Shown here: in pieces, positions 1-39,563 of the stretch
Numbering within the stretch: the first letter of the stretch is position 1
How the letters are laid out: the number at the start of each line of letters is the position of its first letter
From: Deltaproteobacteria bacterium
GTDB lineage: Bacteria > Desulfobacterota > Binatia > Binatales > Binataceae
Direction of reading: 5' to 3'
Assembly: GCA_021799495.1 (NCBI GenBank)
Contig: JAJZAI010000034.1
Coordinates: 1-39,563 of the forward strand
Length of the DNA: 39,563 nt
Position numbers and translations under genes: made by a program
The notes under the pieces: generated by a model
What the model was told of the DNA's origin: nothing
What the model saw: only the letters and a program-made list of their open reading frames with translations
Databases searched by the model: none

Positions 1-806
1 GCGCGGAAATGCTCGGGTTCGTCGTATTCGTAGTGATGGATGGCGGTGTCGGCGTAATTGCCCATCCAGCGCTCCGCGCCCTGCGCGGCTTCCTTTTCGG
101 TCTCCGCGCAATAGACGAAGCATACGACGATCGGCTTCTTGAAGGGCTGGCCGAACTTGGCGCACGACTCGCCGAAGTGGTCGTAGTCCTTGCGATGCTC
201 CGCCCATGGCTTCTGCGGAATCACCAGCATCCCCATTCCCTGCTTCGCCATGATGTCGCCGGTTTCGGGCGAGACGATCGCGCCGTAGAAATTATCGGTC
301 AGGTTGCGATGCGGCTGCGGCCGGATGCTCATCTCGGGAATCTGGTTGAACTTGCCCTTGTAGGAGAAGCGCTTCTGGGTGAGCGCGAGGCGCACGATTT
401 CGGCGGCCTCGGTGAAGCGCTCGCGCGATTCGCTCATCGAGACGCGGAAGCCGTCGTACTCGATCCGGCCGGAGCCGCGGCCGAAGCCGAGCGTCAGTTC
501 GCGGTCGCCCATGTACAGATCGAGCATCGAGATCTGCTCGGCGACGCGGACCGGATCGTGCCACGGCAGCACCACGACCATCGAGCCCATCCCGATTTTC
601 TTCGTGCGTCCCGCCATGTAGGTCAGGAACTGCAGGACGTCGGGGATCATCGTGTAGGGCGAGAAGTGATGTTCGACGCCCCAGATCGAATCGAACCCGA
701 GCGGCTCGACCATCTCGGCCAGCGCCAAATCCTCGCGGTAAAGTTCCCAATCGGGCTTTTCTTCGCGGAAGAAATTCTGGAAAAAGAATGTCGCTCCAAC
801 CTTCAT
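1..806 (-). CDS. LLM class flavin-dependent oxidoreductase (3' end cut by window)
   Basis: Bacterial luciferase-like monooxygenase family: a TIM-barrel flavoprotein using FMN or F420 for oxidation or hydride transfer; the substrate cannot be read from the sequence. The frame begins MKVGATFFFQNFF at 806 and stays open for 268 codons to the window edge, so the C-terminus is missing. Family features visible are an early W-G-V-E-H-H stretch near residue 43, a conserved strand reading IGMGSMVVVLPWHDPVRVAEQ, and a glycine-rich LTLGFGRGSGR segment. The start is fixed by a strong AAGGAGG seven bases upstream. It diverges from the alpha/beta hydrolase gene at 1010. Two more family members lie at 32038 and 35876. 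The family call is secure; the physiological role is unknown. Confidence 0.88.
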   Translation of the reverse strand, partial: MKVGATFFFQNFFREEKPDWELYREDLALAEMVEPLGFDSIWGVEHHFSPYTMIPDVLQFLTYMAGRTKKIGMGSMVVVLPWHDPVRVAEQISMLDLYMGDRELTLGFGRGSGRIEYDGFRVSMSESRERFTEAAEIVRLALTQKRFSYKGKFNQIPEMSIRPQPHRNLTDNFYGAIVSPETGDIMAKQGMGMLVIPQKPWAEHRKDYDHFGESCAKFGQPFKKPIVVCFVYCAETEKEAAQGAERWMGNYADTAIHHYEYDEPEHFR

Positions 807-898
807 CGGACTGCCTCCTTCGGCGTGATAGCGCTGGCCGCGGGCGCGCGCCGTGCGCTTCGAGCCGCAAGAGTAGCGGCGCCGAGCCTGCATCGCTG

Positions 899-927
899 CT
901 AATACAAAGAATCAGTCTTTATTACAA
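899..927 (-). promoter_or_regulatory. putative sigma70-type promoter for the LLM gene
   Basis: Read on the minus strand, TTGTAA (922-927) and TATTAG (899-904) are separated by 17 bases. Each box matches 4 of 6 consensus bases. Transcription would begin near 892, leaving a leader of about 85 bases before the ATG at 806. The spacer holds a short inverted repeat (AAAGA/TCTTT) that could be an operator. The AT-rich patch stands out locally, but the call rests on pattern alone. Confidence 0.4.
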
Positions 928-1009
928 GTTCACGCGATGCGGTCGCGGATGCGGCTCCAGCCTTGACCGTCGCCGCGGCTATCTGCGAGCTTCCGTGCGC
1001 GGAATACGG

Positions 1010-1876
1010 ATGAACGCCAGCAAGATGCCGATACGACGCCTTATTTTCGCTTTAACGATTTCACTCGCCTGCGGCGTATCGGCGCCGGCCAGCGCGGAAT
1101 ATCCGTGGATGCGCCTGCCGCCGACGCCGACGTTGCCCAAGGCGGAGCGCAGCGGCCTTGCGCCGATCGGCGGAATTCGTATCTGGTACGCCGTCTTCGG
1201 CCACGGCGAGCCGGTGATTTTGCTGCACGGCGGCCTGGCCAACGCGAACTATTGGGGTTTGCAGGTGCGAGCGCTCGATCCGCGATACGAAGTAATCGTG
1301 ATGGACAGCCGCGGGCACGGCCGCAGCTCGCGCGATGCGGCGCCGTTCGGCTACGACCTGATGGCGTCGGACGTGATCGGGCTGATGGATTATCTGCATC
1401 TGCGCCGGGTGGCGATCGTCGGATGGAGCGACGGAGCGATCGTTGGCCTCGATCTCGCGATTCATCATCCTGAGCGCCTGACGCGGCTGTTCGCGTTCGC
1501 GGCGAATTCCGATCCGTCGGGCGTGAAAGACGTCAACCAAAGCCCCGTGTTTACCGCGTTTATCGCGCGGGCGTCGCGCGAGTACCGCGAGCTTTCGCCC
1601 ACGCCCACGCAATATGAGGCGTTTCTGGCGCAAATCGAAAAGATGTGGGCGAGCCAGCCGCATTTCAGCGCGGCGCAGTTGCGCGGAATCGCGACGCCAA
1701 CCTGGATCGTCGATGCCGATCATGACGAGGCGATAAAACGCGAAAACACGGACTACATGGCGGCGGCGATTCCGGGCGCCGGCGAGCTGATCCTGCCCGA
1801 AGTCAGCCATTTCGCCTTTATCCAGGATCCCGCGATGTTCAACGCCGCGCTGCTGCATTTTCTGGCGGGACGATAG
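1010..1876 (+). CDS. alpha/beta hydrolase with signal peptide
   Basis: Predicted exported hydrolase of the alpha/beta fold, 288 aa from the ATG at 1010 (ATG at 1025 is an alternative). The N-terminus is a signal peptide: basic residues, a hydrophobic stretch, then an A-S-A-type cleavage site near residue 29. An oxyanion-hole LLHGG motif lies at 71-75. The nucleophile is Ser140 in G-W-S-D-G. An acidic residue in D-A-D-H-D (236-239) and His267 in E-V-S-H-F complete the triad. The longer frame back to 788 overlaps the divergent LLM promoter region and lacks this signal peptide, so it was rejected. No clear promoter was found. The substrate is unknown; an esterase, lactonase or C-C hydrolase would all fit. 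Confidence 0.85.
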   Translation: MNASKMPIRRLIFALTISLACGVSAPASAEYPWMRLPPTPTLPKAERSGLAPIGGIRIWYAVFGHGEPVILLHGGLANANYWGLQVRALDPRYEVIVMDSRGHGRSSRDAAPFGYDLMASDVIGLMDYLHLRRVAIVGWSDGAIVGLDLAIHHPERLTRLFAFAANSDPSGVKDVNQSPVFTAFIARASREYRELSPTPTQYEAFLAQIEKMWASQPHFSAAQLRGIATPTWIVDADHDEAIKRENTDYMAAAIPGAGELILPEVSHFAFIQDPAMFNAALLHFLAGR

Positions 1877-1966
1877 CTGCGCGCCGCCGCGGCGGGGTTG
1901 GAGCGGCGGCGCCGCGCGGGCTAAACTTATCGCTCCCTTGATGCTCTGGAGTTGCCGATTAGCGCG

Positions 1967-4402
1967 ATGGACGAACGTTACGAGCCGAGCAAAATCGAAC
2001 CTTTCTGGCGCGAGGAGTGGGAGCGGACCAACCTCTATCTGACGCGCGAGACGCCTGGGCGGCCGAAGTTTTACGGCCTTGAAATGTTTCCCTATCCGTC
2101 GGGCGACGGTTTGTCGGTCGGCCATCTGCACAACTACGTGCCCTGCGACGTTATCGGCCGTTACAAGCGGATGGCCGGCTTCAACGTGCTGCATGCGATG
2201 GGCTGGGACGCTTTCGGCCTGCCGGCGGAGAATGACGCCCTGCTCAAGGGACTGCATCCAAAGGAGACGGTTCCGCGCTACGCGGCAAACTTCAAGCGTC
2301 AGTTGAAGTTGGCGGGATGCGCCTACGACTGGACGCGCGAAATCAATTCGTCGTCGCCGGACTATTACCGCTGGACGCAGTGGTTCTTTTTGCTGCTGTA
2401 CAAGCGCGGCTTGGCCTATCGTGCGCTGGGTTCGCAATGGTGGTGCGAGAAGTGCCGGACGATCCTGGCCAATGAGCAGGTGGTCAACGGATGCTGCTGG
2501 CGGCATACCGAGACGCCGGTCAGCAAGAAAGACCTCGAGCAGTGGTACTTCAAGATCACCGACTACGCCGACCGGCTATTGGCCGACCTTGACGGCATCG
2601 ACTGGCCGGAGCCGATCAAGCTGATGCAGCGCAACTGGATCGGCCGGTCGGAGGGGGCGGAGCTGGCGTTTCCCGTCACCGGCGATCCGGGCAAAGAAGT
2701 GCGTTTTTTCACCACCCGGCCCGACACGGTCTTCGGCGTGTCGTTCATGGTGCTCGCCCCCGAGCATCCGCTGGTTGCCGAAATCGTTACGCCGGAGTCG
2801 CGCGCCGCGGTTGAAGAATATGTCGCGCAGGCGCGGCGGCAGAGCGAGATCGAGCGGCTTTCTACGGTCAAGGAGAAGACCGGCGTCTTTACCGGCGCTT
2901 ACGCACGCAATCTTTTCACCGGCAAGGACGTGCCGATCTGGATCGCCGATTACGTGCTGATGGGCTACGGCACTGGCGCGATCATGGCGGCGCCTGGCGA
3001 AGACGAGCGCGACTTCGCCTTCGCAAAAAAATACGGACTGGAAATTCCGGTCGTGACCGCCCCGGCCGACGGTTCGACGCCGCCGCCCGATCAGGCGTTC
3101 ACCGAGCGCGGAATCGCGATCAACTCCGGCTTCCTTAACGGAATGAAGACCAACGACGCGATTCGCGCCGTCTGCAAATATGCCGAGGAGCATCGCTTCG
3201 GACGCGCCACCGTCAGCTACCGGATGCGCGACTGGCTGATTTCGCGCCAGCGCTACTGGGGCTGTCCGATTCCGATCGTTTACTGCGCGAAAGACGGAAT
3301 CGTGCCCGTGCCGGACGATCAGTTGCCGGTCGTGCTGCCCGACATGCAGGACTATCAGCCCTCAGGGACGGGGCGATCGCCGCTTGCCAACGTTCCCGCG
3401 TTCGTCAACACGACTTGTCCGAAATGCGGTGGGCCGGCCGAGCGCGAAACCGATACGCTCGACGGCTTCGCCTGCTCGTCGTGGTACTACCTGCGCTTCG
3501 CCGCGCCGCATTACGACAAAGCGCCGTTCGAGCCGCAGGCGGGCAGATACTGGCTGCCGGTCGATCTTTACGTCGGCGGGGCCGAGCACGCCGTGATGCA
3601 TCTGCTGTATGCGCGGATGTGGACCAAGGTGATGTTCGACGCCGGGCTGGTGGAGTTCAAAGAGCCGTTTCCGGTTCTGCGCAACCAGGGCATGATCTGG
3701 GCCGCCGACGGCCAGAAGATGTCCAAGAGCAAGGGCAACGTGGTCACGCCGGACGCGATGGTCGAAAAGTATGGTGCCGACGCGCTGCGGCTCTGGGAAC
3801 TCTTCATGGGGCCGTTTGAGGAGGCGACCAACTGGAACGAGACGGGCGTCGCCGGAACCGCGCGGTATTTGCAGCGGGTGTGGGCGATGATGCGCCGGTA
3901 CGTTGCCGCCGGATGTCCCGAAGGCGCGCCGTCGGCCGAGACCGCCAAGCGCTCGCACAAGACGATCAAAATTGTGACCGATCACGTCGAGCGGATGCGC
4001 TTCAATACGGCGTTGGCCGCTCTGATGGATCAGCTCAACTATCTGGCGAAGCTGGAACCCGAGCAGTTGGGACGCCATACGATCGAATCCTACGTCCTGA
4101 TGCTCGCGCCGATGGCTCCATTCGTCGGCGAGGAATTCTGGCGCGAACTGGGCCATCAAGGGTCGATCCATCTGGAGCCGTGGCCGAAATTCGATCCGGC
4201 GCTGACCGTCGATGAAACCGTGACGGTCGTCGTGCAGGTCAACGGCAAGGTGCGGGATCGGTTGGAGATTGAAGCTGATGCGGCTGAAGAAGACGTGCGC
4301 GCCCGCGCGCTGGCGAGCGAGGCGGTCCAGCGCAATCTCGACGGCAAGACCCCCAAAAAGGTTATCTACGTTCCGAAAAAGCTGGTCAGCATCGTCGCGT
4401 GA
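1967..4402 (+). CDS. leuS: leucyl-tRNA synthetase
   Basis: Class Ia aminoacyl-tRNA synthetase charging tRNA-Leu in the cytoplasm, 811 aa from the ATG at 1967; a TTG at 1952 abuts the GGAG (1948-1951) too closely to be the start. The Rossmann core begins FYGLEMFPYPSGDG, followed by the HIGH-equivalent motif, which here reads SVGH (50-53). The CP1 editing domain shows the TTRPDTVFGV segment and a G-Y-G-T-G-A-I-M-A-A-P loop followed by E-D-E-R-D. A C-P-K-C pair and the D-T-L-D-G-F-A-C-S-S-W-Y-Y stretch match the family. KMSKS is at 584-588, and the C-terminal anticodon-binding and VNGKVR segments are present. It is intact. The oddity is Ser in place of the first His of HIGH. Confidence 0.97.
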   Translation: MDERYEPSKIEPFWREEWERTNLYLTRETPGRPKFYGLEMFPYPSGDGLSVGHLHNYVPCDVIGRYKRMAGFNVLHAMGWDAFGLPAENDALLKGLHPKETVPRYAANFKRQLKLAGCAYDWTREINSSSPDYYRWTQWFFLLLYKRGLAYRALGSQWWCEKCRTILANEQVVNGCCWRHTETPVSKKDLEQWYFKITDYADRLLADLDGIDWPEPIKLMQRNWIGRSEGAELAFPVTGDPGKEVRFFTTRPDTVFGVSFMVLAPEHPLVAEIVTPESRAAVEEYVAQARRQSEIERLSTVKEKTGVFTGAYARNLFTGKDVPIWIADYVLMGYGTGAIMAAPGEDERDFAFAKKYGLEIPVVTAPADGSTPPPDQAFTERGIAINSGFLNGMKTNDAIRAVCKYAEEHRFGRATVSYRMRDWLISRQRYWGCPIPIVYCAKDGIVPVPDDQLPVVLPDMQDYQPSGTGRSPLANVPAFVNTTCPKCGGPAERETDTLDGFACSSWYYLRFAAPHYDKAPFEPQAGRYWLPVDLYVGGAEHAVMHLLYARMWTKVMFDAGLVEFKEPFPVLRNQGMIWAADGQKMSKSKGNVVTPDAMVEKYGADALRLWELFMGPFEEATNWNETGVAGTARYLQRVWAMMRRYVAAGCPEGAPSAETAKRSHKTIKIVTDHVERMRFNTALAALMDQLNYLAKLEPEQLGRHTIESYVLMLAPMAPFVGEEFWRELGHQGSIHLEPWPKFDPALTVDETVTVVVQVNGKVRDRLEIEADAAEEDVRARALASEAVQRNLDGKTPKKVIYVPKKLVSIVA

Positions 4403-4529
4403 CCTGAATTGGCGGCGCATCCCGGCGCGACATCGATTGCGATCTTGAGATCGCGGCCGTGCGCTTGATGCGGCGGGCGGGAGCGTGCGATGGTCGGACA
4501 AAAGTCCGGCAATCCAGGAGGCTTCCGTC

Positions 4530-5297
4530 ATGGCCGACGACGTGCTCAAGGTTGAACGTCATCCGAATTACGTTACGCTGATTCTTAATCGTCCCGAGAA
4601 GCGCAACGCCCTCAATCAGGTGCTGTTCGAGGCGCTCGATCGCGAACTCGACGCGATCGAAAAATCGTCCGAGGTGCGCGCCGTTGTGCTGCGCGGCGAG
4701 GGGCGTGCGTTTTGCTCGGGAATCGATTTGCGCGAGATCGGGCAAATTGGCGGCGCCGGCGGCGTGACGCCCGAAAAGGTCTTCAGCCGCATCGAAAAGC
4801 TGCCCGTGCCGACGATCGCGGCGGTGCAGGGCGATACGCTGACCGGCGGTCTGGTGCTGGCCCTGACCTGCGATCTTCGCATCGCGGGCGCGGGCGCGCG
4901 GCTCGGGATGACGCCGGCGCGGATCGGCTATCTGCCGACGTTCCAGATATTCCGCCGCTTCGTCGAGACCGTCGGACCGGCCAACACCGCCGAAATCATG
5001 TATCTGGCCGATCCGCTCGACGCCGCGCGCTCGCGCGAAATCGGCCTGGTTCACAAGGTCGTGGCCGACGCGGAGTTGCCCGCCGCCGCCGATGCGTGGG
5101 CCGCGAAGATCGCCGGCAACGCTCCTCTTTCCGTGCGCGCGATGAAGACGAGCATCCGGCGCGTGATGAGCAAAGCGTTCGACGTCGAGCACAAGGATAT
5201 CGACGAGTTGGGCAACAAGGTGCGCACCAGCAACGACGCCAAAGAGGGCGTGCGCGCGTTCCTCGAAAAGCGCAAGCCGGTCTGGCGCGGAGCATGA
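4530..5297 (+). CDS. enoyl-CoA hydratase/isomerase (crotonase) family protein, first of tandem pair
   Basis: Crotonase-fold protein, 255 aa, with an AGGAGG eight bases before the ATG. The family signature is clear: N-R-P-E-K-R-N-A-L-N near 20, an F-C-S-G-I-D-L CoA/oxyanion segment near 61-67, and T-C-D-L-R near 113. Both glutamates of classical enoyl-CoA hydratase appear lost: the Glu144 position is Val109 (T-G-G-L-V-L-A) and the Glu164 position is Pro129 (G-M-T-P-A-R). Hydration by the textbook mechanism is therefore unlikely; isomerase, thioesterase, C-C bond chemistry or a non-catalytic role is possible. It is followed by a close paralogue 86 bases downstream on the same strand. Confidence 0.9.
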   Translation: MADDVLKVERHPNYVTLILNRPEKRNALNQVLFEALDRELDAIEKSSEVRAVVLRGEGRAFCSGIDLREIGQIGGAGGVTPEKVFSRIEKLPVPTIAAVQGDTLTGGLVLALTCDLRIAGAGARLGMTPARIGYLPTFQIFRRFVETVGPANTAEIMYLADPLDAARSREIGLVHKVVADAELPAAADAWAAKIAGNAPLSVRAMKTSIRRVMSKAFDVEHKDIDELGNKVRTSNDAKEGVRAFLEKRKPVWRGA

Positions 5298-5383
5298 ACC
5301 GGCGCGCTTGAAGCGTCCGCCGGGCGCATGCGATGCTCGGGGCCGATTTCGCGAATATCGCGTCCGTCCAAGGAGCTACCGAG

Positions 5384-6154
5384 ATGTCCGATCAATTGTT
5401 CCACGTGGAGCGTCACGACAGCTATGTGACCTTCACCATGAATCGTCCCGAGAAACGCAATTCGCTCAACGAACCGTTGCTCAAGCATATCGATGAAGCG
5501 ATCGCGTCGGTCGAAAACGACAAGAGCGTGCGCGCGGTGATCCTGCGCGGCAACGGCCGCGCTTTCTGCGCCGGCATCGATTTGGCGGAAGCTGAGCGCC
5601 TCGAAGGCGGACATAATCCGGTCAGCCTGGAGCGGATATTCAAACGGCTGGAACATCTGCCGGTCCCTGTGATCGCGGCGGTTCAGGGCGCCGCGCTGGC
5701 GGGCGGATGCGAACTGGCGCTGCATTGCGATCTGCGCGTGGCGGCCGACGATTTGCGGATGGGCATGACGGTCGCGCGGGTCGGATTGGTCGTGCCCTAC
5801 AACTTCATCCGCAAGCTGATCGAAATTATCGGATCGGCCAACACCGCGCAGATTCTCTATACTGCCGAGCCGGTGGACGCGAATCGCGCGTTGCAGATGG
5901 GGATGGTGCACGAAGTCGTGCCGGCCGCGAATCTGGACGCGGCTGCCGTCAAGTGGGCGGAGAAGGTCGCGAGCAACGCTCCTCTGTCGCTGCGCACGAT
6001 GAAGACGAGCATGCGGCGCTCGCTCGACAACTCCAACGACGCGTGGCACGACGACATCCTCGAAATGGGCCGGATGGTGCGATCGAGCAAGGACGCGAAA
6101 GAGGGAATTCGCGCCTTCCTCGAAAAGCGGAAGCCGGTTTGGAAGGCCGAGTAA
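5384..6154 (+). CDS. enoyl-CoA hydratase/isomerase (crotonase) family protein, second of tandem pair
   Basis: Crotonase-fold protein, 256 aa, with AAGGAG eight bases before the ATG at 5384. It is strikingly similar to the preceding gene along its whole length, including the N-R-P-E-K-R-N, A-F-C-A-G-I-D-L, R-M-G-M-T and A-F-L-E-K-R-K-P-V-W segments, so the pair arose by tandem duplication. Unlike its neighbour it keeps the first catalytic glutamate (Glu110 in G-G-C-E-L-A-L-H-C-D), while the second is Val130. Transcription probably ends at the GC-rich hairpin 27 bases downstream. The reaction is uncertain; one retained Glu is compatible with isomerase or hydrolase chemistry. Confidence 0.9.
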   Translation: MSDQLFHVERHDSYVTFTMNRPEKRNSLNEPLLKHIDEAIASVENDKSVRAVILRGNGRAFCAGIDLAEAERLEGGHNPVSLERIFKRLEHLPVPVIAAVQGAALAGGCELALHCDLRVAADDLRMGMTVARVGLVVPYNFIRKLIEIIGSANTAQILYTAEPVDANRALQMGMVHEVVPAANLDAAAVKWAEKVASNAPLSLRTMKTSMRRSLDNSNDAWHDDILEMGRMVRSSKDAKEGIRAFLEKRKPVWKAE

Positions 6155-6180
6155 GGGTTTCCGGATAAGCGAACGATCAA

Positions 6181-6213
6181 ACGGCCCGGCGGAGAAATCC
6201 GCCGGGCCGTTTT
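6181..6213 (+). terminator. intrinsic terminator after the crotonase pair
   Basis: A perfect 13-bp GC-rich stem (6181-6193 with 6198-6210) closed by a GAAA tetraloop is followed by TTTTC. It sits between the end of the second crotonase gene and the convergent GalT-like gene, where a terminator is expected. The T-run is short, but the stem is very stable. Confidence 0.8.
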
Positions 6214-6241
6214 CATTCAGCGTCCTCGCGCGATAAGCGGC

Positions 6242-7273
6242 CTATCTGCGGGCGAGCGCTTTACGCAGCGCGGCGACATTTTGCGGCAGCACGCTCGGCA
6301 GATTCAGCGTTCCCGCGACATTGGAGTACGGATAGAGCCGGCCGTTCACGTGCGCATGCAAGGGCAGCGCCGGATCCTGATGGATTTCATAATCGAGCGG
6401 CAGTGGTCCAAGGATGCGCAGGATTCGGAACAGCGCGCGGGCGAACCGCCGCAGGTCGTCGTCGGGCAAATCGACCAGCAGCCCCCGGTATTCCGGAATG
6501 ACGATATCGTAGCTGCGCGGAAAAGCGCCGATCGGACTCGAATAGCTCAGGACCGGGCCGTCGCGCTCGATCAGCAATCCCAGACGCTCGACCAGTTCGA
6601 GCAGTTCCGGCCACCATCCGGGATGCTCGCGCTGCGCCCGGACCTCGGCTTCGACGGCGGGGAGCGGCGACGGCGAACCGATCAATTGCTGATGCGGATG
6701 GGGCTGCGACGCTCCGGATTCGCGCCCCTGGTTCTTGCGCACGACCACCGAATGAACGGTGGGATTCGCGAAAATCTGGCGCATCAGGCGGACGTCAGCC
6801 TTGATCAATTCGAAAAAATGCTTTTCCCCGAGCGTCGCCGTGAAGGTGAGATCGTTGACCGAGCGCGGACGGTCGACGAAATGGCGTGGGTCTTCGACCA
6901 CCACCCATGATTCGTTGCGGCCGCCGGTGAGCGCTTCCGGGATGCGCGGAAAGAGGTTGTTGAACGCGCGGATTATCCACGTGGCGCCTTCGGTCGCGCC
7001 CGCGCCGCTCCATTCCGGAAACTCCGCAGGGGGAAGGCGCAGCGCTTCGGGTGGCGCCTGATGCTCGTTGCCGGGGCAAAACGGGCAGGCGCGGACGGCG
7101 TTCTGCAAGGTTTCAGGGTCTGGCGGCGGCGGGTCGGGCTTGAGTTCGTCGCGTCCGCCGAGCGTGAAAGCGAAGCTCTTGCCGCGAACGTCAACGACGT
7201 ATGAAATCACCCCGGTAACCGGACTTTTGATCCAGACCAAGGCGCCATCGAGCAATTCATATTCCAAAGTCAT
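6242..7273 (-). CDS. galactose-1-phosphate uridylyltransferase-like HIT superfamily protein
   Basis: Nucleotidyltransferase of the GalT branch of the HIT superfamily, 343 aa. GalT moves UMP between UDP-glucose and galactose-1-phosphate through a uridylyl-histidine. Visible are the zinc-type C-P-F-C (63-66), the active-site H-P-H (192-194) followed by Q-Q, and a second-half L-H-A-H-V-N-G-R-L-Y-P segment near residue 315. The start lacks a clear Shine-Dalgarno. No galactokinase or epimerase gene lies nearby, so the sugar phosphate used is unknown. An ADP-sugar phosphorylase or other nucleotidyl transfer remains possible. Confidence 0.83.
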   Translation of the reverse strand: MTLEYELLDGALVWIKSPVTGVISYVVDVRGKSFAFTLGGRDELKPDPPPPDPETLQNAVRACPFCPGNEHQAPPEALRLPPAEFPEWSGAGATEGATWIIRAFNNLFPRIPEALTGGRNESWVVVEDPRHFVDRPRSVNDLTFTATLGEKHFFELIKADVRLMRQIFANPTVHSVVVRKNQGRESGASQPHPHQQLIGSPSPLPAVEAEVRAQREHPGWWPELLELVERLGLLIERDGPVLSYSSPIGAFPRSYDIVIPEYRGLLVDLPDDDLRRFARALFRILRILGPLPLDYEIHQDPALPLHAHVNGRLYPYSNVAGTLNLPSVLPQNVAALRKALARR

Positions 7274-7387
7274 GGCGGTTGATGATCTTTAAGCATGGGC
7301 GCAAGCGGGCTTTCAACGCGCCTGTGCATGGAATCATGAAATCTGTTCGTTATGGTGTCATGGCGGCGATTAAACGGGAGAGGCGTC

Positions 7388-7416
7388 TTGACTGGATTGA
7401 TCCGCTCCGTTAGCCT
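7388..7416 (+). promoter_or_regulatory. promoter of the serine-biosynthesis operon or small RNA
   Basis: TTGACT (7388-7393) and TAGCCT (7411-7416) are separated by exactly 17 bases. The -35 box matches 5 of 6 consensus bases; the -10 box is weaker. Transcription would start near 7423, giving a leader of about 150 bases before the aminotransferase start codon. That leader contains a complete intrinsic terminator. Confidence 0.55.
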
Positions 7417-7422
7417 TACTCT

Positions 7423-7499
7423 AGGGACGCGGTTTAAACGCGCGTAAATTAGCATACGGGGTCTGGCGTTCCGCGAAAGCGGACACCAGGCTTTTTTTT
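7423..7499 (+). ncRNA. candidate attenuator leader or small RNA ending in an intrinsic terminator
   Basis: From the predicted start near 7423 to the end of the T-run at 7499 is a self-contained unit of about 77 bases with promoter, short body and terminator. The 5' part can fold as a CGCG hairpin around GTTTAAA (about 7428-7442). CGCGG (7428-7432) is also complementary to CCGCG (7471-7475) inside the terminator stem, giving a possible but short antiterminator. There is no ATG leader peptide in this stretch. It may be an attenuated 5' leader of the serine operon or a free small RNA. No known riboswitch class was recognised. Confidence 0.4.
7461..7499 (+). terminator. intrinsic terminator upstream of the aminotransferase gene
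   Basis: The outer stem GTCTGG/CCAGGC (7461-7466 with 7486-7491) and inner stem TCCGC/GCGGA (7470-7474 with 7479-7483) are capped by GAAA and followed by eight uninterrupted Ts (7492-7499). It is the best terminator in the window. It lies between divergent genes and upstream of an operon, so it cannot be an ordinary end-of-gene terminator. Confidence 0.85.
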
Positions 7500-7574
7500 G
7501 GCCCTCTCTGTCGCAAAAATGGATAATTGGAGTATCCGCGCCGTAACCAGGAGCAGGATCGCGTTCGCATAGCC

Positions 7575-8726
7575 GTGCCAGTCTTCAAAAAATATCTGTA
7601 CACGCCGGGACCGGTTTCCGTGCCGCCCGAGGTTCTGCTCGAGATGGCGCGGCCGATCATCCATCATCGCACGCCCGAGTTCAGCGCCGCGCTCGACAGT
7701 GCGCGCGAACGGATGCGGCCGCTGTTCGGCACGCGGCAGGAGGTCTTGCTGCTCGCCGCGAGCGGCAGCGGCGCGATGGAAGCGGCGGTGACGAACCTGC
7801 TCGTGCCGGGAGAAGCGGCGATTTTCGTCAACGGCGGCAAGTTCGGCGAACGCTGGGGCAAGCTGCTCGCCGCCCACGGAATGACCGGGCACGAGGTCAA
7901 GGTCGAGTGGGGCCGGGCGGTGCGGCCCGAACAAATTCAGGAGGCCCTGCGGTCCCATCCGGAGAGCCGCGCCGTCTTCATGCAGGCGAGCGAAACCTCG
8001 ACCTGCGCGGTCCATCCGGTCGGCGAGGTCGCCGCGGTCACCCGCCGCGGCGAGGCGCTGCTGGTGGTCGATGGCATCACTTCGGTCGGCGTGTTCGAGC
8101 AGAAGATGGACGACTGGGGCGTCGACGCGTATCTGACCGGAAGCCAGAAGGCGCTGATGCTGCCGCCGGGGCTGGCGATGATCGCGCTGTCGGCGCGCGC
8201 GCTGGAACGGACCGCGCGCAATCGCACGCCGCGCTTTTATTTCGACCTGAATCGCGAGCTCAAGGCGCAGCGCGACGAGCATACGACGGCATGGACGCCG
8301 GCGGTTTCGCTGATTTTCGGACTGAACAAGAGCCTTGAACTGATACACGGCGAAACCCTGCCGCGTGTTTACGAGCGCCATCGCGTGATGGCCGAGGCGG
8401 TGCGCGCGGCCGGCCCGGCGCTGGGCCTCAGCCTGATCGCGCCCGATTCGCCGGCGCCCGGCGTTACCGGATTGCTGGTTCCGGACGGGATCGACAGCGG
8501 CAAGATCGTGCGGATGATGCGCGACGAGCTGGGCGTGTCGGTGCAGGGCGGCCAAGATCAGATGAAAGGCCGGCTGGTGAGAATCGGCCATATGGGCTAT
8601 CTGGGACCGTTCGATATGCTGACCGCGGCGAGCGCGCTGGAAATCGCTCTGGCGCGGATGGGTCATCGGTTTGTGGCGGGCGCGGGCGTCGCCGCCGTGC
8701 ATGAACGAATCGCGCGGAGCGTCTGA
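7575..8726 (+). CDS. class V aminotransferase (serine-pyruvate/alanine-glyoxylate type), probable serine-pathway transaminase
   Basis: PLP-dependent fold-type I aminotransferase, 383 aa from the GTG at 7575. This start matches the usual family N-terminus (K-K-Y-L-Y-T-P-G-P-V); a TTG at 7527 in the same frame would add 16 unlikely residues. Family marks are P-I-I-H-H-R-T-P-E-F near 28-37, the A-S-G-S-G-A-M-E-A cofactor loop, Asp166 (V-V-D-G-I-T-S) and the Schiff-base Lys192 in G-S-Q-K-A. Its stop lies 7 bases before serA, so they are translationally close. Since no serC is seen, it is a good candidate to transaminate 3-phosphohydroxypyruvate. Similar class V enzymes do this in some archaea. 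Serine-glyoxylate aminotransferase is the alternative. Confidence 0.88.
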   Translation: MPVFKKYLYTPGPVSVPPEVLLEMARPIIHHRTPEFSAALDSARERMRPLFGTRQEVLLLAASGSGAMEAAVTNLLVPGEAAIFVNGGKFGERWGKLLAAHGMTGHEVKVEWGRAVRPEQIQEALRSHPESRAVFMQASETSTCAVHPVGEVAAVTRRGEALLVVDGITSVGVFEQKMDDWGVDAYLTGSQKALMLPPGLAMIALSARALERTARNRTPRFYFDLNRELKAQRDEHTTAWTPAVSLIFGLNKSLELIHGETLPRVYERHRVMAEAVRAAGPALGLSLIAPDSPAPGVTGLLVPDGIDSGKIVRMMRDELGVSVQGGQDQMKGRLVRIGHMGYLGPFDMLTAASALEIALARMGHRFVAGAGVAAVHERIARSV

Positions 8727-8733
8727 GAAAACC

Positions 8734-10329
8734 ATGGCGGAACAACTCCGCGTCCTGCTGAGCGACTCGCTGGCGCCGCAGGGCCTAGAAGTTTTCCAGC
8801 GTCTTTCCGGCCTCGCCGTCGATGTGAAGACTGGCCTCAAGCCGGCCGAACTCGCGAAGATAATCGCGCCCTATCACGCGCTGGTAATCCGTAGCGCGAC
8901 GCGGGTCACGCCGGAAGTGATCGACGCCGCGGAATCGCTCCGCGTGATCGGGCGCGCCGGCGTCGGCGTCGACAACGTCGATCTCGACGCGGCGACGCGG
9001 CGCGGAATCGTCGTGATGAACAGTCCGCTCGGCAACAGCGTGACCACGGCGGAGCATACGATTTCCCTGCTGATGTCGCTGGCGCGGCATATTCCCGCCG
9101 CCAACGCCGCCTTGCGCGCGGGCAGATGGGAGCGGGGGAAATTCACCGGCGTCGAGGTCTGCAACAAAACGCTCGGAGTCGTGGGCCTCGGCAATATCGG
9201 CCGAATCGTCGCGGATCGCGCGCTCGGCCTGAAGATGAAGGTGATCGGCTTCGATCCGATTTTGACCGCCGAAGCCGCGGCCAGGGCCGGAATCGAGCTG
9301 GTTGGATTGGAGGATCTGTTCCGGCGCGCCGATTTTATCACAGTGCACGCGCCGCTGACCGACGAAACCCGCGGCATCGTGGGCGCGGCGGCGTTCGCGC
9401 TGATGAAAAAGGGCGTGCGCGTGATCAATTGCGCGCGCGGCGGCATCGTCGATGAACGCGCGCTGCTCGAGGCGCTCAATTCCGGCAAGGTTGCGGGCGC
9501 GGCGCTCGACGTATTCGAGCAGGAACCGCCTCCGCCCGGCCATCCGTTGATCCATCACGAGAACGTAATCGCGGTGCCGCATCTGGGCGCGGCGACCGGC
9601 GAGGCGCAGGTGCAGGTCGCCGTCGATATCGCGCATCAGATCGCGGACTTTCTGCTCGAAGGCACGATTCGCCACGCGGTGAATATCCCGGCGCTTTCGG
9701 TCAAGGAGCTGAAGGCGATCGAGCCGCACATGAAGCTCGCGGAGAAGCTTGGCCAGCTTGCCGCGCAGCTAATCGACGAGGCGCCGAGCCAGGTCGGCGT
9801 GGCGTTCGCGGGCGAATCGGCGCAGCTTAATCCAGAGCCGATCGTCGCCTCGGCGCTCAAGGGGTTGCTGAGCAACTTCCTCGACCAGCATCTGAACGCG
9901 GTCAATGCGCCGTTTATCGCGCGCGAACGCGGCATCACGATTACCGAGACCCGGAGCAGCGAAACCACCGACTATCGCAACATGCTGACGATTTCCGTGC
10001 GCACCGGCGCCGCGAGCCATGAAGTCACCGGCGCGGTGTTCGGCAACCGCGCGCTGCGCGTCGTGCGGATCGACGGCTATCGCGTCGAGGCCGCGCTGGA
10101 GGGCTGTTTTCTGATGCTGCATAATCGCGACGTGCCGGGCGTGGTCGGCGCGGTCGGCTCGATGCTCGGGCGGGCGGGCGTCAATATCGCCGGCCTCGAA
10201 CTGGGCCGCGACCGCGCGGGCGGGACCGCGCTCAGCCTGGTCGAAATCGACGGCGCGCCGCCGCAGAGCGTGATCGATCAGCTCAAAACGATTCCGGCGA
10301 TTACCGCCGCTTCATTGATCCGGCTTTGA
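8734..10329 (+). CDS. serA: D-3-phosphoglycerate dehydrogenase (long form)
   Basis: First committed enzyme of serine synthesis: NAD-dependent oxidation of 3-phosphoglycerate. It is 531 aa, the long type I form. The substrate domain reads G-R-A-G-V-G-V-D-N-V-D (73-83), the NAD site is G-L-G-N-I-G (151-156), and the catalytic trio is Arg235, Glu264 and His283. After the catalytic domains comes an allosteric-substrate-binding-type domain (about 320-450). A C-terminal ACT domain follows (D-V-P-G-V-V-G-A-V-G near 468), normally the serine feedback site. The ATG at 8734 follows the aminotransferase stop by 7 bases. It is part of an operon with the aminotransferase and purA. Confidence 0.96.
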   Translation: MAEQLRVLLSDSLAPQGLEVFQRLSGLAVDVKTGLKPAELAKIIAPYHALVIRSATRVTPEVIDAAESLRVIGRAGVGVDNVDLDAATRRGIVVMNSPLGNSVTTAEHTISLLMSLARHIPAANAALRAGRWERGKFTGVEVCNKTLGVVGLGNIGRIVADRALGLKMKVIGFDPILTAEAAARAGIELVGLEDLFRRADFITVHAPLTDETRGIVGAAAFALMKKGVRVINCARGGIVDERALLEALNSGKVAGAALDVFEQEPPPPGHPLIHHENVIAVPHLGAATGEAQVQVAVDIAHQIADFLLEGTIRHAVNIPALSVKELKAIEPHMKLAEKLGQLAAQLIDEAPSQVGVAFAGESAQLNPEPIVASALKGLLSNFLDQHLNAVNAPFIARERGITITETRSSETTDYRNMLTISVRTGAASHEVTGAVFGNRALRVVRIDGYRVEAALEGCFLMLHNRDVPGVVGAVGSMLGRAGVNIAGLELGRDRAGGTALSLVEIDGAPPQSVIDQLKTIPAITAASLIRL

Positions 10330-10405
10330 CATCGCGCGCCAGAATCCGGATGCGCCGCGTGGACGCGCGCGCAGGCGGCGGGCGCGCGCCAATCAGGAAC
10401 CTGTT

Positions 10406-11701
10406 ATGAAGACTGTCGCAGTGGTCGGCTCGCAATGGGGCGACGAGGGCAAAGGCAAAATCGTGGACCTGCTGGCGGCCGACGCCGACGTCGTCGTGCG
10501 CTTTCAGGGCGGCAACAACGCCGCGCACACGCTGGTCGTCAACGGCGAGAAATTCATCCTGCGCCTGGTGCCCGCCGGCGCCCTGCATGACGGAAAAACC
10601 TGCGTGATCGGCAACGGCGCGGTGGTCGATCCGATCGCGCTGGTCGAGGAGCTGGACAGCCTGCGCAGCCGCAACCGGATGCGCGCGGACGACGCCCTGA
10701 AATTAAGCTACGACGCGCATATGGTGATGCCGTACCATCGCGCGATCGATCGCGCGCGCGAGGCGCGGCTGGGCAAGCGCGCGATCGGCACCACCGGCTT
10801 CGGCATTGGACCGGCCTACGAAGACAAGATGGCGCGCATCGGGCTGCGCTTCGACGAGTTGGAGAATTTCGCCGCCTTCACCGAGAAACTCGAATACAAT
10901 ATCAGGGAAAAGAATCTCTACCTGCGCGCCGTGCTCAAGGCCAAACCGGTTTCGGCGGCGGAAATAATCGCGAAGATGAAGGCCGTGCGGACGCGGCTCC
11001 GCCGTTATCTCTGCGACACCTCGATTTTTCTCGCCGACGCTATCGCCGCCGGCCAGCGCATTCTGTTCGAGGGCGCGCACGGCGTGATGCTCGACATCGA
11101 CCACGGCACCTATCCCTACGTGACTTCGTCGAACTGCGGCGCCAGCGCGGTGTTCGGCGGCGCCGGAATCGCGCCGGGGCGGCTCGACGGCGTGCTCGGC
11201 ATCAGCAAGGCCTACACCACGCGCGTCGGCGGCGGCCCGTTTCCGACCGAAATCAAGGGCCGGCTCGGCGACGCGTTGCGCGCGGAGGGCGACGAATTCG
11301 GCAGTGCGACCGGCCGCCCGCGGCGAATCGGATGGTTCGACGCGGTGCTGGTGCGGCACGCCGCGCGGCTCAATGGGATGTGGGGGCTGGCGCTGACCAA
11401 GCTCGACGTGCTGACGGGAATCGATCCGATGAAAATCTGCGTCGGCTACGAAATCCGCGGCAAATCGTTCGCGGAGATTCCGGCGAACCGGCGGATGCTT
11501 GAGAAGGTCAAGCCGGTTTACGAAGAACTGCCTGGATGGAGCGGCGATATCTCGGGCGCGCGCGCGATGGCCGATCTGCCCGAAGCGGCGCGGCGCTATC
11601 TCGAACGAATTGAAGCGGCGACGGGCGTGCCGCTCGCGATGGTCGGCGTCGGCGCGGCGCGCGAAGCGACGATCGTCCTGCGCAATCCCTTCGCCGACTG
11701 A
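10406..11701 (+). CDS. purA: adenylosuccinate synthetase
   Basis: GTP-dependent ligation of IMP and aspartate, the first step from IMP to AMP. It is 431 aa, the usual bacterial length. The P-loop is G-S-Q-W-G-D-E-G-K-G-K (8-18), with Asp13 and Lys16. His41 of the G-N-N-A-A-H-T motif is retained, although the common form is G-x-N-A-G-H-T. The G-T-T-G-x-G-I-G-P-A-Y and T-R-V-G-x-G-P-F-P-T segments are intact. It starts 76 bases after serA and is probably cotranscribed with it. CAGGA precedes the ATG. Confidence 0.97.
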   Translation: MKTVAVVGSQWGDEGKGKIVDLLAADADVVVRFQGGNNAAHTLVVNGEKFILRLVPAGALHDGKTCVIGNGAVVDPIALVEELDSLRSRNRMRADDALKLSYDAHMVMPYHRAIDRAREARLGKRAIGTTGFGIGPAYEDKMARIGLRFDELENFAAFTEKLEYNIREKNLYLRAVLKAKPVSAAEIIAKMKAVRTRLRRYLCDTSIFLADAIAAGQRILFEGAHGVMLDIDHGTYPYVTSSNCGASAVFGGAGIAPGRLDGVLGISKAYTTRVGGGPFPTEIKGRLGDALRAEGDEFGSATGRPRRIGWFDAVLVRHAARLNGMWGLALTKLDVLTGIDPMKICVGYEIRGKSFAEIPANRRMLEKVKPVYEELPGWSGDISGARAMADLPEAARRYLERIEAATGVPLAMVGVGAAREATIVLRNPFAD

Positions 11702-11742
11702 AGTTCTTCAGGGTTGAACATTTGTATTCCGAATCGTTGAGA

Positions 11743-11970
11743 TCAGCGATTCAGAAGAGAGCAAAATTCTTCGACCGTCAAGCCAGCCTTGCGAATCAGG
11801 GATCGCAACGTACCCCGGTGGAGTTCTTTATGAAGCGGAACGCTGGGCGTGCATTTCGATCCCGCTTTAAACATCGAGACGTGGCTGCCGCGTTGCCGAT
11901 TCTTTAGCCATCCGGCGCGCTCGAACGCCGCTACCACTTCCCATCCCGAACATACCGGCAATTTCGCCAT
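11743..11970 (-). CDS. hicA: HicA-type mRNA interferase toxin
   Basis: Small double-stranded-RNA-binding-fold toxin, 75 aa from the ATG at 11970 (AAGAGG nine bases upstream). It has the HicA pattern: an N-terminal helix with G-W-E-V-V-A-A-F-E-R-A-G-W, then R-Q-R-G-S-H-V-S-M carrying the catalytic His30, then P-L-H-K-E-L and a C-terminal L-I-R-K-A-G-L-T-V-E-E-F helix. Such toxins cleave mRNA unless bound by HicB. Its partner lies 110 bases upstream on the same strand. An in-frame TTG at 11979 is an alternative start. Confidence 0.9.
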   Translation of the reverse strand: MAKLPVCSGWEVVAAFERAGWLKNRQRGSHVSMFKAGSKCTPSVPLHKELHRGTLRSLIRKAGLTVEEFCSLLNR

Positions 11971-12022
11971 TTCCGCCAACCTCTTGCCGTAGCGTAAGTG
12001 AAGGTTGGCGTGAGCCGGTAAG

Positions 12023-12036
12023 CCGAAATATTTCGG
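12023..12036. promoter_or_regulatory. perfect 14-bp palindrome upstream of hicA
   Basis: CCGAAATATTTCGG is a perfect inverted repeat with no loop. It lies 53 bases upstream of the hicA start and downstream of the hicB terminator-like hairpin. Its position fits an operator or promoter element controlling hicA separately. The binding protein is unknown; the short HicB shows no evident DNA-binding domain. Confidence 0.4.
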
Positions 12037-12053
12037 ACGTGACAGTTCGGAGT

Positions 12054-12075
12054 AAAAACGAACCGAGATTCTCGG
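12054..12075 (-). terminator. terminator-like hairpin between hicB and hicA
   Basis: Minus-strand reading: CCGAG-AAT-CTCGG (12063-12075), then TTCG and a five-T run (12054-12058). It begins six bases after the hicB stop. The stem is only 5 bp, so termination is likely partial. It would reduce or uncouple hicA transcription from the hicB promoter. Confidence 0.45.
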
Positions 12076-12080
12076 ATAGA

Positions 12081-12287
12081 TTAAATCTCGACCTCCACTT
12101 CCGCGACCTCGATGTTGATGGGCAGGCCTTCAGCGCGGCGGGTTTCGACGCTCAGCTCGATTGCTTCACGGATATTGGCGAGCGCCTCTGCGGTCGTTCG
12201 GCCCTGCGAGACGCATCCGGGGAGAGCGGGGCATTCGGCGACAATCCATCCGTCCTCGCACCGTTCGAGCGTGACCAGGAATTTCAT
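12081..12287 (-). CDS. hicB: HicB-type antitoxin
   Basis: 68-aa antitoxin of the HicB/UPF0150 fold. It has the typical sequence: M-K-F-L-V-T-L-E-R, then E-D-G-W-I-V-A-E-C-P-A-L-P-G-C-V-S-Q-G, then T-x-x-E-A-L-A-N-I-R-E-A-I. The ATG at 12287 is set by a near-perfect anti-SD match, GGAGGTGATC, 5 bases upstream; the longer frame to 12359 overlaps its promoter. It lacks a C-terminal ribbon-helix-helix or HTH extension, so it probably only neutralises the toxin. A promoter lies just upstream, overlapping the end of the hydrolase gene. Confidence 0.9.
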   Translation of the reverse strand: MKFLVTLERCEDGWIVAECPALPGCVSQGRTTAEALANIREAIELSVETRRAEGLPINIEVAEVEVEI

Positions 12288-12310
12288 CGCCAGATCACCT
12301 CCGGTGCGTG

Positions 12311-12340
12311 ATTTTCGGTGACGAATCGCAATCCGGTCAA
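12311..12340 (-). promoter_or_regulatory. promoter of hicB
   Basis: Minus strand: TTGACC (12335-12340), an 18-base spacer, then GAAAAT (12311-12316). Initiation near 12304 would give a short leader that still includes the GGAGGTGATC ribosome-binding site of hicB. The -35 box matches 5 of 6 consensus bases. Confidence 0.5.
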
Positions 12341-12348
12341 CCGCTTCC

Positions 12349-13542
12349 TTATGCGGCACAGACGGCGGCGAGGCTGGAAAGCGCGACGCCGCGGCGGCCC
12401 TGCCGGATATCGTTGCGGTCGAAGCCGTTGGTGCAATAGCCGAGCGAAATACCGGTCGCCGGATCGCCCCAGCCGATTTGTCCGCCCGCGCCGCCGTGAC
12501 CGAAGGTCAGCGGCGAGTTGGTCTTGCCGAATCCGCGATAGTTAGCGAAGCCGTCGTCGCCGGCGATCACCACGCCCAGCGCGCGATTGCACTTGTATTT
12601 GAAGATCGGATCGAAGTAGTCGCCGGAGCGCACGCGCCGCGCCTCTTGCAGCGTTTCAGGCTTCCAGATCGGCCGTCCGCCGTTGACCGCGGGATTGTGG
12701 AGCAGTCCCTGATAGAACAACGCGATATCCGCCGCGGTGGTGATCGCGCCGCCGCCCGGCACGCCCGATTCGCGCACGACCGGCGTGTTGAAGCCGAGAA
12801 TCGCCGCTTCGGTGACCTCGGTTTCGGGCGGAACCGGCAGCCCCATCTTCTTGAAATCCTCCGGCGTCAGCGCTTCGCCGACCCAGGCGAGATCGGCCAC
12901 GCGCGCATGCTCGGCGCGCGGCAATCCCAGCCGCAGTTCCGGGATGCCGAGCGGGCCGGCAATACGCTCGGCCACGAATTCGCGAAAATCCTTGCCCGTG
13001 CGCCGCTCGATTATTTCGCCCAGCACCCAGAAGCCGGAGGTTGGATGGTAAACGAAGCGCTGGCCCACGGGGAATTCAAGCCGCCACGATTTGAAGCGTT
13101 CGAGCCGTTTTTCGCGGCTGTTCCATTCGGGCTGGGGATAGGGCGCGTTGGGAAAACCGCCGGTATGCAACAGCAGTTGCTCGACGGTGATCACCTCTTT
13201 TCCGTTTGTGCCGAATTCCGGAACGATCGCGGCGGCGCGTTCCGAAGGATCGAGCTTGCCTTCGCCGATCAGAATCCAGATGGCGGAAGAGATAATCGCT
13301 TTCGTGCAGGAAAAGATGCAGTAAAGCGTGTCATCGTCGGCAGGCTTGTCGGCGCCGCCCTGATGCGCGCGGCCGAACGCCTTCATCGCGCCGATTTTGC
13401 CGTTGCGCGCGATCGCGATTTGGCACGATGGCAACAGGCCTTCGGCCACTTCACGCTCGGCGCGGCGGAACAACTCCGCGACTTTGGCGGGATCAAGCCC
13501 GGCTTCGCGGGGATTATCGGCGATCTGGTTCGCTGCCGGCAT
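12349..13542 (-). CDS. serine hydrolase of the beta-lactamase/EstB family
   Basis: Penicillin-binding-protein-like serine hydrolase, 397 aa from the ATG at 13542 (GAGGAG eight bases upstream). The much longer frame to 13890 is an antisense extension through arnD. The active site has S-C-T-K (Ser78, Lys81), a Tyr at 165 in F-V-Y-H-P and an H-G-G-A-G-G motif near residue 360. No signal peptide is evident, so it may be a cytoplasmic esterase rather than a peptidoglycan enzyme. It follows arnD by 49 bases on the same strand and may be the last gene of the arn operon, though a link to lipid A is only inferred. Confidence 0.88.
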   Translation of the reverse strand: MPAANQIADNPREAGLDPAKVAELFRRAEREVAEGLLPSCQIAIARNGKIGAMKAFGRAHQGGADKPADDDTLYCIFSCTKAIISSAIWILIGEGKLDPSERAAAIVPEFGTNGKEVITVEQLLLHTGGFPNAPYPQPEWNSREKRLERFKSWRLEFPVGQRFVYHPTSGFWVLGEIIERRTGKDFREFVAERIAGPLGIPELRLGLPRAEHARVADLAWVGEALTPEDFKKMGLPVPPETEVTEAAILGFNTPVVRESGVPGGGAITTAADIALFYQGLLHNPAVNGGRPIWKPETLQEARRVRSGDYFDPIFKYKCNRALGVVIAGDDGFANYRGFGKTNSPLTFGHGGAGGQIGWGDPATGISLGYCTNGFDRNDIRQGRRGVALSSLAAVCAA

Positions 13543-13591
13543 CACGGCGTCTCCTCGTGCGGTATTGCACAACTGATAACACGAAATCGCT

Positions 13592-14533
13592 TCAGGCGGA
13601 CAGGGCCGCCGTCCGTTCGCGCGGCTCGCCCTGCGCGGAAATCCATCCGGCGCGGCCGTCGAGCGTGGCGCGCACGACTTCGCATGCCGGCAGCGCCGCG
13701 GCGTCGATTGCGGCGGCCGCGTCGCGCAACTGGACGAACCGTGCGCCGCGCGCCTTGAGTCCGCGCACGATTGCGACGAAGGTGTCGAGCTCGCCCATCC
13801 CTTCGGTCTCGGCGTGAATCGTATGGACGTTGAGTTCGCCGTCGCGAAAGCGTTCGAGATAAAAGCGCACGACGGCGTCGCGTGCGGCAAGGCCGGGCCC
13901 GCCCATCACTTCGTCCAGCGTGGGCAGCGTGGTGGGAATTTCGGGTGTGGCGAAAATTTCGCCGCCGATCGCGCATCGGTAGGGCGCGCGCCCGCGCGTG
14001 TCGCTGCGATAGTCGAGCTTCATTTCGTCGAGCGCGCGCAGCGCCGCCGCCGAGGTGCGCCATCCGGGCGCGGCGAACGCGCGCGCGGGCCGGCGCGCGA
14101 TCGCGCGGAAGGCCTCGAACGCTTCGGCCAGCTCCGCGCGGACGCCGGCGTCGCCGAGCGCGTCGAGCCGGTCCTGCCAGCGCACATGGTCGTAACCGTG
14201 CACGCCCACTTCAAACCCTGCCGCCTCCAGCGCGCGAATCACTTGCGGAAAGGACAGGGCGATCGGACGGGCGGGCAACAGCGTGCCCGAGAGCACCGTC
14301 CGCCAACCGTACATCGAGACCGCGCCCGTGCGGCGCATTTTGGCTAGAAACCCCGGATTTTTCAGCACGCGCACGATCGCGCGGCCCGCATTGTCCGGCC
14401 CCATCGCGATAAAAAAGGTCGCCGTCACGCCTTCGGCCTGCAACGCCCGCATCAGGCGCGGCGCGCCCTGTCCGAGTCCCTGATGGGTATCGACGTCAAC
14501 CTTCAGCGCGACGCGCATCGCCTGTTCGGGCAT
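13592..14533 (-). CDS. arnD: 4-deoxy-4-formamido-L-arabinose-phosphoundecaprenol deformylase
   Basis: Polysaccharide-deacetylase-fold (NodB family) enzyme, 313 aa. ArnD removes the formyl group from undecaprenyl-phosphate-Ara4FN to commit the sugar to lipid A. It starts with L-K-V-D-V-D-T (10-16), giving the metal Asp. It continues with G-V-T-A-T-F-F, then G-P-D-N-A-G-R and G-W-R-T-V-L-S-G-T, both typical of ArnD. The metal-binding H-G-Y-D-H is at 112-116 in a V-G-V-H-G-Y-D-H-V-R-W-Q context. GGAG lies six bases before the ATG. It is 16 bases downstream of the dehydrogenase gene in the arn operon. Confidence 0.93.
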   Translation of the reverse strand: MPEQAMRVALKVDVDTHQGLGQGAPRLMRALQAEGVTATFFIAMGPDNAGRAIVRVLKNPGFLAKMRRTGAVSMYGWRTVLSGTLLPARPIALSFPQVIRALEAAGFEVGVHGYDHVRWQDRLDALGDAGVRAELAEAFEAFRAIARRPARAFAAPGWRTSAAALRALDEMKLDYRSDTRGRAPYRCAIGGEIFATPEIPTTLPTLDEVMGGPGLAARDAVVRFYLERFRDGELNVHTIHAETEGMGELDTFVAIVRGLKARGARFVQLRDAAAAIDAAALPACEVVRATLDGRAGWISAQGEPRERTAALSA

Positions 14534-14549
14534 CGCGGCTCCAAACGGC

Positions 14550-15515
14550 TTACGCCTGCGCCTCGCGCCGGAACCAATCCATCGCCATCCGCGTGCCTTC
14601 GCGCAACGAGACCCTGGGCTCGATTCCCAGCAGCTTGCGCATCTTGGCGTTGTCCGGCACGCGGCGCGGAATATCCTCGTAGCTGTTGCCGTAAACCGAT
14701 TCCTGGGTGACGAATTTTATTTTCGACTTCGTCGGCCCGTACAGTTCGAGCATCAGCCTGGCGAATTCAAGCACCGAAGTTTCGACGTCCACGCCGATAT
14801 TGATCGCCTGGCCGTCGGCCGCCGGATTCAGTCCCGCGGCCACCGTCGCCGCGACCGCATCGGTGACGTAGGTGAAGCATCGCGTCTGCGCGCCGTCGCC
14901 GATCACGGTCAGGTCCGCGCCGCGCAGCAACTGGCCCATGAAGATCGTGAAGAGCCGGCCGACGTCGACCCGATCCAGCCGCGGCCCGTACACGTTGAAA
15001 AAGCGCACCACGGCGACCGGCAAGCCGAGCTTGTGATAGGCGAAGCAAAAATGCTCGCCCACGGCCTTCGAGGTCGAGTAGCACCACCGATCGATGGTCG
15101 TGGCGCCGAGCACGCGATCGTCGTCTTCGCTCCAAGGCACTTTCGGATTGCGGCCGTAAACTTCGGACGTCGAACTGAAAACCACCTTCTTGCCGTACTT
15201 GTAGGCGGCTTTGAGCACGTTCTGCGTGCCGTTGACGTTGACGTTGAGCGTCTCGTACGGATCGGCGACATAATGCTCGACGCCGACCACGGCGGCGAGA
15301 TGGTAAATCAGGTCGCACTTGGCGGCGAGACTGTCGATCAACTCGAGATTGAAAATCGAGTCGTGCACATAATGGAAGCGCGGCTGATCGAGCAGGTGGC
15401 GCACCTTGGCGATCGCGCCGGTGTCGAGCACGAAAACTTCGTCGCCGCGCGCGACAAACGCGTCCGACAGATGGGAGCCGAGAAAGCCAGCGCCGCCAGT
15501 GATTAAAACCCGCAT
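14550..15515 (-). CDS. NAD-dependent sugar-nucleotide dehydrogenase/decarboxylase (ArnA C-domain-like)
   Basis: Extended short-chain dehydrogenase, 321 aa. The NAD motif is G-G-A-G-F-L-G (7-13). The S-S-T-S-E-V-Y-G segment (114-121) carries the Ser/Glu pair seen in the ArnA decarboxylase domain, and the Y-x-x-x-K is Tyr146-Lys150. In Ara4N synthesis this activity oxidatively decarboxylates UDP-glucuronate to the 4-keto pentose. In Escherichia coli it is the C-terminal half of ArnA; here it is a separate protein 12 bases after the formyltransferase gene. The sequence also resembles UDP-xylose synthases and 4-epimerases, so the product is inferred from context. GGAGG precedes the ATG. Confidence 0.85.
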   Translation of the reverse strand: MRVLITGGAGFLGSHLSDAFVARGDEVFVLDTGAIAKVRHLLDQPRFHYVHDSIFNLELIDSLAAKCDLIYHLAAVVGVEHYVADPYETLNVNVNGTQNVLKAAYKYGKKVVFSSTSEVYGRNPKVPWSEDDDRVLGATTIDRWCYSTSKAVGEHFCFAYHKLGLPVAVVRFFNVYGPRLDRVDVGRLFTIFMGQLLRGADLTVIGDGAQTRCFTYVTDAVAATVAAGLNPAADGQAINIGVDVETSVLEFARLMLELYGPTKSKIKFVTQESVYGNSYEDIPRRVPDNAKMRKLLGIEPRVSLREGTRMAMDWFRREAQA

Positions 15516-15527
15516 GAGTCCTCCAGA

Positions 15528-16496
15528 TTATTCGAGCCGCAGCGCGCGCGCTTCGCCGCTGGCGAGCGCCGCGGATGCGCCGCATTCCTTGCCGCCTTCG
15601 AATTGTACGCTCGAAACGAGCACGCCGCCCGTTCCGGCCGCGACTTCGAGCGCGCCGCCGGCCGCTTCTCCAACAATCGCGCCGGGCGTTCCGCGCACTC
15701 CGGTTTCATGCGCGATCGCGGCGCGCCAAACATAAAGTTTGCGTCCATCCGCATAGCAAAAGGCGCCGGGGTAGGGATGCGTCACGGCGCGGACCAAATC
15801 GCAGATACGCCGTGCCGGCCATGTCCAATCGATGCGTCCGTCCTCGGGGCGGCGCCGGCCGAAGTAGCTGCCCGCGGCCAGATTCTGGGGCCGGCGCGGC
15901 GCCAGTCCGGCGACGATGAGCGGATGGTATTCGCGAATCAACGCGGCGCCGATTGGAATGATCTTGCGATAGAGCGTCAGTGCCGTGTCGTCGTCGGCGA
16001 TCTCGATCGCGCGCTGCGCGACGATATCGCCGGCGTCGGCGCGCGCGACCATGTGATGCAGCGTGACGCCCGCTTCGCGCTCGCCGTTGACCAGCATCCA
16101 GTTCACAGGAGCCCGGCCGCGATACTTCGGCAGCATCGAGCCGTGCACGTTGTACGCGCCCAGCGGCGCGATTCGCAGCACGGCCTCGTCGATCAGATTG
16201 CGATAATAAAAAGAATAAATCACGGCTGGCGCGAATTCGCGGATGCGCGCGGCCTCGGCGGCGCCGATTCGTTCCGGCGTGAACGCCGGTATTCCGTGCG
16301 TCGCGGCCAGTTCCGCGCACGAACGCCACCAGATTTCCTCGCCGGGCGCGTCGCGATGCGTGTACAGGGCGGCGATCGGAGCGCCGAGCGCGAGCAGTTC
16401 CGCCATGCAGGCGTATCCCATCTCGTGGTACGCGAAGATCACGCATCGCGCGCGGCCCGCGGCCGCCGCCGCGCTCGATGCGCCGGTCAGGGTCAT
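15528..16496 (-). CDS. arnA: UDP-Ara4N formyltransferase (ArnA N-domain, stand-alone)
   Basis: Formyl-tetrahydrofolate-dependent formyltransferase, 322 aa, matching the N-terminal half of ArnA. Marks are F-A-Y-H-E-M-G (21-27), S-F-Y-Y-R-N-L-I, the active-site Asn116 and His118 in N-V-H-G-S-M-L-P-K-Y-R-G-R-A-P, and Asp154 in R-A-D-A-G-D-I-V-A-Q. F-G-R-R and a W-P-A-R-R-I-C-D-L-V-R-A-V-T-H-P-Y-P-G-A-F stretch follow. The start codon overlaps the arnC stop as ATGA, so translation is coupled. It lacks the dehydrogenase half, which is the next gene. About 15 extra N-terminal residues precede the usual ArnA start. Confidence 0.93.
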   Translation of the reverse strand: MTLTGASSAAAAAGRARCVIFAYHEMGYACMAELLALGAPIAALYTHRDAPGEEIWWRSCAELAATHGIPAFTPERIGAAEAARIREFAPAVIYSFYYRNLIDEAVLRIAPLGAYNVHGSMLPKYRGRAPVNWMLVNGEREAGVTLHHMVARADAGDIVAQRAIEIADDDTALTLYRKIIPIGAALIREYHPLIVAGLAPRRPQNLAAGSYFGRRRPEDGRIDWTWPARRICDLVRAVTHPYPGAFCYADGRKLYVWRAAIAHETGVRGTPGAIVGEAAGGALEVAAGTGGVLVSSVQFEGGKECGASAALASGEARALRLE

Positions 16497-17506
16497 CCGT
16501 GGGTGCGCGGCGCGGACGGCTCCCCGGAATCGCCGCGATGGATCGCGCGGACGATATAATTCGGGCGGCGCCGCACTTCGATATAGATTCGGCCGACATA
16601 TTCGCCGATCAGGCCGAGCGCCAGGAACATCAGGCCGACGAAGAAAAACAGCACCGCGAACAGGGTCCAGAGCGCGCCCTCCTGCTGCGGGCCGTAGATG
16701 AATCGATGGGCCATCAGGACGGCCGCGAAAATCGCGTCAAGCATGAAGATGCCGATTCCGGTCAGGCTGAGCGCCCGCATCGGCAGCATCGAGAAGCCCG
16801 TAATGAGGTTGAGGCTGAGATGCGCAAGGCTGAAAAGATTGTATTTCGATTCGCCGGCCGCGCGTTCGGCGTGCTCGACCGGGATTTCCGCCACGCGCTT
16901 GGCGAAAGTGTTCGCGAGCGCCGGGACGAAGGCGGCCTTCTCGTCGCATTCGACCACCGTGTCGATAATGTGGCGGCGATAGGCGCGCAGCATGCATCCG
17001 TAGTCGTGCATCGGCACGCCGACGATCGCGGAAGTCACGCGGTTTTGCAGGCGCGACGCGAGCCGGCGGTAGGTGCGGTCCTGCCGCTCCTCGCGCCATC
17101 CGCCGACGACGTCGTTGCCGGCGTCAATTGCCGCGATCAGTTTGGGAATTTCCTCCGGCGGGTTTTGCAGGTCGGCGTCAAGCGTGACGACGATATCGCC
17201 GGCGCAGTTGCGAAAGCCGGCGAGAATCGCCGAATGCTGGCCGAAATTGCGCGCCAACTCGATCACGCGGACACGCGGATCATCGGCCGCGAAAGCGCGC
17301 AGGATTTCGAGCGAGTTGTCGGCCGAGCCGTCATCGACGAAAACCGCCTCGCAGGCGCGGCCGAACGCGGAGATAACCGGTTCGAGCCGGGACCAGAGCG
17401 CGTGCAGGTTGGCCGCTTCGTTATAAACCGGAATTACGATCGAAATCTCGGGCGCGGGATTCGCCGCGGCGCCGCTCAGGCGGGAGATTTTTCCTGCAAC
17501 GCTCAA
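16493..17506 (-). CDS. arnC: undecaprenyl-phosphate Ara4FN transferase
   Basis: Family 2 glycosyltransferase, 337 aa, moving formylated Ara4N from UDP to undecaprenyl phosphate at the inner membrane. It shows I-S-I-V-I-P-V-Y-N-E (21-30), V-F-V-D-D-G-S (56-61), the metal-binding D-A-D (110-112) followed by L-Q-N-P-P-E-E-I-P, and D-Y-G-C-M-L-R-A-Y. Two C-terminal membrane segments (about 240-262 and 275-300) are typical of ArnC/GtrB. The start appears to be TTG at 17506, immediately after a stop codon, with AAGG upstream. A dolichyl-phosphate-mannose-synthase-type specificity is the alternative, but the arn context argues for ArnC. It is the first gene of the minus-strand arn operon seen here. 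Confidence 0.91.
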   Translation of the reverse strand: MSVAGKISRLSGAAANPAPEISIVIPVYNEAANLHALWSRLEPVISAFGRACEAVFVDDGSADNSLEILRAFAADDPRVRVIELARNFGQHSAILAGFRNCAGDIVVTLDADLQNPPEEIPKLIAAIDAGNDVVGGWREERQDRTYRRLASRLQNRVTSAIVGVPMHDYGCMLRAYRRHIIDTVVECDEKAAFVPALANTFAKRVAEIPVEHAERAAGESKYNLFSLAHLSLNLITGFSMLPMRALSLTGIGIFMLDAIFAAVLMAHRFIYGPQQEGALWTLFAVLFFFVGLMFLALGLIGEYVGRIYIEVRRRPNYIVRAIHRGDSGEPSAPRTHG

Positions 17507-17637
17507 TTAGGCCTTCGCTAAACCGCTTGAATTTTCGATTCTGGCGCGTCCGGCGCGTTCATACAACCGTCGAGCGGCGCCGCTGGATATTGTGTCAGAC
17601 GCCGCGCCGCGGCTAAAGATTCCGCCAGCCGGGGCGG

Positions 17638-17666
17638 TTGACCAAGCTCACGATGGCTCGTAGATT
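17638..17666 (+). promoter_or_regulatory. promoter of arnT
   Basis: TTGACC (17638-17643), a 17-base spacer and TAGATT (17661-17666) make a convincing housekeeping promoter. Initiation seven bases later would fall at about 17673, only three bases before the GTG start of arnT, so the mRNA may be leaderless or nearly so. No PmrA-type CTTAA direct repeat was found in the arnC-arnT interval. Confidence 0.55.
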
Positions 17667-17675
17667 CGGGGGTTC

Positions 17676-19475
17676 GTGAGCCGCCAGCGCCGCGCCGCTC
17701 TGATCGGCGCAATCTTCGCCGTCGCAGTGACGATATTTCTCGCCGGACTGGGCCGCCCGCCATTGTTCGAGCCTGACGAGGGCCGTTATGCCGAGGTCGC
17801 GCGCGAGATGCTGGCGGGGGGCGACTTCGTTACTCCGCGCAACGATTTCGTGCGGTATTTCGAGAAGCCGCCGCTGGTCTATTGGACCACCGCCGCGGCG
17901 ATACGAGTTTTCGGACGTGACGAATTCGCCGCGCGCCTGCAAGCGGCGATCTTCAGCGCGGGCCAAGTAGCGGTAACCGCCGACCTCGGCGCCGCGATGT
18001 TCGGTTTGCCGGCCGGCGTGCTCGGCGCGGCCGCATTGATGCTGAGTCCGTTGTTTTTCGCGTTCGCCCGGTTCGCGACGCCGGATCCGGCGCTGGCGTT
18101 CTTCATGACCGCGGCGCTCGCGATATTCTGGCGCGCGGCCCATCCGCCGGGCTTCGCCACGCGCCGATCGCGCAACCTGATGCTTGGAGCGGCGGCGATG
18201 CTCGCACTGGGCACGCTGGCGAAGGGGCCGGTCGCGTTGGCGCTCGTTGGAGCGATCGCCTTGGCGTGGCTGGTACAGCAGGGGCGGGTCCGGGACGCCA
18301 TACGGGCGCCATGGATCGGATGCATCGCCGTGTATCTGGCGCTGGTGGTTCCGTGGTTTGCTTTGGCTGCCTATCGCAACCCCGGATTTCTCAGTTTTTT
18401 CATTATTCACGAACATCTCCATCGTTACCTCGACAATAACGAGCATCAGTGGGGGCCATGGTTTTTCATCCCGATCGTGATTGGCGGGGCATGGCCGTGG
18501 GTATTTTTTGTTCCGTTCGCATTCGATGCAGGTCGCCAAGAGTCACTCTCCGCGACTGAAGCCGCCGAGGACGGGAATCCGCTGGAATTTTCAAAATTGT
18601 GTTTGAAAAGCGCGAAGATTGGACCGGCGATCGCCTATTTATCCATCTGGTTCAGCGTTATTTTCGTCTTTTTTTCGATTCCAGCATCGAAACTTGGCGA
18701 GTATATCCTGCCCGCATTTCCGTCTGTGGCGATCCTGAGCGGTCTGGGTCTGACGCGGCTTCCACGATTCGGTCACAAACTGCGGACCGAGATTCTATTC
18801 GTGCTTGCAACAATCAATATTGTGCTGACGGTAGCGGTAACGGTGGCAGCCTTCGAGATCCGCCGGTCTCTGGTCGTGGCGATCGGAAACGACGCAATCG
18901 TCGCGGCGGGTGCACTTGCCGTCGTGTCGCTTGCGGCATTGGCGATCGCTTGGCTAAGGCGTGAGGCGGTGACGGTTTGGCCGATCGCGGGGGCGCTGGC
19001 GATCGGCATGATGGTCGTGCTGGGCGCGATGGCAAAGGCGCGGGAAGATGCGGAACCGTTCACTTCGTGTCGCAAGCTCGCGCACGACGTTTCGCCGTAT
19101 CTGGACGCCGGATGCGTCCTGGCTTCGTATCGGCATCAGATTCAAGCGTTGCCGTTCTATCTCGAGAAGCGCGAAGTTCTGATCGGATATCGGGGCGAGC
19201 TGGCGCCATTCGGCGACAGCGCCGATGCGGCTCCAACCTTTATTCCGACCGATCGGCGTTTGGCCGGCGAATGGTCGTCGCGGCCGTGCGTCGTGGTTAT
19301 TGCGGATCAACGCGATGTAACTCATTTGGAGGCGTTGCTGAAGCCGGCTCCAACGATCATCGGACGCGAAGGAAAGAAAGTGGCGCTGTACAAAGGATCG
19401 ATGGCGTCTTCCGGCCGGGGATCGTCGGCACGTCCGAACTTAATCGAGCATTTTCCCGGCAGGCCGGACGAGTAA
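17676..19475 (+). CDS. arnT: ArnT-like family 39 glycosyltransferase (lipid A Ara4N transferase)
   Basis: Integral membrane glycosyltransferase, 599 aa, that would transfer Ara4N from undecaprenyl phosphate to lipid A on the periplasmic face. After the first membrane helix comes F-E-P-D-E-G-R-Y-A-E-V-A-R-E-M (31-45) with the acidic pair Asp34/Glu35. F-E-K-P-P-L-V-Y-W follows; both are hallmarks of ArnT/PMT proteins. Many membrane segments and a soluble C-terminal part follow. It starts at GTG 17676, the only start that keeps the first helix. It diverges from arnC. Other GT39 acceptors are possible, but its position beside arnC, arnA and arnD supports ArnT. Confidence 0.88.
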   Translation: MSRQRRAALIGAIFAVAVTIFLAGLGRPPLFEPDEGRYAEVAREMLAGGDFVTPRNDFVRYFEKPPLVYWTTAAAIRVFGRDEFAARLQAAIFSAGQVAVTADLGAAMFGLPAGVLGAAALMLSPLFFAFARFATPDPALAFFMTAALAIFWRAAHPPGFATRRSRNLMLGAAAMLALGTLAKGPVALALVGAIALAWLVQQGRVRDAIRAPWIGCIAVYLALVVPWFALAAYRNPGFLSFFIIHEHLHRYLDNNEHQWGPWFFIPIVIGGAWPWVFFVPFAFDAGRQESLSATEAAEDGNPLEFSKLCLKSAKIGPAIAYLSIWFSVIFVFFSIPASKLGEYILPAFPSVAILSGLGLTRLPRFGHKLRTEILFVLATINIVLTVAVTVAAFEIRRSLVVAIGNDAIVAAGALAVVSLAALAIAWLRREAVTVWPIAGALAIGMMVVLGAMAKAREDAEPFTSCRKLAHDVSPYLDAGCVLASYRHQIQALPFYLEKREVLIGYRGELAPFGDSADAAPTFIPTDRRLAGEWSSRPCVVVIADQRDVTHLEALLKPAPTIIGREGKKVALYKGSMASSGRGSSARPNLIEHFPGRPDE

Positions 19476-19583
19476 ACCTGCTGCGCCGCAATATATCTAT
19501 GGATTTATGCGCTTGGTTGCTGGAAACTCGGGATCGAGCGGATTTGATGCTCCTTCAAATTCAAGAGGCGCGTAGAGCATCCG

Positions 19584-20279
19584 GTGAGCGATAAAGACGC
19601 AGATACGGCGGTGGAGTCTCAATCTCCGGAAAATTCCGACCGTAGGTCCAAAGTTTCGGAGGCCGACGGTGAAACACGGCCGGCCGCATCGGCCGGCCCG
19701 CCCGCGGGCGCGGCGGATCGTGCGGGCAAAATGAGCGCAAAGCCCGCCGGCGCGCCGGCGGCGCAACGCGAGGAGCCGGCGTCGTTGGGGGCGGATTTGA
19801 CCAGAGTGCGCGAGCGGCGCGGGCGCTCCCGCGAGGACGTCGCCAGCGAGACGCATATTCCCGCGAACTACGTCCGGATGATCGAGAGCGACGATTACTC
19901 AATGATCGCCGATCAGCTCTACATGCTGCCGTTTGTCCGACGCTATGCCGCCTTCCTTGGCATGGATGAGGACGAAGTCGCGATGCGGTTTGTCCGCGAG
20001 GTGCAGCGCGCGGACAACAATCCGCCCTCGCGGCTGGATCATCCGCTGGGCGGCGGCGTGCGCAAGCGCTCGCGCCGATCCGGTATGTTCATGGTTGCGC
20101 TCGCGATCCTGGTGATTGTCATCGGACTTTATTTCTATTTTTCACCGCATCACGGTCCGGTCAGCGACGCGCTTTCGTCCGGACCGTTCCATCCCGCCGC
20201 GGCGCCGGGTCCGGCGGGAGCCAACGGCGGCGCGCAGGCCGCGCCGGCGGGAAGTTCACCCGCGCCGCAAAATCCTTGA
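19584..20279 (+). CDS. RodZ-like membrane-anchored helix-turn-helix protein
   Basis: 231 aa from GTG 19584. A disordered Ala/Pro/Glu-rich N-terminus (1-66) leads into an Xre/RodZ-type HTH domain (about 68-138: L-T-R-V-R-E-R-R-G then Y-V-R-M-I-E-S-D-D-Y). A basic juxtamembrane patch (K-R-S-R-R-S), one membrane helix (168-187) and a short Pro/Ala-rich tail end the protein. This layout is that of RodZ, which links MreB to the envelope, but the periplasmic domain is very short. The start is preceded by no good ribosome-binding site, and the 7-bp repeat GATGCTC/GAGCATC could fold over this region. An in-frame ATG at residue 50 is the alternative. Confidence 0.75.
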   Translation: MSDKDADTAVESQSPENSDRRSKVSEADGETRPAASAGPPAGAADRAGKMSAKPAGAPAAQREEPASLGADLTRVRERRGRSREDVASETHIPANYVRMIESDDYSMIADQLYMLPFVRRYAAFLGMDEDEVAMRFVREVQRADNNPPSRLDHPLGGGVRKRSRRSGMFMVALAILVIVIGLYFYFSPHHGPVSDALSSGPFHPAAAPGPAGANGGAQAAPAGSSPAPQNP

Positions 20280-20422
20280 ATCGAAAATGCGGTCCAGGCT
20301 TCGCGGATGCGTAATCAGAGCTTAGTGAAACACGGCCTTTCGGCGCAAATTTCTTGCACGCGCGAAGATCATGGTTAACCATTGATTTGGTGGCCCGTGG
20401 TCAAACGGAGGTGCCAAGCGTA

Positions 20423-20878
20423 ATGGCGCGTGAAGTTCGGGCGTGGACGCCGTTTCGGGAAATGGATCGGTTTAGCCGTGAATTCGACGATTTGCTGGAT
20501 CGCTTTTGGGGTGGGCGAGGCCCGCATCGGCGCGAGGCGGATCAGATTCCGGCGCTGGAGTCCTATATCGAGGGCGATAATTTGGTGATTCGCGCCGATC
20601 TGCCCGGCGTCGATCCCAAAGATGTCGAAATAACGGTTACCGGCGACGAACTGCGCATCAGCGGCAAACGCGAAGGGACGAGCGAAGAAAAATCCCGCGA
20701 TTTTTACCATCGCGAGGTTCGTTACGGACGGTTTGAGCGGATCGTGCGCCTGCCCGAAGGCGTCAAGAGCGAAGCAATCAAGGCATCGTTTCGCAACGGC
20801 GTGCTCGAATTGAGCGCCCGCATCCCCGAGCAGAACCGAACGCGCAAGGTTCCAATCGACATCGCGCTGAAATCCTGA
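20423..20878 (+). CDS. small heat shock protein, Hsp20/alpha-crystallin family
   Basis: ATP-independent holdase chaperone, 151 aa from the ATG at 20423 (CGGAGG about 11 bases upstream). The N-terminal P-F-R-E-M-D-R-F-S-R-E-F-D-D-L-L-D segment is typical. The alpha-crystallin domain (about 45-140) includes R-A-D-L-P-G-V-D-P-K-D-V-E-I-T-V, G-R-F-E-R-I-V-R-L-P and the signature A-S-F-R-N-G-V-L-E-L. The 5' region holds a perfect palindrome, ATGGTTAACCAT (20371-20382), that could be a control site. No convincing CIRCE or sigma32 promoter was recognised. Confidence 0.95.
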   Translation: MAREVRAWTPFREMDRFSREFDDLLDRFWGGRGPHRREADQIPALESYIEGDNLVIRADLPGVDPKDVEITVTGDELRISGKREGTSEEKSRDFYHREVRYGRFERIVRLPEGVKSEAIKASFRNGVLELSARIPEQNRTRKVPIDIALKS

Positions 20879-20999
20879 ATTTTTGAACCGGCGGCTGTCA
20901 GGATGCGCCGCGTGCGGAAGCCATGCGTCGATGTGGGCTTTTTGCCCGCATGAGGATCGCTTGCTAGGATCGCGGCTCAATTCGACCATGGAGATCGAC

Positions 21000-21476
21000 A
21001 TGGCAGAGAAATCATCCATCGAAGAACCGCAGGCCGCCGCTCCCGCGTTCCGCTTCGACACCACGAATATCGAGTGGAAAGACTTTCTGACCGAAGGAAC
21101 CTACTACAGGATTCTGGACGTCAATCTTGAGGCGCACAGCGCCGACATGCTGGTGAAGTTCGATCCCGGCGCGCGTTGCCTTTACCATCGCCACGTCGCG
21201 CCGACGACCACGCTGGTGCTCGAAGGGGCGCTGCACGTGTTCGACCAGACCGCGAACGGCGTGGTCGAAAAGATCAAGCCGGCCGGAACGTTCTCAAGCG
21301 GCGCGGAGAACGAAATTCATATCGAAGGCGGCGGCGATGACGGCGCGGTGGTCTATTTCAGCATGCGCGGCGCCGACGATCGCATCTATGATTTGCTCGA
21401 TACCGATTTCAGCCTGCGCAAGGCGATAACGGTTCAGGATTTCGCGAAGGACTTCGCCCGCTGGACGAAACCATAA
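21000..21476 (+). CDS. cupin domain protein (ChrR-like)
   Basis: Single-domain cupin, 158 aa from the ATG at 21000; a GGAG six bases upstream favours it over the ATG at 20988. The first cupin motif is recognisable in F-D-P-G-A-R-C-L-Y-H-R-H with L-V-L-E-G-A-L-H-V following. The second (P-A-G-T-F-S-S-G-A-E-N-E-I-H) provides another His. A mononuclear metal site is likely. The reaction is unknown; related proteins include dioxygenases, isomerases and anti-sigma ChrR sensors. It is convergent with the exporter gene. Confidence 0.8.
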   Translation: MAEKSSIEEPQAAAPAFRFDTTNIEWKDFLTEGTYYRILDVNLEAHSADMLVKFDPGARCLYHRHVAPTTTLVLEGALHVFDQTANGVVEKIKPAGTFSSGAENEIHIEGGGDDGAVVYFSMRGADDRIYDLLDTDFSLRKAITVQDFAKDFARWTKP

Positions 21477-21497
21477 ACAATCGAAACGGCATCTCTA

Positions 21498-23069
21498 TCA
21501 ATGCGCGGAGATGGAGCCGGATGAAGATTGCGGGCGGCGCATTATGAAGGCCACCGGCGTCAAGACGAAGAAGATGTAGGCGATGAGGCGGAAATCGTCC
21601 ACGAACGCCATCACCGCAGCCTGCCGCTCCAGTTCCGCATAGAGCATTCCGTAAAATGGCGCCGCGCCGTGGCGGGTGAAGCCGCCGATCATCGCGGAAT
21701 GCGCATGGCCCCACGCATAAAGGCGAAAGACGGTCAGGTTACCGCTCAGGTAGTTCTGATGAATCTGCGAGTGGCTTGAGACCATCGCGACCAGAATCGC
21801 GATTCCCACGCTGCCGCCCATCGTGCGCACCATGTTGAACAATCCCGACGCGGTGCCCATGTTCTCTTTCGAGACCGCGCCGAGGCTCAGGGTCGTCAGC
21901 GGGATGAAAATCAGGCCGGAGCCGATGCCGCGGTAGATGCCGGGAATGGCGATGTTCCAGAAATCGATTTGCGAATAAAAATGGGCCATCTGCCAGGTGC
22001 CGTAGCCTGCGATCAGGCATCCCGCCGCCACGAGGTAACGCGCGTCCACCAGATTGAACAGCCGGCCGGCCAAAATAATCGAAAGGAACGTGCCGGCGCT
22101 CTGGATCGACAGCACGAAGCCGGCAAGCAGTGGCGTGTAGCCGGCGATCTGCTGGCAATAAAGCGGGATCATCACGTACGTGCCGTACATCGCGAACATC
22201 ACGAGCGTGGTGATCACGGTGCCGACCGCGAAGGTTCGATTATTGAGGACGTGCAAATCGACGACCGGCTCGCGCGTGCGCAATTCCTGGATGACGAACA
22301 TCGCGATTCCAGCGACGCCGAGGATGGTCAGCGTGCGGATTGTTTCCGAGTCGAACCAGTCCAGGCGATCGCCCTTGTCGAGCATCACCTGCACGCATCC
22401 GACGCCGATGGCGAGGAAAACAATTCCGAGCCAGTCGATTCGTTTGATTCCGCGGCGGATGTACGCCGGATCATGGACGAACGTGACCACCATCAGCGCG
22501 GCGAGCAAGCCGATCGGCACGTTGATATAGAAAATCCAGCGCCAACTGTAGTTGTCGGTGATCCATCCGCCGAGCATCGGACCGGCCACCGGACCCAGCA
22601 TCATGCCGAGTCCCCATACCGACATCGCGACCGCCTGTTCTTCCGGCGGGAAGGTTTCCATCAGGATTGCCTGCGACATCGGCATCATTGCGCCGCCGCC
22701 GAGACCTTGCAGCACGCGAAAGACGATCAGCGTCGGTAGATTCGGCGACGCGCCCGCCATCAGCGAACTGAACACGAACAGCAAGATTGAGAACGTGAAA
22801 AACCGCTTGCGGCCGAAGAACGCTCCGCACCATCCGGTGAGCGGAATCACGATCGCGTTGGCGACGATATAGGAGGTGAGCACCCACGCGGCCTCATCGA
22901 CGCCGGCCGACAAGCTGCCGCGAATATGCAGCAGGGCGACGTTGGCGATCGTGGTGTCGAGCACCTCCATGATCGTCGCCAGCATCACGGCGACCGCTAT
23001 GAGCCATTTGTTCGACGGCTCGGCGATGCGCTCCGGAGGCGAATTGCTATGCGACGGTGCGGCTGCCAT
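21498..23069 (-). CDS. DHA2-family MFS drug exporter (EmrB/QacA-like)
   Basis: Major facilitator superfamily proton antiporter of the 14-helix DHA2 class, 523 aa. It begins with a polar N-terminus, then W-L-I-A-V-A-V-M-L-A-T-I-M-E-V-L-D-T-T-I-A-N-V as helix 1. The A-W-V-L-T-S-Y-I-V-A-N-A-I segment follows, then the motif-A-like loop G-R-K-R-F-F. Motif C is represented by G-P-V-A-G-P-M-L-G-G-W-I. EmrB normally works with an EmrA adaptor and an outer-membrane channel; neither is adjacent here. The start lacks a strong ribosome-binding site. The substrate is unknown. Confidence 0.93.
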   Translation of the reverse strand: MAAAPSHSNSPPERIAEPSNKWLIAVAVMLATIMEVLDTTIANVALLHIRGSLSAGVDEAAWVLTSYIVANAIVIPLTGWCGAFFGRKRFFTFSILLFVFSSLMAGASPNLPTLIVFRVLQGLGGGAMMPMSQAILMETFPPEEQAVAMSVWGLGMMLGPVAGPMLGGWITDNYSWRWIFYINVPIGLLAALMVVTFVHDPAYIRRGIKRIDWLGIVFLAIGVGCVQVMLDKGDRLDWFDSETIRTLTILGVAGIAMFVIQELRTREPVVDLHVLNNRTFAVGTVITTLVMFAMYGTYVMIPLYCQQIAGYTPLLAGFVLSIQSAGTFLSIILAGRLFNLVDARYLVAAGCLIAGYGTWQMAHFYSQIDFWNIAIPGIYRGIGSGLIFIPLTTLSLGAVSKENMGTASGLFNMVRTMGGSVGIAILVAMVSSHSQIHQNYLSGNLTVFRLYAWGHAHSAMIGGFTRHGAAPFYGMLYAELERQAAVMAFVDDFRLIAYIFFVLTPVAFIMRRPQSSSGSISAH

Positions 23070-23265
23070 CTAATGCGATCAAGGGATTGAAATTCCGATG
23101 CGGAACAGGGTCGCGCGAACCGAGGCGCGGGCGTGCGCCGGGGATGGGAGCGCGCGTCGGCATGGCCCGTAGAGCTTGCCCATGACTCTGACCCCGATGC
23201 AACCCCGAACTGGCTTGATTTCAGGCGGTTGTCCGTCTAGGGACGCGCGCGATATCCGCTGGCGG

Positions 23266-24426
23266 TCACGGGCCGGCAGCTCCGGCGCGGTAATAAACCA
23301 CGCCCTCCATCAGGCGGCGGGCCGTCCGGTAAACCGTGGCTTGACGCGCATGCCATCCGCGCTCCGCGCGCGAAACCTCCGCGTCAACCACGGTCACGCC
23401 GGACGGCTGGCCGATACGCACCGGCTCGGTGGGGTTATCCCCGGGTTTCGCAAGGCGATGCGCCAAGCTGCCGGGAATACGGGTGGAGACCGCCAGACAC
23501 ATCGCGCCGGTGAGCGGGACGGCGCGATGCGGCTGGCCGAGGGACATCATGCGGACGTGAATGTTGGTCTCGGACGCGGCGAGTTCCGCGCCCGATAGCG
23601 TGCGCGCGGCGCGCGGCGGCGCAATCGCGGCGACCTTCGGAATACTGGGAATTTTGCGGGCCGACTCGGCGTTGGGCGCGATTCCCATCCGCAGGCTCGC
23701 GGCGACGCGAATCGCTTCGAGCCGGGCGAGCAATTCCGGGCGCGCGTCGATCTCCTCCGGCATTTCGATTCCGGCCATGCCGAGCGCATCGGCCGCGACA
23801 AACACGCATGGATTCGCCGCATCGACGAGCGTGGCTTCGATTTCGCCGAGGCCATCCACGGAGAGCCGATCGGCTGGATTGCCGGTCGGGAGCAGGCGGC
23901 CGGTCGCGGCGCCGCCGGGATCGAGGAATTCAAGCCGAATCGGCGCGCCGCTGCCGGCGACGCCCGGCAATACGAAATCGCCATCGACGGCGGCGCGGCC
24001 GCCGTCCATCGCGAATCGCGCGACGATTAGTTTGCTGGTGTTGGTGTTGAAAATCCGGATGATCGCCGCGTCTTCGGCGCCGCGTACGAGTCCCTCATCG
24101 ACGGCGAACGGGCCGACGGCGGACGACATGTTGCCGCAGTTGCCGCGGTAATCGACGCTGGCGTCGCGGATGCCGACCTGAGCGAAAGTGTAATCGACGT
24201 CCGCGTCCGGATGGCTCGGCGGACCGATCACACAAATTTTCGAGAGTGACGAAATGCCGCCGCCCATTCCGTCGAGCTGGCGTCCGTTGGCGTCCGGACT
24301 GCCCATCAGGGCGAGAAAAATCGGCGTCCACAGTGCGCGTTCGCGCGGCAGATCTTCAGCCCGCAGCATCAGGGCGCGGCTCGTGCCGCCGCGCATGAAA
24401 ACCGCTTTCAGGCCAATTTGACGCAT
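23266..24426 (-). CDS. PrpF-family aconitate isomerase / 4-oxalomesaconate tautomerase-like protein
   Basis: 386 aa, diaminopimelate-epimerase fold. PrpF isomerises 2-methyl-trans-aconitate to the cis form; relatives tautomerise 4-oxalomesaconate. It shows M-R-G-G-T-S-R (11-17), D-G-M-G-G-G-I-S-S-L-S-K (52-63) and R-G-N-C-G-N-M-S-S-A-V-G-P-F-A. Lys63 and Cys97 are spaced as the catalytic Lys73 and Cys107 described for PrpF. It starts 29 bases after the flavoprotein gene at 24456 and is probably cotranscribed with it. The neighbouring PrpB-like lyase on the other strand supports a role in aconitate or methylaconitate chemistry. Confidence 0.9.
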   Translation of the reverse strand: MRQIGLKAVFMRGGTSRALMLRAEDLPRERALWTPIFLALMGSPDANGRQLDGMGGGISSLSKICVIGPPSHPDADVDYTFAQVGIRDASVDYRGNCGNMSSAVGPFAVDEGLVRGAEDAAIIRIFNTNTSKLIVARFAMDGGRAAVDGDFVLPGVAGSGAPIRLEFLDPGGAATGRLLPTGNPADRLSVDGLGEIEATLVDAANPCVFVAADALGMAGIEMPEEIDARPELLARLEAIRVAASLRMGIAPNAESARKIPSIPKVAAIAPPRAARTLSGAELAASETNIHVRMMSLGQPHRAVPLTGAMCLAVSTRIPGSLAHRLAKPGDNPTEPVRIGQPSGVTVVDAEVSRAERGWHARQATVYRTARRLMEGVVYYRAGAAGP

Positions 24427-24455
24427 CGTTGGAACTGCCCGCGGCGTTCCCGCAA

Positions 24456-25922
24456 TCAGCCGCGCGCGGCGTTCGCGCCGGCGATCCGTCCAAAGACGGC
24501 GCCAGACATCAGGCCCGAACCGCCGGGATAATTGTTATGGAAAAGGCCGCCGACCATTTCGCCGCACACGTAAAGACCCTCGATCGGCCGCCAATCCGTG
24601 CCGATGGCCTGCGCGTGCTCGTTGATTTTCAGGCCGCCGAAAGAAAACGTGATGCCGCCCGTCACGGGCCACGCGAGAAACGGCGCCGTATCCAGCTTGC
24701 GCGCCCAATTCGATTTCGGCAGCGCAAGGCCGCGCGTCGCCATCCCGTCGCGATCGCCGGGATTGAATTCGCCATGGCCGGCGGCGGCGTTGTAATCGGC
24801 GATCGTGCGCAGGGCGGTCTCATGGTCGCAGTCGAGCTGTCGGACCAGTTCGGGCAGGGTATTCGCGGCGAAGGGGTCGCTGGTCGAGTAGCGCGGCTCA
24901 AGCAGTTCGCGGGCTTTTGCGTCGAAGATCTGGTAGGCGACGCCGCCGGGCTGGTTCAGAATGATTCCGCCGAATTTGGCGTAGGTGAAAAACGCCTGGT
25001 CTTCGCCCTCATCGACGAAGCGTTGGCCGAGGCGGTTGATCATCAGGCCATACGGATAAGACAGGCGGTTGGTTTTGTCGGTCAGTTTGCGATCGCCGAA
25101 CGGCGGCGCCTCGGCATGAATCGGCGTGGCGTGGCAACCGCTCCAGTTGCCGGCCGGCATCGCGCCGATTTCCAGGGCCATCCGCAGACCGTCGCCCTGA
25201 TTGTAGCTGGTGCCGCGAACCTTGGCGTGATCCCATGGCCGGCCGAGATATTGCGCGCGCCACGCGGCGTTGGCTTCGAAACCGCCACATCCGAGCACGA
25301 CCGCGCGGGCGTCGAGTTCGTGAACGCCGGCGGGGTCGCGCACGACGACGCCGATCACGCGGCCTCGGGTGTCCTGGCGCAAGCGCGCCGCGGCGGTTTC
25401 GTAACGGATTTCGACGCCGTGGCGCTGCGCCGTCGCGAACCACATCCGGGACAGCCCGACGCCCTCATTCGCGGCGCGAACGATCGCGCCCTTGGGCCAT
25501 TTGATTACGTTGCCGACCCGCACCGCGCCGAGCGAAATCGCGGGTTCGAACCGGATTCCCTGATCGGCCATCCAGCACGCCGTGGCAAAGGAATTTGAAA
25601 TAAGAATTTCGCCGAGTTCGGGATCGGTGCGGCCGGAAGTCATGCGGCGCAAATCGGACCAGAACAGATCGCGCGGATAAGCCTCGACGCCCTCGACGAA
25701 TCCGGGCAATTCGCGCGCCTTGGGCACGAGCCGCAAAATTTCGTCAACCTCGCTGAACGCGATGCGCAGCAGGCCGCCGCTATAATGAGTGTTGCCGCCG
25801 CGCAATTCCTCGGGCGCTTTTTCCAGCACCAATACGCGATTGGCGCCGTTCATCCGGGCCGAAACGCTGGCGGCGAGTGCGGCGTTGCCCGCGCCAGCGA
25901 CGATAACGTCATATGCCGTCAT
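24456..25922 (-). CDS. FAD-dependent tricarballylate dehydrogenase-like flavoprotein (TcuA-like), copy 1
   Basis: Fumarate-reductase/succinate-dehydrogenase flavoprotein family, 488 aa from the ATG at 25922 (GGAAGG 12 bases upstream); the longer frame to 26069 runs into the divergent gene. The Rossmann motif is V-A-G-A-G-N-A-A-L, followed by V-L-E-K-A and R-G-G-N-T-H-Y-S-G-G. V-L-G-C-G-G-F-E-A-N, R-F-V-D-E-G-E-D and a C-terminal G-G-L-F-H-N-N-Y-P-G-G-S-G-L-M-S-G complete the FAD site, closely as in TcuA. TcuA oxidises tricarballylate to cis-aconitate. There is no TcuB-like electron acceptor in the window. Transcription runs on into the prpF-like gene. Confidence 0.87.
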   Translation of the reverse strand: MTAYDVIVAGAGNAALAASVSARMNGANRVLVLEKAPEELRGGNTHYSGGLLRIAFSEVDEILRLVPKARELPGFVEGVEAYPRDLFWSDLRRMTSGRTDPELGEILISNSFATACWMADQGIRFEPAISLGAVRVGNVIKWPKGAIVRAANEGVGLSRMWFATAQRHGVEIRYETAAARLRQDTRGRVIGVVVRDPAGVHELDARAVVLGCGGFEANAAWRAQYLGRPWDHAKVRGTSYNQGDGLRMALEIGAMPAGNWSGCHATPIHAEAPPFGDRKLTDKTNRLSYPYGLMINRLGQRFVDEGEDQAFFTYAKFGGIILNQPGGVAYQIFDAKARELLEPRYSTSDPFAANTLPELVRQLDCDHETALRTIADYNAAAGHGEFNPGDRDGMATRGLALPKSNWARKLDTAPFLAWPVTGGITFSFGGLKINEHAQAIGTDWRPIEGLYVCGEMVGGLFHNNYPGGSGLMSGAVFGRIAGANAARG

Positions 25923-25974
25923 GATTCGCGAGTGCCTTCCGAATAACCGGTTTGCCGAATGATCTCCGCGCGAT

Positions 25975-26004
25975 TTGACTGTATCGATCGCGCGACCGGA
26001 TAAT
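25975..26004 (+). promoter_or_regulatory. strong promoter with operator-like palindrome, divergent control region
   Basis: TTGACT (25975-25980), an 18-base spacer and GATAAT (25999-26004) make a near-consensus promoter driving the PrpB-like gene; initiation would fall near 26011. Within the spacer, CGATCGCGCGACCG (25985-25998) is a 14-base palindrome with one mismatched pair, placed where a repressor would block RNA polymerase. The whole interval between the divergent genes is 98 bases. No regulator gene is adjacent. Confidence 0.6.
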
Positions 26005-26020
26005 TGCACAATCCGCATGG

Positions 26021-26956
26021 ATGCGGGTATCGACAATGACGTGGCTCGACAACGACGGATACGATCCAACGCCCGCCGGCGAGCGCCTTGCCCGGCTGTG
26101 GCGGGAGCCAGGCATTCTGCAAATACCGGGCGCGCATAACGCGCTGGCCGGATTGCTGGCGAAGCGCGCCGGCTTCAGGGCGCTCTATCTGTCGGGCGCG
26201 GCGCTCAGCGCGAGTCTCGGCCTGGCGGACCTTGGAATCATCGGGCTCGACGAGTTGTGCCTGTTCACCCGCACGATCGCGCGGGCGACCGCGTTGCCGG
26301 TGATCGTTGACGGCGACACCGGCTACGGCGGAATTCTCAACGTGATGCGATTGGTGCGCGAACTGGAAGACGCGGGCGCCGCCGCGGTGCAGATTGAAGA
26401 TCAGTCGCTGCCAAAAAAATGCGGGCATCTGAATGACAAGCGGCTGGCCGGCGCCGACGAGATGGCGGCGAAAGTCGCGGCGGCGGTTCGCGCACGCCGC
26501 CATCTGCGGATAATCGCGCGCACCGACGCGGCGGCGGAGGAGGGAATCGATGGCGCCATAACGCGCGCGCGGCTTTATCGGGCGGCCGGCGCCGACGCGA
26601 TTTTCCCCGAGGCGTTGACGAGCGCCCAGATGTTCCGCGAATTCGCGCGTGCGCTCGATGCGCCGCTGCTGGCCAACATGACCGAATTCGGACGCACGCC
26701 CTATTTCACCGCCGCGGAGTTCGAGAATTTCGGCTTCAAAATGGTTATCTGGCCGGTTTCGTCGCTGCGGGTCGAAGGCGCCGCGGTGCGCGACCTGTAT
26801 TCCACGCTGATGCGCGACGGGTCGGCGGCGGCGATGCTCGAGCGAATGCAGACGCGGACGGAACTGTACGATACGATCGGCTACAACGAATACGAGGCGC
26901 TCGACGCGTCGATTGCGAAGAGCGTTCCGCCGCCCGATCGCCGTGCGCGGAAATAG
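26021..26956 (+). CDS. isocitrate lyase/PEP mutase family protein (2-methylisocitrate lyase-like)
   Basis: TIM-barrel lyase, 311 aa, of the PrpB/oxaloacetate decarboxylase group. The metal-binding V-D-G-D-T-G-Y-G (96-103), the V-Q-I-E-D-Q segment and the signature K-K-C-G-H (132-136) with catalytic Cys134 are all present. This favours C-C lyase activity over PEP mutase activity, which lacks that Cys. R-T-D-A near 168 also fits. The start is either ATG 26021 or ATG 26036; the predicted transcript begins only about 10-25 bases earlier, and neither has a clear Shine-Dalgarno. It is followed 38 bases later by the second TcuA-like gene. Confidence 0.88.
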   Translation: MRVSTMTWLDNDGYDPTPAGERLARLWREPGILQIPGAHNALAGLLAKRAGFRALYLSGAALSASLGLADLGIIGLDELCLFTRTIARATALPVIVDGDTGYGGILNVMRLVRELEDAGAAAVQIEDQSLPKKCGHLNDKRLAGADEMAAKVAAAVRARRHLRIIARTDAAAEEGIDGAITRARLYRAAGADAIFPEALTSAQMFREFARALDAPLLANMTEFGRTPYFTAAEFENFGFKMVIWPVSSLRVEGAAVRDLYSTLMRDGSAAAMLERMQTRTELYDTIGYNEYEALDASIAKSVPPPDRRARK

Positions 26957-26994
26957 CCGGTCGGCGCGGCGCCGGAAGAAAGACAGGGTCAGCG

Positions 26995-28479
26995 ATGAAT
27001 TCGGCGTATGACGTGATCGTCGTGGGCGGCGGCAACGCCGCATTTTGCGCCGCTCTGGCGGCGCGCGAGGCGGGCGCGAGCGTGATTGCGATCGAGTGCG
27101 CGCCCGAAGCGGAACGCGGCGGCAACAGCCGCTTCACGGCGGGCGCGATGCGGGTCGCGTATAACGGCGTCGACGATCTCGCACGCCTGATGCCCGATTT
27201 GACCGCCGAGGAAAAAGCGAACACCGACTTCGGCGTCTATCCGGAAGATCAATTCTACGACGATCTCTGCCGCGTGACGCAATATCGAACCGATCCGCGC
27301 CTTGCCGAAACTCTCGTCGGCCGCAGCTTCGAGACGATGCTCTGGATGCGATCGAAGGGCGTTCGTTTCGCGCCGATTTATGGACGGCAAGCTTTCAAAG
27401 TCGGGGGAAAATTCAAATTTTGGGGCGGCCTGACCGTCGAGGCCTGGGGTGGAGGTCCGGGACTGATCGACGGTCTATATGGAATAGCGGCGCGCGGCGG
27501 AATCGATATCGCGTATTCCACCCGCGCGCTGAGATTGATTCACGACGACGGCGGCGTCCACGGCGTGGTCGTGCGCCGCGACGGACGGACCGAAACGATC
27601 GCGGCCAAAGCCGTCGTGCTCGCGACCGGAGGTTTCGAGGCGAACGCGGAATGGCGCACGCGCTATCTCGGCCCCGGATGGGACCTCGTGAAAGTGCGCG
27701 GCTCGCGCTTCAACACCGGCGACGGGATCAGGATGGCGCTGGAGATCGGCGCGATGCCGCGCGGGAATTGGTCAGGATGCCACGCGGTGGGATGGGACCG
27801 GAACGCGCCCGAATTCGGCGATCTCAGCGTCGGCGACGGCTTTCAGAAGCATAGCTACCCGTTCGGTATAATGGTGAACGCCAGAGGCCGCCGGTTCGTG
27901 GACGAAGGCGCCGACTTCCGCAATTACACGTACGCCAAGTACGGGCGCGCAATCCTCGAGCAGCCGGGGCAATTCGCCTGGCAGGTCTTCGATCGCAAAG
28001 TCGCCCATCTGCTGCGCGACGAATATCGGATCAAGCGAGTGACGAAAGTCGGCGCGCAAACGCTGGAGGAGCTGGCCGGCAAGCTCGAAGACGCCGATCC
28101 TGCGGGATTTTTAGACGAAGTGCGCGTCTATAACGGAGCCGTCCGCACCGATATTCCGTTCAATCCGAACATCAAGGATGGGCGGCGCACCGAGGGTCTC
28201 GCGATTAACAAGTCGAACTGGTCGAACACGATCGACACGCCGCCGTTCGAGGGTTACGCGGTTACCTGCGGAATAACCTTCACCTTCGGAGGATTGTCGA
28301 TCGACGATGCGGGCGCGGTGATCAACACCGACGGCGAACCGATTTCCGGCCTGTACGCCGCCGGCGAACTGGTGGGCGGGTTGTTCTACTTCAATTATCC
28401 GGGCGGCACGGGCCTGATGTCGGGTTCCGTGTTCGGGAAAATCGCGGGCGCCGCGGCGGGCCGGCGCGCCCGCGCATGA
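26995..28479 (+). CDS. FAD-dependent tricarballylate dehydrogenase-like flavoprotein (TcuA-like), copy 2
   Basis: 494 aa, paralogous to the flavoprotein at 24456 across its length. FAD site: V-V-G-G-G-N-A-A-F, I-E-C-A and R-G-G-N-S-R-F-T-A-G-A-M-R, the last being very TcuA-like. L-A-T-G-G-F-E-A-N, R-F-V-D-E-G-A-D and G-G-L-F-Y-F-N-Y-P-G-G-T-G-L-M-S-G follow. It differs from copy 1 in the substrate-facing middle, with a W-G-G-L-T-V-E-A-W-G-G-G-P-G segment. It lies 38 bases after the PrpB-like gene, so the divergent promoter serves one flavoprotein on each side. The copies may act on different acids. No signal peptide is seen. Confidence 0.88.
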   Translation: MNSAYDVIVVGGGNAAFCAALAAREAGASVIAIECAPEAERGGNSRFTAGAMRVAYNGVDDLARLMPDLTAEEKANTDFGVYPEDQFYDDLCRVTQYRTDPRLAETLVGRSFETMLWMRSKGVRFAPIYGRQAFKVGGKFKFWGGLTVEAWGGGPGLIDGLYGIAARGGIDIAYSTRALRLIHDDGGVHGVVVRRDGRTETIAAKAVVLATGGFEANAEWRTRYLGPGWDLVKVRGSRFNTGDGIRMALEIGAMPRGNWSGCHAVGWDRNAPEFGDLSVGDGFQKHSYPFGIMVNARGRRFVDEGADFRNYTYAKYGRAILEQPGQFAWQVFDRKVAHLLRDEYRIKRVTKVGAQTLEELAGKLEDADPAGFLDEVRVYNGAVRTDIPFNPNIKDGRRTEGLAINKSNWSNTIDTPPFEGYAVTCGITFTFGGLSIDDAGAVINTDGEPISGLYAAGELVGGLFYFNYPGGTGLMSGSVFGKIAGAAAGRRARA

Positions 28480-28504
28480 TCTTCACCAAGCCCGTTCGCG
28501 CACT

Positions 28505-29932
28505 TCACTCGTCGCGCAACAGCCTTCCGACCATCGATTTGAATTCCCGCGCGACTGGCGAGCGGTAAAACCGGGCCCGTGTGAAGTAGGGATCTCCCGA
28601 ATAGAACCATTCGTACTGTAGCTGGCGGCTGCCGAACGGCTCGCCGATCATGTCCCATGCGAGTTTGAACAGGCGCACGCGGTCGCGGGCGCCCAGATTT
28701 TTGCCGCGAAGATATTTTTCGAGATAAGCGCCGATCTCTGGATGGGCGAAATCCTTTTCGGTCGGGGTCATGATCAGGCCGCTGCCGCTGAGCTGGCGGA
28801 TCACTTCGGCGGCCCGCATCTGCATCTGCGGAATCAGCACCCACAGGGTCGCCGCGAGCGAGCGATGCGGCGCGCCGCGCGTTGCGCCCCATGTCACTTC
28901 ATGCGCGCCCGCGCGAATCAGGCCGCTCAACGCCTCGGCGTTCGCGACCGTCTCGCCGATCTGCGCCTGAAGATGCGGCGTATCGGTGCGCCCGATCGCT
29001 TCCGCCAGATGACACGCCAGTCCCGCAAGGAAGCGCAGCTTGACCATCCCGCGAATCGACCCCTGCAGCATCGCATAGCCGGGAGTGCGCGCCATCAGGC
29101 TGTTGAAGATCTCGACGTCGCCGTTGATGAAGACGCGCTCCCACGGAACGAGCACGTCGTCGAACACGGCGAGCGCGTCCTCTTCGTCGAAGCGCGAGCT
29201 GAGCGGACGATCGAAGCGGCTGCGGCCGGTGTCGTATGTTTCGCGGCAGATGAACTTCAAACCCGGCGTGTCCATCCTGATCGCGAAACAGAGCGCATAC
29301 GGTTCTTCGCCCGGCCGGCGCGGATAGAACGGACCGACCCAGATTTCGTTGGCGAACGGCGCCAGCGTCGAGAGCATTTTGGCGCCGCGGACGACGATTC
29401 CGGCGTCGGTTTCGCGCACCAGCCTCAGTGCGGCGAACGGATCGTCCTGTTCGGCCGGACCCTTCGAGCGATCGATTTGCGGATCGACTAGTGTATGCGT
29501 GAGGCACCAATCGCGATCGCGCACCTCCTCGTAGTAGCGCACGAGGTTCTCGCCGAAACGCGCTTCGCGGCGGCCGACAAATGCATGCACGGTCGCGGCG
29601 TCGCTCAAGAGCGCGTTGCAGAAATCCGGCATCCGGCCCATCAACCCGAAAGTATGATCGGCGCGGATTTCTTCGGCGCGCGCCCGCCGTTCGGCCGCTT
29701 CGATGGAGTCCGCCATCAGGAAGGACGCGCTTACCGGTGCGCCGTCGCGCGGCGATGGAAACGTAAGCTCGCCGATCCGTTCGTGTTGCAGATCGTAGAG
29801 CGACGCCATGGTCGCGACGACGCCGCGAAAAGGATCGTATCGGGTTACGTCCTTGACGCGTTCTCCATTGACGAAAATCGAGCGGCCGTCGCGCAGGCTC
29901 TCGACGTATTCGCTGCCGGTGCGAATTCCCAT
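28505..29932 (-). CDS. 4-hydroxyphenylacetate 3-monooxygenase-like oxygenase (HpaB family)
   Basis: Acyl-CoA-dehydrogenase-fold, FADH2-using aromatic hydroxylase of the HpaB/PvcC group, 475 aa, close to the family's usual size. Recognisable parts are G-I-R-T-G-S-E-Y-V-E-S-L-R-D-G-R at the N-terminus, Y-D-P-F-R-G near 32, H-T-L-V-D-P-Q-I-D-R, and the G-A-K-M-L-S-T-L-A-P-F-A-N-E segment. D-D-V-L-V-P-W-E-R-V-F and a C-terminal Y-L-R-G-K-N region follow. Such enzymes ortho-hydroxylate phenols with reduced flavin from a separate reductase (HpaC), which is not in the window. It is the last gene of a six-gene minus-strand operon. 4-Hydroxyphenylacetate itself may not be the substrate. Confidence 0.9.
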   Translation of the reverse strand: MGIRTGSEYVESLRDGRSIFVNGERVKDVTRYDPFRGVVATMASLYDLQHERIGELTFPSPRDGAPVSASFLMADSIEAAERRARAEEIRADHTFGLMGRMPDFCNALLSDAATVHAFVGRREARFGENLVRYYEEVRDRDWCLTHTLVDPQIDRSKGPAEQDDPFAALRLVRETDAGIVVRGAKMLSTLAPFANEIWVGPFYPRRPGEEPYALCFAIRMDTPGLKFICRETYDTGRSRFDRPLSSRFDEEDALAVFDDVLVPWERVFINGDVEIFNSLMARTPGYAMLQGSIRGMVKLRFLAGLACHLAEAIGRTDTPHLQAQIGETVANAEALSGLIRAGAHEVTWGATRGAPHRSLAATLWVLIPQMQMRAAEVIRQLSGSGLIMTPTEKDFAHPEIGAYLEKYLRGKNLGARDRVRLFKLAWDMIGEPFGSRQLQYEWFYSGDPYFTRARFYRSPVAREFKSMVGRLLRDE

Positions 29933-29979
29933 ATTCCTCCGGTGGACAAAAACGACAGATTGATGATGGCGAGGCGCGC

Positions 29980-30474
29980 CTAGCTGGTTAGCCCTTTTAC
30001 CAACGCTCCGATTCCCGGTTCATCCTTCGCGAACTCCAGTTTTCCGGAACCCATGTAGTCATTCGCGAATTGCGCGCGATGCTCTGGCGTGCCGTCGCAA
30101 TAGACCTCGATCTGATGGTCGTCAGGGTCGCGAAAATAGATGCTCATGCTGACGCCGTGATCGACCGTCGAGATAATCGGCACGCCCAGTCGTTTCAGCT
30201 CCGCATGCGCCGCGCGCAGATGGTCTTCGTCGCGCAGCCGAAAGGCGATATGAACGAGGCCGATTTCGCCTTTCCGCGGCCCCGGAGCGTCAGCGCCGAC
30301 TTCGACGCAGGCCAGCTCATGATGGTCGCGGGCGTTGCTGGCGAAAAACGCCATCTTGATCACGGGAATCTCCATCATCTGGGTGAGACCGAGCACTTCC
30401 GTGTAGAACTTTTTCGAACGTTCGAGGTCGCGAACCTTGATCACCACGTGTCCGATCCGGTCTGGAACGATCAT
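29980..30474 (-). CDS. VOC-family (extradiol dioxygenase/glyoxalase-like) metalloprotein
   Basis: 164 aa, vicinal-oxygen-chelate fold with paired beta-alpha-beta-beta-beta modules. The first module begins R-I-G-H-V-V-I-K-V-R-D-L-E-R-S-K-K-F-Y with His9. His75 (L-V-H-I-A-F) and Glu123 (H-Q-I-E-V-Y) complete a plausible two-His-one-Glu metal site, and F-R-D-P-D-D-H fits extradiol enzymes. It lies 47 bases upstream of the HpaB-like gene in the same operon, which suggests it opens a catechol made by that hydroxylase. A glyoxalase or isomerase role cannot be excluded, because the protein is shorter than classical two-domain ring-cleavage enzymes. Confidence 0.85.
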   Translation of the reverse strand: MIVPDRIGHVVIKVRDLERSKKFYTEVLGLTQMMEIPVIKMAFFASNARDHHELACVEVGADAPGPRKGEIGLVHIAFRLRDEDHLRAAHAELKRLGVPIISTVDHGVSMSIYFRDPDDHQIEVYCDGTPEHRAQFANDYMGSGKLEFAKDEPGIGALVKGLTS

Positions 30475-30552
30475 CGGAGCAATCCTCCTTGCGCGCGAAT
30501 CGAATTCAATCGCAACCGCATGCGTCTCATTTTCGCTGATTGTCGAACGGCT

Positions 30553-31248
30553 TCAATAGAGCCGCGGACCGATAAATACGCCGTCGATAAAATGTTTGGT
30601 CGCCGTCGCGGCCTTGCGCGGCAGCTTCATCAGGTCGTCCGCGAGCCGCCGCGCCGCGTCCAGCAGTTCGGCGCGCGCCACGACCCGATGGATCATTCCG
30701 AGATCGTAAAGTTCAGGCGCGGTATAATGCCGGCACATCACCATCGCCTCTTTCGCGCGCCACGGTCCGAGCGCCGCCGCCATCGCAAGCGCCGGACCGC
30801 CGGTGAACGCGGCGCCTAATTCGACCTCGGGCACCCAAAACTGGGCCTCTTGCGCCGCGATGACGAAATCGAACGCGACCGCGAGCGCCCATCCGCCGCC
30901 GACCGCGTGCCCGTTCACGGCGGCGATAGTGTGGCAATCCAGCCGCGTTATCTGATCGAAAATGCGGCCCACCATCCGCGCCACGCCCTGATTATGCTCG
31001 CGGAACAGCCTGGCGCGCTCGCGCGGATCGCTGACGCCCTTGGCTGCCGACATGTCCGCGCCGGCCGAGAACGCGGAGCCTGCGCCGGTCACGATTAGCG
31101 CGCGTATATCGCGATCGTTGCGGACGGAGCGCACCAGGTCGTCCAGTTCCGCCATCACGGGGCGATTCATGCAGTTGCGGCGTTCGGGTTGATTGAAAGT
31201 AATCGTCGCGACCGGACCGTCGCGCTCGAACAAAAAATATTCGGCCAT
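30553..31248 (-). CDS. crotonase-family protein, operon copy 2
   Basis: Crotonase fold, 231 aa, slightly short for the family. It shows F-N-Q-P-E-R-R-N-C-M-N (18-28), A-F-S-A-G-A-D-M near 59-66 and V-N-G-H-A-V-G-G-G-W near 111-120. The first catalytic Glu position is Ala121, while the second is retained as Glu141 (V-P-E-V-E-L-G). Simple hydration is therefore doubtful; hydrolase, isomerase or C-C cleavage chemistry is possible. It is 45 bases downstream of a similar gene, and both share an unusual F-W-x-P-E-x-E-L-G motif. Confidence 0.88.
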   Translation of the reverse strand: MAEYFLFERDGPVATITFNQPERRNCMNRPVMAELDDLVRSVRNDRDIRALIVTGAGSAFSAGADMSAAKGVSDPRERARLFREHNQGVARMVGRIFDQITRLDCHTIAAVNGHAVGGGWALAVAFDFVIAAQEAQFWVPEVELGAAFTGGPALAMAAALGPWRAKEAMVMCRHYTAPELYDLGMIHRVVARAELLDAARRLADDLMKLPRKAATATKHFIDGVFIGPRLY

Positions 31249-31293
31249 CGCGTTTCGCTTGTTCCTATACTCTTGCTGAAAGGGCAGGCGATT

Positions 31294-31977
31294 TCAGTCG
31301 AGCGTGAATCCGTTCAGATTGGCTTTCGCCTGCAACACGGCCTGACGTTTACGGGCCGCTATGTAACGGGCGATTTCATGGGCCGCCGGCATCAACTGAT
31401 CCGCCTTGACCACCCGATTCAGCAGGCCCCATTGTAGCAACTCCTCGGCCCGAAACCGCCGGCACATCAGAACGATTTCTTTTGCTCGCGCCATCCCAAC
31501 GTCGAGGGCCAAACGGTACTCAAGGTCTCGGGGTCCCGGCGCGCCAAGTTCGATCTCGGGCAGCCAGAATTGCGCGCCTTCGACGGCAACCCGGAAGTCG
31601 CAGCACAGCGCGATAAACCATCCGCCGCCCACGGCGTAACCGTTGACCGCCGCTATCGTCGGGATGTCGTAATTGGTCAGCAGGTTGAAAACCCGCCGCA
31701 GTATCCGCATCCGTTTGGGCGTGACATTGCCGAAAAGCTTCTCGCGCTCGGCGGGATCGGTGACGCCTTTCATGTGGCTTAGGTCGGCGCCCGCGGAGAA
31801 CGTGTTGCCCGCGCCGGTGATTATCAGCGCGCGCACATCGTCGTCGTCGCGGATGGCGAGCAGGTTCTCGAACATCTCGCTCACACTGCGTTCGTTCAGC
31901 GGATTGCGCTTGACCGGAAAATCGAAGGTCAGCACGCCGACGTTGCCGGTCTTCCCGAATTTGAAATACTCGCCCAT
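31294..31977 (-). CDS. crotonase-family protein, operon copy 1
   Basis: Crotonase fold, 227 aa. It is related to the next gene, sharing V-R-A-L-I-I-T-G-A-G, F-S-A-G-A-D-L-S, G-V-T-D-P-A-E-R and A-V-N-G-Y-A-V-G-G-G-W. The first catalytic Glu is replaced by Phe121, a bulky change at the active site. The second is kept (Glu141 in L-P-E-I-E-L-G). It sits between the LLM gene (60 bases upstream) and copy 2. No CoA ligase is encoded nearby, so whether the substrate is a CoA thioester is open. Confidence 0.88.
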   Translation of the reverse strand: MGEYFKFGKTGNVGVLTFDFPVKRNPLNERSVSEMFENLLAIRDDDDVRALIITGAGNTFSAGADLSHMKGVTDPAEREKLFGNVTPKRMRILRRVFNLLTNYDIPTIAAVNGYAVGGGWFIALCCDFRVAVEGAQFWLPEIELGAPGPRDLEYRLALDVGMARAKEIVLMCRRFRAEELLQWGLLNRVVKADQLMPAAHEIARYIAARKRQAVLQAKANLNGFTLD

Positions 31978-32037
31978 CGAATTCCGCCTCCCGCGGTCGG
32001 GTTTTCCTGGCCGAAACCGGATACGTTCCCGCCGGGA

Positions 32038-33102
32038 TTAATATTTCGCGATTACTTCGCGGCTGAACTCTTCGATCATCTCGCGGCCGTTATTCACCAC
32101 CTGAATCGCGATTTGTTTCAATCCAGCCGCTTCGAGCGCCTTGAGCCGCGCGATTATTTCATCGGGCCGGCCCGTCAGCGTCATCGAGCGCACGAGAGTC
32201 TCGTCGATAAATTTTTCTTCGCCGGGCCGCATGTAGATCAGGTGCCCTTCATGCATTTCAAGATATCGCCGATCGGCTGGCGTCGCGCTTTTTGCCACGT
32301 ATTCATCGCGATAGCGCTTCCACAAATCGAGCAGCGGCGCGGGCAAACCGTCACTAACCGCGGATTGTTCCCAAAGCGCATGCAGGAACACGACCGCGAA
32401 CGGTCCGACCCGCTCGATCACGCGCGGCGACACGGCCGATTCCCCGTCGCGCAGAACGCATCCGGTCGTCAGCATCGCCGTCGGCATTCCGTCCGCCGCG
32501 CGTCCGGCCCGCGCCGCGCCGCGTTTTACCGCCGCGAATTTTTCCTTGAAGCGCGGCGCGTCGGCCAGCACGGTCATCCATCCGTCGCCGATTTCGCCCG
32601 CCAGCTCGAGCGCCTTCGGCCCGTCCGCCGCGATATGGATGGGAATTGGATCTTTCAGATTGATGTAACCGTGATTCGGATGCAGAAACCGAATCCACCG
32701 TTCGCGCTCGCCGTCGCGATACAGCACATCTTCGCCGCGCAGCAGCTTGCGTGTCGTCTCGACGTATTCGCGCAGCCGTTTCAGCGGGACCGGCGGCAGG
32801 CCCATCGTATTGCGACCGGTGAAGCCGGTGCCGATGCCGAGCACGGTGCGACCCGGCGCAAGCTGATTGATCGTCGCGATCGAATGCGCCGTCACCGGCT
32901 CGATCCGGTTCGACGGTATCGCCACGCCCGTCGCGAGCTTCATGCGCCGCGTGCGTTCCGCCGCCATCGCCATGCAGACGTAAACGTCGCTGTAGAGCAT
33001 CTGCGAATCGTAAAACCACGTCTGCGTGAAGCCGTTCTCTTCCGCGATTACGAGATCTTTCCACGCGTCCGGCCGCGCCGGGTATGCAAGTCCGAATTCC
33101 AT
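32038..33102 (-). CDS. LLM class flavin/F420-dependent oxidoreductase
   Basis: Luciferase-like family, 354 aa from the ATG at 33102 (an adjoining TTG at 33105 is less likely). The N-terminus M-E-F-G-L-A-Y-P, the W-F-Y-D-S-Q-M strand, the K-L-A-T-G-V-A-I-P and G-R-T-V-L-G-I-G-T-G-F-T-G segments and a later P-I-P-I-H-I-A-A-D-G-P-K-A-L-E-L-A are typical of F420-dependent reductases related to methylene-tetrahydromethanopterin reductase. Cofactor choice (F420 or FMN) cannot be settled from sequence alone. It is the second gene of the minus-strand operon, 43 bases after the amidohydrolase. Confidence 0.88.
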   Translation of the reverse strand: MEFGLAYPARPDAWKDLVIAEENGFTQTWFYDSQMLYSDVYVCMAMAAERTRRMKLATGVAIPSNRIEPVTAHSIATINQLAPGRTVLGIGTGFTGRNTMGLPPVPLKRLREYVETTRKLLRGEDVLYRDGERERWIRFLHPNHGYINLKDPIPIHIAADGPKALELAGEIGDGWMTVLADAPRFKEKFAAVKRGAARAGRAADGMPTAMLTTGCVLRDGESAVSPRVIERVGPFAVVFLHALWEQSAVSDGLPAPLLDLWKRYRDEYVAKSATPADRRYLEMHEGHLIYMRPGEEKFIDETLVRSMTLTGRPDEIIARLKALEAAGLKQIAIQVVNNGREMIEEFSREVIAKY

Positions 33103-33145
33103 CAACGATTCCGTTCCCGCGGCCGTATCTCCGCCGCGTCGCTCT

Positions 33146-34270
33146 CTATTGCAGGTTGTAGTAGCGCTTGGCGCCGCCCGCCAGCACCTTGTGCAACGTA
33201 TTCGCCGGCAACCCCATCGCTTTGATCATTTGCGGCGCATTCGGAAAACCGTCGAGATGCGGATAATCGGTCGCCCACAAGATATTGTCGGCGCCGATAT
33301 AGTCCGCCAGCAACGCCAGCGATTTTTCCACCGGCTCGAACGAGATGAAGCACTGCCGCCGGAAAATCTCGCTCGGCCGCGCATGCAGGCCGGTGTCGTT
33401 CATGCCCTTGTCGTCGAAATGCCGATCCATCCGATCGAGCCATCCGGCCATCCAGCCGCCGCCTGATTCAAGAAACGCGATTTTCAACCTCGGATGGCGA
33501 TCGCAAATGCCGCACATGATGAAGCTGGTCGCGGCCGCCATCATCTCGAACGTATGCGCCACGCAATGACGCACCGCGCCGCCGCGCGTAAAGCGATCCA
33601 TCCCGAGCGTCACTTGGCCGCTTTCCGATCCGCCGTGGATTCCGATCGAAAATCCCACCGCTTCGGCCACGTCCCACAGCGGCTCGAACGCTGGGTCATG
33701 CAGCGCGCGTCCGTTGTACGGATTCGGCCGGATAAACCCCGCGCGGAAGCCCAACTCCTCCGCGGCGAACCGCATCTCGCGCACCGCGCCCTCGACCGAT
33801 TGCATCGGCAACATCGCCGCGCCGAACAGCCGCTCCGGATATGGCTTGCAGTAATCGGCCAGCCAGCGGTTATACGCGCGGCACGCCGCCGCCGAGAATT
33901 CGGGATCCTTCATCGAGCCGAGGAACAGCCCCAGGCTTGGATAGAGAAACGCGGCGTCGATTCCCTCCGCGTCCATGTCGGGAATTCGCGCGTGCGGATC
34001 GAATCCGCCCTTGCGTCCTTCGCTGTACGGGATTTTCGGCGATACCGCGCCGTCGCGCGCGCCGAACGCGCCCACCGCGCCGAAGCTTACGCGCTTCTTG
34101 CCCCGCCCCAGATCGACCGCGTCGTCATGCTCGACCCGGAAAATCTCGCCGCCGTCGGGCAGCGCGACCAGCTTCGGGCAGCCCTCGCGATATTTCGCCT
34201 CGATATATTTTTCCCACAGGTCGATCGGTTCAAGAATATGTCCATCGGCGTCGATGACGTTGTATTCCAT
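33146..34270 (-). CDS. amidohydrolase-2 (ACMSD-like) family metal enzyme
   Basis: TIM-barrel hydrolase or decarboxylase, 374 aa from the ATG at 34270 (GGGGTGA six bases upstream). It starts M-E-Y-N-V-I-D-A-D-G-H with the D-x-D-x-H form of the first metal motif. I-G-I-H-G-G near residue 190, A-H-T-F-E-M-M and F-L-E-S-G-G-G-W follow, then the terminal A-T-D-Y-P-H-L-D-G carrying the conserved Asp. Relatives decarboxylate aminocarboxymuconate semialdehyde or gamma-resorcylate, or hydrolyse ring-fission products. It is the first gene of the six-gene operon, which suggests a late step in the ring-degrading scheme. It diverges from the BioD-like gene. Confidence 0.9.
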   Translation of the reverse strand: MEYNVIDADGHILEPIDLWEKYIEAKYREGCPKLVALPDGGEIFRVEHDDAVDLGRGKKRVSFGAVGAFGARDGAVSPKIPYSEGRKGGFDPHARIPDMDAEGIDAAFLYPSLGLFLGSMKDPEFSAAACRAYNRWLADYCKPYPERLFGAAMLPMQSVEGAVREMRFAAEELGFRAGFIRPNPYNGRALHDPAFEPLWDVAEAVGFSIGIHGGSESGQVTLGMDRFTRGGAVRHCVAHTFEMMAAATSFIMCGICDRHPRLKIAFLESGGGWMAGWLDRMDRHFDDKGMNDTGLHARPSEIFRRQCFISFEPVEKSLALLADYIGADNILWATDYPHLDGFPNAPQMIKAMGLPANTLHKVLAGGAKRYYNLQ

Positions 34271-34383
34271 GACGTTCACCCCGCGCTCTGTTATGCTGAG
34301 CCGAAGCCTAGCCGATTCGCGCCGATTTGCAATGAAAGCCGCTTTCCGCCGATGCGCCCGCTGTTGAAGATCGCTCGTCTCCG

Positions 34384-35085
34384 ATGACGCCCGCCGCTCC
34401 CAGTCTGCTCATCAGCGCTCCCGCTCCGCGTGCGGGCAAGACCATGGTCGGATGCGCGCTCGCGTTCGCGCTCAAGGTTCGCGGGATGCGTGTCGGCGTG
34501 ATGAAGCCGGTCGCCGTCGGATGTGCCGTGCGCGAAGGCGCGACCGCGGCCGACGACGCGGCCGCGCTGCTTGCTTCCGCCTCGTCCGAGCTTCCGATCG
34601 TCGCGGTCTCGCCGTATCGCTATCGCTCGTCCGCGCCGCCGCTCGACGCCGCCCGCGCCGACGGCGCGCCGCCGCCCGATTTCGCGGCGATTTCGGACGC
34701 GCTCGGCGGAATTCAGCGCGCGCACGACGCGGTAATCGTCGAAGACGCATGGCGATTGGATGCGCAAATCGGCGCCGCGCACGATTTCGCCGATCTGGCG
34801 CGCGGCCACGGTCTGGCGCTCGTGCTCGTCACGCCGGCCGATCCCGATTCGTTCGCGACCGCCGCCGCGCTCATCGATTTCGCGCGCCGCCGCCAGCTTG
34901 AGATTCGCGGCGTCATCGTCAACGCGCTCGCGTCCGCGGGATGCGAAGCGCTCAACGGCGCCGCCCGCGCGTTTGCCGAAGCCAACGCCGTGCCGCTGCT
35001 TGGCGTCGTTCGTTACAAGGAGCCGCTCGCGCTCGCGATCGTCGAGCGCCTGCTCGAACCCGCTCCGCCCGGCGCCGCTGATTGA
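34384..35085 (+). CDS. bioD: dethiobiotin synthetase-like ATPase (BioD family)
   Basis: 233 aa. A P-loop-like A-P-R-A-G-K-T (14-20) and the BioD-type M-K-P-V-A-V-G-C (40-47) place it in the dethiobiotin synthetase group, which carboxylates diaminopelargonate with ATP. The third site, usually E-G-A-G-G, reads E-D-A-W-R (120-124), so the glycine-rich substrate loop is altered. V-I-V-N near residue 178 is kept. No other biotin gene is in the window, and its neighbours 3' are a bicupin and an LLM oxidoreductase. It may be a divergent BioD or a repurposed carboxylase-like ATPase. Confidence 0.75.
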   Translation: MTPAAPSLLISAPAPRAGKTMVGCALAFALKVRGMRVGVMKPVAVGCAVREGATAADDAAALLASASSELPIVAVSPYRYRSSAPPLDAARADGAPPPDFAAISDALGGIQRAHDAVIVEDAWRLDAQIGAAHDFADLARGHGLALVLVTPADPDSFATAAALIDFARRRQLEIRGVIVNALASAGCEALNGAARAFAEANAVPLLGVVRYKEPLALAIVERLLEPAPPGAAD

Positions 35086-35160
35086 CATCGGGCGACCCTC
35101 CGGATTATCGACCGGAGTGGCGCTGCGCGTCATGACGCGCGGATGGCCGGGAGGCGTTCA

Positions 35161-35832
35161 ATGGCCGATTCTTCAACCGCGTCGCGCATTATCGAAACCG
35201 CAGAGATTCCGTGGGGCGAGATGCGCCCGGGCATCCACGCCAAGCCGCTCTGGGCCGACGAGGCGACCAAGCGGCGCGTGCAACTGACCCGCTTCGATCC
35301 CGGCGCCAGCCTGCCGCGCCATCGCCACGACGGCGACGAGATTCTTTTTGTGATCGAAGGCGCGCTGACCGACGACTTCGGCACGGTCACTGCCGGCAAC
35401 GTCGGCTATCGGCCCAACGGATGCGTCCATACGGTCACGACGAAAAACGGCGCAACCGTCCTCGCCTGCATCACCGGCGGCGTCACTGGCGCCAGCGCCG
35501 GCGACAGCGGTCCGGCGTCGCGGATTATCCGGCTCAACGAAATCGCGTGGGTTGAAGCGCTGCCCGGCGTTCGGCAAAAGCCGATCATCAACGACGAAGC
35601 CGCGCATCGCCGCGTCAGCCTCGCCCGCTTCGATCCGGGCGCACGCCTGAAGGCGCATCGCCATAACGGCGACGAACTGGTCTATGTGATCGAAGGCTCC
35701 AACGCGGATGAATCCGGCGAACTGGTCGCGGGCAATTTGAGTTACCGGCCCAACGGATGCACTCACAGCGTGTGGAGCGTGAACGGCGCGACGGCGATCG
35801 CGATTCTGACCGGCGGCGTCACGCCCGTCTGA
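35161..35832 (+). CDS. bicupin (internally duplicated ChrR-type cupin)
   Basis: 223 aa from the ATG at 35161 (GGGAGG six bases upstream). It consists of two nearly equal cupin halves. Each starts S-R-I-I, continues with R-F-D-P-G-A, a metal-binding H-R-H-x-G-D-E, V-I-E-G, then Y-R-P-N-G-C-x-H and ends T-G-G-V-T. Both halves keep all expected His and Glu ligands, so two metal sites are likely. The function is unknown; bicupins include oxalate and aromatic-ring dioxygenases. It lies 75 bases after bioD and 43 before an LLM gene, as an apparent operon. Confidence 0.87.
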   Translation: MADSSTASRIIETAEIPWGEMRPGIHAKPLWADEATKRRVQLTRFDPGASLPRHRHDGDEILFVIEGALTDDFGTVTAGNVGYRPNGCVHTVTTKNGATVLACITGGVTGASAGDSGPASRIIRLNEIAWVEALPGVRQKPIINDEAAHRRVSLARFDPGARLKAHRHNGDELVYVIEGSNADESGELVAGNLSYRPNGCTHSVWSVNGATAIAILTGGVTPV

Positions 35833-35875
35833 AATTCAAAAGCGCGCGCCCTTGGGTCGCGCAGCGAGGCGCACG

Positions 35876-36931
35876 ATGGTCAATCCGGCCTTCGGCATCT
35901 TCGATCATCTGGAGCGGCGCAACGAGCCGCTCGATCGCATCTACGCGGAGCGGCTCGAACTGATCGCCGAGTACGATCGCGCGGGCTTCTGCGGCTACCA
36001 CCTCGCCGAGCATCACGCGACCCCGCTCGGGATGGCGCCGTCGCCGGGCATCTTTCTTTCCGCCGTCGCGCAACGCACGCGCACGATGCGTTTCGGGCCG
36101 CTGGTTTATCTCCTGCCGCTGTACAATCCGATGCGGCTCGCGCAGGAAATCTGCATGCTCGACAACCTGAGCGGCGGACGGATGGATATCGGCGTGGGGC
36201 GGGGCGTGTCGCCGTTCGAGCTGGCGTACTATCGCGTGCCGTTCATGGAATCGCGCGAGATGTTCGAGGAGGCGCTCGACACGATCGTCGGCGCGCTGCG
36301 CAGCGGTCGCGTCAACCATCGCGGGCATTACTATCGTTTCGATTCAGCGCCGCTCGAGATGGCGCCGATGCAGAAGCCTAATCCCCCTATCTGGTATGGC
36401 GCGGCCACTCCCGAAAGCGTCAGCTTCGCGGCCCGGCGCGGGATGCACATGGTCGGCAATGGTCCCAACGCCGCGCTGAAGAAATTCACGGCGGCCTATC
36501 GCGAGGAGCTGGCGAAGCACAAGGGCGGACCGGACGATCTCAATCCGCAGGTGACCGAGACGCGGCGCGGCGCGATTCGGCATATTTACGTCGCCGCCGA
36601 CGAGCGCGAGGTCGATCGGGTCGCGCGGCCGGCCTACAAGGCCTACTACAACAATATTGTCAAGCTGTGGCGCGACTTCCGCACGCTGCCGGCGTATGGA
36701 TTCACCGACGATTTGGATTTGGCGTGCGCCAACGACGTTGCGCTCGCGGGAACGCCGAATGAGGTGCGCGACAAGGTCGCAAGCTTCTTCGCCGACAGCG
36801 GATGCGACTATCTGGTGCTGTCGTTCGCGTGGGGCGATCTGGCGCACGCGGATTCGCGCCGCTCACTGGAGCGTTTCGTTACGCGCGTGATGCCCGATTT
36901 CGCGCCGGAAGCGCTCCGCTCCGCCGACTGA
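35876..36931 (+). CDS. LLM class flavin-dependent oxidoreductase
   Basis: Luciferase-like monooxygenase family, 351 aa from the ATG at 35876 (GAGG about eight bases upstream). It shows F-G-I-F-D-H-L-E-R-R, G-Y-H-L-A-E-H-H near 47-54, M-R-F-G-P-L-V-Y-L-L-P-L-Y-N-P-M-R-L and G-G-R-M-D-I-G-V-G-R-G. The E-H-H and V-G-R-G motifs are close to FMN-dependent luciferase alpha-type proteins. It resembles the truncated gene at the left edge more than the one at 32038. It is the last gene of a three-gene plus-strand operon, with a perfect inverted repeat 29 bases downstream. Confidence 0.9.
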   Translation: MVNPAFGIFDHLERRNEPLDRIYAERLELIAEYDRAGFCGYHLAEHHATPLGMAPSPGIFLSAVAQRTRTMRFGPLVYLLPLYNPMRLAQEICMLDNLSGGRMDIGVGRGVSPFELAYYRVPFMESREMFEEALDTIVGALRSGRVNHRGHYYRFDSAPLEMAPMQKPNPPIWYGAATPESVSFAARRGMHMVGNGPNAALKKFTAAYREELAKHKGGPDDLNPQVTETRRGAIRHIYVAADEREVDRVARPAYKAYYNNIVKLWRDFRTLPAYGFTDDLDLACANDVALAGTPNEVRDKVASFFADSGCDYLVLSFAWGDLAHADSRRSLERFVTRVMPDFAPEALRSAD

Positions 36932-36960
36932 TTGGCGCGTCGCGGACGTTCGGCGCGTCA

Positions 36961-36988
36961 CGATAGTTGCAAAAAATTGCAACTATCG
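36961..36988. repeat. perfect 12-bp inverted repeat between convergent genes
   Basis: CGATAGTTGCAA (36961-36972), loop AAAA, TTGCAACTATCG (36977-36988). It lies between the end of the LLM gene and the end of the Rieske gene. The position suggests a bidirectional terminator, but there is no T-run on either strand, so it could instead be an mRNA-stabilising hairpin or protein site. The arms are markedly AT-richer than the surroundings. Confidence 0.6.
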
Positions 36989-37008
36989 CGCCGCGCCCGC
37001 GTTCCGAT

Positions 37009-38205
37009 CTATTCCGCCACGACGTAGTTTCCCGCTTCCAACCGCACGATCGGATTGTCGCCGCCATCGCGCCGGACGCCCATCGGATCGCCGCCCGCCG
37101 CGACAATCTCGACCTGACGCCGCATCAGCCGGCGCAGCATCGCGATTCCTCGGTCGCTCGACGCCAGATGTTCCTCGGAATGAAGCGTGATCGGTCCCTG
37201 GCCGACCTGCGCCTCGAAATCGCCGGGCATCCGCTGATGCTCCTCTTCGGTCAGCTCGAACCAGGTCTTGCCGCCGAAGCGCGAACGCTGCCGGCCAAGC
37301 TCGCCCGGTTCGCGCACGCGCCCGGCGGTATAGACGCGAAAGCTCGTGTCGTCGATCGGCAGCACCCATCCGATCGATGAAGCGCGTCCGAGATGGTCAA
37401 GGCGCGGGTCAGGCACGACGCGCAAGGTCGGCAGCACGACTTCGGTGATCCGGTCGAGCCGCCGGCCGCCGTCGAGCGGACGCACTTGCAACGAGCGCAC
37501 CCCGCGCGCGGTTTCGGCGAACGAAACCTCCGGCATCGCCGCCATCGCCGCGACGAACTGCGCGCCGCTGAACGATCCATGCAGAATCGGCACGTGCAGC
37601 GGGTCCATCACGTTCTCGTAATGCTGCATCCAGTTGCACGGCACGATCACCGGTCCGCCGCTGCCGATACTGCTGTCGTCGGCTTCGATTCGCTCGCCGT
37701 CGTCGAGTTGCTCAAGAATGTCGTAGCGGGGCAGGGCGGGCTTGCGTTCCGGCGGCCCCATGTAGGCGAAAATCAGGCCGTACCGTTCTTCGACCGGATA
37801 CCACGGCTGGCGCACGGCGTGGCGATGTTTCGCGCCGTGGTCCGGTTCGCACGGCTGGTCGAGGCAATGTCCTTCGACGTCGAAGAGCCATCCGTGGTAG
37901 CAGCAGCGGATGCCTTCCGGCTCGACCCGGCCGTAGTAGAGGGTGGTTCCGCGATGGGCGCAGCGGGCGTGCACGAGACCCGGCCGTCCGGAGCCGTCGC
38001 GGAAGAGAATCAGGTCTTCGCCGAGCGCGCGGACCTTGCGCGGCCGGACGGAGGCGTCGGCGCGGAGGCCAATCGGATGCCAGTACCGCCGCAGATACTC
38101 CCCGCACCCCGTCCCCCGTCCGACGAGGGTGATCTCTTCGACAGAACCCGCGGCAGGCTTTGCGTACGCGCTTCCGTCCTGCTTGGTTATTTCGATGGGT
38201 TTCAT
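37009..38205 (-). CDS. Rieske [2Fe-2S] aromatic ring-hydroxylating oxygenase, alpha subunit
   Basis: 398 aa from the ATG at 38205; the frame's further upstream extension is in AT-rich non-coding sequence. Rieske cluster ligands follow the C-x-H-x16-C-x2-H pattern: Cys82, His84, Cys101 and His104. The mononuclear iron site is in N-V-M-D-P-L-H-V-P-I-L-H with Asp201, His204 and His209. The layout (phthalate/vanillate demethylase-like, single alpha subunit) predicts hydroxylation or O-demethylation of an aromatic or related compound. A separate reductase is required and is not encoded here. It is alone on the minus strand, beside the LLM operon and 2.7 kb from the HpaB-type operon. Confidence 0.92.
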   Translation of the reverse strand: MKPIEITKQDGSAYAKPAAGSVEEITLVGRGTGCGEYLRRYWHPIGLRADASVRPRKVRALGEDLILFRDGSGRPGLVHARCAHRGTTLYYGRVEPEGIRCCYHGWLFDVEGHCLDQPCEPDHGAKHRHAVRQPWYPVEERYGLIFAYMGPPERKPALPRYDILEQLDDGERIEADDSSIGSGGPVIVPCNWMQHYENVMDPLHVPILHGSFSGAQFVAAMAAMPEVSFAETARGVRSLQVRPLDGGRRLDRITEVVLPTLRVVPDPRLDHLGRASSIGWVLPIDDTSFRVYTAGRVREPGELGRQRSRFGGKTWFELTEEEHQRMPGDFEAQVGQGPITLHSEEHLASSDRGIAMLRRLMRRQVEIVAAGGDPMGVRRDGGDNPIVRLEAGNYVVAE

Positions 38206-38594
38206 CTTTTCCAGTATTAAAGGCCCGTGGCCGATTAAATTCCACCTCGGCGAGTCAGCGTGGCTTCTCGACGTCAATATTAATTCAAATCGTCGAATTC
38301 GATCAAAGAATCTCGCAAGACTCACATGGTCAACGCATCTGTTTTACGCTTCGTCGCGGACCCGAAGTTTTACTCTTGAATGATACGCGCACGGGAAAAC
38401 GTTCCGCTCCGGAATGCAGGGAGGGGTTCTCAGGCGCCGTGCGGCGAATTCGCGCGCTTTTCATGATTCGATAATTGAGTGAGAGTGAGATCGAATCTAA
38501 ACTGCCGTGAATCGGTGGTCATTATACAAATGGTTAAACTTTCGCATGATCTATCGTGAGCCAAATAGACTCGGAATCATGGTCTTATGCGCTT
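38206..38594. other. AT-rich intergenic region with no convincing gene
   Basis: 389 bases that are clearly less GC-rich than the coding DNA to the left. Short frames exist, such as a 28-codon one from an ATG near 38379, but none has a ribosome-binding site or recognisable sequence. The minus-strand promoter of the Rieske gene must lie in the right part of this region; several TTGAnn boxes occur (for example TTGACC), but no pairing with a good -10 was decisive. Confidence 0.5.
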
Positions 38595-39481
38595 TCATGG
38601 ACGCCAGCCGAAACGCCGGTCGGGGTGCTGACTTCGGAGGCGGATTATGCTGAGCTTCCGCATTAGCTCGAGCCAGCGCCATTGGTCATAAGCCGAATCG
38701 ACAATGGTAATTTTCTGTTCCAAGAGGATCGCGCTGACCGCCTTATCCCAAAGCAAATCACAGTATTTTGAACAAATGGGATAATCTCCGCTATGAAAAA
38801 CGTAGATGCTCGTGTTCTCCTGCGCGTTGAGCATCAAATCGAGCAAATAATCGCGCGCCGCTTCGCTATCAAACTCACCTCTCCAATCAAAGCGATCAGG
38901 CCCTAAGAGATAGCTTAGCTGCCCTTCAATAGATTTCAGGCGCTCGTCCCGGCGCATATCGTGCTTGTTCAAGGTACGTTCGCGATTGCTTGCCTCGTCG
39001 AATTCATCTCTGGCTCGTTTGGCGAGTTCGAGGACACCGTTTGCGTTTTCCTCGCCGAAGAGGAAGCCGAGGGGCTGCTGACCAAGAGATAAAATGCGGT
39101 TAAACCAGTGATCGGTTGTAGATTCCTGCCGTGACCACGGCAGATGTGGGTTCTCGGGCACCAACTCGTCGAAGACAGCTTCCTTCAGGTGTGGTAGAGC
39201 CTGCTCTTGTTCTGCTGCGGGGAGCTGGCTAAACGCTGCGAAGAAAGATGCCAAATGTTGGCAGACGTCGTAATGAGGTTTGGACGACGGCCAATCCAAC
39301 ATCGCCTTTACTACACGCGAGGACGCGGATGCGCGATCGACCTGAAATGCGCGCTCCAATGAGAAAAGGTCCTGGTATTCATAATCGTGGACCGCACGGA
39401 TTTCATTCTCGTTACCCTCGTAAGCAGCATCTTCGGCGTCTAGCAGGCTGTTGACGAAAGCGTTTGATTACTCAGTTTCAT
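38595..39481 (-). pseudogene. unrecognised protein gene with apparent 5' frameshift
   Basis: The main open frame runs from 39470 to 38595; the first usable start in it is TTG 39359 (254 aa). Upstream of that TTG the same frame still reads like protein (D-A-E-D-A-A-Y-E-G-N-E-N-E-I-R-A-V) as far as a stop at 39468-39470. An ATG at 39481 opens M-K-L-S-N-Q in the neighbouring frame, and one extra A in the CAAAC at about 39462-39466 would join the two. This suggests a one-base deletion, either natural or from sequencing. The product is hydrophilic, with no membrane segment or motif I recognise (W-F-N-R-I-L-S, Y-V-F-H-S-G-D-Y-P, D-Q-W-R-W). Base composition is lower in GC than the rest, so transfer is possible. 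Confidence 0.55.
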
Positions 39482-39563
39482 AGTTCTCGGCGGTGCGGCG
39501 GCGGCGGGTTCAGAGTTGCGGTTCGGCTGCCTTCGCCGACAGCGGTCGCGAACGGAGGTCCGC

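Follow-up and report, generated by a model that had tools for sequence, protein, structure and literature searches.

A conserved divergent gene module from an uncultured Binatota relative combines two FAD dehydrogenases, a PrpF-family isomerase and a methylisocitrate lyase-type enzyme

Nicotinate fermentation uses a 3-methylitaconate isomerase and a 2,3-dimethylmalate lyase. The AcnD/PrpF type of methylcitrate cycle is represented here by the acnD-prpF-prpC-prpB-acnA operon of Novosphingobium sp. P6W (L187). In Salmonella, tcuABC serves tricarballylate utilisation (PMC10468695, available excerpt), and the PrpF of Shewanella, with Lys73 and Cys107 as its active-site pair, shows aconitate isomerase activity (PMC5690661, also as excerpted).

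The DNA analysed here is a 39,563-nucleotide stretch (the window) from an uncultured bacterium, a Binatota relative. A sequence-only reading had placed two TcuA-like flavoprotein genes, a prpF and a prpB head to head, and the positions and families of all four genes held up (Table 1). Like tcuABC, the module includes an FAD dehydrogenase that the broad TcuA model covers; unlike it, the module comes with no full-length TcuB that we could find, has two paralogues in separate clades, and is missing three arginines of TcuB-linked TcuA. It shares with the Novosphingobium operon the PrpF family, a PrpB that falls in the same clade at 60% identity, and an AcnA in the genome, but no PrpC, AcnD or PrpD was found in the genome, there are two FAD dehydrogenases instead, and the PrpF is in a different clade (40% identity). 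As in nicotinate fermentation, a PrpF-family isomerase is combined with a lyase, and the two lyases belong to one superfamily; here, however, the lyase is PrpB-like and FAD dehydrogenases are present. Paracoccus pantotrophus pPAN3 (L028, an unannotated record) likewise brings together TcuA1-clade, TcuA2-clade, PrpF, PrpB-superfamily and MmgE/PrpD genes; it differs in a lyase that belongs to another clade and has only 38% identity, in a third TcuA-like gene, and in transporter genes, which were assigned by cluster and by reading. No description of the four-gene module was found in literature titles and the beginnings of abstracts. The genes form a conserved, apparently undescribed combination of known enzymes, with no new kind of enzyme.

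Table 1. The module and the adjoining gene row, in window positions.
Feature	Position	Strand	Score or remark
PrpF-family isomerase, 386 aa, Lys63 and Cys97 of catalytic type kept	23266..24426	-	Pfam PrpF 395.6 bits
TcuA1, FAD dehydrogenase of fumarate reductase superfamily, partner of PrpF	24456..25922	-	NF006130 542.4 bits
Divergent control region	25923..26035	.	98 bp to ATG 26021, 113 bp to ATG 26036
PrpB, 2-methylisocitrate lyase type, 311 aa (306 from ATG 26036)	26021..26956	+	TIGR02317 396.3
TcuA2, second FAD dehydrogenase, partner of PrpB	26995..28479	+	NF006130 587.6 bits
HpaB-type hydroxylase, VOC protein, two enoyl-CoA hydratase-like proteins, LLM oxidoreductase, amidohydrolase 2	28505..34279	-	Adjoining gene row

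The lyase is the firmest part of the module and, judged by sequence, looks like a genuine methylisocitrate lyase. In line with the sequence-only reading, it passes the curated model TIGR02317 (cut-off 354.4) and groups with the PrpB of the Novosphingobium operon, the single methylcitrate operon in the tree; their clade holds 28 of the 39 rows (support 90/95, not starred), and the tree contains some long branches. Both proteins fall below the cut-off of 353 of a second model, NF008455, at 303.6 and 321.7, respectively. The reported K-K-C-G-H loop is present at K132-K133-C134-G135-H136, in agreement with K-[KR]-C-G-H. Residues N219 to G224 read N-M-T-E-F-G, identical to 4iqd and corresponding to N-I-T-E-F-G in 1mum, and are unlike the N-M-V-E-H-G of dimethylmalate lyase, the N-M-I-E-G-G of petal death protein and the N-S-V-E-N-G of oxaloacetate hydrolase. 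The N-x-T-E-F-G motif of PrpB helps to bind the succinate part. Eighteen plasmid records match PrpB at 60–67%, of which 17 are annotated as prpB and two have prpC under the match. Among the 19 named loci with a PrpB-like gene, six have a lyase that is less than 55% identical, and five such divergent lyases (L028, L058, L105, L108, L117) make up another clade, thus the end reaction in other organisms may differ from that of the PrpB described here. Matches covering less than 80% of the query were kept out of the PrpB and PrpF trees.

PrpF retains the Lys/Cys pair claimed for it: in the phmmer alignment to Shewanella PrpF, Lys63 and Cys97 fall on K73 and C107, and both are invariant in all 16 aligned rows. 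The protein scores below the cut-off of the PrpF model TIGR02334 (317.5 < 440.55), on which the AcnD-linked PrpF of L187 reaches 688.2, and below that of the oxalomesaconate tautomerase model NF033377 (313.6 < 440). Its closest solved structure is 3-methylitaconate isomerase (3g7k, 304.7 bits), followed by 2h9f (279.3) and PrpF 2pvz (254.6). In a tree from which 29 of 113 PrpF rows were left out, mostly from Betaproteobacteria, the AcnD-linked PrpF and two proteins annotated as prpF (L188, L190) form a separate clade (100/100), and the annotated tautomerases (L027, L189, L191) sit in another clade than our PrpF. With both cut-offs missed and both groups in separate clades, we rejected assignment as an AcnD-linked 2-methylaconitate isomerase and as an oxalomesaconate-type enzyme.

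The two flavoproteins are paralogues, as had been noted, with 48.9% identity across 483 positions. The label TcuA is borne out by the broad NCBI model NF006130 (cut-off 369) and not by TIGR02485 (cut-off 372.55), which TcuA1 and TcuA2 fail with 267.1 and 279.7 bits. On this second model, two TcuB-linked TcuA proteins clear the cut-off, at 570.3 bits for L105 and 597.2 bits for L027. Matches covering less than 85% of the query were kept out of the TcuA tree, which contains some long branches and in which the row for L142 (E. coli plasmid), 393 residues long, is one piece of two. TcuA1 falls in a clade of 37 rows (support 98/92), TcuA2 in one of 36 (100/93), and five TcuB-linked TcuA rows form their own clade (100/100) apart from both. 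NF006130 spans at least three clades, and among the loci that were scanned for TcuB or carry annotation, this gene adjoins only one of them. In a residue comparison, from which five long or odd rows had been removed, the arginines of TcuB-linked TcuA at TcuA2 positions 284, 312 and 424 are replaced by Q/N, T and T in TcuA1 and TcuA2. The naming of these flavoproteins as tricarballylate dehydrogenases is therefore unsupported, since the proteins lie outside the TcuB-linked clade, fail TIGR02485 and are missing all three residues. The same three observations suggest that the substrate may have fewer carboxylates.

A steroid dehydrogenase identity was unsupported by the HMM scores, which for TcuA1 and TcuA2 are 121.3 and 133.5 bits on NF009478 compared with 542.4 and 587.6 on NF006130. 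In a fold search with the TcuA2 model (pLDDT 90.2), urocanate and fumarate reductases came out on top, led by urocanate reductase 6t86 (Z 41.0, rmsd 2.5, 434 aligned), and 3-ketosteroid dehydrogenases (Z 37.8) and cyclohexanone dehydrogenase (Z 37.0) were within about 4 Z of the best match, so fold alone is not decisive. TcuA2 H263 stands where flavocytochrome c3 has H365, a residue with a role in fumarate binding. Eight family genomes have TcuA2-clade genes but no full PrpF match (G007, G008, G009, G013, G014, G019, G021 and G023, the last with a match of only 38 residues), suggesting that TcuA2 may serve another job.

We also surveyed the rest of the genome, a draft that is 98.19% complete. 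The PrpD family has no match anywhere in it, and the aconitase family has two, a 484-aa frame and AcnA. This AcnA, a candidate for the aconitase elsewhere that had been invoked as a bridge, fails the AcnD model (828.5 < 1419.85), and no AcnD was found in the genome. One of two citrate synthases is citrate synthase proper, and the other passes no listed cut-off, including those of the 2-methylcitrate synthase models, leaving the genome with no recognisable PrpC. There is no full-length TcuB in the genome, where the best match has 34.3 bits over about 75 residues. The earlier statement that prpC, prpD, acnD and tcuB are absent from the module is correct, and these genome-wide tests agree with it. 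An ordinary methylcitrate cycle was rejected for this genome, as no PrpC, PrpD or AcnD was found. For electron transfer flavoprotein (ETF), the genome has one gene pair and a 616-aa frame that matches ETF twice; in Bradyrhizobium and Variovorax plasmids, TcuA2-clade genes have ETF genes nearby. PF05187, for ETF-quinone oxidoreductase, has no match in the genome.

The divergent four-gene layout recurs in 9 of 20 PrpF loci of related genomes, two of the nine being cut by contig ends, and is retained in other genera, in line with the conserved neighbourhood anticipated from the sequence. G012, with two pairs separated by 8.6 kb, and G010, where the module is spread over three contigs, also retain all four genes. 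At least 543 PrpF loci were confirmed. Across 77 named PrpF loci, a TcuA-like gene is found in 34, a PrpB-like gene (at least 35% identity) in 19, MmgE/PrpD in 28 and none of these three partners in 33, counts that overstate independence because L119 and L123 are nearly identical and the loci from Bradyrhizobium closely related. L051, L052 and L055, on the same contigs as G035, G004 and G010, were removed from this count and from the trees, and short search loci were dropped where a longer stretch of the same locus had been fetched. Where PrpF is less than 58% identical, only 8 of 38 named loci have a TcuA-like gene. As a control, six housekeeping genes of the window occur in none of the 77 loci, and a seventh, serA, in 11; together with conservation in other genera, this rules out chance adjacency. 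In the 26 family genomes common to the PrpB search (40 genomes) and the PrpF search (96 genomes), every one of the 11 that bear PrpF also has a PrpB with an identity of 70% or more, as do two in which PrpF has no match (Fisher p = 2e-5, uncorrected for kinship, with 6 of the 11 from one genus). In distant organisms, too, PrpF is accompanied by TcuA1 or PrpB; Bradyrhizobium loci such as L054, L059 and L064 combine PrpF, PrpB and TcuA1, and an MmgE/PrpD gene occupies the same place in several other organisms.

We propose that the four genes form a catabolic module converging on 2-methylisocitrate, a scheme that, taken whole, we hold to be evenly balanced between right and wrong. One or both FAD enzymes would desaturate a branched, carboxylate-bearing saturated acid, and PrpF would shift the double bond to give a 2-methyl-cis-aconitate-type acid. 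A hydratase, for which AcnA is encoded elsewhere in the genome, would then add water to form 2-methylisocitrate or a close analogue, a role that the MmgE/PrpD protein beside the module would fill in several other organisms, and PrpB is predicted to cleave the product to pyruvate and succinate. Sequence evidence is strongest for the type of lyase, for the chemistry of PrpF at family level, for the module's conservation and for the lack of the usual methylcitrate entry enzymes. We infer the order of steps, AcnA as the hydratase and electron transfer flavoprotein as the electron acceptor, and a methyltricarballylate-like substrate is only a guess. The oxidise-isomerise-hydrate-cleave outline of the sequence-only reading is supported by the conserved module, the methylisocitrate-type lyase, PrpF with AcnA and the missing entry enzymes, though not in its tricarballylate dehydrogenases.

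A wider version, possible but in our judgement doubtful, is that a widespread, undescribed CoA-free route for methyl-branched tricarboxylates (e.g. butane-1,2,3-tricarboxylate) joins the lower methylcitrate cycle at 2-methylaconitate, with the two FAD enzymes handling different stereoisomers or carbons, and is common to Binatota and several Alpha- and Betaproteobacteria. If so, genomes with PrpB but without PrpC, PrpD and AcnD would be users of a second carbon source entering at methylaconitate and not broken propionate users, and many automatic 'tricarballylate dehydrogenase' labels would need correcting. Among the matches listed, the butanetricarboxylic acid literature, as far as its excerpts go, concerned aerosols or ice cores, with one item on urease inhibitors.

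The neighbouring genes suggest another role, at the lower end of ring or terpenoid degradation, where the flavoproteins would desaturate oxo or cyclic intermediates like ketosteroid or cyclohexanone dehydrogenases and PrpF and PrpB would finish the fragments. The nearness in fold of these two dehydrogenases fits this, as do the adjoining HpaB hydroxylase, VOC protein, hydratase-like proteins and, by reading of a sequence with only a weak NF052579 match, a Rieske-type oxygenase. HpaB is kept beside TcuA2 in six loci (L030, L031, L032, L033, L040, L034), and around the module in L119 and L123 lie an aldehyde dehydrogenase and a member of an acyl-CoA dehydrogenase cluster, plus ligase-like and thiolase-like genes by reading. 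However, HpaB does not adjoin TcuA2 in L035 or L036, and both the low NF009478 scores and the H263 correspondence point away from such substrates, making this role unlikely; the adjoining row is probably a separate operon. Gallate or protocatechuate degradation, with PrpF as its 4-oxalomesaconate tautomerase and the other neighbours incidental, could likewise draw on the HpaB and VOC genes and on PrpF scoring about equally on the two NCBI models. With PrpF below the tautomerase cut-off, the annotated tautomerases in another clade and TcuA1 or PrpB accompanying PrpF in distant organisms, we regard this as highly improbable.

Ordinary use of tricarballylate or trans-aconitate would have TcuA produce cis-aconitate, PrpF interconvert aconitates, AcnA form isocitrate and the lyase release glyoxylate and succinate. 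The activity of Shewanella PrpF (PMC5690661, as excerpted), the occurrence of TctC or TctAB transporter genes, or of AcnA, in related loci and the TcuB-linked TcuA within the L105 locus are consistent with this, but we find it quite unlikely given the failure on TIGR02485, the missing arginines, a lyase placed in the methylisocitrate lyase clade and a genome without full-length TcuB. A route of the dimethylmaleate type, known from nicotinate fermentation, with PrpF as a 3-methylitaconate isomerase and the lyase cleaving 2,3-dimethylmalate, appears very unlikely: 3-methylitaconate isomerase is indeed the closest solved relative of PrpF, ahead of 2pvz, however, the lyase carries the PrpB motif and not that of dimethylmalate lyase, and the genome's paralogue closest to dimethylmalate lyase is on a different contig (C62).

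Beside the module we recognised no gene for an importer, and the MFS gene adjoining PrpF is EmrB-type. The 98-bp control region of the sequence-only reading is right for the spacing between the first ATGs of TcuA1 and PrpB (25923-26020), but in several relatives PrpB begins MTWL or MNWL, equivalent to ATG 26036 here, so the true divergent gap is probably 113 bp. Within it, a promoter-like TTGACT-18-GATAAT at 25975-26004 is directed toward PrpB. In the upstream stretch of 11 relatives, L032, L047 and L177 have neither TTGACT nor ATTGCACAA, L034-L036 have ATTGCACAA without TTGACT, and L030, L031, L033, L040 and L179 have both.

The four genes are a real and conserved module. Their contig, C2, belongs to a genome of 3.43 Mb and 98.19% completeness; PrpF and TcuA1 (29 bp apart) run leftward, PrpB and TcuA2 (38 bp apart) rightward. 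The 98-bp divergent gap described in the sequence-only reading holds from ATG to ATG, and becomes 113 bp if PrpB begins at the methionine of MTWL, the start in relatives. The gap contains a promoter-like TTGACT-18-GATAAT directed at PrpB (shuffles average 0.2), followed by ATTGCACAA. When the upstream stretches of 11 relatives were read for TTGACT and ATTGCACAA, both were present in five, all of the window genus, ATTGCACAA occurred without TTGACT in the three of another genus, and both were missing in L032, L047 and L177.

Features of the window
Feature	Coordinates	Strand	Remark
Formyltransferase, epimerase and glycosyltransferase genes	13592-19475		
PrpF	23266-24426	-	
TcuA1	24456-25922	-	
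Promoter-like element and ATTGCACAA	25975-26011		
PrpB	26021-26956	+	
TcuA2	26995-28479	+	
HpaB-type hydroxylase, VOC, two short enoyl-CoA hydratase-like proteins, LLM oxidoreductase, amidohydrolase	28505-34279	-	one row
Cupin and LLM protein pair	35143-36931		

Conservation of the neighbourhood, a check proposed in the sequence-only reading, was borne out among relatives and, for the partner genes, in named genomes too. PrpF matches were found in 22 of 96 searched genomes, one of them (G023) spanning just 38 residues. The four-gene divergent layout is present in nine of 20 fetched loci (L030-L036, L040 and L047, the last two cut by contig ends); in L039 the module stands as two pairs 8.6 kb apart, and the layout is not present in the other 10. 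Gene order in L052, from genome G004 of the window genus, is the same as in the window. In genome G005, whose PrpF search gave no match, a 3132-base contig carries TcuA2-PrpB-TcuA1 and stops short of PrpF; in G010 the genes are spread over three contigs (PrpB-TcuA2, TcuA1 and PrpF). Among 26 family genomes searched for both genes, PrpF occurs in 11, all 11 with PrpB at ≥70% identity; two (G005 and G008) have such a PrpB without a PrpF match, and 13 have neither. G024 has PrpF, PrpB and TcuA2, with no TcuA1 above the cut-off, and eight family genomes carry TcuA2-clade genes without a full PrpF match. HpaB adjoins TcuA2 in six Binatota loci, and MmgE/PrpD adjoins PrpF in one Binatota locus (L035, genome G018).

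Named genomes were scanned with a 16-row PrpF alignment, and the best 80 of at least 543 confirmed loci were kept, leaving 77 after removal of three duplicates. Among these best loci, a TcuA-like gene (≥45% identity) is present in 34, a PrpB-like gene (≥35% identity) in 19, 13 of them at ≥55%, and MmgE/PrpD, as assigned from a cluster representative, in 28; 44 have at least one of the three. The control genes leuS, purA, serC, galT, Hsp20 and RodZ were each found in 0/77, and a serA-like gene in 11/77. In the 39 loci with PrpF ≥58% identical, the counts are 26 TcuA-like, 16 PrpB-like and 14 MmgE/PrpD, versus 8, 3 and 14 in the 38 below 58%. PrpF, PrpB and TcuA1 relatives (~60% identity) are found together in Bradyrhizobium loci L054, L059, L064 and L066, and L076 has PrpB-TcuA1-PrpF in the divergent order of the window. 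The lyase is <55% identical in six named loci, and those of L028, L058, L105, L108 and L117 form a separate clade; judged by sequence, the lyases at PrpF loci are not all one kind. Annotated plasmids hold mixed versions of the module: TcuA, 3-isopropylmalate-dehydratase genes and PrpF in Hydrogenophaga; tcuAB, acnA and PrpF in Shinella; TcuA and PrpF together with three MmgE/PrpD genes and two tripartite transporter gene sets in Paracoccus versutus; and prpB-PrpF in Sagittula.

Assignment of the lyase to the PrpB type was upheld. It passes the TIGR02317 cut-off, carries the N-M-T-E-F-G motif of PrpB-type structure entries, and in a 39-row tree groups with the PrpB of an acnD-prpF-prpC-prpB-acnA methylcitrate operon, inside a clade of 28 rows (90/95, not starred). 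It is under the NF008455 cut-off, as is the Novosphingobium operon PrpB. The top solved structure is 4iqd (317.4 bits), a Bacillus protein, followed by the PrpB entries 6t4v (234.3) and 1mum (230.4); petal death protein scores 180.3 and dimethylmalate lyase 163.8 bits. Of 18 plasmid records matching at 60-67%, 17 have a prpB annotation, and in two Paracoccus records prpC lies under the match. A paralogue on contig C62 is closest to dimethylmalate lyase (198 bits).

The two flavoproteins had been read as TcuA-like, and the tree sets them apart from TcuB-linked TcuA. Its 81 rows place TcuA1 in a clade of 37 (98/92), and TcuA2 in a clade of 36 (100/93); a third clade (100/100) contains the five TcuB-linked TcuA. 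The outer rows are unsure because some branches are long. At TcuA2 positions 284, 312 and 424, arginine occurs in 5/5, 5/5 and 4/5 TcuB-linked rows, versus N/Q, T and T in ≥94% of TcuA1 and TcuA2 rows (n=36 and 35), column 284 being less sure because of a nearby indel. In a phmmer alignment with fumarate reductase, TcuA2 has Y313 at R402, Y468 at R544 and T428 at H504, and H263 aligns with H365, all positions with known roles. TcuA1 and TcuA2 probably act on a substrate of different charge. The predicted TcuA2 model (pLDDT 90.2) best matches urocanate reductase (Z 41.0, rmsd 2.5, 434 aligned), tied with fumarate reductase (Z 40.7, rmsd 3.8, 434 aligned); 3-ketosteroid dehydrogenase (Z 37.8, rmsd 3.3, 434 aligned) and cyclohexanone dehydrogenase (Z 37.0, rmsd 3.5, 439 aligned) score below.

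PrpF retains its Lys/Cys catalytic pair, as had been claimed. In an 84-row tree it belongs to a clade of 65 (97/87), with the AcnD-linked PrpF in a different clade (100/100) and annotated oxalomesaconate tautomerases also outside.

The sequence-only reading had noted that prpC, prpD, acnD and tcuB are missing, and this extends to the whole draft, where none of the four was recognised at full length. TcuB gave just one partial match (34.3 bits), and MmgE/PrpD had no match in any of seven searched genomes of the window genus. The aconitase-family matches are a 484-aa frame on contig C36 and AcnA, which scores 1312.3 (above 945 for AcnA) and 828.5 in the AcnD test (below 1419.85). The first of two citrate synthases passes citrate synthase models; the second passes no listed model (TIGR01800, 255.4 versus 421.3). 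Three methylmalonyl-CoA-mutase-family matches suggest a different route for propionyl-CoA. Since a methylisocitrate lyase is present and the enzymes for making and dehydrating 2-methylcitrate are absent (from a single draft, 98% complete, and for PrpD alone from its genus as well), another supply of 2-methylisocitrate would be needed. The FAD enzymes, the sole candidates within the module for the step, would make a methylaconitate, from which PrpF and AcnA would supply 2-methylisocitrate; protein families and these absences indicate that such a supply could operate. The electron acceptor of the flavoproteins may be ETF: besides one pair of ETF genes, the genome has a 616-aa frame that matches ETF twice, and on two plasmids ETF genes adjoin TcuA2-clade genes or sit within ~7 kb. 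ETF-quinone oxidoreductase was not found in the search of this genome. The module, of which no description was found in the literature searched, is a combination built from known families.

In G041 (L131), a genome of 4.5 Mb from the class to which the window belongs, there are 51 MmgE/PrpD matches, a striking expansion, and 27 TcuA-model matches, weak ones included. An annotated phosphosulfolactate synthase adjoins PrpF or a TcuA2-clade gene on Bradyrhizobium and Paracoccus plasmids (L164, 3755-4549; L165, 11087-11872). A single row of genes in Variovorax VAI-C (L188) comprises an amidohydrolase, prpF, an SDR, two FAD proteins (26-29% to TcuA1/2), a flavin monooxygenase and prpB, and is possibly a parallel version of the module. 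In the window, the cupin and LLM pair also occurs near TcuA1 in G010 (L180) and G012 (L039), in otherwise rearranged surroundings, and the formyltransferase (a profile match), epimerase and glycosyltransferase genes (read from sequence) resemble aminoarabinose (arn-type) lipid A genes.
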